Of a stretch of DNA of 64,000 nucleotides, positions 1 through 64,000 are shown piece after piece. Source of the DNA: Eucalyptus grandis (taxonomy: Eukaryota > Streptophyta > Magnoliopsida > Myrtales > Myrtaceae); assembly GCF_016545825.1 (NCBI RefSeq), contig NC_052616.1, forward strand, positions 42,701,529 to 42,765,528. The letters run 5' to 3'. The notes under the pieces were generated by a model. That model was not told where the DNA came from. It saw only the letters and a list, made by a program, of their open reading frames with translations, and ran no database searches. Position 1 is the stretch's first letter. Each line of letters opens with the position of its first letter. The translations under genes and the position numbers were made by a program.

Positions 1-289
1 TTATATAGATATTTAAATTTAATATTTTTGAAAGTGGCACAAGCTGGAATTTAAATAAATATAAAAAGGGCATGATAAATGGATTATTTTAATTGGCATA
101 AATTCCATAAATATTATTTTATGAATAATTGCATCATGTTGCGTGTATGATGTGGTCTTGATGTATGCATTGAGATGCATATATGAATTCAATGATGAAT
201 ATGATCTTGAATGCCATCACATCACATGCCATGATTAAAATTGAGCTATAATTGAAGATGTGAATTGAGATAAATGAGAAGGTCGTCAG

Positions 290-650
290 AGGTGTGAGCC
301 GATGATGCCCCGGGAGTGTCGGGATGCCCGGTGGTATACGGTACATAATTCCAGGGGAGGCCTGGTGGTATGTCGGTACGTAATTCCGGAAGCCTCGGAG
401 GTTTGTGCCCGGGGGGATGCCTCGCGATGCTAGTTGGGATGCGAGATGCTCGGCCAGGGAGTGTAAATGTCGGAAGCCTCGGAGGTTTTTGCCCGAGGGG
501 ATGCCTCGTGATGCCAGTTGGGATACGAGATGCCCGGAATGTGGGGGGCCGGATGCCCAGTGGCCTTAAATGGTTGAATGCCGAAGGGTTCTTGCGATGC
601 CAGGATTGGGCGCAAGTGATGAATGTGGGATGCAAACATTGGTCCCGGGA
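290..650 (+). repeat. Degenerate minisatellite in the LTR intron (GATGCCCGG / GGTTTGTGCC units)
   Basis: Imperfect units built from 'gggatgcccgg', 'gcctcggaggtttgtgcc' and 'gtacgtaattccggaagcc' recur about every 30-60 bases. The same array occupies the equivalent place at 13640-13900, upstream of the LTR acceptor. ORFs here are by-products of the repeat. Confidence 0.75.
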
Positions 651-734
651 AGGATAAATGTGGCGGTCCAATGTGAAAAGATGACATGAGAAATTAAAAT
701 TGAAATATGCATGATGATATATGCATGACATGAT

Positions 735-860
735 GATATGTGCATGGATGCATGGTAATGATGATGGCACATGTGATATGATGATGATGAATGCATGGAT
801 GCATGGTAATGATGATGGCACATGTGATATGATGATGATGAATGCATGGATGCATGCCAA
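735..860 (+). repeat. 51-bp tandem repeat, about 2.4 copies
   Basis: The unit 'catggatgcatggtaatg...gatgatgatgaatg' is repeated nearly exactly with a 51-base period, then decays into ATG/CAT-rich sequence up to about 950. Reverse-strand ORFs rich in His and Ile come from this repeat and are not genes. Confidence 0.8.
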
Positions 861-1573
861 TGATGATGGTAAATGCATGATATGATGGTAATGAATATAT
901 GATGATGTATGTACATGAGGTATGATGACATGTGCATGATATCAAGGTAAATTGTGCATGGATACTTCAATGACATGTAATGCTATGATTGTGATGATTG
1001 CATGGCATGATGTTTTGAGTGGTTTGTTGGTCCTTTACCTACTGAGTAGTTGTACTCACCCCATTTGGGGAATAACATTTCAGACTAGATAAGATACATC
1101 TGCTGCCACTGCTACCAGTAGATGAATCAAGTGGTTGGTTATGATTACAAGAAGGCGAATAGTAAAGGGAGGAACTTTTGGACGCCAACACTAATCGATG
1201 GACTTTAAGTATTCGACTGTTGGAGAAGATGTCGGTCATCCTTTGAAGTGTAGTCGAGTATAGAAGACTATGGCATTTTGATGTACCGACTAAAGATGTC
1301 CATATGCTCTATGTAAATAAACATGTTCGGTTTTAACTTATATAAGATGTTTAGTAGGTGTGCATCGTTTTCTGAATATAGGGAATGGAGTTGTTGGATG
1401 TGCTTCCGTATATAAATTGCGCAAGGGACCGATCTAAAAGATGTAAACCCCCAAGTTTTATGGACCCGCTGCAATTGAAATGGTATCAGAGTGACATGTT
1501 ATTAGGAAAAAGGTGAATGGTAAGCGAACTGTGGTGACCCTAATCGGATCGGGGGCCGTCAAGGGGTGCCACA

Positions 1574-2036
1574 AGTTGCGACCTCAGTTGCCTGAGGTTC
1601 GTCACGACCTCAGTCGCCTAAGGTTCGTCACGACCTCCAGTCGCCTGAGGTCGCGAACCTCAAGCAAGTTGCGACCTCAGTCGCCTGAGGCTGCAGAGGC
1701 CAGATCTGGCCATTCGGCGGCCAGATCTGGCCTTTGGACCGCTAGATCTAGCCTTCGAATTGCCAGATTTGGTGGCCTGAGGTGGCACTGACCCGGTTAA
1801 CGCCGCTTGGGTTCACGCGACCTTAGGCGGCGTCGCCTGGTTCGTGTGCGCTAGGCAACACCGCCTGGGTGGCGGGTCGCTCCACCCCTAGGTGGTGGTC
1901 ACTGGGGACGCGCGACCCTCAGGCGGTGGTGGCAACTGCTGGAGAAGCCTGATGGGTGGGGAAGAAGAAGATGAACTGGGAAGAAGATGGTCGGGAAGAA
2001 GAAGACGAAGAGAGAAATGAAATGACGCGGTGAAAT
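1574..2036. other. GC-rich spacer with palindromic repeats; no gene seen
   Basis: Four imperfect copies of 'gcgacctcagtcgcctgagg' lie at about 1578-1692, followed by three palindromic 'ccagatctgg'-type sites (1708-1755) and an 'aggcggcgtcgcctgg'-like stretch. Composition differs sharply from the AT-rich LTR before it. The ORF running through it is low complexity. Origin unknown. Confidence 0.5.
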
Positions 2037-2040
2037 TTTA

Positions 2041-2873
2041 CATTTCCCAATGCTTAATGCCCAAAGCGACCACTCCCAAGTATTCAGCTTCCAGCATTTG
2101 GAATGCCCACATTTCACAAAAGAGCATTCGAATGTTTTGCCAAACATAAAAAATTTTCCCCAAGGGGTTTTGGGTGGGAAAGTCCAACCAAATGGGGCCT
2201 CTCCCTCCTTCCTTGTCTTTGGGCAGATTCTCGATAGCTCTTTGCAAGCACACCTTGCACTCCACTGACATCAAATCCAGCGTGCACTGAGCGAGCGTGT
2301 AGAGCCGCTTCGAGCTCGTGATGTCGGCGTTCTTGACAGCAAACCTCTTCTTAGACCCATCGCTCGTCGCACTCTCCACCAATTCATCGGTCGTGTCCTT
2401 TAGCAACTGGCAAAGCTGCTAGGGCTTGAAATGTTGACCACGTTCATCAATACGAAGGCTAGCACATCTTGCTTAATGGAGAAAATGGAGTGGTTCAAGT
2501 AACGTAGCGTGCACTCATCATACCAAATGATGGAGTCTTTCTCTTTAGGGTAGTTGCTGAGTATTTCCTTGCTCGCGTTGGCCACGCAGTGGGCACAAGC
2601 AGTGGCAGCGACGTCGTCATAGCAGAGGAATAGCCCGTAGGCACGGTCAAGTGGGTTTTTGCTGGCAGTGGCATTGGCAAAGCCGTTGGCATTCGTGGTG
2701 GCGACAAAGGAGAGGGAAGAGAGGAGGGTGTTAGATTTGTTTGGTAGGTGGATTTGGAAGTGAAGAGGGTGGTGTTTGGGCAATCATGATACAGATATTC
2801 GGGTGCAGCTTCAGTAATGTGAGCGCAAATGCTGAGAAAACTAAAGAAGAAGAAGATGAGAGAGAGGTGAATG
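2041..2873 (-). pseudogene. DUF26 (Gnk2) cysteine-rich secretory protein gene, broken; its start lies at 26302-26323
   Basis: Reading leftward, the signal-peptide end and mature N-terminus (E-A-A-P-E-Y-L-Y-H-D-C) are followed by a first DUF26 domain with the signature C-X8-C-X2-C (F-L-C-Y-D-D-V ... C-A-H-C) and I-I-W-Y-D-E-C-T-L-R-Y. A second DUF26 domain has the same spacing (L-A-Q-C ... C-K-V-C) but dissolves after N-L-P. Such secreted or CRK ectodomain proteins are extracellular and stress-related in plants. Two one-base frameshifts are visible, near 2731 and near 2405, and no kinase domain follows. The first seven codons are 23 kb away beyond a copia insertion (2874-26301), so it cannot be expressed whole. 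Identity is secure at family level only. Confidence 0.85.
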
Positions 2874-3093
2874 TGTCATGAAGGTAATTGAGGAAGAAAA
2901 TGTGGGAAACTATTCGAAGAGGAAAATGTATTGATCTCATTCAATTGTACAATCTATATACAATAGTGTATATATTACAAGAGGAGACTTAGTTAATAAG
3001 TAAATAATTATTTTTCTAATCTTTCTAATCCTAAAATAATCACAAATCCTATCAATTACAATCCACAAAAATCTTCAATCATATCTTCCAACA
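2874..3093 (-). repeat. 3' LTR of the copia element
   Basis: 220 bp, nearly the same sequence as 26070-26301, apart from small indels such as the extra 'accttcaatcat' in the 5' LTR. On the minus strand it begins TGTTGGAAGATATG and is preceded by a purine tract (GAGGGGGAG, 3094-3102). The left end falls on the target site gaatg. Confidence 0.9.
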
Positions 3094-5664
3094 CTCCCCC
3101 TCAAGCTGGTGGCTTGTATATGTCCAAGACGCCTAACTTGTTTAAAAGATATGTATGCTGTCTTTGACAAAGTGGTTTAGTAAATATATCTACAGGCTCC
3201 TCCGTGGTTTTGATCCCTCTTGTCTTGATGATGCCTTCTTGGATCTTCTCTCGAGTGAAATGGCAATCAACTTCTATATGTTTTGTCCTCTCATGTAATA
3301 TGGGATTTGCTGCAAGCTTGAGGGCTGAATCATTATCACAAAAGAGTAATGTCGGACCCTTAACTTGTATCTCAAGATCTAGAAGTAAGCCTCGTAGCCA
3401 TACTACTTCACAAACAGTCTTAGCCATAGATCGATATTCAGCTTCTGTTGAGGATAAGGACATAGTAGACTGCTTCTTTGTCTTCTATGAAAGTAATGAC
3501 TTTCCAAATTTGATACAAAAGCCAGTGATAGATCTCCTACTCATAGGACATGTAGCATAATTGCACTTTTGTGAGAGGAGTATCCCTAGACCTAGACATT
3601 TCTTCAGGTATTTTACTACCTTCAAAGCTACATTCATATAGGACTGCTTTGGACTGTGCATGAACTGACTAAGAGTATGTATTGCATAGCAAATGTCTGG
3701 CCTAGTCATGGTGAGATAGATAAGTTTTCCAACAACTCTTTGATAGCTTGTCGGATCTTTCAATAATGGATCGTCAGAAGGTGATATCCCAACATCATAA
3801 TCAACAGTGGTCAATTTGGCATTTTGTTCAATGGGAATAATGGCTGGTTTGCATTCTGATAATCCTGCTTCTGATATAATCTCCATCACGAATTTTCGTT
3901 AGCTAAGAGAGATTCCTTGATCTGAATGAGCTATCTTTATTCCAAGAAAATATTCAGGTGACCCTAAATCTTTGATGTGAAAAGAGGAATGCAGATACTC
4001 ATTAAGCTTTTTTATAGCAAAATCATCATTTCTCATGATAAGTATGTCATCAACATAGATCATTAGGTAGATAGATGACATATCTTTTGTCCAAGTGAAT
4101 AGGGCATAATCATACTTGGACTGTTTGAATCTGGTAGTTGTAAGTGTATAAGTAAATTTGGCATACCATTGTCGAGAGGCTTGCTTCAGTCCATAAAGAG
4201 ATTTGCGGAGACAACATACCTTAGACTCCCCTTGTCTTCACAATCCTTGTGAAAGATCCATGTAAATTTCTTCATTCAAATCACCATGAAGAAAGGCATT
4301 GTGGACATCCATTTGGTGCAGTGACCAGTCTCGAAGAGCAGCGACGGATAAGAAGGAACAAACCGTGACATCCTTGGCCACCGGAGATAAGGTTTTGTGG
4401 TAGTCAAAACCTTCTTGTTGTGTGAAACCCTTGGCCACCAACCGAGCCTTATATCTTTCTATAGAACCATCTGCTCTGTACTTAATCCTGTATACCCATT
4501 TATATCCATTGGGTTTATGATGAATAGGTAATGGAACGATATCCCAAGTATGATTTTCAAATAAGGCCTGTAGTTCTGCCTCCATGGCCTTTTACCAACA
4601 TGGATCATGTATTGCCTCATTTTAACTAGTGGACTCTCGTTCCTCATAAATATGGCTAATGCAACATAGATTTACTGAGGACAGCTAATCAAATGAAGCA
4701 TATGTAGAAATAGGATAACGAGTACCTGACGTTTTTGAGGAAGAGCACACATAATCCTTCGTCTTGGCTAGCAAGCAAGTAACATGACTAGATCGTCGCG
4801 GTGGCTCATTCTACACCTCCAAAGGTGATTCTTCAATTGTTGTGGGTTCTATGGAAGCTGTCATCTGAGACTCCTTTTCCATAGGATGATCTTCAATCGA
4901 ATGTCCAGTAGAAAACTCATTGGACATTGAAGGTGACGTTGTATCCATTCCATGACGTCTTGGAGGAGAAATAACAATTTATGATTTTTCAGAAGATAGA
5001 TCCTCTTCTGACAAGAATCAATGATTAGTTTTCATATCATTTGCAGATATAGAGGTGGCATCTTTGAAGGGAAAAATATCTTCATGAAAAACAACATCCC
5101 TACTGACAAAAAATTCTCCGGTGGACTGCTATTAACATTAGGCATTACAATAAATAAAACAATAAATAAAAAAGAATAAAGAATGAGGATTTAAAATGCT
5201 TCATAAACCCGATATCCTTTCTTTAGGTTGGGATATCCCATGAATATGCACTAGCAAGCACAAGGGCCCATTTTATCGCGGGGCCTACTATAGTCACATA
5301 ATAGAGACAACCAAACACTTTGAGATGACTTAGGTCTGGTTTCCTCCCATATAATATCTCAAATGTAGTTTTCCCTTCTAAGATGCGTGATGGCATATGA
5401 TTTATCAGATATGTTGCAATGACCACACAATCTCCCCAAAATTTTTCACTCAACAACTCCATTTTGCTGTGGGGTATAAGTGTAGGAACTTTCAAGCTAA
5501 ATTCCATTTGAGGAAAAGAAAGAAGCACATTCACCATTAGAGAAATCTCTTCCGTTATCAGTGCAAATGTGTCAAATTGACTTCCCAAATTGATTTTTGG
5601 ATAAGGAAAGAAAAATCCTTAGATGAGAAAGGACTTGATTTTTGGATTGCATGAGGAACACTCA
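3094..5664 (-). pseudogene. Copia pol, 3' half: integrase C-part, reverse transcriptase, RNase H
   Basis: From high to low coordinates: integrase C-terminal part (F-W-G-D-C, then K-P-D-L-S-H-L-K-V-F-G-C at about 5300-5440), RVT_2 reverse transcriptase ([18 protein letters not shown] at about 4270-4310), the Y-V-D-D-I-L-I box near 4040, and RNase H (S-S-T-E-A-E-Y-R-S near 3440 to the D-I-F-T-K-P-L end near 3180). Several frameshifts and stops separate the blocks (for example at 3890, 4085, 4230 and across 4600-5220). Non-functional. Confidence 0.9.
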
Positions 5665-5669
5665 TGTGG
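5665..5669 (+). repeat. Target-site duplication of LTR B1 (TGTGG); partner at 23420-23424
   Basis: TGTGG immediately precedes the LTR start TGTGACAGCC and recurs directly after the LTR end GATATGACA at 23419. The copia integrase frame resumes across the two sites when the insert is removed, which proves the junction. Confidence 0.92.
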
Positions 5670-6660
5670 TGTGACAGCCTGAATTTTCAGATTTCATTTT
5701 CGATTAAATAAATCGGGCCTTTCGTTGACGTGCCGATGGTGTTATTATCTGAGTTGATTACTCACGAGATAACTAGACTTTTTGGGGAAGCCATTAAGGG
5801 ATTTTAATGCAATAGACATGATAATTCGACTAGGAATCGACTGCTCGACCGTGTTGATCTGCAATGGTCATTACGGCATTGTCAAAATCAATCAGAGATC
5901 AAAGATAGGTCAATTCGACTCAGATATGTGATCAAAGTGTGGATGATTCTACTTGATTGCAAAATTCCCATCAATTGGCACTAAATTGATTTTCTGTCAT
6001 TTTGGATATCCCGTGTCGATAATTGAAACCTTGAAATTTTCATGACAACCAAGAGTCACCAATGTGTCGAAGATGTACATTGTGACTCGAGATAAATCGA
6101 TCACAGGTCAAATGCACCAAAAATTTCTAAAAGTTACCCGATAGACTAGGTCACCCTAAAATCGCGTCGAATTGAAATTAACCGCAAATTTGAATACGAT
6201 TTCAGAAATTGAAAGTTCTGTCGTGTTACAATTCATGTTAGGAATGTGGACTTATCCTCCACAGAATTTTCAGAGATTCTGAGATTTTTACGGAAAATCG
6301 TTTTGGACAATTTGGAAGTTAGAAGAAATTTTGTTTAGCCGAATTGAGGGGAGTTTTGACTTCCAAGCTGAACTATTTGGCGTTAGGGAGGAGAAGTACA
6401 CTATCAGCATCAAAACTTGTGTATGACGCTCACTTTGGTGCCAAAAGTTTCTATCGGATCACTTAAGTGCCAACAAATTTGAAAAACAATCACTTCAGTG
6501 CCAACGCAGATGGAATTGGCCGGAAATCCGATGTGGCACATTTTTATTAATTTTTTAAGCGAACGTGGCTTGTTAGAGAGTACGGTCGGCCATCCAAACA
6601 ACAAAACGACGCCGTTTCGCATCTTCTCCCAACTTAGAAACCCTAAATCCCAAAATTGAG

Positions 6661-6722
<62 letters not shown>
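6661..6722 (+). repeat. (GA)n microsatellite
   Basis: About 30 uninterrupted GA units. It generates the Ser-Leu repeat ORF on the minus strand, which is not a gene. Confidence 0.95.
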
Positions 6723-6726
<4 letters not shown>

Positions 6727-8689
6727 CATCGTCTTCTTCTTCCTTGAAGACCAACACCAACAGCAACACCAGCAGTGGCACCAGCTGTGACATCTTGAAA
6801 TTCGAACCCGTTTTGATAAAGTGAAATGGGATTTCGTCGACGTGCCTATGATCCTTTTTCTCTGAGCTGATCACTCATGAGTTAACTAACCTATTGGGTG
6901 AACTCGTTAAGGGATATATCCGCGGTAAAATCCCAAAAAGCTACATAATTGGTTGGATTGGACTAAAATCACGTTTGATCGATTATAACCAGAGAATTGA
7001 ATTCGATTTCAGGAATTGAATATTCGAGCGTGTCATAATTCATTTTTTTAGGATCTTGTCTCATCGTCCGTCAAATTATTGATGAGTCCGGAATTTCGGG
7101 AAAGAAATTATCAGAGGAAAAATTGAACACCTTGGAAGAAATTAAAAGAGAAAGGGAAATGATAGAAGTAATTTGAATAGTAGGATTTTTACTATTTGAT
7201 TACTTTTGTATTTTCTTTCTCTCTCTCATTCTCTCTCTCTTTTCTTTTCTCTCCACCGAATGCCTTGCTGTTTTTCACTTTCCCTCCTTCACTTTTCACC
7301 TTTTGACTATTCAACACTTGTCCTTTCTCTCTTCTCTCTCTTATCTCTTCTTCTCTTCTTCTCTCTCCCTCTCTCAACACACTCTCTCTCTCTCCCTCCG
7401 TTCGAATGAAGACAAAAAAGCGAGAGGAAGAAGAGAAGCCACCGAGAGAAGAGGAAGACCGAACCAACTCGTTGTCGCCGCCCGCGCCGCCACTCACCGC
7501 TCGCCTCTGCCTCTCCCTCACCCCCTTAGCTATCTTCACCACCCTGTCTTCTCCTCCCCTTTGTTTGTGCGAAGCCCGGCGGAAGTGGAAGCAGGCAACC
7601 AGCACCACCCGAAGGAGCAGCAGGTAACCACTCGGGCGTCGTCGCACCGCCGCCCGTGCGACGCCGCAGCTCAACCGCCTCACGCCCACGCCTGACGTCC
7701 CCACCATGCGACCCCAGCCCTGTTCTGCCTCTATCCAGCCACGTTCAACTACCTTCGGCCGCCGCCTAGCTCCGCCCGGCCACCACGCAGCGTCCCCGGA
7801 GTCCCGCTCGCCCTCCACCGGCCTCACCTTGCCATTTCGGCCACCAGACGATCTTCGTCCAGCGAATAACAGTGGCTAGAAAAGTGGGTTTCTAGCCCTG
7901 TTCAAGGCCCGCTTTGGGCCGTTTTCGGGCCCCGGACCTAAGCTGTGCTTTGGGGTTTATCGTTCCTCGCGTCGTCCCCGTCGGATTGATCCGATTTGCG
8001 TGCAATTCCGGTGAGTAATCTCACTAATCCTTGCTTAGTCGGCTAATTATACTTAATTGTTGTTTAGTTTTTTAATTAGGTTTAGGTGGTAAGATTAGTG
8101 TTTATTAGTTAATTATGATGCAAATTAGACAAATTGAATGTGTATTTAGAAAGTAGACATGGTCTAATATTTATTGAGGGTAGCTCGGGATTTTTCTGAC
8201 CCTTTATCGGGCTTCAATTTGACAATTCGGGCTTAAGTGGAATTTTTGGCATTTAAATATTATTTTTGGAATTAAATTAATAAATTATTTATTTTCCAAA
8301 ATTCAACTGAGATGACTAGTGACCGGAATATTATGCTGATGACCATGGTGAAGTCCATTTATTTAATTGGGCTTATTTTAAGCTAAATTGAATTTTAATA
8401 TTAATTATTTAATTTTCGAAATTAATTAATTATTTATTTATTTTCGGAAATTAAGGTTGAGATGACCGACGACTGAAATCTCGTGCTGATTGTCATGGTG
8501 CAGTCCATTTATTTAATTGAGTTCTACATTGTGCTGAATTAAATAAATTGTGGTTTTTTATGGGATTATTCCCAAAATTGAATTGATTTAATGGTGGATT
8601 TTTAGGATATGTTCCTAAATTGATTATTTGGGTAAATTGAGTATGAATTAAGGTTGTGGATAATTACTTTAGAAATGGGATGAATCATC

Positions 8690-8907
8690 ATGAAAGGCAC
8701 GCGGCTCGGTGAATAGTACATCATCTCGGAGAATGCACGTGGCTCGGTGATTTGGTATATTGCCTCGGAGAATGCACGTGGCTCGATGATTAGTACGTCG
8801 CCTTGGAGAATGCACGAGGTTTGATGATTAGATATGTCACCTTGGAGAATGTACGTGGCTTGGTGACGAAGTATATCGCCTTGGAGAATGCATGTGGCTC
8901 GGTGACT

Positions 8908-8948
<41 letters not shown>

Positions 8949-9110
8949 CTTAGAGAATGCACGTAGCTCGGTAAATTAATGTATTACCTTGGAAAATGTA
9001 CGTGGCCCGGTGATCAGTTCCATCACCTCGGAGAATGCACGTAGCTCGATGATAAGAAATATCGCCTCGGAGAATGCATGTGGCTCGGTGATTGGTTTTA
9101 TCAGTTGAGA
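8690..9110 (+). repeat. Minisatellite of about 42 bp in the LTR B2 intron
   Basis: Nine to ten imperfect copies of 'gaatgcacgtggctcggtga' plus a variable 'ttagtatatcgcctcgga' half. A pure (AT)n run at 8908-8943 interrupts the array. Repeats of different sequence occupy the same position in B1 (22600-22830), B3 (30773-30976, 40056-40440) and F (59860-59990). Confidence 0.9.
8908..8943. repeat. (AT)n microsatellite inside the minisatellite
   Basis: About 18 AT units in one copy of the 42-bp repeat; recent expansion. Confidence 0.95.
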
Positions 9111-9331
9111 CTGTATAGCAATGACTAGAATGACCCGGGAAATGGTCAGAGTGTCATGTAATCGATTAAGTCAATTGATCATTGCTTTGATTTGATATTG
9201 TGAATTGATTGACTGAATGGAAATGACCGTGAGTGGTCTTGTTGGTATATAATTGACTAGGTCGATTTGATCGATACTTCGATCTGTGATGTGATTACTT
9301 GGGTGTCTATTTGATCCGTGCTAACATGCAG

Positions 9332-9349
9332 GTGGGATCTGAGGCCAAG
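9332..9349 (+). other. Predicted 18-nt microexon of LTR B2
   Basis: Preceded by a branch-like and acceptor sequence (GCTAACATGCAG) and followed by a consensus donor (AAG|GTAAGT). It reads V-G-S-E-A-K in frame with the ORF of the next exon. Equivalent segments of 17-18 nt with both splice signals occur at 22958-22974, 31147-31164, 40607-40624 and 60236-60252, ending in a GA-G-nC-(A/C)AG pattern. Splicing is inferred, not shown. Confidence 0.65.
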
Positions 9350-9432
9350 GTAAGTCCTCTGACTCGTGCTGTGCTTAGGCAACCATGTAGTGTATTGGTT
9401 CTTTAATTGAGTCTTAGTGGGGTAGAGCTCAC

Positions 9433-9472
9433 TGAGACGTAGTCTCATCCCGGTTGTGGGACATTATTTCAG
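9433..9472 (+). promoter_or_regulatory. Conserved hairpin pair before the LTR 3' splice site
   Basis: TGAGAC-gta-GTCTCA (9433-9447) is followed by CCC-ggttgt-GGG (9449-9460) and the acceptor ATTATTTCAG. The first stem recurs before the acceptor in most LTRs of this window with compensated base changes. Confidence 0.65.
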
Positions 9473-9481
9473 GCCCTTAGA

Positions 9482-10069
9482 ATGGCAGGACCTCCACCTC
9501 CTCATCCTCGTATGCACTACGGTATCCCAGAGCATATTTCAAAATTAGAGACCCACTTCCACGTCCACCCTCACCCGGAAGGATTAGTGTACGTATTAGT
9601 TCAATCAACCATCTGGGTTAACGTGGGGGAGGAAGACTAGAGGCCCCACAGATATCGGTCTTGGTACTATGATTATTTTGATGGATGCAGAGAAGGTCCT
9701 ATTCCGGAAGAGGACGTGCCTTTTGACGTGATGAAAAAGGCGTTTGGAGAGGGAACAGCTGATCGAGTGGATGGATCGGTAGTGGATGCGAGGGACCTGC
9801 AGCAAGAGGCCAAGGCTCGCACTCTTGTATATTCGATCAAGGAGGACAATGGGCATGAAGGTAATGGTGAGATGCCGCAGCAGGATGAGGAAGGACTGAA
9901 GGAGGACAAAGACTGGGGAGCAGCTGAGGAGATGCCTGAAGATGAGTCGACATCTGAAGCCGAAGATGAAGCTAAAGAAGAGAATGATGAGTTGGAAGAG
10001 AATGGACTGAGTGAAGAGGTGTCAGAGGAGGATCATAATGATCCTGTATATGATCCGGATGAGGACTGA
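9482..10069 (+). pseudogene. LTR-borne small protein gene (family B), 195 codons with one in-frame TAG
   Basis: ATG at 9482 lies nine bases after the acceptor in a context shared with the copy at 60380 (cttag-ATGGC). The frame continues to TGA at 10069 with a single amber stop at 9638-9640. N-terminus M-A-G-P-P-P-P-H-P-R; core S-T-I-W-V-N then H-R-Y-R-S-W-Y-Y and E-G-P-I-P; middle K-A-F-G-E-G-T-A-D; then a tail of mostly Glu and Asp ending D-P-D-E-D. No signal peptide or membrane segment. The core matches proteins at 14407, 44516, 56597, 60380 and 63856. Function unknown; not a known gag or pol domain. Confidence 0.65.
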
Positions 10070-12067
10070 TGTGCCATCTTGTTTTTGCAAGCTATGAGTT
10101 TTGATCGGAGTGCAGTAGATAAGACTCGTAAGTAGTATTGTATCATATACTATCTAGCTTGTCTGTTTAAAAGTGTGGGCGTGATTTTCAGTTATGAAAA
10201 AAGGTAGGTCTACTTTTCTATCCCATAGTTTTATTGTTTGGGGATTTTTCTTTATGCTTCCACATGTGCTTAATAAAATGAACAGGGACGGCGATACATA
10301 GTCCTGGGATATCGCGTTTCAAAATCGACCAAAGGTAAGGGATGTGCACGTGCCTGAGGATCGGGGCGTGACACCAGCAACAGCATCGGCACCACTAGCA
10401 GTGCACCAGTGGCACCTTCGACCCCTCTTCTTCCTCCTTCTCCTCCCCCCTTGCTTCCTATTCTTCCTGCCACTTCTTGCTTGAGCAACAATCTCAATCT
10501 TTCCTCGCTCACCTGGTCGAGCAACTATAATGGTGAAAAAGCGGCGGTGGCTAAGCGATGGCGGGCGAACGATGGTGTCCGAGTGGCGAGCGGCAGAAAC
10601 CCTAATTTCAATTCCCATGAGCTATATAGCGTCATTTCTGTGAGGATGTTCACGTATAACGGCAAAACGACGTCGTTTTAGAGCCACCACGACTTTTTTT
10701 TTAAAAAAATATAAAGGTCACGTAATTAATCTGGACGAAATCTCTTGCTGGTGGTACCAAAGTGATCATTTTTTTTTTTATGATTTGGCATTTAAGTGAT
10801 CTGACGGAAACTTTTGGCGCTAAAGTGAGCACCGTATACAACTTATGGCACCGATAATATACTTCTCCCCGCGTTAGGGACTTGCAGAAATGGTATAGAC
10901 ATTTTCTTCGATGAAATTGGACATCAAATTTGGAGAATTTGTAAAGAAATTGAAGCTTAAAACCTAGGAAATGCATATGTCATTTTGGGGGCTGCATTTT
11001 TGGCTTAAATTTGGACAAATTGGTGGAAATTATGTTGGAAAGTATTTGAGGACATGCATTTAATTAAGTGGATTGGGTTTGTTGATTCTTCCCCCAGCCG
11101 TGGCTTCTTCAACAAGCCTTGACCAGCTGCTCTTGCTTTTCTTCATTTTCTTTGGAATTCTGCCCCTTTCACCGACGGAGCCTCTCTGCCATTTCCACCG
11201 AAACAACTTCAATTCCTTTCCATCCCTGCAGCTGCCACTCATTCGCAACCCCACGCCCACAAAGTTCTCCCCCGAAGCCACCGTTTGATCTCTGCCCCCT
11301 CTCACGCGGCTAGCTCGCCCCTACTCCACCATCTATTGTTTTCCTTGGTCAACTTCAGCAAAATTCTTCAAGTGAAGTCCCAGGTGTTGACCGAAGCTGC
11401 TGCCCATTCAGCCCATCTCCACGTTTGCTCTCTCTCTCCATTGCTCCTGCCGCTCCATTTCCACTTGTCTCCGTCCAGCTGCGAGGAGTCGAAGCCACCG
11501 AATAGCTGCTGTCCATCCTCATCCCACGCTAGCCCATGTTCCAGTCAACGATGCCATCCCCTCAATCGGTTTGTTGACCGAACCAGCTCACGTAGTCGCC
11601 GATCCATCCAGCGTCTCGGCCTAAAACCCACCAGCAACCCACTTGCTTGTGAGCTCATCAACTCTAGAAGCGCAAGCTTCAGCCCAAGACCCCAGCAGAG
11701 GCCCACGAAATTTTCTTGTTTAGCCCACACAATTTCGGCTCAACCCATCCTTGCTAGGCCCAGCTCGCAAATTCCAGCCCAGTCCAGCGAAGCCCAGCAG
11801 CTCACATTTCCAAGCCCGCGCCATTTGATGTGGCATCCTAGAATTTCATGACAACCTCTAGATGTGCTATAAACCATGAATAGGTGATGGAAGCACCATC
11901 ATATTATATTGTAGCCATTAGACCCATGATTTGCAATAAGATTAACGCCGAACTTTTAATGGATAATAAATTGATAGGAAAATTCTATTCTTGGCCATGT
12001 ATTTTATAGGTTGGAATTTATTGATTTATGTTGCAAGTTTTATGGCCCTAGAAATTTCAATTAGGTA

Positions 12068-12077
12068 TTTATATAAG
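12068..12077 (+). promoter_or_regulatory. TATA-like box of LTR A
   Basis: TTTATATAAG, conserved in the 3' LTR at 20171-20180, about 240 bases from the LTR start, as expected for a U3 promoter. Confidence 0.5.
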
Positions 12078-12312
12078 TGGGGATTTAGAATAGATTATTA
12101 AAAGAAGGAGTGGGTCGAAATTTTAAGCCTAAAAGCTAGCCCCACCGTTCGGCCACTAAGGCCTAGCCCGCGAAGCCCAAAGGGAGGGGCCTGCCGTCGA
12201 TCGAAGGGGGAGAGGCCTGGCCCAAGGATGGCCCATCAACCTGCATGCCAATCCCCAAATGGCGAGAGAAGCTTGCCAAGTGTTAGTCCATTGTAGCCAA
12301 GTGTAAGATGCT

Positions 12313-12570
12313 ATGCAAAATCAAATGATTGCTAATGATGAAGAGGAAAGAAAAGAGGAAGGGCGGATTGATGAAGGGAGTTTTCGACCGAGAGAAAGAC
12401 AGAGAGAGAGAGAGAGAGCTGTCGTACGGGAGAAGGAGAGAAAGAAAGAAAGAGAGGAAGAGAGAAAGAAGGAGGCCCGTTGCTGCCGTGCGTGCCACCT
12501 AGTCCCGCCGTTGAGCCGCCTTGCCCCATCGTGTCCTTGCTGTGTTTTTGCTTGGATTAGAGGCAAGTAG
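12313..12570 (+). other. GA-rich leader of LTR A with a possible GC-AG splice donor
   Basis: An Arg/Glu-rich ORF (from ATG 12313) results from GA-rich sequence. Its last codons coincide with AGAG|GCAAGTAG, the consensus form of a rare GC donor, at 12562/12563. The matching acceptor would be 14398, giving an 1836-base intron. The deletion in the 3' LTR removes this donor. Confidence 0.35.
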
Positions 12571-13639
12571 AGTTCATTGATCTACCCTTTGCTTGCTATG
12601 GTTGTGATGTTGAATACTGGAAATGCTTGAGCTGTGATGTTGAATGCTGGAAACCCGAATGAATGGTGGTATTGTTCCAAGTGAGTTGTTGCATGTAGAA
12701 ACAGTCCGACCTTTGATGATTTCGTGAGTTGCATGCAAAGTTCTAGTTGGAATCTAACTTCGACTTTTGTATGAAAGTTGTAGAGGACTTCTTGGAGAGT
12801 AACATATCAAAATTTTAGAGGAAATAAACAAGTATAGGTCGGTGAAACCATTTTTCTTTGAAGAAAGTGAATATGGAAACCGTTATGTTGATCTATTGTG
12901 ATTCTATGAATTTTGTGAAATTATTAAGTCCGAATTTGATTTTGTGTTCTTGATAAGAGTTGTAGATGACATCTTGAGAAGTAACACACTAAAATTTGAG
13001 AATAAAAGGACAATTATTGATCGAGGAAAATGATTTCCTTTGAAGAGGATGAATCTAGACGGTGAACCGAGAGTTAGGGAGAGTTATAAAAATTATAAAT
13101 TTTAATCCATAAGGAATTAGACTTCAATTTCTTCATGGGAATTTTACCTCTAGATCTCATCTATAACATATTAAAATCTCATAATTTTCGAAGTTCATTT
13201 ATGGGCTTAATCGAAATTATTTCCGAAACTGTGCAAAAAGTGGCGTTGGAAATTCTTTTGCTGTGATGTATGGATCTATGTGATTGATGTGAAACTTTCT
13301 TGACATGGTGTTCTTCACAAAATATCTTCCTCTGGATCTTGTTTACATCATGTTAAATTTTCAGAATTCATTGAGATTGTTTACTAATTTTTCAAGAATT
13401 TTTACTAAAGAGGTGTATTCTGTTTTACCCAAAAATTGGTTTTATTTTCAAAAACCAATGAATTTCTTTATGAAATGTGATATCATGGGTGTTATGTGTA
13501 CTGCATATATGATGACATTTGGCATATCATATGGCATCAAAAAGCTGGTTTAGAACTTTGATATTGTTGCATTAAATGCCATATTGAAAATGAGACATAT
13601 ATGTGGTTATATATTGTGATAATAATGATAACATCGAAG

Positions 13640-13900
13640 GTGTGAGCCGACGATGCCCCAGGAGTGTCGGGATGCCCGAAGGTTTGTGCCAGAGGATCCT
13701 CGGGAGTTTCGAGATGCCCGGTGGTATACGGTACGAAATTCCAAGGGGAATGCCTGGTGGTATGGCGGTACGTAATTCCGAAAGCCCTAGAGGTTTGTGC
13801 CGGGGGATTCATCCTGATGATAGTTGAGGTGCGAGATGCCCGAAGGTTTGGGCTGGATGCCCGGAGGTTTGTGCCGAAGGTTCCCCGCGATGCCAGGTTG
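13640..13900 (+). repeat. Minisatellite in 5' LTR A intron
   Basis: Units with 'gatgcccgaaggtttgtgcc' and 'ggtatggcggtacgtaattcc' repeat imperfectly. In the 3' LTR the array has collapsed to one unit near 20545-20610. Confidence 0.75.
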
Positions 13901-14357
13901 GGTGCGAGCGATAAATGAGGGATGCAAACATTGGTCCGTGGAAGGAAAATGATGAGATCCTTGTGAAAGATAAAAATTGAAATTGAATCATGTGTATGGG
14001 TGTATGCATGTGGCATGATACATGATCTGCTTATGAAAGTAAATTGATGCTATTTGACATTGAGAATGCGATCATGAAGGCTTGAATGGATCTCATGGGG
14101 ATGTATACATGATTGTATGGATGACATGAATCATGCGTATGTATGTGCATATGGCATGGAATGAACCTCATGGAAATACAAGTATGATTGCATGGTGGTA
14201 TATGCACGATGGCATGGTGAGATATGCATGACTGCGTAGTGATATATGCACGACCGCATGGTGGTGTATGCTCGATAGCATGGATGATATGTGCTTTACT
14301 CGTGATATCTTGATTGTCTTGCTTATTGCATTGTGTAGTTTGATAGATCTTTACTGC

Positions 14358-14398
14358 TGAGTGATTGTACTCACCCCTTTTGGGGACTAACATTTCAG
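14358..14398 (+). promoter_or_regulatory. Hairpin pair and 3' splice site of LTR A
   Basis: TGAGT-gattgt-ACTCA (14358-14373) is directly followed by CCCC-tttt-GGGG (14374-14385), then ACTAACATTTCAG. The ACTAAC looks like a branch point 6-8 bases before the acceptor, unusually close. Confidence 0.6.
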
Positions 14399-14406
14399 AT
14401 TGAGAG

Positions 14407-14658
14407 ATGCCTCTATCACCTGTCACGCGTGGTACATTTTATAGATTACCATATGATGTTGAGGTCGAGTGCTTGGAGCACCCCTGCGTCGGTGTTCATG
14501 GTTTGGTGTTTATCTGCGTCCCTGTTTTGGTCATGTATGATGTAGGCTTACCTGATGGCCCCATAGTACATGAGTTTCTATCTGTCCATGTTCGTCGAAA
14601 TGGGAGGATGATGGGGATGTTGCCACTGCCCCCGGCCGATGCACCAGAATGGGCGTGA
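14407..14658 (+). CDS. LTR-borne small protein (family A), 83 aa, intact in the 5' LTR
   Basis: ATG lies eight bases after the predicted acceptor (ATTGAGAG spacer, also ATTGATAGC in LTR C and ATTAGACAAG in LTR A2). The product has T-F-Y near residue 10, a hydrophobic middle (G-L-V-F-I-C-V-P-V-L-V-M), D-V-G-L-P-D-G, then H-E-F and M-L-P-L-P-P near the end. The copy at 63856 shares T-F-Y, D-x-G-L-P-x-G, x-E-F and L-P-L-P-P with its very different remainder, which suggests selection on protein. It is sense to the element's pol. No recognised domain; not gag or pol. Confidence 0.6.
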   Translation: MPLSPVTRGTFYRLPYDVEVECLEHPCVGVHGLVFICVPVLVMYDVGLPDGPIVHEFLSVHVRRNGRMMGMLPLPPADAPEWA

Positions 14659-14827
14659 TAGGAGCGTGTGACTAGTGGAGGTTGATACTTTTTGGGATGG
14701 CCGACACTAGCTGATGGATAGATGTACATGTTTGATGTATAGTCGGGTTCTTTTTGGGTTTAGCCGAGCTTACTTAAAGTCTTGGCCATTTTGTTGTACC
14801 GACTTGTGAAATCCATTTTAGTATGTA

Positions 14828-14833
14828 AATAAA
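14828..14833 (+). terminator. AATAAA polyadenylation signal of LTR A
   Basis: AATAAA about 170 bases after the ORF stop; conserved at 21448 in the 3' LTR. LTR B2 has one at 10272. Confidence 0.5.
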
Positions 14834-15115
14834 AGTGGTTTGGCATTAGCTTTTATATATGTATGGGAAGTGTAGTTGGTGTGTATTGCATCGTATTATT
14901 TAGTCTGTGTACTGGTTAGGGAGATGATGAATATGCTTCCGTTATATGAACTGCGCTGGGACCGATCTAAAAGGTGTAAACCCCCAGGTTTCATGGACCC
15001 GCTGCAATTGAAATTGTATCAGAGTAACATGTTATTAGGACAAGTGATAGGTGAGTAACCTGTGGCGACCTTAGCGGATCGGGGGCCGTGTCGAGGGGTG
15101 CCACATCCCCCTTTT

Positions 15116-15127
15116 TGGTATCAGAGC
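15116..15127 (+). other. Primer-binding site of element A
   Basis: TGGTATCAGAGC, complementary to the 3' end of plant initiator tRNA-Met, ten bases after the LTR end. Confidence 0.9.
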
Positions 15128-15338
15128 AATGGTTATAGGTGGAGTGATAAGGAGCCTCATTTGGAAATTGAGGAATATGATGACAATGCACACCATAGGG
15201 TATTAACTGAAATAGTTGGTTAACTTTGAATAACGGGTGATGGGTATTCACTCGTAGATCCCTAGTAATTTATTATGAGTTGTCTTTAGGTGCTAGTAAC
15301 ATGTTTATGTTACTTATATAGTTGCAGTTACTTTTAAA

Positions 15339-16358
15339 TGGAGACATTGAGTCACAGATTATTCCTGAGGCAAATGCTTGGAAACTACAGGAAAGTCATG
15401 GTGCGAGCTAGAAGTGCTCATCCATCGAGGGTTGAAGCCTCTGCTGCAAGGGCTGAACCCCGAATGGAAGATATCCTGTAGGGATTGGCCAATATTGGAA
15501 ATCTAATGGCAAGACAAGCACAGCAACAACCTGGAGTGGAACGTCGTTCTCAAGGACTGTGGAGCGATTTCTGAAGCTGAAGCCACCTAAGTTTAGTGGA
15601 ATGGGAAGTCTTGAGGAGGCGAAACATTGGATTGATGGGATAGAACAGATTTTCCGGTTGTTGGACTGCAGTGATGCTGAGAAGATAGTTTTGGCAGAGT
15701 ACCAGTTGGAGGAAAATGCAAAGTTTTGGTGGAGAGCTTTAAGAGATACGATCTTTCCACCAAGTACTGATATAAATTGGGATGAATTTGTTAGAGATTT
15801 TTTCAATAGGAAGCATTTCTTTGATTGTGCCAAGGATAAGAAGATCACCGAATTTGTTCGGTTGGAACAAATGGAGCCGACAATCGGTATGAGGCAAAAT
15901 TTTCTGAATTGTCTAGGTATGCTCCCAGGTTGATTGAGGATCGTGAGGAAAAAGCTAAGAGATTCCTGAAAGGGTTGATGACTGATATTAGGAAACAACT
16001 GGTGCCTCTGGATATAAGAGATTATAATGAGATTTATGAAAGGGCACAGTTGGTGGAACAAGAACTGGTGAGAGAGCGATCAGAGTCTAAGAGGCAATTG
16101 ACCTTTAGTGATATTAGAAGGGGTAAGAGGCCCTATCCTGGTCAAGGTTAGACTTGGGATGTTAAGAAAAAGTGTAATTTTGAAAATTTTGGAAGAGCTA
16201 GGGATGGCCTGAATTTAGGGAAAGGACCCTATCAGCCTGATGTTTGTCGAAGGTGTGATGGGCATCATGGCCCAAGACCTTGCAATGGATGGCTGAAATG
16301 CCATGGCTGTGGACGAGTAGGTCACCTCAAGAGAGACTATCCACAAGAGAGGTTGTAG
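15339..16358 (+). pseudogene. gag of element A (broken)
   Basis: The start is probably near 15339 (M-E-T-L). An in-frame TAG lies at about 15478, a frameshift near 15555 and another near 15905. The capsid-like part (F-L-K-L-K-P-P-K-F-S-G-M ... W-I-D-G-I-E-Q-I) runs 15559-16150, with A-P-R-L-I-E-D. A zinc knuckle near 16297-16340 (C-H-G-C-G-R-V-G-H) has Tyr in place of its last Cys. Confidence 0.88.
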
Positions 16359-16419
16359 CTGAGTGTTGGCTCGGTGCGATAGGTACAACAAAGTGCTGTT
16401 AGACCAAACCTACCAAGGA

Positions 16420-18510
16420 ATCCTCAGAGGCCACCAGCACAAGGAAGGGTGTATGCGGTCACCCAAGAGGAAGCGGAAGCTTCCAAAAATGTTATAGCAG
16501 GTACGATTTTCATAAATGGCAAGAAGGTATATGCATTGTTTGACACGGGTGCTATGCATTCATTTATATCTGAATGATATAGGCAATTGAGTGAAATAGA
16601 AACTACACCTCTTGAGACGCCTCTTTGTGTTTCCACGCCTTTAAAGAATATGGTGTTATCTACGATGATGTGTGCAAAATGTAAGATAACTATAGAAGGA
16701 CGGGATATGGAAATAGACCTAGTTGTGATGGCTATGTATGACTTTGATGTTATCATAAGAATGGACTGGCTCCATAAGTATAGGGCTAAGGTGGACTGCT
16801 ATAGGAAAGTGATCCAGTTCATGTTACCTGATCAGTCTAGTTTCGAATCTTTTGGAGGTCAGACAAACCCCTCTATAGCCATTATCTCAATGGTAGAAGC
16901 TCGTGAACTACTTGACGAAGGATGTCAAGGATACCTAGCAGTGGTAAGAGATCTTGCTAAGGAAAATGCTAAAATTGATGAGATTCAAATAGTCAGGGAA
17001 TTTCAGGATGTGTTCCCTGAGGAGTTGCTTGGATTACCACCAGAACGAGAGATTGAGTTTGAGATTGAACTAATGCCTAGAACAGGACCAATATCGAAAG
17101 CCCCGTATAGAATGGCCTTGGTGGAGTTGAAGGAGTTGAAGGTGCAACTACAAGAGTTGCTTGATAAGGGATTTATTAGGCCAAGTGCTTCACCTTGGGG
17201 CACACCAATTCTATTTATGAAAAAGAAGGACGGGTTGATGCGTCTATGTATTGACTATAGACAGCTGAACCAAGTGACTATAAAGAATACGTATCCTTTG
17301 CCTAGAATTGATGACTTATTTGATCAATTGCAAGGAAGTTCAGTTTTTTTCTAAAATTGACTTAAGGTCAGGATACCATCAGTTAAGGATAAAGAAAGAG
17401 GACATTCCTAAGACTGTATTTAGGACTTGTTATGGACATTATGAGTTTCTAGTTATGCCTTTTGGATCAACGAATGCACCAGCCGCATTCATGGATTTAA
17501 TGAATAGGATATTTGAGCCTTATCTGGATCAGTTTGTAATTGTCTTCATCGATGATATCCTGATATATTCTAAAGGACCTGAAGAGCATGAACAACACTT
17601 GAGGATAGCATTACAAACATTAAGAGATCATGAGTTATACGCCAAATTCAGTAAGTGTGAATTCTGGCTAGATTAGATAATATTTTTAGGGCACGTGGTG
17701 TCAAGGAATGGAATTGCAGTAGACCCTGCAAAAGTTGAGATGGTAGTAAATTGGCCGAGACCAACAACGCCGACTAAGATACGGAGTTTCTTAGGGTTGG
17801 CTAGCTATTATAGGAGGTTTATAGAAGGATTTTCACACCTGGCAGGCCCTTTAATGAAATTGACCCGAAAGAATGTAAGATTTGAATGGAGCGGAGAATG
17901 TGAAAGAAGTTTTCAGGAATTTAAAAGAAAGTTGACTACAGCCCTAATTCTAACTATACCATCTAGACCTGATGGATTCACGGTGTATAGTGATGCTTCT
18001 CATAAAGGACTGGGATGTATTTTGATGCAGCATGGCAAGGTCATAGCCTATGCATCGAGGTAGTTGAAACCTCATGAGTTAAATTACCCAGCCCATGATT
18101 TAGAATTGGCAGCTATAGTATTTGCTTTGAAAATATGGAGACATTATCTGTATGGAGAGAAGTTTGAAATCTATACGGATCATAAGAGCTTGAAGTATTT
18201 GTTTTCGCAAAAAGAGTTGAACATGAGACAAAGAAGATGAATGAAATTATTAAAAGATTATGACTGTGAGATACGATACCATCTAGGAAAGGCAAATAAG
18301 GTGGTAGATGCCCTTAGTCGAAAGTCGGCTATGGACATGACTAGTCTAAGAATAACAGAGTGGAATCTGTTAAAGTCAATTGTGGATTCAGATTTTAAGT
18401 TGGAAATGGACCACCTTACTGGTATGGTCACTGCATTAAGGATTGAGCCCAAAGTTATTCAGAAAGTTAAGATTTTACAAAAGTCTGACCTGGAGATTTT
18501 GAAAATATGA
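16420..18510 (+). pseudogene. Protease, reverse transcriptase and RNase H of element A
   Basis: Aspartic protease D-T-G-A at 16542; the typical F-D-V-I-I-x-M-D-W-L follows at about 16745. Reverse transcriptase from about 17000 (L-C-I-D-Y-R-Q-L-N) to the catalytic F-I-D-D-I-L-I-Y at 17545, RNase H with V-Y-S-D-A-S near 17985 and T-D-H-K-S near 18175. Defects: TGA at 16576, a one-base frameshift near 17350, TAG at 17674, TAG at 18061, TGA at 18238, TGA at 18508. RT active-site aspartates remain, but the frame is not usable. Confidence 0.92.
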
Positions 18511-19887
18511 GATGCTGTGTCTTTAGAAAAAAGACCAGAGTTTCAAGTTTCGGAAGACGGAGTAGTAAGATGCCAAGGACGGCTCTGTGTTCCTGATAAT
18601 GAAGAAGTAAGAAGGGAGATCCTATCATAAGCGCATAAGAGTAATTATAGTATTCATCCGGGGAGTACAAAAATGTATAGAAATTTACGCTAGCAATTTT
18701 GGTGGAATGGCATGAAGAAGGATATAGCTAAGCATGTTTCTCAGTGTTTAACATGCCAGAAAGTGAAAACGGAAGATTGCAAACCCGCAGGACTATTAAG
18801 ACCATTGGACGTACCATAATGGAAATGGGAGCATGTGACGATAGACTTTGTGTAAGGACTACCAAGGACATCAAGTGGTCACAACTCTATTTGGATAATA
18901 GTAGATCGTTTGACTAAGTTTGCTCATTTCCTAGCGGTCCGCGTAGACTATTCGATGGATAAACTTGCTGAGATATATGTAAGCCAAGTGGTACGGTTAC
19001 ATGGTATTCCTGTAACGATCACATCGGATCGAGACTCTAGGTTTACTTCAAATTTTTGGCAAAGTCTCCAGAATGTTTTAGGGATGAAGCTTCAATTTAG
19101 TACTGCTTTTCATCCTCAAACAGATGGACAAACGAAAAGAGTGATCCAAACTTTGGAAGATATGCTGTGAGTATGTATTATTGATTTTAAGGGAAGTTGA
19201 GATGAAAAATTGCACTTGATAGAGTTCTCCTATAACAATAGTTTTCATAAAAGTATAGTTATGGCTCCGTTTGAAGCATTATATGGAAGAAGGTGCAGGA
19301 CCCCTATTTGTTGGAATGAAGTAGGTGAAAGGAAATTGACAGGACCTGAATTAGTACAAATTACTACTGAGGCTGTGGAGATAATAAGGAGAAGACTTAG
19401 GACAGCCCAGAGTAGGCAGAAAGACTACATAGATAAGCGTAGGAGACCTTTAGAATTTGATGTGGGAGATCATGTGTTACTTAAAGTATCCCTTATGAAA
19501 GGAATATCTCGATTTGGAATGAAGGGTAAGTTAAGCCCTAGATTTGTTGGATCTTTTTAGATACTTGAAAGAATAGGAGATGTAGCTTATCATTTGGTGC
19601 TGCCTTCTAAATTAGAAAATTTGCATGATGTACTCCATGTATCGATGCTGAGAAAGTATCAGTCGGATCCTGGTCACATACTCGATCATGAAGCTATCAA
19701 AGTGGATGAGAAAGTGAGGTACATTGAAGAGCCCGTGCAAGTATTGGATCGAAATGAGCAAATTCTTAGGACCAAGAAAATTCCATTGGTTAAGATATTA
19801 TGGCGATATCATGATGTGGAGGAAGCCACATGGGAGAGTGAAAATGAGACGAGGGAAAGGTACCCTCACTTGTTTCAAGAGACATAG
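18511..19887 (+). pseudogene. Integrase and C-terminal chromodomain of element A
   Basis: An H2C2 zinc domain (C-L-T-C near 18750), integrase core with I-D-F near 18840, T-S-D-R-D-S-R near 19020 and the H-P-Q-T-D-G-Q segment near 19110, where the expected catalytic Glu two residues on is Lys. Stops at about 18691, 18820, 18855, 19168 and 19557. A chromodomain closes the protein (L-V-K-I-L-W-R-Y-H ... A-T-W-E-S-E, about 19785-19850), placing the element in the chromovirus branch. Confidence 0.9.
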
Positions 19888-19918
19888 GAAATGTGTAATT
19901 TCGAGGACGAAATTCTCT

Positions 19919-19932
19919 AAGGAGGAGAGAAT
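19919..19932 (+). other. Polypurine tract of element A
   Basis: AAGGAGGAGAGAAT directly before the 3' LTR start TGTGGCATCC at 19933. Confidence 0.8.
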
Positions 19933-21725
19933 TGTGGCATCCTAGAATATCATGACAACCTCCAGATGTGCTATGAACCATGAATAGGTGATGGAAGCAC
20001 CATCATAGTATATTGTAACCATTAGACCCATGATTTACAATAAGATTAAGGCCGAGCTTTTAATGGATAATAAATTGATAGGAAAATTCTATTCTTGGCC
20101 ATGCGTTTTATAAGTTGGAATTTATTGATTTATGTTGCAAGTTTTATGGCCCTAGAAATTTCAATTAGGTATTTATATAAGTGGGGATTTAGAATAGATC
20201 ATTAAAAGAAGGAGTGGCCCGAAATTTTAAGCCCAAAGACCAGCCCCACCATTCGGCCACTAAGGCCTGGCCCGCGAAGCCCAAAGGGAGGGGGCTGCCA
20301 TCGACCGAAAGGGGAGAGGCCCTACCTAAGGATGGCCCATCAACCTGCATGCAAATCCCCAAGTGGCAAGAGAAGCTTGCCAAGTGTTAGTCCATTGTAG
20401 CCAAGTGTAAGATGCCATGCAAAATCAAATGATTGCTAATGATGAAGGGGAAAGAAAAGAGGAGGGGCGGATTGATGAAGGGGGTTTTCGACCGAGAGAG
20501 AGAGAGAGAGAGAGAGATGTGGTTATATATTGTGATAATAATGATACCGTCAGAGGTGTGAGCCGACGATGCCTCGAGAGTGTCAAGTTGGGTGTGAGCA
20601 ATAAATGAGGGATGCAAACATTGGTCCGTGGAAGGAAAATGATGAGATCCTTGTGAAAGATGAAAATTGAAATTGAATCATGTGCATGGGTGTATGCATG
20701 TGGCATGATACATGATCTGCTTATGAAAGTAAATTGATGCTATTTGACATTGAGAATGCGATCATGAAGGCTTGAATGGATCTCATTGGGGATGTATACA
20801 TGATTGTATGGATGACATGAATCATGCGTATGTATGTGCATATGCATGACTACATAGTGATATATGCACGACCGCATGGTGATGTATGCTCGATAGCATG
20901 GATGATATGTGCTTTACTCGTGATATCTTGATTGTCTTGCTTGTTGTATTGTGTAGTTTGATGGATCTTTACTGCTGAGTGGTTGTACTCACCTCTTTTG
21001 GGGACTCACATTTCAGATTGAGAGACGCCTCTATCACCTGTCATGTGTGGCACATTTTATGGATTACCTTATGATGTTGAGGTCGAGTGCTCGGAGCACC
21101 CCTGCATGGGTGTTCATGGTTTGGTGTTTATCCGCGTCCGTATTTTGGTCATGTATGATGTGGGCTTACCTAATGGCCCCGTAGTACAGGAGTTTCTATT
21201 TTTGTCCATGTTCGTCAAGATGGGAGGATGATGGGGATGTTGCCGCCGCCCCTGGCCGATGCACCGGGATACGTGTGATAGGAGCGTGTGACTAATGGAG
21301 GTTGACACTTTTTGGGATGGCTGACACTAGCTGATGGATAGATGTACATGTCTGATGTATAGTCGGGTTCTTTTTGGGTTTAGTTGAGCTTACTTAAAGT
21401 CTTGGCCCTTTTGTTGTACCGACTTGTGAAATCCATCTTAGTATGTAAATAAAAGTGGTTCGGCATTAGCTTTTATATATATATGAGAAGTGTAGTTGGT
21501 GTGTATTGCATCGTATTATTTAGTTTGTGTACGGGTTAGGGAGATGATGAATATGCTTCCGTTATATGAACTGCACTGGGACCGATCTAAATGATGTAAA
21601 CCCCCAGGTTTTATGGACCCGCTACAATTGAAATGGTATCGGAGTGACATCTTATTAGGACAAGTGATAGGTGAGTAGGCTGTGGCAACCCTAGCGGATC
21701 GGGGGTCGTGTCGAGGGGTGCCACA
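19933..21725 (+). repeat. 3' LTR of element A, internally deleted (1793 bp)
   Basis: Aligns to the 5' LTR at both ends, but 12419-13597 of the 5' LTR is missing at the GA repeat (junction near 20517), and about 225 bp of the minisatellite and a further short stretch near 20850 are also lost. The donor-bearing leader is gone. Hairpin pair 20976-21001 and acceptor 21016 remain. Confidence 0.88.
21025..21231 (+). pseudogene. 3' LTR copy of the family-A small protein, start lost and frameshifted
   Basis: The start codon equivalent is ACG instead of ATG. The frame matches the 5' copy up to the E-F-L segment, then a short insertion shifts it to an early TGA near 21229. A usable ATG at 21043 is internal. 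Confidence 0.7.
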
Positions 21726-22599
21726 TTCAAAGCCGCAAAGTTAGCCCGCTTCAGGCCCAGCCTAATTCAGCGACAAACCTCAGCTTGGGCTGAGATTTGT
21801 TGGGCCGATTTTAGGCCCGGTCCAAGCTCGTTGACGCCACCGCAAATCGAAGTTTCAGCCACTGTTGCATTGTCGTTGTGGTGAACTGATTTCCGCAATA
21901 AACCGATGAGTTTATGCACTAAACTCTTCTTAGTAGGCTAATAATGTTTAAGGGGTGTTTAGTTTAATTTAATTAGGACTTAGGTGACTAGTTAGATTAG
22001 ATTAGTGATTTAATTAGTAAATTGTGCATGTTAGGTGGTTAGGTTAGATTAAGTGAGGCCTAGATAAATTGTGCTATTTATCTAGAAGGGTTTGAGAATT
22101 TTCTAAGCCCGTATCGGTATTTAATTTAGTGATTTTGGCCTAGGTTAGTATTTTTAGAATTTAAATTGAATTATTTAATAATTTTAGAAACTAATTAATT
22201 ATTAATTATTTTTCCAGAAATTAGGTCGGGATAGCCGGTAACTGGAATTTCGTGCTGATTGCAATGATGCGGTTTAATTTCTACAATTGAGTGTTTAATT
22301 GTGCAATTTGTATTTAAGTTGTAATTTTGGGAATTTATCCCAAATTTGTATAATTTCATTAATTAATTAGAAATTACTGGGGTGTCGGTTTACAACGCCA
22401 AAAATATTTTCAGACTCTATATAAATAGTGAGATTTTCTAAAGTAAATGTATTAAATTTTTGGCTCAGGCCGATTGTATACCCACACACGATTTTTTTTT
22501 TTAGGTACCTTTAATATGGTGGAATTAGGCCAAGTTGGGTATTTAATTGAGGAATCGATGTGCAAAGCACAAGATCCTTGGCCAGGAGTAATGTATCAT

Positions 22600-22830
22600 G
22601 GTTTAGCTTTGGGGAGCATTAACACCATTATAGATCTCTAGCAGCTTCGGTGAGCAATAATACTTTAACAGCTTCGGTGAACACTATAGACATCAGCTTC
22701 GGTGAGCAGTAATTCTTTAGCAGCTTCGGTGAGCACAAGTTATCTAGCAACATCGGTGAGCAAATTTTAGATATTAACTTTGGGGAGCAATGATATATGA
22801 ATATATCTTTTTTAGCTTAGGTGAGCAGTG
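22600..22830 (+). repeat. Minisatellite in the LTR B1 intron ('agcttcggtgagcaataat')
   Basis: About eight units of 28-32 bp. Each contains GGTGAGC or GGGGAGC, which resembles a splice donor. The copy in LTR F has the related 'agcttgtgtgagcaataat'. Confidence 0.85.
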
Positions 22831-22957
22831 TTCGAATCAACAAAATTCATATATGGCATCAATGACATGGAGTCGAATGAGTCGACTAATTGATGGTTGA
22901 ATTGAATTGAATTGAATTGAATTGTTTGGTCGAGTATTTGATTGTACTGACCTGCAG

Positions 22958-22974
22958 GGTAGACTTGAGACAAG
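22958..22974 (+). other. Predicted 17-nt microexon of LTR B1
   Basis: Bounded by GACCTGCAG upstream and AAG|GTAAGTCC downstream. The next acceptor is AATTTTCAG at 23101. At 17 nt the frame would change relative to the 18-nt copies. Confidence 0.55.
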
Positions 22975-23424
22975 GTAAGTCCATATGATTGTGTGATTGT
23001 GTGGTTAGGACTCCTTTGGGCGTATTATCCTCCTAATTGGGGTTTAGAGCGTGAACTCGCTAAGATTTATATCTCACCCTGTTGTGGGCTTAAATTTTCA
23101 GGATCGTCGAGTGGAGGACCTGGAGCCGAGAGGAGGTGATCTGAAATGTAGGTCAATTATGACCACTTCTTTTTAGAAAGTCAATCTTTGTAGTCTTTTA
23201 GTCATAGACCTTGTACATGATTCAGTGTGTATATAAAGGTGTGTTTTGTTTGTGAATTTGTTTTATGTTTTTCTATCCCAAGCTATTGATGTCAGGGGAT
23301 TAGTAATTTGCTTCCGCATGTGCATTAAAATGAAAGGGTTGGCAACTCATCCTGGAAAGTCGCAAAATTTTATCGACCAAAGAGGGATGGGCACATGCTC
23401 GGAGGTTTGGGATATGACATGTGG

Positions 23425-26057
23425 CATGTGAGAAATCATCTATGATTGTGAGGAAAAATCGTGATCCATCATGGTGCAAAGTGTGGTATGGTCCCCTGAC
23501 ATATCAACATGAATTAAAGAAAAAATACCATCTACTCGGTAACTACTGTTTTGGAAAGGAGCACTAGTCTGTTTTGCCAAAGGGCAGATGGGACATTGAG
23601 GATAATGGAATGAAACAGTGTGACCCATTCTTTGATGATAAAGAAAATTCTTGTCATTGGTAGCAGTGTTACACAATGATTTATTGATTTCAACAAGAGA
23701 CAATTTAAAAGTGCTAGGAATGTTGATCCAAAAATAAAGCCCTCGATAGATTCTACCCAAACCCATCAGTTTGCCAGTCGAAAAGGCCTGAAAGAAATAT
23801 TTATCAGAGTCAAAAGAGACATGACATGAATTTTCTTCACAAGCTCGAGAGACTCATATGCGGTTGAAATGGAAATCAGGAACATAAAGCACATTTCGAA
23901 GTGTGATGAGAGAACTAAGATTCACAGTTCTAGTGATTGCAACATCTGTGGTGTTTCCATTTGAGAGTTGTACCGATATATGAATAGATAACTTCTCAAT
24001 TTTGGAAAAGAAACTTTTGTTGTAGACAATGTGATCACTAGCACCCAAATCGATTATCCAAGCAACCTTCGAAATTGAGCTCATTAAACAATAAGAAATA
24101 CCTATGAAGCTCCCATTTTTACTAGAAGCATCCAATTTCTTTAAGGCTTCCATCAGCTCTTGATATTCCCTATGAGTAATTGAATTGTTTGCTGGTTGTC
24201 CTGACACCTGAAAGACGGTTATAAATTTTCCCTTTTCTTTTTCGCCAGGTTTACCATGCAATTTCCAACAATTTTCAATTGTATGGTGTTGGCGCTTACA
24301 ATATTCGCAATATAACTTACCATTTCCTTTTTTATTATTGTTTTTCATAATTGAAGAAGGCTTGTTCAAGGGCTGGAAAGCATGGGCCATCGTTGCCCCA
24401 TATGGGCCCTCAGATCCAGTAAAAAAATGGCCGCGTGAATTGTCCAATCCATAGAGTATCAACCCACGTGAACCGTCGGATTTAGGGGTACCATTGCTCC
24501 GTGGATCGTCGAATCTAGTTGCTCCAAAAAACGATCATGGGCCGTCCGATTGTTCAACAAAATCGTGGCCATCCACCAGATTCTTGTATCTTCTAGGGTC
24601 TTCTTCGACAAACCCTAGATGCACCCCTTGATGCTCTCTCCCTCTTATGGCTTTCCATGGCAGGAGAGAAAGAAACTTCGCCACCGAGCCATTCCTTCGC
24701 CATGTTTCCTGTAGTCTGCTGCCTTTTGTTGGCTTTCCTCTTGTATTGCAAGTTGGTAGATGCGGCCAAGGCTTGGCACGGGCTCCATGGTCAAGATCTG
24801 TGAGCAAAATGAGAGATAAGTTTTGTTCAAAATGAGGAGAAACCTCGTTGCCTTCACCCCATCCTGCATGTTTTTGTACTGCTATAGAATGGGCTCCAAT
24901 CAATCGAACTTCTCTTAAGCTATTTCCAAATCATTCCACAGACCCGAAAGTTTATTATAAACCGCTGCAACAATCATGTTTCCCTGTTTTAGTTCCAAGA
25001 TCTGTTGTGTCAAGGAAAAAAATTTGACTTGATCCAATTTTCCATACATTTCCTTAATGTTCTCCCATATTCTTTTTGAATCCTCTATCGGGGAAGTTCG
25101 GCTACGACTTCTAGAGCGATGCAATTTCCGATCCATGTTTTGACTAGTTGATTGCATTTGTTCCAAAGCCGTGCCATTCGCTCGTCAGTCGGAACCGGAA
25201 TTGTTCCGTCAATAAAACCCTCATTATCTTTCGTTAATAGCGCACGTTGGAACTCCTGCGACCAGCTCGAGTAATTGTCTGGTCCGATTAATTGCTGAGC
25301 AACGACCTTCAGTTATGGTCTGTCGGCATTTGTTGTGTAAAGGGGGTCGTCGGGCTCCGGCTGGCCGCTAGCAGCGAAGATTTGGTATGGGAGGAAACCG
25401 AGCGGCGGATTCGGGTAGGGATTTGCTCCCAAACCCGGACGGCTAGATCCGATTCCATAACTTGCATTGAAAAATCCCAGACCCGAGTAGGGATTTGTTC
25501 CCTTGCCCAATTTGCCTAACTCGCCTGTCTGTTGTGGGTTGATGGTTGGGTTTGCCCCGTTGTTGGTTGGTGGGCCTCCATCAGTCTCCACGCTACTTTG
25601 ATAGCCTGGCAATGATGTATTTGGGCATGGCCCATAGTACTATGGATATGGTACCCATTGGTAATGATGGCTCGAAAAGGGCTACCCCATATTAAACTAA
25701 GCTGGAATAGGTGCCCACTGCATGTGTTGGGCCTGACTTTGGACCTGTTGCTCGGATACAGTAACTATTGCCGAAGAATCTTGGATTTGCGAGGCTTGTG
25801 AGGTTGCCTCTCCTGTAGACTGGTCGTCAGAGGGTGAGGTCAGGTTTTGTGGTTTGTTCACAGTGAAAGATTTCTCCTAAAAAAGAAATTTCTGCTCTGC
25901 AGATTGAATTTTCTTTGGCAAAGTGAAGACGGAGACTCAAGAACGAATTCCTACCGAAGGCTGTTTTGTTTTGCAGATTGGTTGTTGCAACAACAAGACA
26001 GAGAAGAACAAAGGCAATTCGGAAAAGGGATGCAAAAGCTATGCCAGGACCAGAATC
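23425..26057 (-). pseudogene. Copia gag, protease and integrase N-part
   Basis: From right to left: gag N-terminus rich in Pro, Gly, Asn (about 25612-25313), gag core with Q-Q-I-L-E-L-K-Q-G (25166-24915), a zinc knuckle C-E-Y-C-K-R-Q-H-H-T-I-E-N-C (about 24320-24275), protease D-L-G-A-S-D-H (about 24050, the usual D-S/T-G-A altered at its second residue), the integrase zinc domain H-Q-R-M-G-H ... C-P-I-C and I-H-V-D-M-S-G near 23500. The core is cut at 23424 by LTR B1 and continues at 5664. Frameshifts at about 24900 and 23455. Confidence 0.9.
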
Positions 26058-26069
26058 GCTCTGATACCA
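26058..26069 (-). other. Copia primer-binding site
   Basis: On the minus strand TGGTATCAGAGC follows the 5' LTR end directly; complementary to initiator tRNA-Met. Confidence 0.9.
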
Positions 26070-26301
26070 TGTCACGAATGTAATTGAAGAAGAAAATGTG
26101 GGAAACTACTCGGAGAGGAAAATGTATTGATCTCATTCAATTGTATAATCTGTATACAAGAGTGTATATATCACAAGAGGAGACTCAATAAATAAGTAAA
26201 TAAATATTTTTCTAATCTTTCTAACCCTAAAATAATCACAAATTCTATCAATTACAATCCACATAAATCTTCAATCATACCTTCAATCATATCTTCCAAC
26301 A
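26070..26301 (-). repeat. 5' LTR of the copia element
   Basis: 232 bp, the pair of 2874-3093. It ends at the target duplication aaatg in the signal-peptide codons of the DUF26 gene. Confidence 0.9.
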
Positions 26302-26323
26302 AAATGGTGCCGCAAGAATTCAT
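26302..26323 (-). pseudogene. Severed start of the DUF26 secretory protein gene
   Basis: On the minus strand, ATG at 26323 opens M-N-S-C-G-T-I and runs straight into the copia LTR. Removing the copia element and one copy of its 5-base target duplication joins this frame to a hydrophobic stretch (H-L-S-L-I-F-F-F-F-S-F-L-S) at 2868-2830 and then to the mature DUF26 N-terminus, giving an ordinary plant signal peptide. The split is therefore within codons 7-8. Confidence 0.75.
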
Positions 26324-26860
26324 TTTTTGATGATTGGATGGCTGAGAAGAGACATTCAGAAGATTTTTATGTAGAGTAGTGTCAAATCATAACTTTTGTT
26401 ATGCATTGACCACAAGACTACGCGCAATTCAACCAAATTTATGAAAGGCTTTGATTATGGAAGCCACTGGGGTCGCCGTACCGTAAGTCAGTTAAGTCAA
26501 TTTTTGCTACAGCCTTCTCTTCTTTTGTATGCAAGCGAAGACTTGCACAGAACATTGACGTCAAGGGCACCGTGGATCTCACTCATCGTGTGTAGAGTGA
26601 TGGTCCAGCACGTCTTTAATAAGAATAAAATCAGAAAAGAAACGAAAAAGAGGGCTGAGCGTTTCATAGCAGTGGAGAAGCGAGAGTTGCCGTGTTTTCT
26701 TGCTGAAAAAGAAAAGAGAGAGGTCTTGTGGCTTTTCCCGAATTGGCTATTTCTCATAAAATTTTGGGTCTTGTTTTTCTACTTTGAATTTAATTTTCAG
26801 CACCATATTTACTTGTTTGGTTTGATAGTGGTGAAATTTTGTAACTAGTTGCTGTTGAGA
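26324..26860 (-). promoter_or_regulatory. Likely upstream region of the split DUF26 gene
   Basis: Lies directly 5' of the ATG at 26323. A perfect 10-base palindrome TTGACGTCAA at 26555-26564 combines a TGACGTCA bZIP/TGA-type site with two opposed TTGAC W-box cores, plausible for a stress-responsive secreted protein. No clear TATA box seen. The plus-strand ORF here has no known domain. Confidence 0.35.
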
Positions 26861-26954
26861 TTGATTTGACATTAGTTCATTGAGTTTGGGGGGAAGGTAT
26901 CAATCCTGGAAAGGTTTAAGTCCTCAACAATTGATGCTGTCTTTCCCCAACAAA

Positions 26955-27330
26955 GTGATATTAGAGCTAGCACTGATGGAGGAAACCATTGGCACCATGC
27001 TTAAGTTAAATGCTTCAGATTATTTTATTTGGATATCTCAGATTAAAGACATTGTCTTGTCAAAATTTATATGATCCCATCACTGGGGATAGAGGTAAAG
27101 AAGACAAAGAAGATAAAGAACAGGAGCGAATCAATTAGAAAACAATTGGCTCTATTCACAATAGATTGATCATAATTTTTTATATCATGCTCCTCAAGAA
27201 ACAAATGTTAACACATTGCAGAAGAAATTGTAAGATGTGTGCAAGAGGGGATCTCACAAAATACAGCATTCTTAATTAAGAGATTTGTAAATTTGAGATA
27301 CAAGGAATAGAAGTAGCATGTCTAAGTAAT
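26955..27330 (+). pseudogene. Relic of a second copia gag
   Basis: A primer-site-like 'gtgatattagagct' near 26956 is followed by a decayed frame with L-N-A-S-D-Y-F-I-W and a downstream I-G-S-I-H-N-R-L, the layout of copia gag N-termini. Stops and shifts throughout. Nothing recognisable from 27330 to 27414. Confidence 0.5.
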
Positions 27331-27414
27331 CGACTCAATGTTATGATGTCGTAAATTAGTTGAAAAACTAGAAATTGGTCCCGGTGATGAGTAATTGACA
27401 TGACATTTTTAAAT

Positions 27415-27838
27415 CATTTTTTTCTCCTACGAAGATTTTTTTTTGTTATTTTCTTCTTCAAAATCTTGTTTAAATTAGATTAAAAACTAAAAGGCTAAAA
27501 TTATATTTTAAAAAATTGAAAAAAAAAATGGCAAAGTGCAAGAAGCACGGTCACCAGCCTTAGGGAGGAACCATGTAGCCTAAAACTGGGTGCCCTCAAC
27601 CTTGTTAGGCCTAGGCACCCTCCTAGAGCCGGCGAGGGGCCGACCACCCTTGCCCATTGTCGACGACCTCCATTGGCCCCTTTGGCAATGGGTGGCAGTG
27701 CCCCACTAGCGAGCCCTACTCTTTTCCTTTTTTGAATTTTTTTAAATATAAATTTTTAGCATTTTTATTTTTAATCTAATTTAAATAAGATTTAAAGAAG
27801 GAATAACAAAAAGGCCATATGTGAGAGAGAAATTAATT
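27415..27838. mobile_element. Foldback/MITE-like element with about 75-110 bp inverted arms
   Basis: The left arm contains 'tttaaattagattaaaaact' and the right arm, reversed, 'tttaaattagattaaaaata', in an arm alignment running at least 27460-27535 against 27730-27800 and weakly outward. A GC-rich middle (27540-27720, 'gagccggcgaggggccgacc') separates the arms. No ORF. Target duplication not resolved. Confidence 0.65.
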
Positions 27839-29875
27839 TAAAAAGGCTACATATGCATTTTTGTTGGATAAATTGACGGTCTGAACGAAGAATTTGATTG
27901 TACTAATTTAATAAGTTTTAGTATTTGATTACGCTTTTTGAAAGTTTTAGGACTTAATTGCACTTTCTTGACAAGTTTATGACTTCTAGTGCACTTTAGT
28001 GACAAGTTTTATGTGAATTAAATTTAATAGTCATTGGAAATGGAATATATGGAACTAAATTGAGTCAAATTGATCCAACAAAATTGTCGTGAAATGAATT
28101 GATTGAATATTTATGATCTTGTGATTTATATCATGCATAACGTTACTGGAGCCATGACCTTTCTCGCTTCTTGTTCGATGCCTCTATTGAGGGAGACTTG
28201 TAGTGGCCCTCCAAATGAATAAGCCCTAAGATGGTTAATGGATTAACAAACTAGCACAAATAATCCCTCTTGTGAGGCGGTGCTAGTAATTGGCCCAAGT
28301 TCTCCAAAAGCCTAACAATTGCAGCTTGATTTCCTTGGTTAATTATGTAATGCTATTTTTAATTTAAGAACGGCCACCAATCTATTAAAGATTAGTTAGA
28401 GGCCAAGTAAAACGTGAGAGGTTGTTTTACTTTTGTAAGTTAGAGACTCAAGCCTAGGGCCTCGATAACACTAGATGTCTATCTAATGCCTAATTTGGTA
28501 TATTTTCCTCTTTCTTGAAAACATTTAATCCTCCGATCTTTCCAACTTCTAAAATCCGAAGCACACGCATCTACATGACCACACATGATCAAAGTTGTAT
28601 AATACAAGAACATTAACTGTCAAAATAACATCATACCAAGTAAAAAACTATGATATCAAAAGCAATTGAGGCGCAATAAGAAAACCCAATATTAGTTGGG
28701 CAAAAAATATACATTCTCTCATTGTCGAACCTTGGAATAGCACTGCCGAGGCTGCTAATAATTAAGGCTGCTAAATTAAGGAGTGCATGTCTCCTAAAGC
28801 TAAATGATGATAATAATGATAACATGATTAGATATCTAAACTATACCAAGAATGTGTTGGATAAATTTAAATTAATAAACATAATGAAAATTCTATAAAT
28901 ATGAGGCGAGCATGTGATTGTGACTCGGGAATGATGCAATAATGCAATGGGTCGTCCTAAACCGACTGTCCAGCCCATTCGATGTGTTGGACAGTTAGCT
29001 AAATGTGCTCATTGCCCACTAAACAATTCCAAATAAACATGGAATCTTGGTGATAGGTGAATGATGATGTGTGATTCCACTAAAATATGAGATTAAACAA
29101 CGTAAGTGGCAAAAGAAATAAGGTTCATCACATCTAAGGACCAATCCTTGGAGCCGGTTGACGCCAGGTCTCAAACATCACAAACATGGCATTCAACATA
29201 GGAATCGACATTACATCTCAATCTATCATAGAATATGACACCGACATGAGTAAATGATGAAGAAAAATGAACTTTACATCCTAGGGCCCTCGGCCAAAGC
29301 ATGGGTTGAGACACATTTGCAAGGTTTTTCAACAAAAAAAATCAAGGGAAACGGCTAGACAAAGCTAGTAGGGGTGGGAGGTGGAAATGGACCAGTTTAA
29401 CAACGAACTTAATTCTAACATAACCCAAAAAGGTCAAATCATATGTACTAGATCCCATAACTGTGTCAATCCATCGGTAGACCAAGGTAGTGGATTCGTA
29501 ATGCATGCAATGGCTATGTGAGCCGCCATACCTCGGCTTTTAACTGTAATCCGAAACTTGTTTATCTTTGGAGAACAAGTTACAAACAAGTTACAACTTG
29601 AAATGATAAAGGGACGAAAGTGTTTTACCTTGAATTCGTGAAGTAATGGGTCCTAGGCTCTCACTCAACTCACAATATTTAGCAAAACTGACACAGATTG
29701 CTCTAGTTCCCTCAACCTTCACTTGTTACTTAACGATTTTGGGTTCCTCAAATCATAATTTTTATGGTTTTTCAAGCCTAGAGAGAGTTGAAGGAAATGA
29801 AGACTAGAGAATGAGCTAGAGAAATGAGGTGGAAATGAGAGGGATGGGTTTAGAGAGAGAGAAAAATATTATCTT
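27839..29875. other. Long AT-rich stretch, no gene; possible decayed minus-strand LTR from 28199
   Basis: 27839-28198 shows nothing definable. From 28199 the plus strand begins TGTAGTGGCCC, like the reversed ends of neighbouring LTRs. A minus-strand donor-like CAAG|GTAAAA sits near 29627 after a purine-rich leader (29780-29870), the layout of LTRs C and G. I found no acceptor hairpin or ORF, so this is only a suggestion. Confidence 0.25.
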
Positions 29876-30275
29876 GAATCCCTCGAGATTGTTGCCCAAA
29901 AAGTCTTAAATCTAATGTACGGCAGCTAATTTAGTCCTAAATATTTCAATTGTATCAATTCAGTCTGAAACTTATTATAAGGCAACCGGTTTAGTCATAA
30001 ACCTTTTGCCATACTAAGTTTGTCCTAAACTTTTGGATAGTTTGTCAATTTATTCATAAATCTTTTAGTAATTTGCCAATATAATTCTTCCGAATAAGTT
30101 TGGTTGGAAATTGCCTAAAGACTACACTGCCAAATTATTAAAAGGTTTATGATTAAATTGATAAATCGTCAAAATTGTTAAGGCTAAATTGGCATAAGTA
30201 AATGGTTTAGGACTAAATTGGTCGTTGTATAATAAGTCTAAGAATTTTTGGACAATTTTTCTGGATCCCTTTATA
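29876..30275. mobile_element. MITE-like inverted-repeat element of about 400 bp
   Basis: Reverse complementing the right half gives 'gggatccagaaaaattgtcc', 'caatttagtcctaaacc' and 'atcaatttaatcataaacc', matching the left half ('gaatccctcgagattgttgcc', 'gctaatttagtcctaaa', 'gtcaatttattcataaatc') in order. The fold centre lies near 30100. It encodes nothing. 30276-30672 beyond it shows nothing definable. Confidence 0.65.
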
Positions 30276-30672
30276 TGGTCACTGGCCAAGCCCATCTTTA
30301 CCCAATAGTTTCTAACCAATATCCACTGGTTCAAAGCCCTAAAGTGCATTGGTTTTTGTCCAACATTTCAAGCTTGATCCATCGAGTCTTTGTCACTAAA
30401 ATTAGTCAACTTGGGTCATGGGCCAGGCTTGGGCACACTATGCAATCGCATGGAAATGACGAATATGTAGTTATTGTTCGTCCGTTTTGACTTAATTTCG
30501 TAGTGAAGTGAGCTAATATGTAGATTACAATAATGCAAAATTTTAGGCCAAACGGACATTAGAAACTCCCACTTTGATGCCCTCATATCACCGCTTATGG
30601 ACTGCCTGCCTCGTGTAAGGATCAATCAATACCTTTGATTAATGCAAATTTGGGAAATTGTTTCTTTTTGGA

Positions 30673-30772
30673 NNNNNNNNNNNNNNNNNNNNNNNNNNNN
30701 NNNNNNNNNNNNNNNNNNNNNNNNNNNNNNNNNNNNNNNNNNNNNNNNNNNNNNNNNNNNNNNNNNNNNNNN
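30673..30772. other. Assembly gap, exactly 100 N
   Basis: 100 undetermined bases, a customary placeholder for unknown length. It abuts a tandem repeat array, a likely reason for the break. The 5' part of LTR B3 is missing here. Confidence 0.98.
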
Positions 30773-30976
30773 TACCACTAAATATAAGAAATTGCCGGGA
30801 GTGGGGCCGTGATGCCACTAAATATCGAAAATTACCAAGTGGGGCCGTGACACCACTAAATATCGAAAATTGCTGAGTGGGACCGTAATGCGCCACTAAA
30901 TATAAGAAAATTGCTCAGTAGGGCCGTAATTTCCACTACACTTAGAAAAGTTGCTAGTGGGGCGGTGATGGCCACT
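30773..30976 (+). repeat. Minisatellite 'aattgccgagtggggccgtgatgccactaaatatcg'-type, about 5 units
   Basis: 36-40 bp units shared with the 3' LTR array at 40056-40440. The array probably extends into the gap. Confidence 0.9.
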
Positions 30977-31146
30977 TAATCTAGGTTATGCCTGTTAGGT
31001 TGTGGCTAAGAGTTGATAATAAATAATCGAAATGACCGGGTGATGGTCTCGACGATATATAATCGACTGAGTCGATTGATCAATGGTTTGATCTATTTGA
31101 TTGAATGATGTGATTGTCAGTATTTGTTATTTGAACTGACTTGCAG

Positions 31147-31164
31147 GAAGGAACTAAGGCCAAG
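31147..31164 (+). other. Predicted 18-nt microexon of LTR B3 (5' copy)
   Basis: CTTGCAG | E-G-T-K-A-K codons | GTAAGC. In frame with the acidic last exon at 34433. Confidence 0.6.
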
Positions 31165-31210
31165 GTAAGCCCTTTGACTCGTGGTTGTGCTTAGGCAGCC
31201 CCTAAGGCAT

Positions 31211-34200
31211 TTTTTTTAGGGATTAGTTTTAACCCCTAAAAAAATATTAGTTAATTAAGTAATTGCATAGCATATAGTTTTAGGTGCATGTATTTTAATT
31301 TGCATTTACATTGGGCCAGTGACAAATGGGTTCAAATTGATGGTTTAGAACTTTAATTTGGTGAATTGGACTAAGCCCACAAAGGGAGTAAATCGCCCAA
31401 GCCCGTATCCTCGAAAGATTTTACGAATTTATTTGTGCGAGATTCAAATTTTAGAAGAATCCTCTTGCAATCCTAAATCGTATCAAAAGCAATATTGCAT
31501 TTGGAAAAAAGATTTTTCATGGATACGGATTTGGAAAAATGAAAACCCTAACTTGTGGCCTATAAATAGATTAAATGCGTAGGGTTTGGGGAAGGGGGCC
31601 ACACATAGAATACACGATCCGATTTCAAGGTTTTTCCTTCATTTCGGTTTCCTTTGTTTCTTCGAGGGTCAAGAGAAAGCGGCACACAAAAAAAAGCTCA
31701 ATTGAAGAAAAGCAAAGGGCTGAACAGCATAAGCATAACAAAGTGCAAGGTTAGCAGGTGCTTTTCCTTCAGCCGAAAAGGAGCCGCTGGACGTGAGGAG
31801 AGAGAGTGAGACGTGAGGGGATAGAACAACAGAACGGAAAAAGGAAAAAGCAAAGACGCGCACTGTTTGTGCACTGTTCATCTTCTAGGGTAGCATTTGT
31901 TCGCCGGCCATCTCTGCTCGTCCACGAACCCCCGGGCCGAACACCGCCTATTGCCCGGGCCACCAGCCACCTCCGAGTGGCCGATAGCCGCCGCTTTGTC
32001 GGCGACACCGCTTCCCGAGCTGTTGACCGCCGCTGTGCCAATCTTCACCACCGAGTGAGTCGCGCACCGATCCGCGCCTCTCCTGTTCCGTGCCTCCTCA
32101 CCGCGCCTCCTCCACGAACCGCCCGTGTCCAGTAGCGAAGCCCATCGTGCCTAAGCTGATCTCCATCCTCGATCTGCTGCACTAGAGAAGTACCCCAAAG
32201 CCGTCCCACGTTGCCTCGCCTCTAGCCCGCGATTCGACGCCATCCCTCATCGTCGCCAGCCATTATCCCTGCACATCACTCGAGCTTGCCCTCGGAGCAA
32301 CGCCCCTCAACTGTAAAGCTTCCTCTGCCTCGACGTGCCTCCGCCACTATTGTTGACCTACGACGCTAGAACCAGACGTCAAGCCACCACACGCCCAAGC
32401 CAACGCCATCGTTGCAACCCTTAGCAACTTGCGATGCTGCCTCTAATCTAACTCTTTCTGCTCGCTCGTCTGCGCGTCCCTCGTAGCCGCTCCCCCAGTC
32501 GGCCCAAAAGCCTGTGAGCCCCTCGCCCAACCTTTGCTGCGTCTCTGCCACCGTCGATCCATGAGCTTCACTCCTGCTTCGTCAGCCTCCACCTTCGTCG
32601 GCCTTGCAGCCCGCAAAGCCCCTGCGACGACCCACGACGACCCCGATGCTTCGCGCCGTCGATGTCTCCCTTTGGCCATGCTGCTCCATCAGCCCGACGA
32701 AGCCACCGCCGTACAGATCTGCAATGACACTGCTTCTTTCGCACTGTCCGCGATCCGCCCACGACACTCGCGTTTAGCACCTAGCCCCGCTAGCTGCTGC
32801 CCCTTCCAAGCTGATCTGCCCTGCTCGCTGCTGCTCCCTTCGCGCTGGAGCTCTAACAATCGGCGTTGCCCCCTTAGTTGATTGGGTTGCCAATCCCTAG
32901 GAAAAAGAAAAAGAAAAGCAAAGTAGGTCGTTTTTCTTTCTATTTATTTTTATTTTTATTTTATCTTTTAGTAGAATTATTCCTTAGTGTAACGATGAGA
33001 ATTCACGACATGAAATTGCCTTTGAGATTTGTGATTGACAATCCGATTTTCGCGACCGAAATCCAACTCACAATCTCTTGCACAATCCTCAATCCGATCT
33101 CATACCCAAGATTCGATTTGCGATTTAATTTAAAATTGGTCAATCCGGTCTCATGTGCGAGATATGATTCGCCAATTTTTGAATATCAATCTTATCTTGC
33201 TTGATTTGATGTCGTGGTGTTTGAATCAATTTTATTTTCGTAGGGAAACATCCAAAAATATTTGAATTAGGATTAGGTTGGTTTTAGAATATCTCTTGTT
33301 ATCTTGCATATTTAGAATAGGGATTTTATTTCAATTTGTTAAAAATAAAAAATAAAAATGCATTTATTTAAGATGTTAGTTTTAAATTTTAATTGCACTT
33401 TTAATTATTTGGCGGTTTTAATTTCAATTTCATAAAAGAAAAAAAAAAAAAAAATTAGAATTAGGTTCATGAAATGCATGTCATTTAGTGACTGTTGTTA
33501 GGTTCATTTAATTAGAAATTACCTCTCATTAGATTAGGTCATTTAATAAATGTCACGTGACATATAGCTTGCATATTAAATTGTGTGCTGCATGTCATTT
33601 TAGTTGAAATAATTTTGTACATCATTGCATTGCATTGCACGTCATTAGAATTAAGGTCATTTTGGTTAATTTAGATTGATATTTAATTATTGCATGTTCA
33701 TTAAGAAATCACAAAACATTTTACTCATTCACATAGTTTAGGACATGTTGCTATGCTAAATCATTTCATATTAGTTTAGAAGCATTGCATTGCATATGAA
33801 TTTTATTCTCGTTAGAAAGTGAAAACAAAAAATTGAGTGATCGCTTGTTAATTAGAAATCATATCTAGGATTGCTGATATGAATTCTGATCTAACATTGC
33901 AAATGCTTTCGTTGCTATAGGGTAAGTCTTGCATTTTATTTATTTGCTTTCCTGGGTGTTAAATTGATAGTTTGCGCACCTGTGTGATCACCTCACATGA
34001 TGGGAAAGTAAATTAAAATTAATTCAAACTGCTTGCCAAACATTTTTTTTTCAAAGTAAAAGAGAAAGGTACCGAAAGGGCGTTCGAGAAATTTAGCGTA
34101 ACCAAGTCCTCAAACTCATAATCTCTGGTTCGTAGGAGTAAAGTATTTCTCCTATTACTTTACTTGGGTTTCTAATCAACCCACCAAAAATAGATTGGTG

Positions 34201-34350
34201 GTGACTCCTAATTGAAAATCATTTGCATATTAAGAACTTCAACTTAATTTGCGAATTGGTATGGGCTTGGGAGAGCTTGAGCTAAGTTTAGGCTTAATAA
34301 TCCATTAGCCAAATCCTAGGTGGTGCACACCTGAAATTTTGGTCGCAACA
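31211..34350 (+). mobile_element. Tat/Ogre-like solo LTR, 3140 bp
   Basis: Flanked by exact GGCAT duplications (31206-31210, 34351-34355). Comparison with the unbroken copy near 40664 shows the insertion point in the second LTR intron. It ends GGTCGCAACA, like the LTR at 51389-53238 (GGTCGTGACA), and shares 'tttacttgggtttctaatcaaccca'-type sequence with it. It starts with a T-run where TG is expected. TATA-like TATAAATAGA at 31561 and a GC-rich leader (31900-32880) lie inside; the ORFs in that leader are not convincing genes. Confidence 0.85.
31561..31570 (+). promoter_or_regulatory. TATA-like box of the Tat/Ogre-like LTR
   Basis: CCTATAAATAGATT at about 31559-31572, the only strong TATA match in the LTR, followed by a GC-rich leader. 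Confidence 0.5.
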
Positions 34351-34432
34351 GGCATATTTTCTTCCTAACCGATCTTAAGGGGTAGAACTTGCTGAGACAT
34401 AGTCTCATCCCAGTTGTGAGACAACATTTCAA

Positions 34433-34543
34433 GAGGAACCTGAGGAGGAAGAACCCGAAGAGGAGGACCCTGATGAGGAACCAGCGGAGGAGTCTGAGGA
34501 GGATCCCGAGGATGATCTGGAGTATGACCCGGATGAGGACTGA
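34433..34543 (+). pseudogene. Acidic tail exon of the LTR-borne protein (B3), core lost
   Basis: 36 codons beginning right after the decayed acceptor, 23 of them Glu or Asp-dominated repeats of E-E-P/D-P, ending L-E-Y-D-P-D-E-D-stop. The end matches V-Y-D-P-D-E-D of B2. The T-I-W-V-N core is absent. No ATG within the exon; in frame with the microexon, so any start must lie in the lost leader. Confidence 0.6.
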
Positions 34544-34826
34544 GACCCCTTTTGCAAACTCTAAGTTTGCAGATCTAACTTGTTAATAGTATTGTAAGAT
34601 ATACTATGAGGTTTGCTTTGTATAAAAGTGTAATTGTGGTTTTTCATATGTGAAAAATATAGCTCTACTTTTTATCACATTGTTTTATTATCTGGGGATT
34701 TTTATTTGCTTCCACATGCGTATTAAAATGAAAGGGGTCGGCGATCTGTCCTGGGATGTCACTAATAATCGACTAATGAGGGATGGGCGCGTGCTCGAGG
34801 ATCGGGGTGTGACATCCCCGTTTAGG

Positions 34827-34838
34827 TGGTATTAGAGC
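34827..34838 (+). other. Primer-binding site of the B3 gypsy element
   Basis: TGGTATTAGAGC, one mismatch to the initiator tRNA-Met site used by element A. Confidence 0.85.
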
Positions 34839-37466
34839 AATGGTTAGGGATTGGAGTAATAAGGTGCAATGAGTCATGGGATAGTAGGAATGGTCTTTAT
34901 TCATGCCGATGCATGTGATTGATAGCTGATTGATAGCTTATTTGTGTGGGTCACTCAAATTCTAATATGGTATTAGAATTAGAAAACAAGTTTCTATAAA
35001 GATCCTATAGCATGAGTGATCAGGAGCTTATGACTCTTAGTAAGAGGGTTGTAACCTCTGTGACTCGAGGTGGAACACTGACAAGGATCGGTGCCCGAGA
35101 CAGTTGTGGCAGAGCATTAGCTCAGGCTAGCGTGAGCGTAAGAGTACCACCATAAGTCATTACTGAGAGTGTAGCAAAGACCGAAAGCAGTCCTAGGTTC
35201 GACGGATCGTTCGGCGCTAGTGTTCCTTGGGAACTAGTTAGGCCAGTAAGCTCAAGATCGAGCCGTTGTTGTTACCATGCCTTCTTAAGTTCATCCTGGA
35301 ATTGTGACTTAGGATCAAGCCATTGCGGCTGAGTAGAGGTCTAGATCCAGTAGAGGTGGAAACCGATTTGGGAAGAAGCCTATGACCAGAGAAAGGTATT
35401 CTATTCCACCCAATAGGAAATGTGGGATAGACAAGTCAATGCCGAGTCAGAATGTCGTATGTCACTTCTACGAAAGAGGACATGGATTAGCCCCGTGCCC
35501 CCGTTGGGACAGTGCTTGCTTTGAGTATGACCAACAAGGTCACCCGGCCAAGAACCGTCCTAGGAGATCGATGGGATCACAAGTGTTACCGTTGTCAATA
35601 TGATAGATTAGTGAATGCACCGCAGAAAGCACATAGGGGTATTTGGGACAGACCCCGGTACAAGTAAGAGTGCATGCTGTCATCCGATAAGAGATAGAAG
35701 ACTCACCAGATGTGTGCCAAATCTATGGAAGTGTCGAGTCTATTGGGAGTCGAGAAGAACCCTTGATTTCATTAATCTCGGCGCTTGAGGCACCCTTTTT
35801 GTTAGACGGGGGGTTGCCAGGGTTACTTAGCAATTCTCATGGATAAGACATATGGAAGAATTGAAGATTGAGGACATCTCGATAGTCCAAGAATTTCTAG
35901 ATGTATTTCCATGGGAATAGTCAAGTCTGTTGTCAGAAAAAAAAAATTGAAGGCGATTCCAAGAGCTTAAGGAAAAGCTAACTACCGCACCTGTGCTGAC
36001 GATTCCATCTGGTCCTGGAGGATTCGAGATTTATAGCGATGCATCATTTAAAGGATTGGGTTGCGCGTTGATGCAATATAGTAGAGTTGTTACATACACG
36101 TCCCATCAGTTGAGACCTCTTGAGCTGAATTACCCGATGCATGACTTAGAACTCGCATCAATTATTTCGCTCTAAAGAATTGAAGGCATTTGGTATGGAG
36201 GAAGATTCCGGGTCTTCACTAACTATCAAAGTCTCAATGTATCTATTCTCTCAAAAAGAGTTGAATATGAGACATCATTATGAATTAGAACTTCTGAAAG
36301 ACTAGGATTGTGATATTTTGTATCACCCTAGAAAGGTGAATTAAGTCCCCGATGCGCCAAGTTAGAGTCTTCGCCTGCGCATTTGCTGGTTAAAGAATGA
36401 ACTTTACTTAAGAAATCTTGAAATTCGGTCTTCAAATTTGAGGTAGGCTACCTTCCAAATCTTATAGCCACTCTCAGAATTGAATCGGATGCTCAGATTT
36501 GAATCAAGGCATAGCTTTGTCGGTCGAGAGGACCTTTTCAACCTCTCGAGATTCCCGAGTGGAAAAATGGAACATGTCATGATAGACCTTGTGACGAGCT
36601 TGTCAAGGAACTAGAGGGGTAATGATTCCAGTTGCGATAGTGGTCAATAGATGGATGAAGCCAACTCACTTTAGTGCAAAGTGCGAAAAGATCTCGATTT
36701 GAATAGGTATACAGAAGTGTGCATATCAAATAGTTCATTTACATGGAGTACCAGGGATGAATTATATGTCAAATTTGAAACCAAGGATTACCAATTCAGC
36801 AGAACAGTCAGATGGTTCCTTCTGAAGCACTACATAACAGAGTGTGTAGAACCTCAGTTGTGGGAAGTTAAAATAGGCAAAGAAAGATCACAAGCCCAGA
36901 GTCAGCTCAACAGTCATTGATTGCGTTGTCATGATCAGAATCAGATTATGAGCCGCTCGAGCCGTTAGAAAGGTTGTATCGTTGAGCATTGAAGGCCCTT
37001 AGAGTTCCAAATTGGTGATTGCATCTTTCTTAAGGTATTACCAATGAGGGATACCTTGCGCTTCAGCAAAAGGGAAAACTGAATCCGAGATACGTAGGTC
37101 GCTTGAGATTCTTGAGAGAATCGAGATCCTAATGTATCGTCTTGCATTACCGCCGAAGTAAGCGTGAGTGCATGACATCTTTTACGTGTCAAGATTAAAG
37201 ATGTATAAGCCTGACCTAACCCACGCACTAAATCTTGAAGAATTAGATGTGGACGACCGAGTATTGTACGTGAAAAGCCTGGTTCAGATCGTAAATAAAA
37301 AAGATCGGATTCAGTGAACGAAGATAGTCCCCTTGGTCAAAGTGGTCTGACAACACCTCGGGACTGAAGAAGTAACCAGGGAAAGTGACACTTGACGAGA
37401 CAACGATACCCCCACCTTTTTGTTTAAGGATTAGTAAAGGTTTAAATTTCGAGGACGAAATTTTTA
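34839..37466 (+). pseudogene. Heavily decayed gypsy internal region
   Basis: Recognisable scraps: two adjacent zinc-knuckle-like blocks (about 35450-35560, C-F-E-Y-D-Q-Q-G-H, Cys replaced), RNase H (I-Y-S-D-A-S-F-K-G-L-G near 36030 and L-F-S-Q-K-E-L-N near 36245), possible integrase remnants 36590-36850. Protease and RT are nearly gone: a deletion joins sequence near 35940 to RNase H. At about 2.6 kb it is half the normal length. Confidence 0.8.
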
Positions 37467-37481
37467 TAAGAGGGGAAGAAT
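37467..37481 (+). other. Polypurine tract of the B3 element
   Basis: ATAAGAGGGGAAGAAT-like purines just before TGTGACATCC at 37482; preceded by 'ttcgaggacgaaatt', as in element A. Confidence 0.8.
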
Positions 37482-40055
37482 TGTGACATCCAAGATTTTC
37501 GTCTTTGCTTTCAATTCAATAAATTGGCATTTCATGGACGCGCCTATAGCGCTATTTTCAAAGCTGATCTCTCGTGAGATAACTAGACTGTCTCGGGAAG
37601 CCATTAAGGATTTTTAAGGCAAATAGATTTGAGAATTCGACTAGGAATCGGCTTCTCGATCATGTTCATCTGCCGAGATCATTATGGCACGGTATGAGAT
37701 CAAAGATAGGTTGATTCGATTGAGATGCGTGGCTAATCGTGGGTGACACCACTAAATTAGAAAATTCTCATCAATCGCCATTAGTTTAATTTTTCTATCA
37801 TTTTGGTACCTTGTGTCCGTATTTGAATTTTCGCGATTTTCACAACAACCAAGAGTCACCAATGTGTTGAGTGGGTTCATTGTGGTTTGAAGAAAATCAG
37901 CCACAGGTCATTTGCATTAAAAATCTCTGAAAACTACTCGGTAGCTTAGGTCATGCTAAAAACGCGCCGAATGGAAATTAACCGCAAATTTGAGTATGAT
38001 TTCAGAAATTGAAGATTTTGTCATGTCACAATAAATTCTAGGACCGTCGACTCAGTTTCAGAAGATTTTTCTAAAACCCGAAAGTTTTTGGGAAAAATTC
38101 GTCATAGGACTGTTTTTGTTCAGAAAATAGCCAGGACTATTTTTTATCGCGAAATTGGGATTCAAGATTGATCTATTAGCGATGAAAAATGTCGATTGAA
38201 CCAAGAACTCGATAACAAAATTTATCGAAGCCGAATTGAGTTGATTTAAGGACCGGTAAGTGATCAATTGGAGAAAATGGCAAGCGTATTCGTAGTTCCT
38301 CCATTGCCTAGCCATTTTGGACCAATTCAAATGTCTAAGAGTGACCCTTGGTAGAGGAAGGACAGCCAAGGAATCCTAGCTTGGTGGATAAGTTCAATGG
38401 GGGACAAAATTGTGGAAAATCAAGGCCAAGGTCCCCTAACCTTATCTCTCTCTCCCTTCCTCTCCAAGCTTGACCGGTCAAGTCTCTCTCTCCCTCCATC
38501 CTATTTTTCGACCAGTAGCAAGAGGAGAAGGAGCAGCAACCAGTGGAGCCGCACACCGCTACCGTTGCCAGAACGCTATCCACGCATAAGCCACCCTACA
38601 TGCATGCTCGTGGCCTCACCATGCGACCCCAATCCCCTGCAGCCCTATTCTGCCATCCAGCAGCCGTGAAGGATTGTGGAAGCCCGCTAGAGGTCTGTCG
38701 AGTTCCCATTTGGAACCGAGACCGTCACCACTACCTTTCTCGAGCCTCACTGTGCCAAACCAAGTTCGTTTCTTCGGTTTTGCAACTCGGAGATCGAGAA
38801 GGATTTTGTGGGTTTCAAGCCACCTTGGTGGCTTGTTTTGAGGTGCTTTCGAGCCTCAAACCCTAGGCTTGCTTTGGAGAAAAGCGTCCCTTGCGCCAAT
38901 CCCGTCGGTTTGATCCGACTCGCGCGTTAATCAAGTGAGTTTTGCTCACTAATCCCTTATTAGTCGGTTAATTATGCTTAAGGGTTGTTTAGATTAGTTT
39001 AAGTATGAATTAGTGATAAGTTAGAATGGTTAGATTATTCTTAGAATGAATTAGTGTAACTTCATTAGTGAGATTTGTACAATTGATGATGGATTACTCG
39101 AATCAAGTACAATTCGTGCAGTTCGGATTTCTAGACCCTCGCCTTTTACTATTTTTGTGGATTGAAAAGGGTTACGAATTTGAGATTGATGTGTTCTTGA
39201 GAAATGTTTAACACATCCTTAGCTACAACATATATTTTTCTCGAGATTTTTGGGTACTTAAAAGAAGGAGATATCAGCTCCGTCATATAATCTCATTTTT
39301 TGCTGGAATTGGTGACCTTTTGGGATTTTAGGGGTTTTTTTTATCAACTCTTAGAGTTAGAATTTCAAAATGGTTTCTTCACAAGAGTTATTTGTTATAT
39401 CTTAATTTAACATACTCAAATTTCAAATCAAATGGACATGGTTTAAACCTCAAACCAAACTGATTTCGGAAAATAGACTTTCTGAAAAACGAACACAATT
39501 TTGTACTGGATTGATCAATTTACTAGGCTGAATGTAGAACGATCTGGGTTAAGGTGCCTTCATAAAAAAATGTTTATTTATATGTCCTCTACAATATATT
39601 CAGATTTCAGAATTTTCTAAGCTCATTCGTGTAGGTTTTTGAATTTAAACTTGAAAACGTACGAGTGGGCCTATTCGCCTTGTTAGGGCCGGTTATGAAT
39701 TTATGATGGTTCTTGAGGTTTTGATTTCTGGAAAAAGCACCTCTGATATATGGTTGGTTTGTGACAAGCTATAGAATTTATCTAGAGTAGTTCGCTAATT
39801 TTCTAGACTCGTCTTGGCTTCCAATTAGGCTATAACGGGCCTAAGTTGGATTTATTGCATTTATTTAATACTTTCCGTAATTATTTAATTATTTTCCAGA
39901 AATTCAACCGAGATGGTCGGTGATTAGGATTTTATGATGAGTTCAATGGTGCTTTCTATTTATTTAATTAAGCACTGGATTGTGATAATTGAGTGAAATT
40001 GGTGATGGTGAGGATTTATCCCAAAAATTGGATAATGTGGGTATAAATCTAAGAA

Positions 40056-40440
40056 TTGCCAAGTGGGGTCGTGATACCACTAAATTTCACCAAACCTAAG
40101 AATTGCCGAATGGGGCCGTGATACCACTAAGTCTAGAAAAATTGCCGAGTGGGACCGTGATACCACTAAGTCTAGAAAAATTGCCGAGTGGGGCCATGAT
40201 ACCACTAAATATCGAAAATTGCCAAGTGGGTCCATGATGCCACTAAATATTGAAAATTGCCAAGTGGTGCCGTGGTGCCACTAAATATCGAAAATTGCCA
40301 AGTGGAGCCGTGATGCCGCTAAATATCGAAAATTGCTGAGTAGGGCCGTTAAGCCACTGAATCTAAGAAAATTGTTCAATGGGGCCGTGATTTCCACTAA
40401 ACCTAGAAAAGTTGACAGTGGAGCTGTGATGACCACTTAA
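40056..40440 (+). repeat. Minisatellite of LTR B3 (3' copy), about ten 36-40 bp units
   Basis: Units 'aattgccgagtggggccgtg' plus 'ataccactaaatatcgaaa'. Unit number and sequence differ from the 5' copy. Confidence 0.9.
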
Positions 40441-40606
40441 CTAGGTTATGCCTGTTAGGTTGTGGTTAAGAGTTGAGAATAAATAATCGAAATGATCGGG
40501 TAATGGTATCGATGACATGTAATTGACTGAGTCGATTAATCGATGATTCGATCTGTTTGATTGAATGATGTGCTTGTGAGTATCTGTTATTTGAACTGAC
40601 TTGTAG

Positions 40607-40624
40607 GAAGGAACTGAGGCCAAG
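40607..40624 (+). other. Predicted 18-nt microexon of LTR B3 (3' copy)
   Basis: CTTGTAG | E-G-T-E-A-K codons | ATAAGC. The donor's first base is mutated. The next acceptor at 40747 gives a 123-base intron, the same length as in B2. Confidence 0.55.
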
Positions 40625-40948
40625 ATAAGCTCTCTGACTCGTGGTTGTGCTTAGGCAGCCCATAAGACATATTTTATTCCTAATTGGGTCTTAGGGGGTA
40701 GAACTTACTGAGATGTAGTCTCTCTTAGTTGTGGAACAACATTTCAGGAGGAACCCGAGGAGGAAGAACTCAAAGAAGAGGACCCTAATGAGGAATCGGA
40801 GAAGGATAACATGGACATTTTCATATAATTTAGAGACTAAATTAAACATGTACAAAAAATTTAGGCACCGCATTGAACAAATTAAAAATTTAGGGACAAT
40901 ATTGCACATTAGGCCAAAACTTAGGGTTCAATTGTGTAGTTTTTCCTT

Positions 40949-40958
40949 CTATAAAAAC
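40949..40958 (+). promoter_or_regulatory. TATA box of the cysteine protease gene
   Basis: CTATAAAAAC about 62 bases before the ATG, with a CT/CA-rich likely 5' UTR between. Confidence 0.65.
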
Positions 40959-41011
40959 ACCTAACACTTTCACTCAATCTCTGCACCACAAACATATCTA
41001 TTCATTAGAAA

Positions 41012-42064
41012 ATGCGTTTGAAACTTGCAAAAAATTTCTCCATATGGCTGATACTTGTCTTGTATGCATGTAAAGTGCAGCCGGTCAACCGGACTCACAA
41101 GGTTGGATTGAACAAGTTCTCGGACTTGACCAACGAGGAATTTGTGGCAGCATATACCCGATACAAATTGCCATCATCAACACGCAGGAACTCGTCCCAA
41201 GTCAATTCTTTTAAGTACCAAGGTTCGAATAGCATCCCAGAGAGCGTCAATTGGGTAAAACAAGGTGCTGTCAACCCTATAAAGAACCAAGGCCAATGTG
41301 GTAAGAAATTTATTGCTAACTATTGAAGCCTATACTAAGATATGCGAGCAATTGCATTGCCCAGCTTAAATCCACTTGTCATAAAATATTACACTGTGAA
41401 ACACTAAACAAATTAATTTTTCTGAGAAGTTTTCATCATTGAATTATAATCACTGCAGAACTCACTACCTTATGTGTACAGGATCTTGCTGGTTCTCCGT
41501 GGTGGCGGCGGTCGAAGCAATCACACAGATCACCACTGGCGTGCTACCAAACCTGTCCGAGCAGCAACTCATAGACTGCGCCACTGACGGGAACCAGGGC
41601 TGTCAAGGCGGCTGGATGGACAATGGCTTCGAGTACATCATCAACAACAATGGCATCAGCTCCGAGACGAACTACCCGTACGTTGGGGTCGACAGCACCT
41701 GCGATGTGCAGGCCTCATCTGTTGCCGAGGCCAAAATATCGGACTACAGGGACGTCCCCCGAACGAGGACGACATGCTGAAGGCCGTGGCAATGCAGCCG
41801 GTGTCAGTAGCACTCGACTCGAGCGGGGCCGCGTTCCAGAATTATGCAGGCGGTGTCTTTACTGGCCCATGTGGGATCGATCTGAACCATGCGGTGACGG
41901 TTGTCGGGTACGGGACGGACATGGATGGGATGAAGTACTGGTTGATGAGGAACTCTTGGGATGTCTCCTGGGGCGAGAGCGGGTACATGAGAATTCAGAG
42001 GGATTCTGGGGTCGAAGGTGGCCTTTGTGGAATTGCCTGCAAAGTTTCTTATCCCGTTGCATAA
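41012..42064 (+). pseudogene. Papain-type cysteine protease (SAG39-like), damaged
   Basis: Exon 1 41012-41300, intron 41301-41481 (GTAAGA...TACAG), exon 2 41482-42064. A hydrophobic N-terminus runs directly into N-R-T-H-K-V-G-L-N-K-F-S-D-L-T-N-E-E-F, so most of the I29 (ERFNIN) inhibitor prodomain is missing. Peptidase C1A: Gln in N-Q-G-Q-C-G, catalytic Cys in C-G-S-C-W, with the Ala normally after Trp deleted, His in L-N-H-A-V, Asn in R-N-S-W. A one-base deletion near 41757 shifts the frame; the correct frame resumes and ends in S-Y-P-V-A. Family members are secreted or vacuolar and act in senescence. Prodomain loss plus frameshift argue for a pseudogene. Confidence 0.88.
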
Positions 42065-42275
42065 GTATTCGTCTGAGAGATTACGGCTTCGAGTTCATGT
42101 GCGTTAGTAGGGCAAAATCGGTCGATATGAACTGAGCTTAGTATAAGTGGAAATATTTCGGGTTAATTACTATAGTTAATCTCGTCTATTTACTGTTTAA
42201 ATTTCAGTTGGATCCCCCGCGACCTTTGCCGGGTTTGTTATATTAAAGTTTCTTGTGTGTGTTTATGATAATGAG

Positions 42276-42281
42276 AATAAA
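42276..42281 (+). terminator. Possible polyadenylation signal of the protease gene
   Basis: AATAAA about 210 bases after the stop. No other gene is seen between here and 43390; that stretch is AT-rich with no supported feature. Confidence 0.4.
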
Positions 42282-43389
42282 GAGGATTTGAAGACGGTCC
42301 TTGAATTTTTTATTGTTAGCAAACACTTCGTAGCATTGTTTGAGACTTGGAACCATGTGTATGGGTGGTCCTCAATACCGGATGCTTCCGACTCTCATCT
42401 GGGTTATTCGACAAAATTTACTTGGTTCATTTAAATTCATTAACATATGTTGTCGGAGTATTAATTGTCTTTTTTCTTTTTTTTTAAGCGCATTAAACCT
42501 ATCAATTACTATGAATTTACCAATATTCACTCTTGTGAGTTATCTGCTTTTCTCCTATTAAATTGCCCACTTGTTTTTGTTTACCAAGTCTCATTTTAGT
42601 TACTCACAAATTTTTTATATTTTCTCCAATTTGCCAACTTTCTATTGATTTATTAAGTTTTATTTGCCTTGCTTATCAACCAATCATAATTAAAGTAATT
42701 ATCAACTTTTTTCTGATTGAGTGACTTGTCAATTCTATATTATCATCACTCATTTGGAACGGTGGCTAACATTTATTTGGCTTTTTTGACTCACTGACTT
42801 ACCTCATCTCTATAAATCTTACCTTCTATAAACTTTTGTGTACTTTTTTAGGCAGAGGCAAAAAATTGCCAATTTCTTTATAAGCTCACCCTATTTCCAT
42901 CCATTTATTGAATTGACTACATCATCTCTTGTGGAGCACACACTATTTAAGGTTATTTCTCACCTTTTTTCTTTTTAGTTTTTCAATTTCACTAAAGGAA
43001 AAACTTAGCAAGGTCCCTTCCAAAAAACTTTTTTATTTATCCTAACCGCTTCTTCTAGACCCATTTACATGTTAATGTATCATTGATGTTTGTTATGAAC
43101 TTATTCCCCATTATTATACTTTAATCAAGCCCTAATTATATATTGGAGTAAAAAAATGTTGGTTTTAGGTGCAAATTGTTTGGTTCATTTCCATAGATTA
43201 TCCTCATGAACGTGGATTTTCGACTTTGATTTTTGGTACAAATTTATAAGAATTTATTTAAAATTTGAATATTGTGGTTGATGTAGGCATTATATGCAAT
43301 TTACTCAAGATTATCCTCTTACTTATGCTTATGTTATTTTTTGAATAATAGTCGCATAGTATCGAATAAATAAAGAAATATACAACTCA

Positions 43390-43818
43390 TTAATAAAATA
43401 AGGGAAAATTCCAAATAAGAGCCTCAAGTTCTCTCATTTTCTCAAATAAGGGTCCAAAGTTGATGTTGTTTCAAATAAGGGTATGAAATGACCAAATTGT
43501 CTTAAATAAAGACATAAAATGTAACTTGTTCTGAATGACAGCTCAAAGTGAACATAAAAGTCTCAAAAAAGGGCATAACCTCTTCGGTCGAAGGGCATTT
43601 TTGTCTTTTATCTTTTAAATTCTTTTCTTTTCTTTTTCCCTCTTCCCTTCATCGGCCATGGCGGAGCAAAGTCGGACTGAGGTGAGGGCGAGGATCTGGC
43701 GAGGGATGCTTTTGCCCGACCCCGCTAAGGGCTATCTTCAACCAACATTAGCGAAGGTGACTCTCGTTCGATGCTAGTAAGGGCACCCCTCACCCTTGCC
43801 AACCCAAGAGAGGGTTGC
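43390..43818. mobile_element. Fragment of a short non-coding repeat cut by LTR C
   Basis: Repeated phrases 'caaataagagcctcaag', 'caaataagggtccaaag' and 'caaataagggtatgaaatg' every 35-40 bases, then a GC-rich part (43650-43815) similar in style to the middle of the 27415 element. It ends abruptly at the LTR boundary 43819. Confidence 0.4.
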
Positions 43819-44270
43819 TGTGACGTCCCAGGGCATCACGTACTAAGCGCAAGCGGAATTATCATTTATTATTATCATCTTGCCTAATTTATAAACTCCT
43901 TTAGATAACCTATAGTGCTTAGCATTGAAGGTTAACATGTATAACATGGAATATTTAAAATCTCAAGTTTATATTGTGAGGTTGTCCTGCAATCACTCTA
44001 CCTTCAATTTTAAGTATTGGCCAAATCATTCATGCACATAAACAAGATCACAAGAAGCTTCATTTCTTCTTACCATCATTAGGGCTTACAAAATTTATCA
44101 ACCTGGACTCTTTCCATGTTCATCGCCTATATATACAACATATACATAACAAAAGTAAGGCGTAACAAAAGCCAGGGATAAAGGGTGAGGGTGTCTACTC
44201 CACGAGTTCCCACACAAGCCCGCATCAAACAAAAACAAAAGTCAGTCAGCCTCTACATGATCCAAGGCGT

Positions 44271-44516
44271 CTAGGCGCCATCCATCCCCGCTCCAAGTCC
44301 TCCTACTCCAAAGGGTAAAGGTCCAAATATCTCCCCTTCATGGTTGATAAACCATGCAATGAACGTCATCGGTATCAACTCAGCTCTACCGTCATCCATC
44401 CATAAAGTAGCCTCATACTTGGAGAAAGTCATGTCAATGTCGGGATCATACACGTCATGAAGAGAAACATCAAGACGCACTACCACCCCGTATCGAGCTA
44501 CTGGCGGTACATTCAT
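44271..44516 (-). CDS. LTR-borne small protein (LTR C), 81 aa, intact frame
   Basis: ATG follows the acceptor after ATTGATAGC. N-terminus M-N-V-P-P-V-A-R-Y-G resembles P-P-V-R-Y-G of LTR F; then a Met-Asp-Asp-Gly, F-I-A-W-F near residue 52 and G-P-L-P-F near 66, the family's shared features. Gly-rich end. No signal peptide or transmembrane stretch. Function unknown. Confidence 0.55.
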   Translation of the reverse strand: MNVPPVARYGVVVRLDVSLHDVYDPDIDMTFSKYEATLWMDDGRAELIPMTFIAWFINHEGEIFGPLPFGVGGLGAGMDGA

Positions 44517-46342
44517 GCTATCAATCTAAAAATGTAAGGTATGAGCAAACAACCTTGCCCAGTAAAGAATGATAAAACTCTAACTTAAACAATCCACAAC
44601 CATCAAGATTACAAGAGAATCATCAAACAATTTAGGATGCTAAAGGAAGTGTATCACAAGCATAAACAATTGGATATTAACACATTATGTATATAATCAC
44701 CTTATGTATATAATCACCTTATATATCGAACTATATATCGAACTCTCATGAACCTAGCACACACGCGTGTCCAAATTATAAGATAAATCCCATTACAACA
44801 TGTCCCATTCCATGCCGAACAGATATTTACTCCATAATCAAGCACTATGCACCGCATTCATTGCACACGCATGATACTATATGCACTTATATCTCCAATG
44901 ATATATGAGACTTACTCTTACACAAATAACATCTATTAGGAGGTTACTAGACTCTATGTGTGTCATACAAATCTAATATAAAAGACACAACATCTAGTAT
45001 ATGTTCTCGGGTCCAGACAGTTTACTAGCTAAATGAACAGTTTCGCTTTCGGACACATAAGGTATATCAATTCTTGTCAAAATACTACCAAATTTTAGTA
45101 TGTTATATTTGAGTCATATATTGACATTTTCCATGAAGAAACTTAAGTCTAATTCTCACTGTATTAAGAGTAACAATTGCCGTAATCTTTACTAGTACTC
45201 TGTACCGATGTCCAGATTCTTTATCTACAAAGAAAATTGTTTTACTAGCCAATTATTCCCTATTTAATCTCAAATTTTGACACGTTATTCCTTAAGATGT
45301 GTTCTAAAATTTTCATTAAGGATTCGAAGTCAAATTCTAACTAGGTAAATACAGAAAATTCGTATAATCAATAAAGGTCAAACCGTTTCTCACAAAACAG
45401 TTTACTGGTTTTACCAAATTCACTTCTATCTCTACATTTTTATATTCGTATGGTTATAGCTAAGTATCTAATTCAATCTAATGGATGTTTTATCATGTAG
45501 AATAGTTCCTTTCTTATTTTCATTAACATACATAAAGAAAACAACACAAAACAGAAGACTCCCTAACCATATTCTCCTAGAACAGAATAGGTATACACGA
45601 TTCCTTCACTCCTAGGCCGACCAAACCACTTATTTTTCCACAAATCTCTTCTGCAACACTTCATTACTTAATCACAGCAACTAAGAGTAACTTCAGCAAG
45701 TTTTCTCAACACAAAATCCTTTCGCAGCTCAGCTCAAAGCATATATCCACACTTCAACTCACACATCACGACATTCACCTCATTTCTTCACTCGGCAAAC
45801 ATCTGTTCACTTTGCTCAATCAAAACAGCCAACTCTCATCAAGTTTTCGAAACATGCAAGACTCAAAAGTAATATGCAATGGCTTCTACCTTCAATCTAA
45901 CACTTACTAAGCTTAGATCAACCACAAAACAGCAACTACAAATCAAATCCGTCATTGTTTGGTTAGATCCACAAGCTTTCTTGACAAAACAATGGATAAC
46001 TTTTAATTTAGAGTTATATCTTTCCTTACCTTGCTTCAGCTACTAAACAACACAAAGATGCTTCAAGATCAACACCAAAATCTCGCATGCAAGAAGAAGA
46101 AATCGCTGGTTTGCTTTTGGTTCTTCACTGCTCGACCAAGAGAAAATGAGAAGAAGAAGATGAAGATGGGTTTCTCAGTTTTTAAATAGAGAGAGAGAGA
46201 GAGAGTTCCGAAACTTATGAGGAAAATAGATCTATAAGGCTAATCCTAGGCTAGAGTAATGATGAGATTTTTGTTAATGATTGTGTTTCTTGAAGTTGCT
46301 GGTTTCGATTTCTAGGGAATAGAAAACCGTGGGTGTCGAGTA

Positions 46343-46358
46343 CAAGGAGAAACGAGAG

Positions 46359-46404
<46 letters not shown>
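46343..46404 (+). repeat. (GA)n microsatellite
   Basis: Near-uninterrupted GA, with a second run at 46188-46204. Reverse ORFs rich in Ser-Leu are artefacts. Confidence 0.9.
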
Positions 46405-46406
<2 letters not shown>

Positions 46407-46619
46407 TCGTGGCCTCCAAGTTTGATCTCTGAAATTTAATTTGTCACTCAAAATCAATTAGTCTCTAATCCGTGTCATTAGTCGGTTCATTAGTTTGTAA
46501 TGTTTCTCACTTAATTCCCTTTCGATTCCATTAGATTTCATTTCCATTATAATCATATAAAGTTATGAAATTATATGACATATTAACCACTTAGTGTAAG
46601 TCTATAGAGAATTCATCAC

Positions 46620-49600
46620 AAGAAATGCTAAAGTTAAAAATTGATATTAGCATTACAATCATTTATCAAATTATCATAAAAGGTAATTGTATAAAGCTTT
46701 GAACCAATAATTATAAGAGAAACGGCACCAATCATACACTCAAGATGAACAAAGGCGTAATGAGTGGAAGGGTGCCAAAGAAGGAAAAGAAAAGCCAACA
46801 ATGGCAACCAAGCAACACGGCACCAGCTAGCACAACAAGTGCACAGCCAGAAGAACCAACCAGCAAAAGAAGGCAACTAGCCAGCCAAACAACAGCCACC
46901 TAAGCCCTAAAAAACCCCAAGCGATGGCAACAATAGTCAGAAGAAGCCGCAACCAGGAAGCAAATCATGACAGTCACACCCAAACCAAAGCCGCGAGCCA
47001 CCGCATCAAAAAGGACCCAGGACGAAGAAACAGCGCCACCAATGGGAACACTACAAATCAGCAGAATGGGAGGAGAAAATGCAAGGATCTATCCCCCAGC
47101 TACATTGGAATCTTCTGTTTCTGAAGCTATCTTCCACATTTCTGAACGTTAAGGCCTTATCCTTGACAACTTTAATAAGGTGGTTCTTTATGGCCAGAAC
47201 CGCCAAAACATGATCCCTAACAAGAATCTTGTTCCTATACTTCCAAATAAGGTGGCAAAGAGCCCCAAATGCGAAACGCACAGTGGAACCGTAGAAATCC
47301 TTACCGGCAAGAAACTTCAATGCCCAACGAAGATTCTCTGACCACGCCCTGTTGCGCTAAGGGAGGTTGCATCTAGCAGCCCAAAAGAACACAAGCAAGG
47401 TAGTGATATGATAGGCAAAAAACAGATGGTCAATGGAGTCCGACACCAACCTGCAGAAGGCACAGGAAGCCTCCCCAATCCTACCATAAGAAAGAAGCAA
47501 GGCCTGAGTAGGAAGACGATTTTGTAATGAGCCAAAGATTAAACTGATATCTTGGCACTAAACCATTGTTCCAGATCAAATGAGCCCAAACAACTTGAGG
47601 CTTCTTTCTTCTGATAGTCTGCCAAGCTAAAGAAACAGAGAATAAACCGGAGGAGCTTTCTAACTAAATAAAACGATTTGGTGCCTGAGACAGAGTAGGA
47701 ATGGGCTACTCCCAAGACTCTAATACTGTCCTCATGGCTTGTCTAGCAAGCGAAAACAAGTCAGCAACCGCCGCATGCTTGGGAAGTCCAGAGCAATAAA
47801 TCTGAGGGTCAGAGAAGAAGAGATGAAGAGGTCCCCTCGGGTGCCAGTGATCAAACCAAAAGGACATCGAAAGACCATCCCTTAACCTCTAGAAGAAGGA
47901 GAACCAAAATTTGTCTATGAGATGTAGAATTTTCTTCTACACCCAAGAGCAAACGGTAGGCTTCCTAACTACCCAAAAACTCTTCATTTTCAGGAAAGTG
48001 GAGTGGATCCATTTGCACCATAAGGACTCCCTATCTGTAAACAAGATCCAGATGTGCTTTAGCATCAAAGCCTTATTACAATCCTTCAGTCTTCGAATAC
48101 CGAGCCCTCCTTCCTCCTTCGGAAGGCAACTAGGAAACCTTGGCTCCACCCCTACCTAGGCTAGGGCCTTTCCAAAGAAACTATCTCAAGAACTGCTCAA
48201 TACGGTCCAGGAACTTAGGGATAATAAAAACACTCGCCCAATAAGCTTGGATAGCATGAAGTATTGACCTTATTAACTGAAGGCAACCGACAAAAGAGAG
48301 AAAACGTTGAGTCCAAGATTGGACTCTGGTTGTGATCCGATCAACTAGGGAAATACAATCCGCCTTACCTAGACGAGACAAAATAATGGGAACTCCCAGA
48401 TGGTGCACTGGCAATTTTCCTTCAATGAAGCCAAGGGTCCGCAAAATCTCATTACGCAAGTCAGCCGACCCTCCAGCAAGAAATATCTCACTTTTGTTAT
48501 TGTTAGGTCTGAGCCCACTCCAAGCAGAGAAGGTATCCAACCCATCCTTCAAAAGAGAGATCGAGGCTAAATTCGCTCGGCAAAAGAGGAAAACATCACC
48601 CACAAAGAACAGGTGAGAAAGGCTCAAAGCCTTGCATCTCCAGAAGAACTTGAAGTCCGGATGTCTTGCTCGAGCAGTAAGGATCCTAGAGAAGACCTCC
48701 ATGACTAACATGAAAAGATAGGGAGATATTGGATCCCCCTGACAAAGGCCTCGACCGCTAGGGAAAAACCCATGAAGTTCCCCATTCAAAGAGATAGAAA
48801 ACTTAGGGGTTCGAACGCATACTATAATGATCCAAGGTAGGTGGTCTGTGAAACCAAAAGCCCGAAGAATCAACTCAAGAAAATCCCAGTCCACCGTGTC
48901 GTAGGCCTTCGGAAGTCCACCTTAACAGCACACTTGGGCACGTATGGATGAAGATGGAATCCAGCAAATAACTCATGGGCAAGAAGGATATTGTCTCCAA
49001 TACGCCGGCCTTTGATAAAGGCATTCTAAGAGGGGCTGATAACATCTCCCAAGACTGCAACCACACGATTAGTTAAAACCTTTGTAATACACTTATAAAT
49101 GGCATTACAGCAGGCAATAGGTCTATAATCATTGACAGAAGTCGCATTGGAAACTTTCGGAATTAATACCAAGATGGTATTATTGATCTCCCTGAGAAGC
49201 TTCCCCGTGACCAGGAAATCCTTAACCACTTCCGTAACCAAAGGTCCAACTAACTCCTAGTTGTGCTTAAAGAATTCGACTCCAAAAGCATCCAGTCCTA
49301 GTGCCTTTCCCCGAGCAAGGGAAAACATGGTATCATGAATCTCCTCATCAGTAAAAGGACGAGAGAGAAAACTAACCCGATCCTGTGAAAGAGGGCACCA
49401 GATAACCTCCTAAATATCTTGTAGAGACGGTTTGGAAAGGAGGGTGGACGGTGCCAAGAGCTCTTGAAAGTGAGCTATGAAAGTGTGCTACACCGAGGTG
49501 GGATTTGCAACAATATTACCAGAGGTATCCATGATAGAAAGAATCATATTCCTCAGTTGTCTCCTAATGACGGACTAGTAAAAGAATTTCGTATTCCGGT

Positions 49601-50165
49601 CACCTTCCACAAGCCATTTGATCGTGGATTTCTATTTGAAGGACTCCTCATGATTCTTCAGCTCCACGAAGGTCTACCGGTGAGTCCTCTCAAAATCTGC
49701 AAGATGCTTGCTTGTTGGGTTCTACTACAAGCTGATCTGGGCAAGTCTTAAAGCATTCCTCACCGAAGCAACCCTCTCGAAAATGTTAGAAAATGACTCT
49801 CTATTGAGGTTCTTAAGTCGACCTTTAAGGGCCTTAAGCTTGGTCACCAATCTATACATAGGAACTCCTTCACCCAGGCTTTCCCAAACTTGCGAAATAA
49901 TATCCTAGAATTAAGGGTGCTTGGTCCAAAAGTCAAAGTTTTTAAAAGGCTTCATTCGAAGAACCAGTTGCAAAACTTTAACCACCATCGGAGTATGATC
50001 AGAAATCCCAAGCGACAGAAAGGAAGCCTCCAAGAAAGAGAACTCCTGGCTCCATTTAGCATTAACAAGTACACGATCTATCTTTCTGGCCTTGCAATTT
50101 ACCCCAGACGAAGTAGACCAAGTATCAATGGTTATCTTCAAAATATTTTTATGCGATTCCCTCAT
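46620..50165 (-). mobile_element. L1-like LINE, 5'-truncated and decayed
   Basis: From right to left: endonuclease C-end with K-I-D-R-V-L-V-N and the S-D-H-T-P motif (about 50100-49950); reverse transcriptase start V-L-I-P-K-V and D-Y-R-P-I-A-C-C-N (about 49190-49100); G-L-C-Q-G-D-P-I-S-P-Y-L-F (about 48760-48730); the catalytic box reads F-V-G-D-V-F instead of F-A-D-D; then a reverse-transcriptase zinc-binding region (47535-47050). The region to about 46620 resembles a LINE 3' UTR. Multiple frameshifts. No target duplication identified. Confidence 0.85.
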
Positions 50166-51005
50166 ACGCTTTCAAATGATGTCTTTCCATCATAACTTAT
50201 CAAGACGAAATCGTGCGTTCTAGTTGCATCCCATCATTGACGTATTAATAAAATACTACAAATAGATAACAACAATGTCGCCAGAGTTGCAAGTTGTGTC
50301 AAGAAGTTGGTGGCCATGATGGGAGACCATAATACGCTAAGAGCATTTGCAAATTTTTCTCTCATTTCAAACGAAACTCCACCAACACTTTGCCGATTTC
50401 TCTCTCCCCATGAAACCACACGAACACTTTTGCCAATTTCTTCCCCTTTTTCCCTTTCAACCCTTAAATGGAACCTTATGAACTCCTGCCCTTCCCCCCT
50501 TGACACAAAGCTTTGCACTCTCTATTTATAGAGAAACAAAAAGTTTGTTTTGCAAGTGAAGATTTTTCAAGATAATTGCATATATTTACTCAACCATTGA
50601 CAATCATCTTCTGAAAAGAGGAGATAAGCTCAACAAGGAAAATGCTCCATTATTTAAAATCTAAAATCTTTTGTGAAAGTTTTCCAATATAATTTACTGA
50701 ATGGCCGACGATCATCCTCCAAAAAAAAAAGGGATACACTCAAAAAGAAAAAGGCTCCATTATTCAAAATCTAAAACCTTTCAAAATCTCCCTCCACAAC
50801 CAAATTATTTTTTTCTATTCTCTCTTTTATGTTTTCTATTTTTTTGGAACAATTTTTTAAAGATAAATTTGGTTCTAAATGTTATTGTTACCTAAATGCA
50901 ATGTTATGAAATGCTTAATATAATTTTGACATTTTTATATGATGAACAAGTAAAATAGTCAAAATTTAGGTGTCAACACTGATGACATGCTTGACATGGA
51001 TTATT

Positions 51006-51043
<38 letters not shown>

Positions 51044-51388
51044 AGTGGTGACAAATGTGACAAAGCCTTGCGTGTGGTGGCCTTTGAACAAGATCCTCAT
51101 ACGCTCCACGGTTGTCCCTAAAGTTTCGCATGTCCCAACATGGACGGATTTGCTATTGAAATCTACTTATAAAAGAAAATCATCATTTTCCTTGCACTTT
51201 GTATATGCACATTTCTTTCGTTAGCATTAGTTCATTTGAAGATACCTATTTTAACACCATTCAATTTCCTTATGCTTTGCTCATGGGGATCTTGTCCCGA
51301 TGCATTATAATACGACCTTGCATTAATTTCACTTGATATGGCTCGGGTTATACTTGTTCAAATAATTTATTTGATTATTATCGATTGT
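50166..51388. other. Intergenic, no gene supported; local duplication and (CT)n
   Basis: An approximately 113-bp tandem duplication spans about 50590-50820 ('ggctccattattcaaaatct' against 'atgctccattatttaaaatct'). A (CT)n run lies at 51011-51042. A TATA-like 'tatttatagag' at 50522 has no gene after it. ORFs on both strands here lack any family resemblance. Confidence 0.5.
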
Positions 51389-54060
51389 TGTTGACACCTA
51401 AATTTTGACTAAATACTTAGGATTAATTTGCATAGAAAATTAGGGATCAATTTGACCCTAACAAAAATTAGGGCTTCCACGCCCAGTCCCTTCTTCTTCT
51501 TCTTCTTTTCCACGCGGGCCCAAGGTCCATTTCCTTTAGCCCACTCCCCCTCTTATTTCTTCTTTTTCTTCTTCTTCCTTCCTCCTTCCTCTTTCGCCTC
51601 TGCAACTCACGCGCAGCAACAGTGATGCGCGCAAGGACGGCCTATGGCGGAGAGAGAAGGGGTAGGCTGGCAACAGACGAGATACGCCTTCAAAGCAGAG
51701 CAAGTGGGCGGCCGAGGAGACATCGGTTCGGCCGCACCAAAGCCGGTTGACGTGCAAGGATCGGCGGCCAAAGCCTCGTCAACCAGCCTCCCCTCACCTA
51801 CAAATAGATCTGACAGGGGAAGGCTAAGGACACAATGTAGAGAGAGATCAAAGGCTGCAAGCTCTAAGAACCTCCCCTGAGAGACTTCAGGGGAGGCTAG
51901 AGAGAAAGTAGGCCAAGATCTAGAGCAAAGCCAGAGAAAAGGGGCCTAGAGAGAGATCAGGGAGTGAGTGAAGTTTGGGAAGGAGAAATCAGGGCTGAGA
52001 GAGGGAGATTTGAGTCTGTAGTAGAGACTCGGGACTTATCCTGGCCCCCGTCACCACTACGGCGTCACTCACCATCGCCTCGACAACCAGCCACGAGCCT
52101 CGCTGTGCTAGGCTCGCTGGCCCAACACTCACCTCCCATCTCGATGCCATCCTCGACGCAACCTTCTATCTCGATGCCATCCCCCAATGCAATCATCCCT
52201 ACAGCCGTCGGTCTCCATCTGCATTGCCCCCAAAACCTTGCAGTCGCCCGTCTCCATTGGCGTCACCCCTAGTCGCCACCATCCCTTGCATCTCGTTCCT
52301 CGTTAGGCCCAATGCCTGCTGCCCATCTCGCCACCGTGACGCACCTCTAGACGCAACCCCCAGCGTTGTCCTTGTTGAGCAGCTTGCTGCCACCATCGAG
52401 CCCGTCATGGTCGTTGTCGTGGCTGTCTATTTGCCTAGTGATGTCCCAACTGCCCCTCATCGATGTTGCAAAGAAGCATGGAGGAGGAGAGGCGCGAACT
52501 GTGTCAAAGGGCAGGTCTGGCCAACTCGCTTTACCTTGAGTTCAAGTAGGGTTTTCGAAAATGGGCCCGTTTTGTTTAATGGTGGGCTAGACATTTTTCT
52601 AATTAAAAGTGGGCCTTGTTTTGGGCTTGGAGTATATGTTCTAAAAAATAAAGGGAAGTTTTGGGCTGGGCCTGCGCTTCAGGCTCGTCCAGGCCAGCCA
52701 CAGGTGACTCGAGTCAATCCCAACCTGAGGATCTGACTCGGGTCGTTTTTTTTAATATAATATTATATTATTATAACATTAAAAAATATAAAAATAATAA
52801 TAAATTATCATTTTTTCAAAAATCAAGAAATCCAAAAAATATTTTTTATGTTAAAAAAATAGAAAAAACCAAAAATTTTTTTCCTCCACAAATGTATGGA
52901 AAATCCCTTGAAAATCCAAAAAGCCTTAGGGTTTAGACAAGATTAGGTACCAGAAGGGCATTAATGATTAATTAATGTAATCAAGTCCCCGATCCTAGTT
53001 TCTTTTATTTCGCAGGAGTGAAATTTTTCTGTCAATATTTTACTTGGGTTTTTAATCAACCCACCCCAAATCAATTAGTATCGACTTCTATTTAAAATTA
53101 ACTTACAAGTTAAAAACTTGGACCATAAGTCATGAATTGGTGAGCTTGAGAGAGCCTAGGCTAAGCTTAATAAACTTAGCGAGCCATTAACCTCAACAGG
53201 CGCCCGCGCAATAGGGCACCGAAAAAGAGGTCGTGACAGTTTGGCTACTCCACTGGGGACATTTTTTGTGGACTTAGGCCTTTATTTATCTTTTTTAAAT
53301 GCATCGCTAACTTGGGTTCTTCTCTTTTATGCAGGTTAGTAGCTTTTTTTTATTTTGTTAAAATAAAATGTTTTGTGATTGAAAAACTATTATGCATGTT
53401 TTAATGTTTTAAGCATTACACGTGGCACAAACAACCCGGCCACGGGACTTGGGCTGCCATAGGACATTTAGGATGGTGTTAAGAAAGATATGGCCTTGAA
53501 CACAAGACTGCGATGTGAAGGTTGTCTTTCTTTTCCTCGAATTTATTTAGGTAGAGCCAAGGTTAAGAGGGTATGATGCCAACGCAACACTGCGATGGGC
53601 CGACACCCTCTTAATTTATCTAAACTATCTTAGTTAGACATCAAGCTGCACATATCATGCGCATGTTTGTGTGATTGTCATCAATTTCCTCGCATGAAGT
53701 AAGTTTTTTATCCATGCACTTTGCAATTTACTTACCTTCATGTATGTATTGAGTAGTCCATGATTAGTCTGGAATTTAATACTACGATCATTTAAATTTG
53801 GAAGTAATTGTCATAGAGTTTTTTTTTTTTTGAAAAAGAAAAAAAAATTGCAAAAAAAATTACTTTCAGTTGATGCCTTTGTTTCCTCAAGCATGTTATA
53901 AATTTCTTTTTTTCCGCAAGAAATTTCTTGTTGTTTCCAGAAAGGATAGAATTTTTTTTTTTTGAAAATTTGTTTTCAATTCATGCTTCTGTCATCTTTC
54001 AAATTGGATATCTTTTTAGTCCATGCCAACATGTCGCATGTCTTTTTTTTTTTTTTTTTC
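51389..54060 (+). mobile_element. Tat/Ogre-like gypsy: 5' LTR, PBS and part of the leader
   Basis: LTR 51389-53238 starts TGTTGACACC and ends GGTCGTGACA, similar to the solo LTR 31211-34350. A PBS of the Ogre/Tat kind follows. The next 800 bases are non-coding, then the element stops at a T-run (54040-54058) joined to minus-strand gypsy D. No gag or pol of its own remains. Confidence 0.75.
53242..53259 (+). other. Primer-binding site of the Tat/Ogre-like element
   Basis: TGGCTACTCCACTGGGGA, the form known from Ogre/Tat elements (tRNA-Arg type), differing from the initiator-Met sites elsewhere here. Confidence 0.7.
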
Positions 54061-55903
54061 CAATCCACGCTCTCGATAACAAACTCTATTTCCCTTTCTA
54101 GAGGCAATCTTGGCAACTCTTTCGAAAAGACATCCACAAAGTCTCATACTGCAATGATATCCTCTAACTTTGGCTTCTCTATCATCAAATGCTCAACTGT
54201 CGCCAAATAGCCCGAGCAACCTTCCTCGAGCAATCATTCTGCCTCAAGTGAAGAAATCAAGGGCGTAGACGAACCACCCTTGTGTCCTACAAACTCATAA
54301 CTAGAGCTACCAATCGGATTGAACTGTATGACCTTACTAAAGTAATCTATCGGGCCCCCGCTTGGTGAGCCAATCCATTCCTATTATGACATCAAAATTA
54401 CGCATAGTCAAGACAACTAGGTATATCAACTCATTTTTCCCATTAATAATTATTTCACACCCTTGGTAGTCAAAAACAAATAGCACCTTATCACTCATAA
54501 GGGTGGAGATACTAAGGACCATTTCTAATGGTTCAATTCTAACCCAGCTAACTTAACAAACTAATCAACTATAAATGAGTGTGTCACCTCTGTATCAAAA
54601 AAAGTGTATGCAACATGTTGGTATAAGGAGATCGTTTTTGCAATTATAGCCTCGGAATCCTTGGCTTCTTCTCTAGTCACTGCGTACACCTTACTCTAGG
54701 CTAGGGATCAGTTCAAATTGTCCTACGGTGCATCTCTTGAATGTTGTCTCGTGAATAGTGGTGGCGACTATGCTCCCACCCGTTGTTGTGGGCAGTTCCT
54801 AACATGGTGGCCCTGCTAAGCACATCTAAAGCACACTCCCATCTGGGCGCGGCATGGTACGGATCCATGAAACTTGCTACAAAATTGACATCCATGGTTC
54901 AGGTTATGCACAGGCTTTCCAATGTTGTTCTTCCTACTAGGAGGGATAGGGTGTTTTTCCTCCTGTCATCAACTTCTTCCCGAACCGATGGCTATCCCTG
55001 TTAGCAACAAATCGTGATCTAGATATGGTTGCTTGCTCAGCCATATCCCTCTCGATCAGTTGTGCCCTTTCATAAAGCTCCTCCTAATCCTTCAGGTTCA
55101 GGGATACCAACTGACTATGAATATCCGGTTTCAATCCATCCCAGAACCTCCTAGCTCGATGCACAAGGTCCTCGATCATCCTTGGAGCATACAAGGACAG
55201 CTCCACGAACTTGGCCTTAAATTGGTCCACGAACAAGCAATTATGGCGAAGTTGCAGGAACTCAGACATCTTCTGCTCCCAAGCACACTTGGAAAAGTAT
55301 TTTATGTTGAATGCTTCCACGAACGCGCCTCACATCGGGACAATACCATCAAGAAAAATTCTTCCTCAAGTGGCATCCTTGTCAATCATTAACGTTGTCT
55401 TGTAGATGGTAAACCACCAGGGTCACCTTTTTTCTCCTCAATACACCCAAGTAAGGCTAAGGCCTTCTCCATTTCTTTAATCCATGAGGTAGCAATCTCG
55501 GGATCACCCATTCCTATGAACTGGAGTGGCTTCAACTTAATGAGCTGCTCTACTAACCTATAGTTACCGTTTCCAGCTAACGAGTCCCCGTTATGAGTAA
55601 CAGCAACGGCAACCTATTACTAACCTACTACCCCATCAGGTTCCTAATGGTATCTAAGGCCTACAAAATCCCATCAAACCTGGGATCCTTTCACACCTTG
55701 CCTTGGCCGTTAGTTGGCCCAGGAGTTGCTCTTCCTTGTTGCTCCTTGATTTTGGGCTAAACTCCTTTCACAACTGATTCCACATCCCTAACAATACAAT
55801 TAAGAATTCATAATCAAAAATTAGCAATCACATGCATCCATACATGTTCTTAGCTAACTATCCCAAGGTCTGAACGCACCTTATCATTCTAGGTAATGAC
55901 CAT
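54061..55903 (-). pseudogene. Gypsy D: gag and protease, cut off at the start of RT
   Basis: From right to left: gag with the L-K-P-L-Q-F block near 55530 and Y-F-S-K-C-A-W-E-Q-K ... A-P-R-M-I-E-D (55320-55084), a zinc knuckle near 54825 (C-F-R-C then G-H-H-V-R-N-C), protease with F-D-V-I-I-G-M-D-W-L near 54370, and the first RT residues to about 54065. Many shifts and stops. Relative of element A. Confidence 0.85.
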
Positions 55904-55915
55904 GCTTTGATACCA
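55904..55915 (-). other. Primer-binding site of gypsy D
   Basis: Minus strand TGGTATCAAAGC, one mismatch to the initiator tRNA-Met site, 12 bases after the LTR end. Confidence 0.85.
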
Positions 55916-56396
55916 ACAAAGCGGGAATGTCACGCCCGATCCACTACGGCCACACGACAACCCGCACTATCATTATTCTTTCCTTTTGGTCACTTATTTA
56001 CGACATCTCGAGAGGCATCGCCGACCCATTCATAACAACGATAACATGCACAAGCAGATCTGTGTATATATGCATACTTGTGTGTGTGCGCGCACGCGCA
56101 TCATGGTCAACATCACAAACAAGCCATATACACCTAGTTAATCAAACCAACTTAATCCTAACAAGCTTCGCCACATCCGATATGTCCAAAAGTACCGCCC
56201 CAACCTTCACCAAAAAGTGGCCCGGGGTACACCTAGCACCTCCAGTACTATAAAGGCGGTTCAAAAGTGTTACTAAACCCATTATCACCTAACTAGCTAC
56301 GGGCTCTAGAATCCAAGGGCTCCAACTCGACAATCACTCGAGGTCGAGCTTAGGGTTGGACACCTCTCTATCAAGGATGTCCACGTCCATGGCATC

Positions 56397-56597
56397 CTAG
56401 TTGATGCCTCCCCCTAAACCCCTAGCCTTAAGTGGACTGTTGAAATCACGGGTGGGACCATGGCTCTCATCTCCTACCCAGAAATACCACGCCACAAAAC
56501 GGTGAGCCATTATATTAGGTAAACCCCTATTGACCCAAATGGTCGTGATATAACACGTGTAGCGAGCATCAATCTCTCCTATTGGGTAGTCAATCAC
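56397..56597 (-). CDS. LTR-borne small protein (LTR D), up to 66 aa
   Basis: Contains A-R-Y-T-C-Y-I-T-T-I-W-V-N-R-G-L-P, then H-R-F-V-A-W-Y-F-W and a Gly-Pro, the clearest link between the A-type (G-L-P) and B-type (T-I-W-V-N) proteins. The upstream part is less certain; the acceptor may be CTTGTAG near 56615. A Gly-rich end precedes the stop. Confidence 0.55.
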   Translation of the reverse strand: MIDYPIGEIDARYTCYITTIWVNRGLPNIMAHRFVAWYFWVGDESHGPTRDFNSPLKARGLGGGIN

Positions 56598-57654
56598 CTC
56601 CTGGCTATGCTCTACAAGGAGTCAAAATTAGATTTGGCAAAAGGCTCAGCCATTCTTAAGGCTTATAAATAATCATTAAATGGCACTGAGATAAACCAAT
56701 GAGTGAACTTCCTAAACCTCGCATAAGGAAGCCACTCAACCTAGATGCGTCCTAAACACGCAATTATCTATTAATGGCAAAACCTAACCATGTTTTTCTA
56801 CATTTACTCTATCTATCCAAATTACATCAAATTTATTTAATCAAGATATAACGCATAGGTAATTTCCATAATACTTTCCACATGCTTGAGTCAATCGTAC
56901 GAGTACACAATATAGTTAAATCATGCGCCAATGCCATGCTATAATATGGACCTAATCACATACAAATCTCATACACTTGTCACACAAATATGTCCATATT
57001 ATTATGGCCACTTATGAGCCAAGACCAACCCAAAGGTTCGCAATCATTTGGCATAACCCGGCATCGTCTCACTCCATCGAACATGGTAATGTCCTGCGTA
57101 AACACATCAAGACAACATTTCTGTAAGGAGATTCATTCTAAAATTCATCCGCGAATGGCATCCCATTGACTTAGGGGCATCTGAACAGAATTGGGCATCG
57201 TCCCACGTAAAATGCATCAAGACAGGTTCACACCCCGCGGAAAACATGTCTAGGTCTTTTGGTGGTCACACGAGCATTTTATTACACAATTCATTTCATA
57301 TCTTTCTCATTAATCAATGTGATGCCCATGCAATATGCAACAATCTTTGCCATATGCCATCATGTCATACACATCCCTCATATTATATCATATAAATGCA
57401 CCATTTAATTCACGAGCCCATGACGTATAGGTCACTTATCAAAATAGAATAATTTCATCATAACATGTCAAAATCATTTATGATGTGTCAGCATAAACCA
57501 TCAAATAGCTCATCTTTCAATTAATATACATATCACAATGCCACAACATACTTTAGTAACGTGCTTTATCACAACATCACTTCATATAACCTATATCACC
57601 ACGTAATAGTATATCATTCTATTATGACATATTATAACAACATATCATACTTCA

Positions 57655-58010
57655 CTTATCACAACCCGATAACTCATTGCCCTAAATTTGATAACTTATC
57701 ATAAAAAACCCGATAAATTTTCATCTAACGTTCAATAATTTATCGTTAAAAGTCCGATAACCTATCGCCCTAAACATAATAGCTTATCATCAAAGACCCA
57801 ATAACCTATTGGCAAAATCTCGATAACTTATCATCCAAAACCTAATAACTTATAATCTAACATTCAATAACCTATCTCCAAAAGTCCAATAACCTATTGT
57901 CTCGTACATGATAGCTAATCGTCCATAACTTGATAGTTTATTGTCTAAAGCTTGTTAACCTATCACCCTAAATTCTATAACTTATCGGTAAAACTTCGAT
58001 AGCCTATTGA
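57655..58010. repeat. Tandem repeat of about 25-28 bp ('cgataacctatcgccctaaa')
   Basis: About 13 diverged units alternating 'ataacttatc' and 'aaaacccg'-like parts, in the presumed LTR intron of D. Confidence 0.85.
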
Positions 58011-59859
58011 AACCCACGAGATAACTAGTATATCTGGTAAAGCCGTTAAAGGATTTTAACACAATAGACTTGAGAATTCGACTAAGAATCGATTGCTCGA
58101 CCATGCTAATCTACAATGGTCATTACGACATAGTTAAAAATCGATTAGAGACTAGATTAAGTATGGGTGATTCCACCTAATTGCAAAATTCTCGTCGATC
58201 GGCATTAGACCGATTTTTCTGTCGTTTTGGTACCCTATGTCTGTATTTGAAATCTCGAGATTTTCACGACAACCAAGAGTCACCAATGTGTCAAAGATGT
58301 ACAATATGGCTCGAAAATAATCAACCACTGGTCAATTGCACTAAAAATTCCTAAAAGCTACCCGATAGGTTAAGTCATGCTAAAATCGCGCCCGATTGAA
58401 ATTAACCGCGAATTTAAACCGATTTCAGAAATTGAAAGTTATGTCATGTCATGATTCATTTTAGGAATGTCAACTCATCCTCCAAAGATTTTTCTGCAAA
58501 CCGAGATTTTCGGCGAAAAATCAAAGGCTATTTTGAATCAAGAAAATTATAGTACTGTTTTTTGTTGCAATTTTAGCCGTCAAGTTAGTTCAATTGACAA
58601 GGAAAAATGTGAATTTAAGTGTGGGCACCTTGGGTGATTTTATGGGCACCAAATTGAGTCCAATTGAAGAGAAATTGAAATGGAATTGAAGAAGGAAAGT
58701 GGCAAATTCATAGGCCAAGGGGGTGTGCAACATTTGAGGCATCAAATGAAGCTTGTAGAGGAAGATTGAAGGGGAATTGGCTGCCGTGGATAGGGCAGAG
58801 CTGGTGGGGGCTAAGCAATGAGTATTTGGCTTGATATTTAGGCCATTAGGAGACCCCTCTTCAACCAGAAGCTTATTCTTCCTTATTAAGCCACTTTATC
58901 CAATGTTAAGACCTTGGAAAACTTGAGAGAACCAAAGAGAGACCCCCCAGCCCGTCGACCACTACCGAAGCCCCCTGCCGCCATCGCACGCCCATCGCGC
59001 CGCTAGCGAGCCTGCGCAATCGTCCCGCTAGCCCGTGCCTCCTGTCGCGCCCAGCTGTTGTCCCAAGTCACTTGGTCGCCATCGAAGCTCAGCTGAAGCT
59101 CCACCGTCACCTTCCAACCATTGTCCGCCTCCGCCGTCGACCACTATAGCCACCACCGCCGTCCCTTGCCATTTCAGCCCCATCTAGCTGCCCATTCCAG
59201 CCTTTCTTGGCCCAAGCAGAAGCCAAAACCTCACAGTGGGCTGTGAACTTCAAGGCCCATTTTTAGGACTGTCCGAACCTCCATTGGTGTCACTAGAGGC
59301 TTGGTTGTCACCCTCCTTCATGTCGCCATCGCCGTGAACTCATCGAATCGCTAAACCGGTGAGTTTACTTGCTAAATCTGCTTAGGGAGCTAATGATGTT
59401 TGAGGAGTGATTAGTTTAAGCTAATTAGGGATTATGTGGTTAATTAGATTAGATTAGTGATTTAATTGCTTATTTATGCATGTTAGGTGGTTAGAATAGA
59501 CTAATTAAGGGTTAAATAGATTGTGCTATTTATCTAGATAGGTTCAGAAATTTTCTAGGCCCGTTTAGGTGGTTAAATTAACATTTCCGGCCTAAGTTTG
59601 CATTTATTGGATTGATTAGTATTTATTTAAATATTTAATATTTTCCGAAAATTATACCGGGATAGCTGGTGATCGGAATTTCGTGTTGATTGTAATGGTG
59701 TGCTTAGTTTATACAATTGAATGCTAAATTGTGCAAATTGAGTGGTAATTGTGGCTTTGGATATTTATTCCAAAATTGTGAAATTTTGATATTTAAATAG
59801 AAAAGTCTCAAGTGTCGGGTTTGACACCGAAAATGGTTTTAAATATTTTATTAGCTTGT

Positions 59860-59990
59860 GCAAGCAATAATTTGTATCAGCATCAGCTTGTGTGAGCAAT
59901 AATATGTATCAACTTGTGTGAGCAACAATCTATATCAACTTGTGAGAGCAATAATTCTTGGCTACGCCAGAAGATCAATGTGCATTGGTA
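59860..59990 (+). repeat. Minisatellite in LTR F ('agcttgtgtgagcaataat')
   Basis: Four to five units of 28-30 bp, related in sequence to the B1 array at 22600. Confidence 0.8.
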
Positions 59991-60235
59991 AATCATGCTT
60001 ATGTGAGTAATAATCGAATCGGAAAGTGTGATTAATGAAAGTGAAGCGCCGAATTATGGGCGAAATGATGTGGCATGGTATGAGACGTGTCATAATGATT
60101 TTGTCTTATAATCAGGACCCCTGGATCGATTGTATTGATTGTATCGATTGCATTGATTGACTGATCGATTGTATTAATTGAATTGAATTGATGATTGATT
60201 GATTGATTGAGTAAGTGAATTGTACTAACATGCAG

Positions 60236-60252
60236 AAGAGAAATGAGACGAG
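60236..60252 (+). other. Predicted 17-nt microexon of LTR F
   Basis: ACTAACATGCAG before, ACGAG|GTAAGT after. Same ACTAACATGCAG-type acceptor as B2. Confidence 0.6.
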
Positions 60253-60379
60253 GTAAGTCATTTGTCTTGTGTGCAAAGACTGCCTATAGGCGTATTTCCT
60301 TCATAATCAAAGTTTTGGGGGTGAACTTGCCGAGACATTGTCTCACCCCGTCATGGGCCCATTCTTTATAGGTCCTTAG

Positions 60380-60670
60380 ATGGCGGCCCCACCAGTTCGT
60401 TACGGTCAGCCTCAGAGGGTTACCAAGCAGGTGACTGATTTCCCTGTTCCTGGAGGTCACGAGGTCTAGGTCTATGATCTCGTAGTGACCACCGTCTAGG
60501 TTGATGAAGGCCTACCTGAGAGGATACCTCATTGATTTAAGGCGTGGTCCCCTCCAGGGTTTTGAGGTCCTAACTATGGTAGTAGACACCGCTTTTGGAG
60601 AGGGTACAACTGATCATCCTAATGGTGCTGTGGTGGACCCACCGCCCCAGGAGCCTGCGAAGTCCGAATG
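60380..60670 (+). pseudogene. LTR-borne small protein (LTR F), several stops
   Basis: ATG in the cttag-ATGGC context nine bases after the acceptor. M-A-A-P-P-V-R-Y-G, a decayed T-T-V-x-V-D-E-G-L-P, F-K-A-W, then after a frameshift A-F-G-E-G-T-T-D, matching A-F-G-E-G-T-A-D of B2. The acidic tail is absent; it ends P-A-K-S-E-stop. Confidence 0.65.
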
Positions 60671-61475
60671 ATCGATGAACGTGTCCGGCTAGTGGACTGT
60701 AGGACAGTTTCCTTTGGAGGGCTGATCTTTTTGTTAGATAGACTTTTGTATATAAACCGAGGTGTTTATAAAAGTGTTTGGTTGTGAAATTGTTTCCCAG
60801 TTTTTCTATCTCGTGTTGGTTGTTGTCAGGGGAATCATTTCACTTCCACATGTGCATAAAATGAATGGATTGGCGACACGTCCTGGGACATCACAAATTT
60901 ATCGACCACTGAGGGATGTGCACGCACTCGAGGATTCGGGGTGTGACACCCTAAGTGTAGCAACAACCCTAATCAAGGGCTATAAAGCCATTTACATGCA
61001 ATCCAAGCTTTGTAAAGTGTTGGAGGAAGGTGCGGCAAGGCTGGACAGCTACTGGTCAAGCCTCCATAGTGCACGTGGGAGGCTAGATGGTGGCTGGACG
61101 GTGGCTGGACGGCAGCTGATCAGCGACTGGATAGCAATTAGCTGGCGGCAGTGGCCTCCAGGCTTCCTGGGGACCAAACCACAAGGGAGAAATAGGGAGA
61201 AAAAGTTGCTATGAGGGCTAGACTGTCACACCCCCGCCCCACCTTTGGCATTAGAGCATGACCCAACAGCATAACATTGACGCCCCAGGCAACATCAAAT
61301 GTCTCGAAATTCTTTTATCTTTAGTTAAGCACATGTGGAAGCGATCATAAACAATCCCCATACAAACAAACATGGACATCGGGCAAGACATATGCAAACC
61401 AAGCAAATAAAAGCAACATATACAATATGATATACATATTCACACATCAAAAGCTGTTTTGATTACATGCATAGC

Positions 61476-61553
61476 CTAGCTCCTCTGTTGAGCTCCTCCC
61501 AAAAGCGGCCCCCATGCTAGATTCATTCCCTCTTTAGACCCAGGTTCACCCAT
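61476..61553 (-). CDS. Short ORF in the last exon of LTR G, 25 aa
   Basis: ATG seven bases after the acceptor; ends W-G-P-L-L-G-G-A-Q-Q-R-S, reminiscent of the G-P-L-P end of the LTR protein family. Too short to be sure; may be a remnant of a longer copy. Confidence 0.3.
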   Translation of the reverse strand: MGEPGSKEGMNLAWGPLLGGAQQRS

Positions 61554-62768
61554 CACACACCTGAAATTGTGAGAACAAAAAGAGTGAGTCGATGACTCAC
61601 TAAATAGAAATCCCTAATTCTCCTATAGAAGGATATCTCATCGTTGATCATCGGATACAAGGTCACCACCCACTTGTCGATGGCAAATCAATAGCAAAGA
61701 TCATGCCTTGCCTTGCTTATGCATGTGAAAGGCTCTCAACCGTCTATGTGCTTTCAAGAATCAAATATAATGAGTTAGTACATATAAACAAGCTTTCCAA
61801 AGATTCGTGACTTAGGATCATCTCGGTCACAAAAAGGGATGCGTGCATCTCATGGAACTCTTTCAAGCGCTAAGTGACCCAATTCAAACATATACTCAAA
61901 TTGATGTAAGGACTTAACAATACATATCAAAACAAACTTAGCTTTTGCAAGCATCACACATGTATCATGGAACACACGTGGACTTTCATTTTTTTTTTTC
62001 GATATCATATTAGTTGAAATTAATTGGCTCTTCCAGTAACAACCGGGCATCGGTCCCCCCTTCACAACCAGCATCATCCCGACCCTATTATCTAGATGGT
62101 ATCTAGGGCGACCCCTAGGTATCGGCCTCACCCGGGCCGACATCGTCCACGATCTCAATATCGAGATGGCATCTAGGGCTTTACCCCAGGCAACGAACTG
62201 GCATCCCCTAGCGTCAGCATATAAGTCCATTGTGTGTCCATGCATTTCAAGTATCAACCGATTCATTTTATGTTTAAACTTTTAGCCGAATGAAAGACCC
62301 AAAGGCGTGCCATGCAAGGTGAACTAATGAACGACTCTTGTGTTTTACTAAATCAAACTCATGTCGGATGTGATTCAGGCTCTTGACCTTGACTTGGAAC
62401 CATTCATTCAGACTTTAGCATTGTCCATAGTCACCGAGACCTCTCCTCGACATCCGGGTGTGCTCGACACTCATGCGGGATCATAAACTTAATTAATGCA
62501 ACAACAAACAATAGAGACGCAACAAGCATAACAATACAAAACCAACACAAGAAAACGATGACATGATCCTAAAATCGATAAGCATAGTACATCGCCATAT
62601 CAAAAAGTTAGGAAAATCTACTTACTACTTTCCGGACCTAGCTCCAAGATGCTTCTTTGGTGGTCGATTGGTGTCTAGGGTGGCTTGGAAGAGAAGGGCG
62701 TGAAAGAGATGGGGGGAAGGGAGAGGAAAAGAGAGAAAGGGCAAAGCTTAAATGTGAGGATGACTCAT

Positions 62769-62780
62769 CCTATTTATAGG
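62769..62780 (-). promoter_or_regulatory. TATA box of LTR G
   Basis: CCTATAAATAGG, palindromic, upstream of the purine-rich leader and donor. Confidence 0.5.
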
Positions 62781-63171
62781 CCTCTTCTTCTTTGATTTTT
62801 ATTGCAAACTCATGATGATGCCAAAATGACGAGTTGGCCTACCTATCTTCTTAAGTTGGTGCCTAGGTCCTTTGATGTTGGCTTGTGATTGGTCCACCTA
62901 TTTGCTTACTCTCCAAGGCTCAATCTAGGCTCGTTATTGCCTATGGCGCCTAAGGGACACATAAGCCCCTTTAATGCCTAATGTCTTCTTCTAATTGGTT
63001 GGTCCTTGCCTTATTCATCAAGGCTACATTTTAGGGTCATCATACCCTAAGATTTACTTAAGATTTGGTCATTAAGAAACTTGATTTTTGGACAACTTGT
63101 TCTCCAAGTTTCTTCTCTTTAACACACTAAGGATCTTATCTTCAAGCCAAGAAGACTCTAGATTGGCTTCT

Positions 63172-64000
63172 TGTGGCACCCCCTAAACGAACCCCAATCC
63201 GTTAGGGTGGCCACAGATACCTTTGCTTTCTCTTGACCTAATAATCTATTACTTTGATACCATAGAAATTTAGTAAGTCCATGAATCCTGGGGGTTTATA
63301 TCCTTTCCATAGGTCCCTACGCAGTTTACATAGCAAAAGCGTATCCAACAACTCGCTTCCATATTTAAAACAATGCACACCAACTAAACATTTTTATAGG
63401 TAAAAGCCAAACACTTTTATTTACATAAATCTAATGGACATCATTCAGTCAGTACGCCAAAAATGCCGCGTTTTCTATACCCGGCTACATACCAAAAGAT
63501 ACCCGACTTTCTTTTTCCCAACAATCATATACGTAAATCCATCAGCAGTATCGGCATCCAAAAGTCTTGCCTTTGCTATCCCTAGCTCGCGGTCACTCCA
63601 CACCACTTGGTTCCCTGTTGTCATCTTCTGGTGGCAATGGCAGTGGCCCCAGAGTACGTCCATCCCTCCAAACATACAAGACGACAAACTCCTGACGCAC
63701 GAGACCCGAGGGTAGGCCAGTGTCAATAGTCAATATCACCCTCACCAAGAAGAATGTCAATCCAAGTGATTCGTAGTCATGATACTCCAACTGTTCCCAC
63801 CGCAAATCGATAAGGATCCCATAGAAAGTACAGGGAGGCACGAGCAGTAGAGACATCTTGTCTAATCTGAAATGTTAGTCCCCAAAAAGGGGTGAGTACA
63901 ACCACCCAACAGTTGAAGATCTACCAAGCTATACTATGCAAGCCATCACAATCCAAGTCCATGCAAGATAGATAAAACAAGTAATCAAAGAATGAGTATG
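63172..64000 (-). repeat. Family-A LTR (A2), minus strand, cut by the window end
   Basis: Reverse complement ends GGGGGTGCCACA at 63172 and matches the A LTR ends ('aaacccccagg', 'atggacttactaa', 'ggtatcaaagtaa'). It contains the hairpin pair 63880-63908 and acceptor (exon begins 63866). No PBS follows. Confidence 0.75.
63593..63856 (-). CDS. LTR-borne small protein (LTR A2), 87 aa, intact
   Basis: ATG ten bases after the acceptor (ATTAGACAAG). Shares with the 14407 copy T-F-Y near residue 10, a hydrophobic middle, D-T-G-L-P-S-G, Q-E-F, R-D-G-R and G-P-L-P-L-P-P. Most other residues differ, yet length and frame are kept. A short Glu/Asp-containing end follows. Confidence 0.6.
   Translation of the reverse strand: MSLLLVPPCTFYGILIDLRWEQLEYHDYESLGLTFFLVRVILTIDTGLPSGLVRQEFVVLYVWRDGRTLGPLPLPPEDDNREPSGVE

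Follow-up and report, generated by a model that had tools for sequence, protein, structure and literature searches.

Plant LTRs are commonly treated as promoters and terminators. In HIV, the nef gene overlaps the 3' LTR and thus has a likeness to the ORFs described here, but nef lies only partly inside the LTR. In MMTV and other betaretroviruses, the accessory gene sag is located mostly in the LTR (U3) and is present in many solo LTRs, and its omega is below one across lineages and near one after insertion (available sections of PMC4667437). In CRM-clade chromoviruses, the gag-pol ORF runs on into the 3' LTR (available sections of PMC3605345). The aORFs or eORFs of plant Ty3/gypsy elements, some of them in Tekay, are found up- or downstream of gag-pol and outside it, and are described as poorly conserved and mostly without a known domain in the accessible parts of PMC7264820, PMC11728184 and PMC6317226. 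For Eucalyptus, an LTR element paper gives Tekay family LTRs of 555 bp (available text of PMC4535378). A plant LTR-resident gene is not mentioned in the accessible text of PMC4535378, PMC11963269 or PMC1560396, and no plant LTR-resident gene family was found in the literature searched, though one may be in print.

The DNA studied here, referred to as the window, is a 64 kb stretch of plant repeat DNA (GC 0.41) with several Ty3/gypsy-type LTRs inside. Seven LTR copies in it contain related ORFs whose core spans about 80 codons; A, B1, B2 and E are on the plus strand, C, D and F on the minus strand (Table 1). In every copy the ORF follows a splice-acceptor-like AG and lies upstream of the LTR end. 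All seven places given in the initial annotation, which claimed at least seven such copies on both strands, hold, except that the start of D is moved from 56597 to 56653.

The ORF family resembles sag in its place inside an LTR. A cross-lineage constraint that is lost after insertion may be a further likeness, suggested by one pair of lineages (see below). However, sag as described in the available text is a vertebrate-retrovirus superantigen gene located mostly in U3, whereas the ORF family belongs to plant Ty3/gypsy elements and lies near the LTR 3' end. Whether or not it falls in U3, it lies upstream of AATAAA where AATAAA is present. Pfam includes a Sag family, and a Pfam scan of 14 members (12 of the 15 database relatives described below plus window copies C and F) at E up to 5 gave no family, Sag included, a separation drawn by Pfam only. 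The ORF family is sag-like in layout and unrelated to sag, and is not classed in the MMTV superantigen family.

With the CRM elements, as far as they are described in the accessible text, the likeness is a plant chromovirus with coding sequence within LTR DNA. The CRM sequence is however the end of pol, while the ORF family is separate, preceded by an acceptor-like site of its own and starting at its own ATG (or a remnant of it). A CRM-type pol extension was considered and rejected, as the ORF of element B is not continuous with gag-pol and starts about 1.09 kb into the 3' LTR, past pol. Like the aORFs and eORFs, the family consists of non-gag-pol proteins that are poorly conserved and without a known domain. 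It does not fall in the class surveyed, which in the available sections occupies the internal region and not the LTRs, since B1 and B2 are inside LTRs. The survey in PMC6317226 would miss the family because, in its accessible methods, at least 250 codons are required.

LTR families and features of the window

Element B is the best-defined element, with an LTR pair, a primer-binding site, a purine tract and pol all present, and the LTR status of B1 and B2 is firm. The protease, reverse transcriptase and RNase H pieces match RVP_2 (E 2.1e-22), RVT_1 (6.3e-28) and RT_RNaseH_2 (1.7e-12), SH3_Tf2-1 is matched with 42.5 bits, above the Pfam cut-off, and Chromo with 17.2 bits, below its cut-off of 25.1. 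From its motifs, element B may be a Tekay/Del chromovirus. Its pol has a stop codon upstream of the purine tract and the 3' LTR, and the 5' LTR is about 1.5 kb longer than the 3' LTR. The ORF sits in both of these paired LTRs, intact in B1 and decayed in B2.

The LTR status of F comes from homology to the element B LTR, that of D from a PBS-like site after the LTR end, and that of A, C and E from LTR-end sequences together with homology. The LTR ends are of three kinds: TGTGGCA...TGCCACA (B, F), TGTCACRCCC (A, E, D) and GACGTCACA (C). Because D and E in addition have little DNA in common, matching only locally over 16-28 nt, the number of LTR families is at least four, in agreement with the earlier proposal that the ORFs come from several of them.

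Table 1. Features of the 64 kb window related to the LTR-borne ORFs. Coordinates are window positions.
Feature	Position	Strand	Description
LTR end H (B/F type)	1072..1573	+	acceptor and both ORF ends retained; beta core absent
Copy A, predicted mini-exon and intron	9325..9472	+	CATGCAG, 18 nt, GTAAGT; 123-nt intron, acceptor TTTCAG
Copy A ORF	9482..10069	+	195 residues, beta core and long acidic tail; one in-frame stop, codon 53
Copy A LTR 3' end	10363..10373	+	GGGGCGTGACA
Element B 5' LTR	11829..15105	+	ends TGTGGCATCC...GGGGTGCCACA
Copy B1, in element B 5' LTR	14407..14658	+	intact 83-codon ORF; acceptor GACTAACATTTCAG 8 nt 5' of ATG
Element B primer-binding site	15116..15127	+	TGGTATCAGAGC
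Element B protease, reverse transcriptase, RNase H pieces	16587..18060	+	Pfam matches
Element B integrase C-terminus and chromodomain-like region	19564..19884	+	Pfam
Element B 3' LTR	19933..21725	+	purine-rich tract before it
Copy B2, in element B 3' LTR	21025..21222	+	ATG lost, frameshift further on
LTR end E2 (E type)	22980..23419 (bounds approximate)	+	mini-exon, GTAAGT donor, acceptor; no beta core
LTR end G	34360..34814	+	beta core absent, acceptor region fused to acidic tail (ends EYDPDED); PBS-like site at 34827
LTR copy G2	40161..40800	+	no beta core; end of copy cut off
Copy C	44271..44516	-	intact 81-codon ORF; acceptor TTTTTAG 9 nt 5' of ATG; presumed LTR end near 43819
Copy D	56442..56653	-	broken ORF; ATG 56653, recognisable frame 56615-56442, frameshifted; LTR end 55928, then PBS-like site
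Copy E, predicted mini-exon	60236..60252	+	17 nt; donor GTAAGT 60253-60258; predicted intron 119 nt
Copy E	60380..60672 (end approximate)	+	broken ORF, several stops; LTR end 60948
Copy F	63593..63856	-	intact 87-codon ORF; acceptor ACTAACATTTCAG 10 nt 5' of ATG; LTR end 63172

Splice layout of the copies

An AG 8-10 nt before the start is found in all seven copies, compared with 429 of the 2734 ATGs in the window. When at least four T in the preceding 12 nt are required as well, the counts are 7/7 and 185/2734, and with at least five T they are 4/7 and 107/2734. The copies are homologous, and the 7/7 counts are therefore not independent. AATAAA is located 3' of the ORF in A, B1, B2, C and F, while E has only ATAAAA and D neither. 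Of the common placement proposed earlier, just after an acceptor and before AATAAA, the first half thus stands for every copy, but the second does not extend to D and E.

In A and E, the predicted mini-exons lie between CATGCAG and GTAAGT, about 130-150 nt 5' of the ATG. This layout is common to E2; it is also seen in G, with GTAAGC, and in G2, where the GT of the donor is altered. No comparable mini-exon donor was identified in B, C, D or F. Judging from the acceptor- and donor-like sequences, the layout is as would be expected for a self-contained spliced gene. A conserved stem-loop 5' of the acceptor was also considered and rejected: among 11 copies only A beats the shuffles (P 0.00), the ten others having P values of 0.09-0.77.

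Evidence for a protein family

Profile HMMs were seeded with window pieces picked by eye, groups were left out in turn, and the window was searched in six frames. The left-out copies A, C, D, E and F were recovered with iE values of 6.8e-8, 1e-5, 9.3e-8, 4.7e-7 and 0.0064, respectively. B1 and B2, which are not among the seeds, were found at 9.6e-6 and 1.4e-3 with F seeded, and drop to 0.38 and 9.1 when F is left out. The profile built from the translations, suggested in the initial annotation as a check, thus finds the window copies again, and fifteen relatives were obtained by protein search.

The similarity between copies is largely specific to the coding frame. Here the mean pairwise z is 5.34, and 7 of 15 pairs exceed 4. 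The five other frames have means of 0.13-1.66, with 0-2 of 15 pairs exceeding 4; downstream LTR DNA gives 0.14-0.92. The values for D are lowered, because it was read from its ATG across the frameshift. The A and E proteins, aligned with each other, reach z 13.4 and 14.5 in two calculations. The best conserved positions of the family are an early Y-G and a G in the middle of the domain. Of the motifs listed earlier as shared, Y-G stands, but T-I-W-V-N and H-x-F-x-A-W-Y occur in only part of the family.

The ORFs could also be chance open frames or an artefact of translation. Frames of 81-86 codons taken singly are open to an equal length in 2.5% (B1), 0.8% (C) and 1.5% (F) of base shuffles, so one ORF alone would mean little, and the HMM seeds were selected by eye. 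However, these low fractions also mean that the ORFs are not equally open in shuffled controls, and the frame-specific similarity between LTR families, the codon pattern of the B1-F pair (see below) and the existence of database relatives make an origin by chance extremely improbable. That these LTRs contain a protein-coding family is the more secure part of our reading, and we hold it with high confidence.

Database relatives and predicted structure

None of the fifteen database relatives has a precomputed Pfam label. Seven are named, all from Eucalyptus (the closest named are Eucalyptus grandis and E. globulus), and eight come from sources labelled jgi or lgn; 11 of the 15 are 79-83 aa long. 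The named matches suggest that the window derives from Eucalyptus or a close relative. Their intactness is biased, because the database keeps predicted ORFs. The relatives form three subtypes. The MDVPP...YG subtype (C type) consists of five proteins of 81 aa that are 77-93% identical to copy C, and a further protein search around it gave nothing besides these five. In the MPLxPV...FYG subtype, six proteins measure 79-83 aa and one 62 aa, and a longer model has 162 aa. The acidic-tailed subtype (A type) has two proteins of 154 and 159 aa. Copy A is 68% identical to P0001 over 82% of the length and 66% identical to P0002 over 79%. The net charge is negative in C, F, B1 and 14 of the 15 relatives; the exception is P0015, which has an N-terminal extension and a net charge of +1.

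AlphaFold2 predicts a confident core of four strands in the C type (residues 11-24, 29-41, 48-59 and 62-64); pLDDT is at least 90 for 39 of the 81 residues. The A-type model is of lower confidence (mean pLDDT 66, zero residues at 90 or above) and has strands 19-31, 35-47, 53-65 and 70-74, besides a short helix and a tail predicted with low confidence. The strand order is equal in the two models, a four-strand beta meander, although the input alignments share most rows. A structure prediction of the core had been proposed as a check, and the core comes out as four strands in both models. Structural comparison of the models gave no significant match.

Selection and divergence

In the fairest of the tests, the B1-F pair was aligned as DNA without protein guidance (75 codons), with wrong-frame and downstream controls. 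In the true frame pS is 0.713 and pN 0.341, and omega is about 0.2, the lowest of the six frames; the value is rough because synonymous sites are near saturation (dS 2.25). The five other frames give 0.38-1.48 and downstream DNA 0.64-1.28, and the signal comes from a single pair of lineages, with the nearest wrong frame at 0.38. Differences at the three codon positions are 0.438, 0.315 and 0.589 (n=73 each; third versus rest P 0.004). The B2-F pair has the pattern 0.391, 0.255 and 0.532, which is not independent of B1-F. In the initial annotation a dN/dS near 1 across many copies was to count against the family. The B1-F value does not point that way, but it concerns one nearly saturated pair and not many copies.

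The paired LTRs B1 and B2 behave differently, with omega 1.03 over 57 codons and 15 base differences. From the two values it appears that the constraint belongs to the replicating lineages and not to the inserted copies, i.e., the ORF seems to be selected while elements replicate and to decay after insertion.

Protein-guided dN/dS was calculated for 21 pairs, 18 of which have pS 0.66-0.97 and pN 0.38-0.56, but the control failed. When 15 pairs are pooled, the coding frame has a ratio of 0.56, wrong frames have 0.59-0.65 and codon shuffles 0.53, and these estimates were discarded because of this similarity. The pairs A-E, D-E and C-E are not alignable as DNA across the ORF.

Within the subfamilies, tests were made for the C type (38/43 replacements, five proteins, conserved sites chosen by hand) and the B type (64/81 replacements, six proteins, P0013 and P0015 left out). 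P values for BLOSUM, conserved sites and number of sites are 0.037, 0.107 and 0.887 in the C type and 0.108, 0.0075 and 0.378 in the B type. The constraint inside subfamilies is weak, with two of the six tests below 0.05.

The flanks are better conserved than the ORF. Between B1 and F they differ at 0.235 of positions (n=537), compared with 0.589 at ORF third positions (P 2e-9); for second codon positions against the flank, P is 0.15. Between A and E, flank identity is 77% over 153 nt upstream and 84% over 141 nt close to the LTR end, while the ORFs align as DNA over 25 nt only. This could reflect strong constraint on the flanks, fast evolution of the ORF, or swapping of the ORF between lineages.

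Such swapping of a cassette is what would be expected if a captured host gene fragment had been spread across LTR families by recombination, with no gain for the element, and the A-E divergence fits this. However, there is no Pfam match and no match to the ORF family in a PDB sequence comparison, no named non-eucalypt relative is among the matches listed in word-limited protein searches, and the start spacing is alike in all seven copies. We consider a host fragment improbable.

LTR ends without the core

Among 11 readable LTR ends, a list that is not exhaustive, seven have the core and four do not (H at 1573, E2 at 23.1 kb, G at 34.8 kb and G2 at 40.7 kb), and the latter retain elements of the splice layout. 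G and G2 probably represent the LTR pair of a single element. In this pair (34360-34814 and 40700-40800, plus strand), the acceptor region runs directly into the A-type acidic tail, as if the beta core had been precisely excised. As both LTRs of the pair are without it, the core was apparently dispensable in cis at insertion. The core-less copies fit a dispensable or trans-acting accessory protein and speak against an essential one.

The ORF is uninterrupted in just three copies, B1, C and F, and broken in A, B2, D and E, so the earlier statement of seven encoding copies is right about related ORFs but not about intact ones. It had also been proposed that the LTR is itself a gene and that solo LTRs are complete units. 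As worded, this is not supported, given the B1/B2 omega, the four broken ORFs and the four LTR ends without the core.

These observations could also mean that the ORF is a relic, useful in a shared ancestor and now drifting, and that what matters is the intron and leader layout, i.e., a function of the LTR RNA. The four core-less ends with mini-exon, donor or acceptor, the 4/7 broken ORFs, the better conserved flanks and the weak constraint within subfamilies all agree with this. On the other hand, B1-F has its low omega in the true frame, all three subtypes have intact ORFs in the window or the database (which keeps open frames by construction), and the predicted strand order is equal for the C and A types. 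We regard a relic as unlikely.

A possible accessory gene

We suggest, with moderate confidence, that the ORFs represent an LTR-borne accessory gene in several chromovirus-type Ty3/gypsy lineages. The LTR promoter would drive a transcript in which a short leader exon is spliced to the acceptor 8-10 nt 5' of the ATG, and the LTR's own poly(A) signal would end it, so that one LTR would be a whole gene. The product would be small and mostly acidic, with a beta-meander fold and, in one subtype, a Glu/Asp-rich tail. It may act in trans as an accessory factor of the element, most likely where the element meets host silencing or chromatin. The gene would be selected on replicating lineages, change fast and decay in inserted copies. 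The proposed role in silencing or chromatin is a guess based on the acidity, the fast evolution and analogy. More tentatively, it can be speculated that this is a sag-like LTR gene, a self-contained spliced unit in each LTR that encodes a fast-evolving accessory protein with an undescribed small fold, and that the many solo LTRs of a genome form a reservoir in trans serving (or sabotaging) the family.

A special case of the accessory-gene reading is a transactivator or anti-silencing factor that targets the LTRs themselves, with solo LTRs feeding the family in trans. The ORF sits in the promoter-bearing LTR and evolves fast, the A type has a strongly acidic tail (net charge -47 in P0001 and -40 in P0002), and modulation of RNA silencing has been proposed for an unrelated extra ORF in a sunflower Tekay element (available sections of PMC11728184). 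However, the short proteins have net charges of only -1 to -9, unlike a direct DNA binder, and there is no domain match. We find this special case rather doubtful.

The accessory-gene reading suggests that a lone leftover LTR might still make a protein. If the LTRs of abundant plant elements encode a protein under selection, each solo LTR is a potential gene. The family would then be a new class of element-host interaction protein open to testing, and LTR evolution could be followed across lineages through a protein, as it was for betaretroviruses with sag.

Other features of the window

Adjoining the G2 LTR, positions 41300-42200 (plus strand) contain a cysteine-protease-like C-terminal part, readable in more than one frame, which from its motifs we take to be papain-like; a Pfam scan of the 170-aa ORF at 41623-42135 within it gave no match. 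Upstream of copy A is a tandem repeat of units of about 39 nt (8685-9101, plus strand). At 61224 the plus strand reads TGTCACACCC, followed by a PBS-like TGGCATTAGAGC at 61246, an LTR boundary in either orientation. Between LTRs D and C there is a reverse transcriptase piece on the minus strand (48181-48894, RVT_1 1.9e-11).
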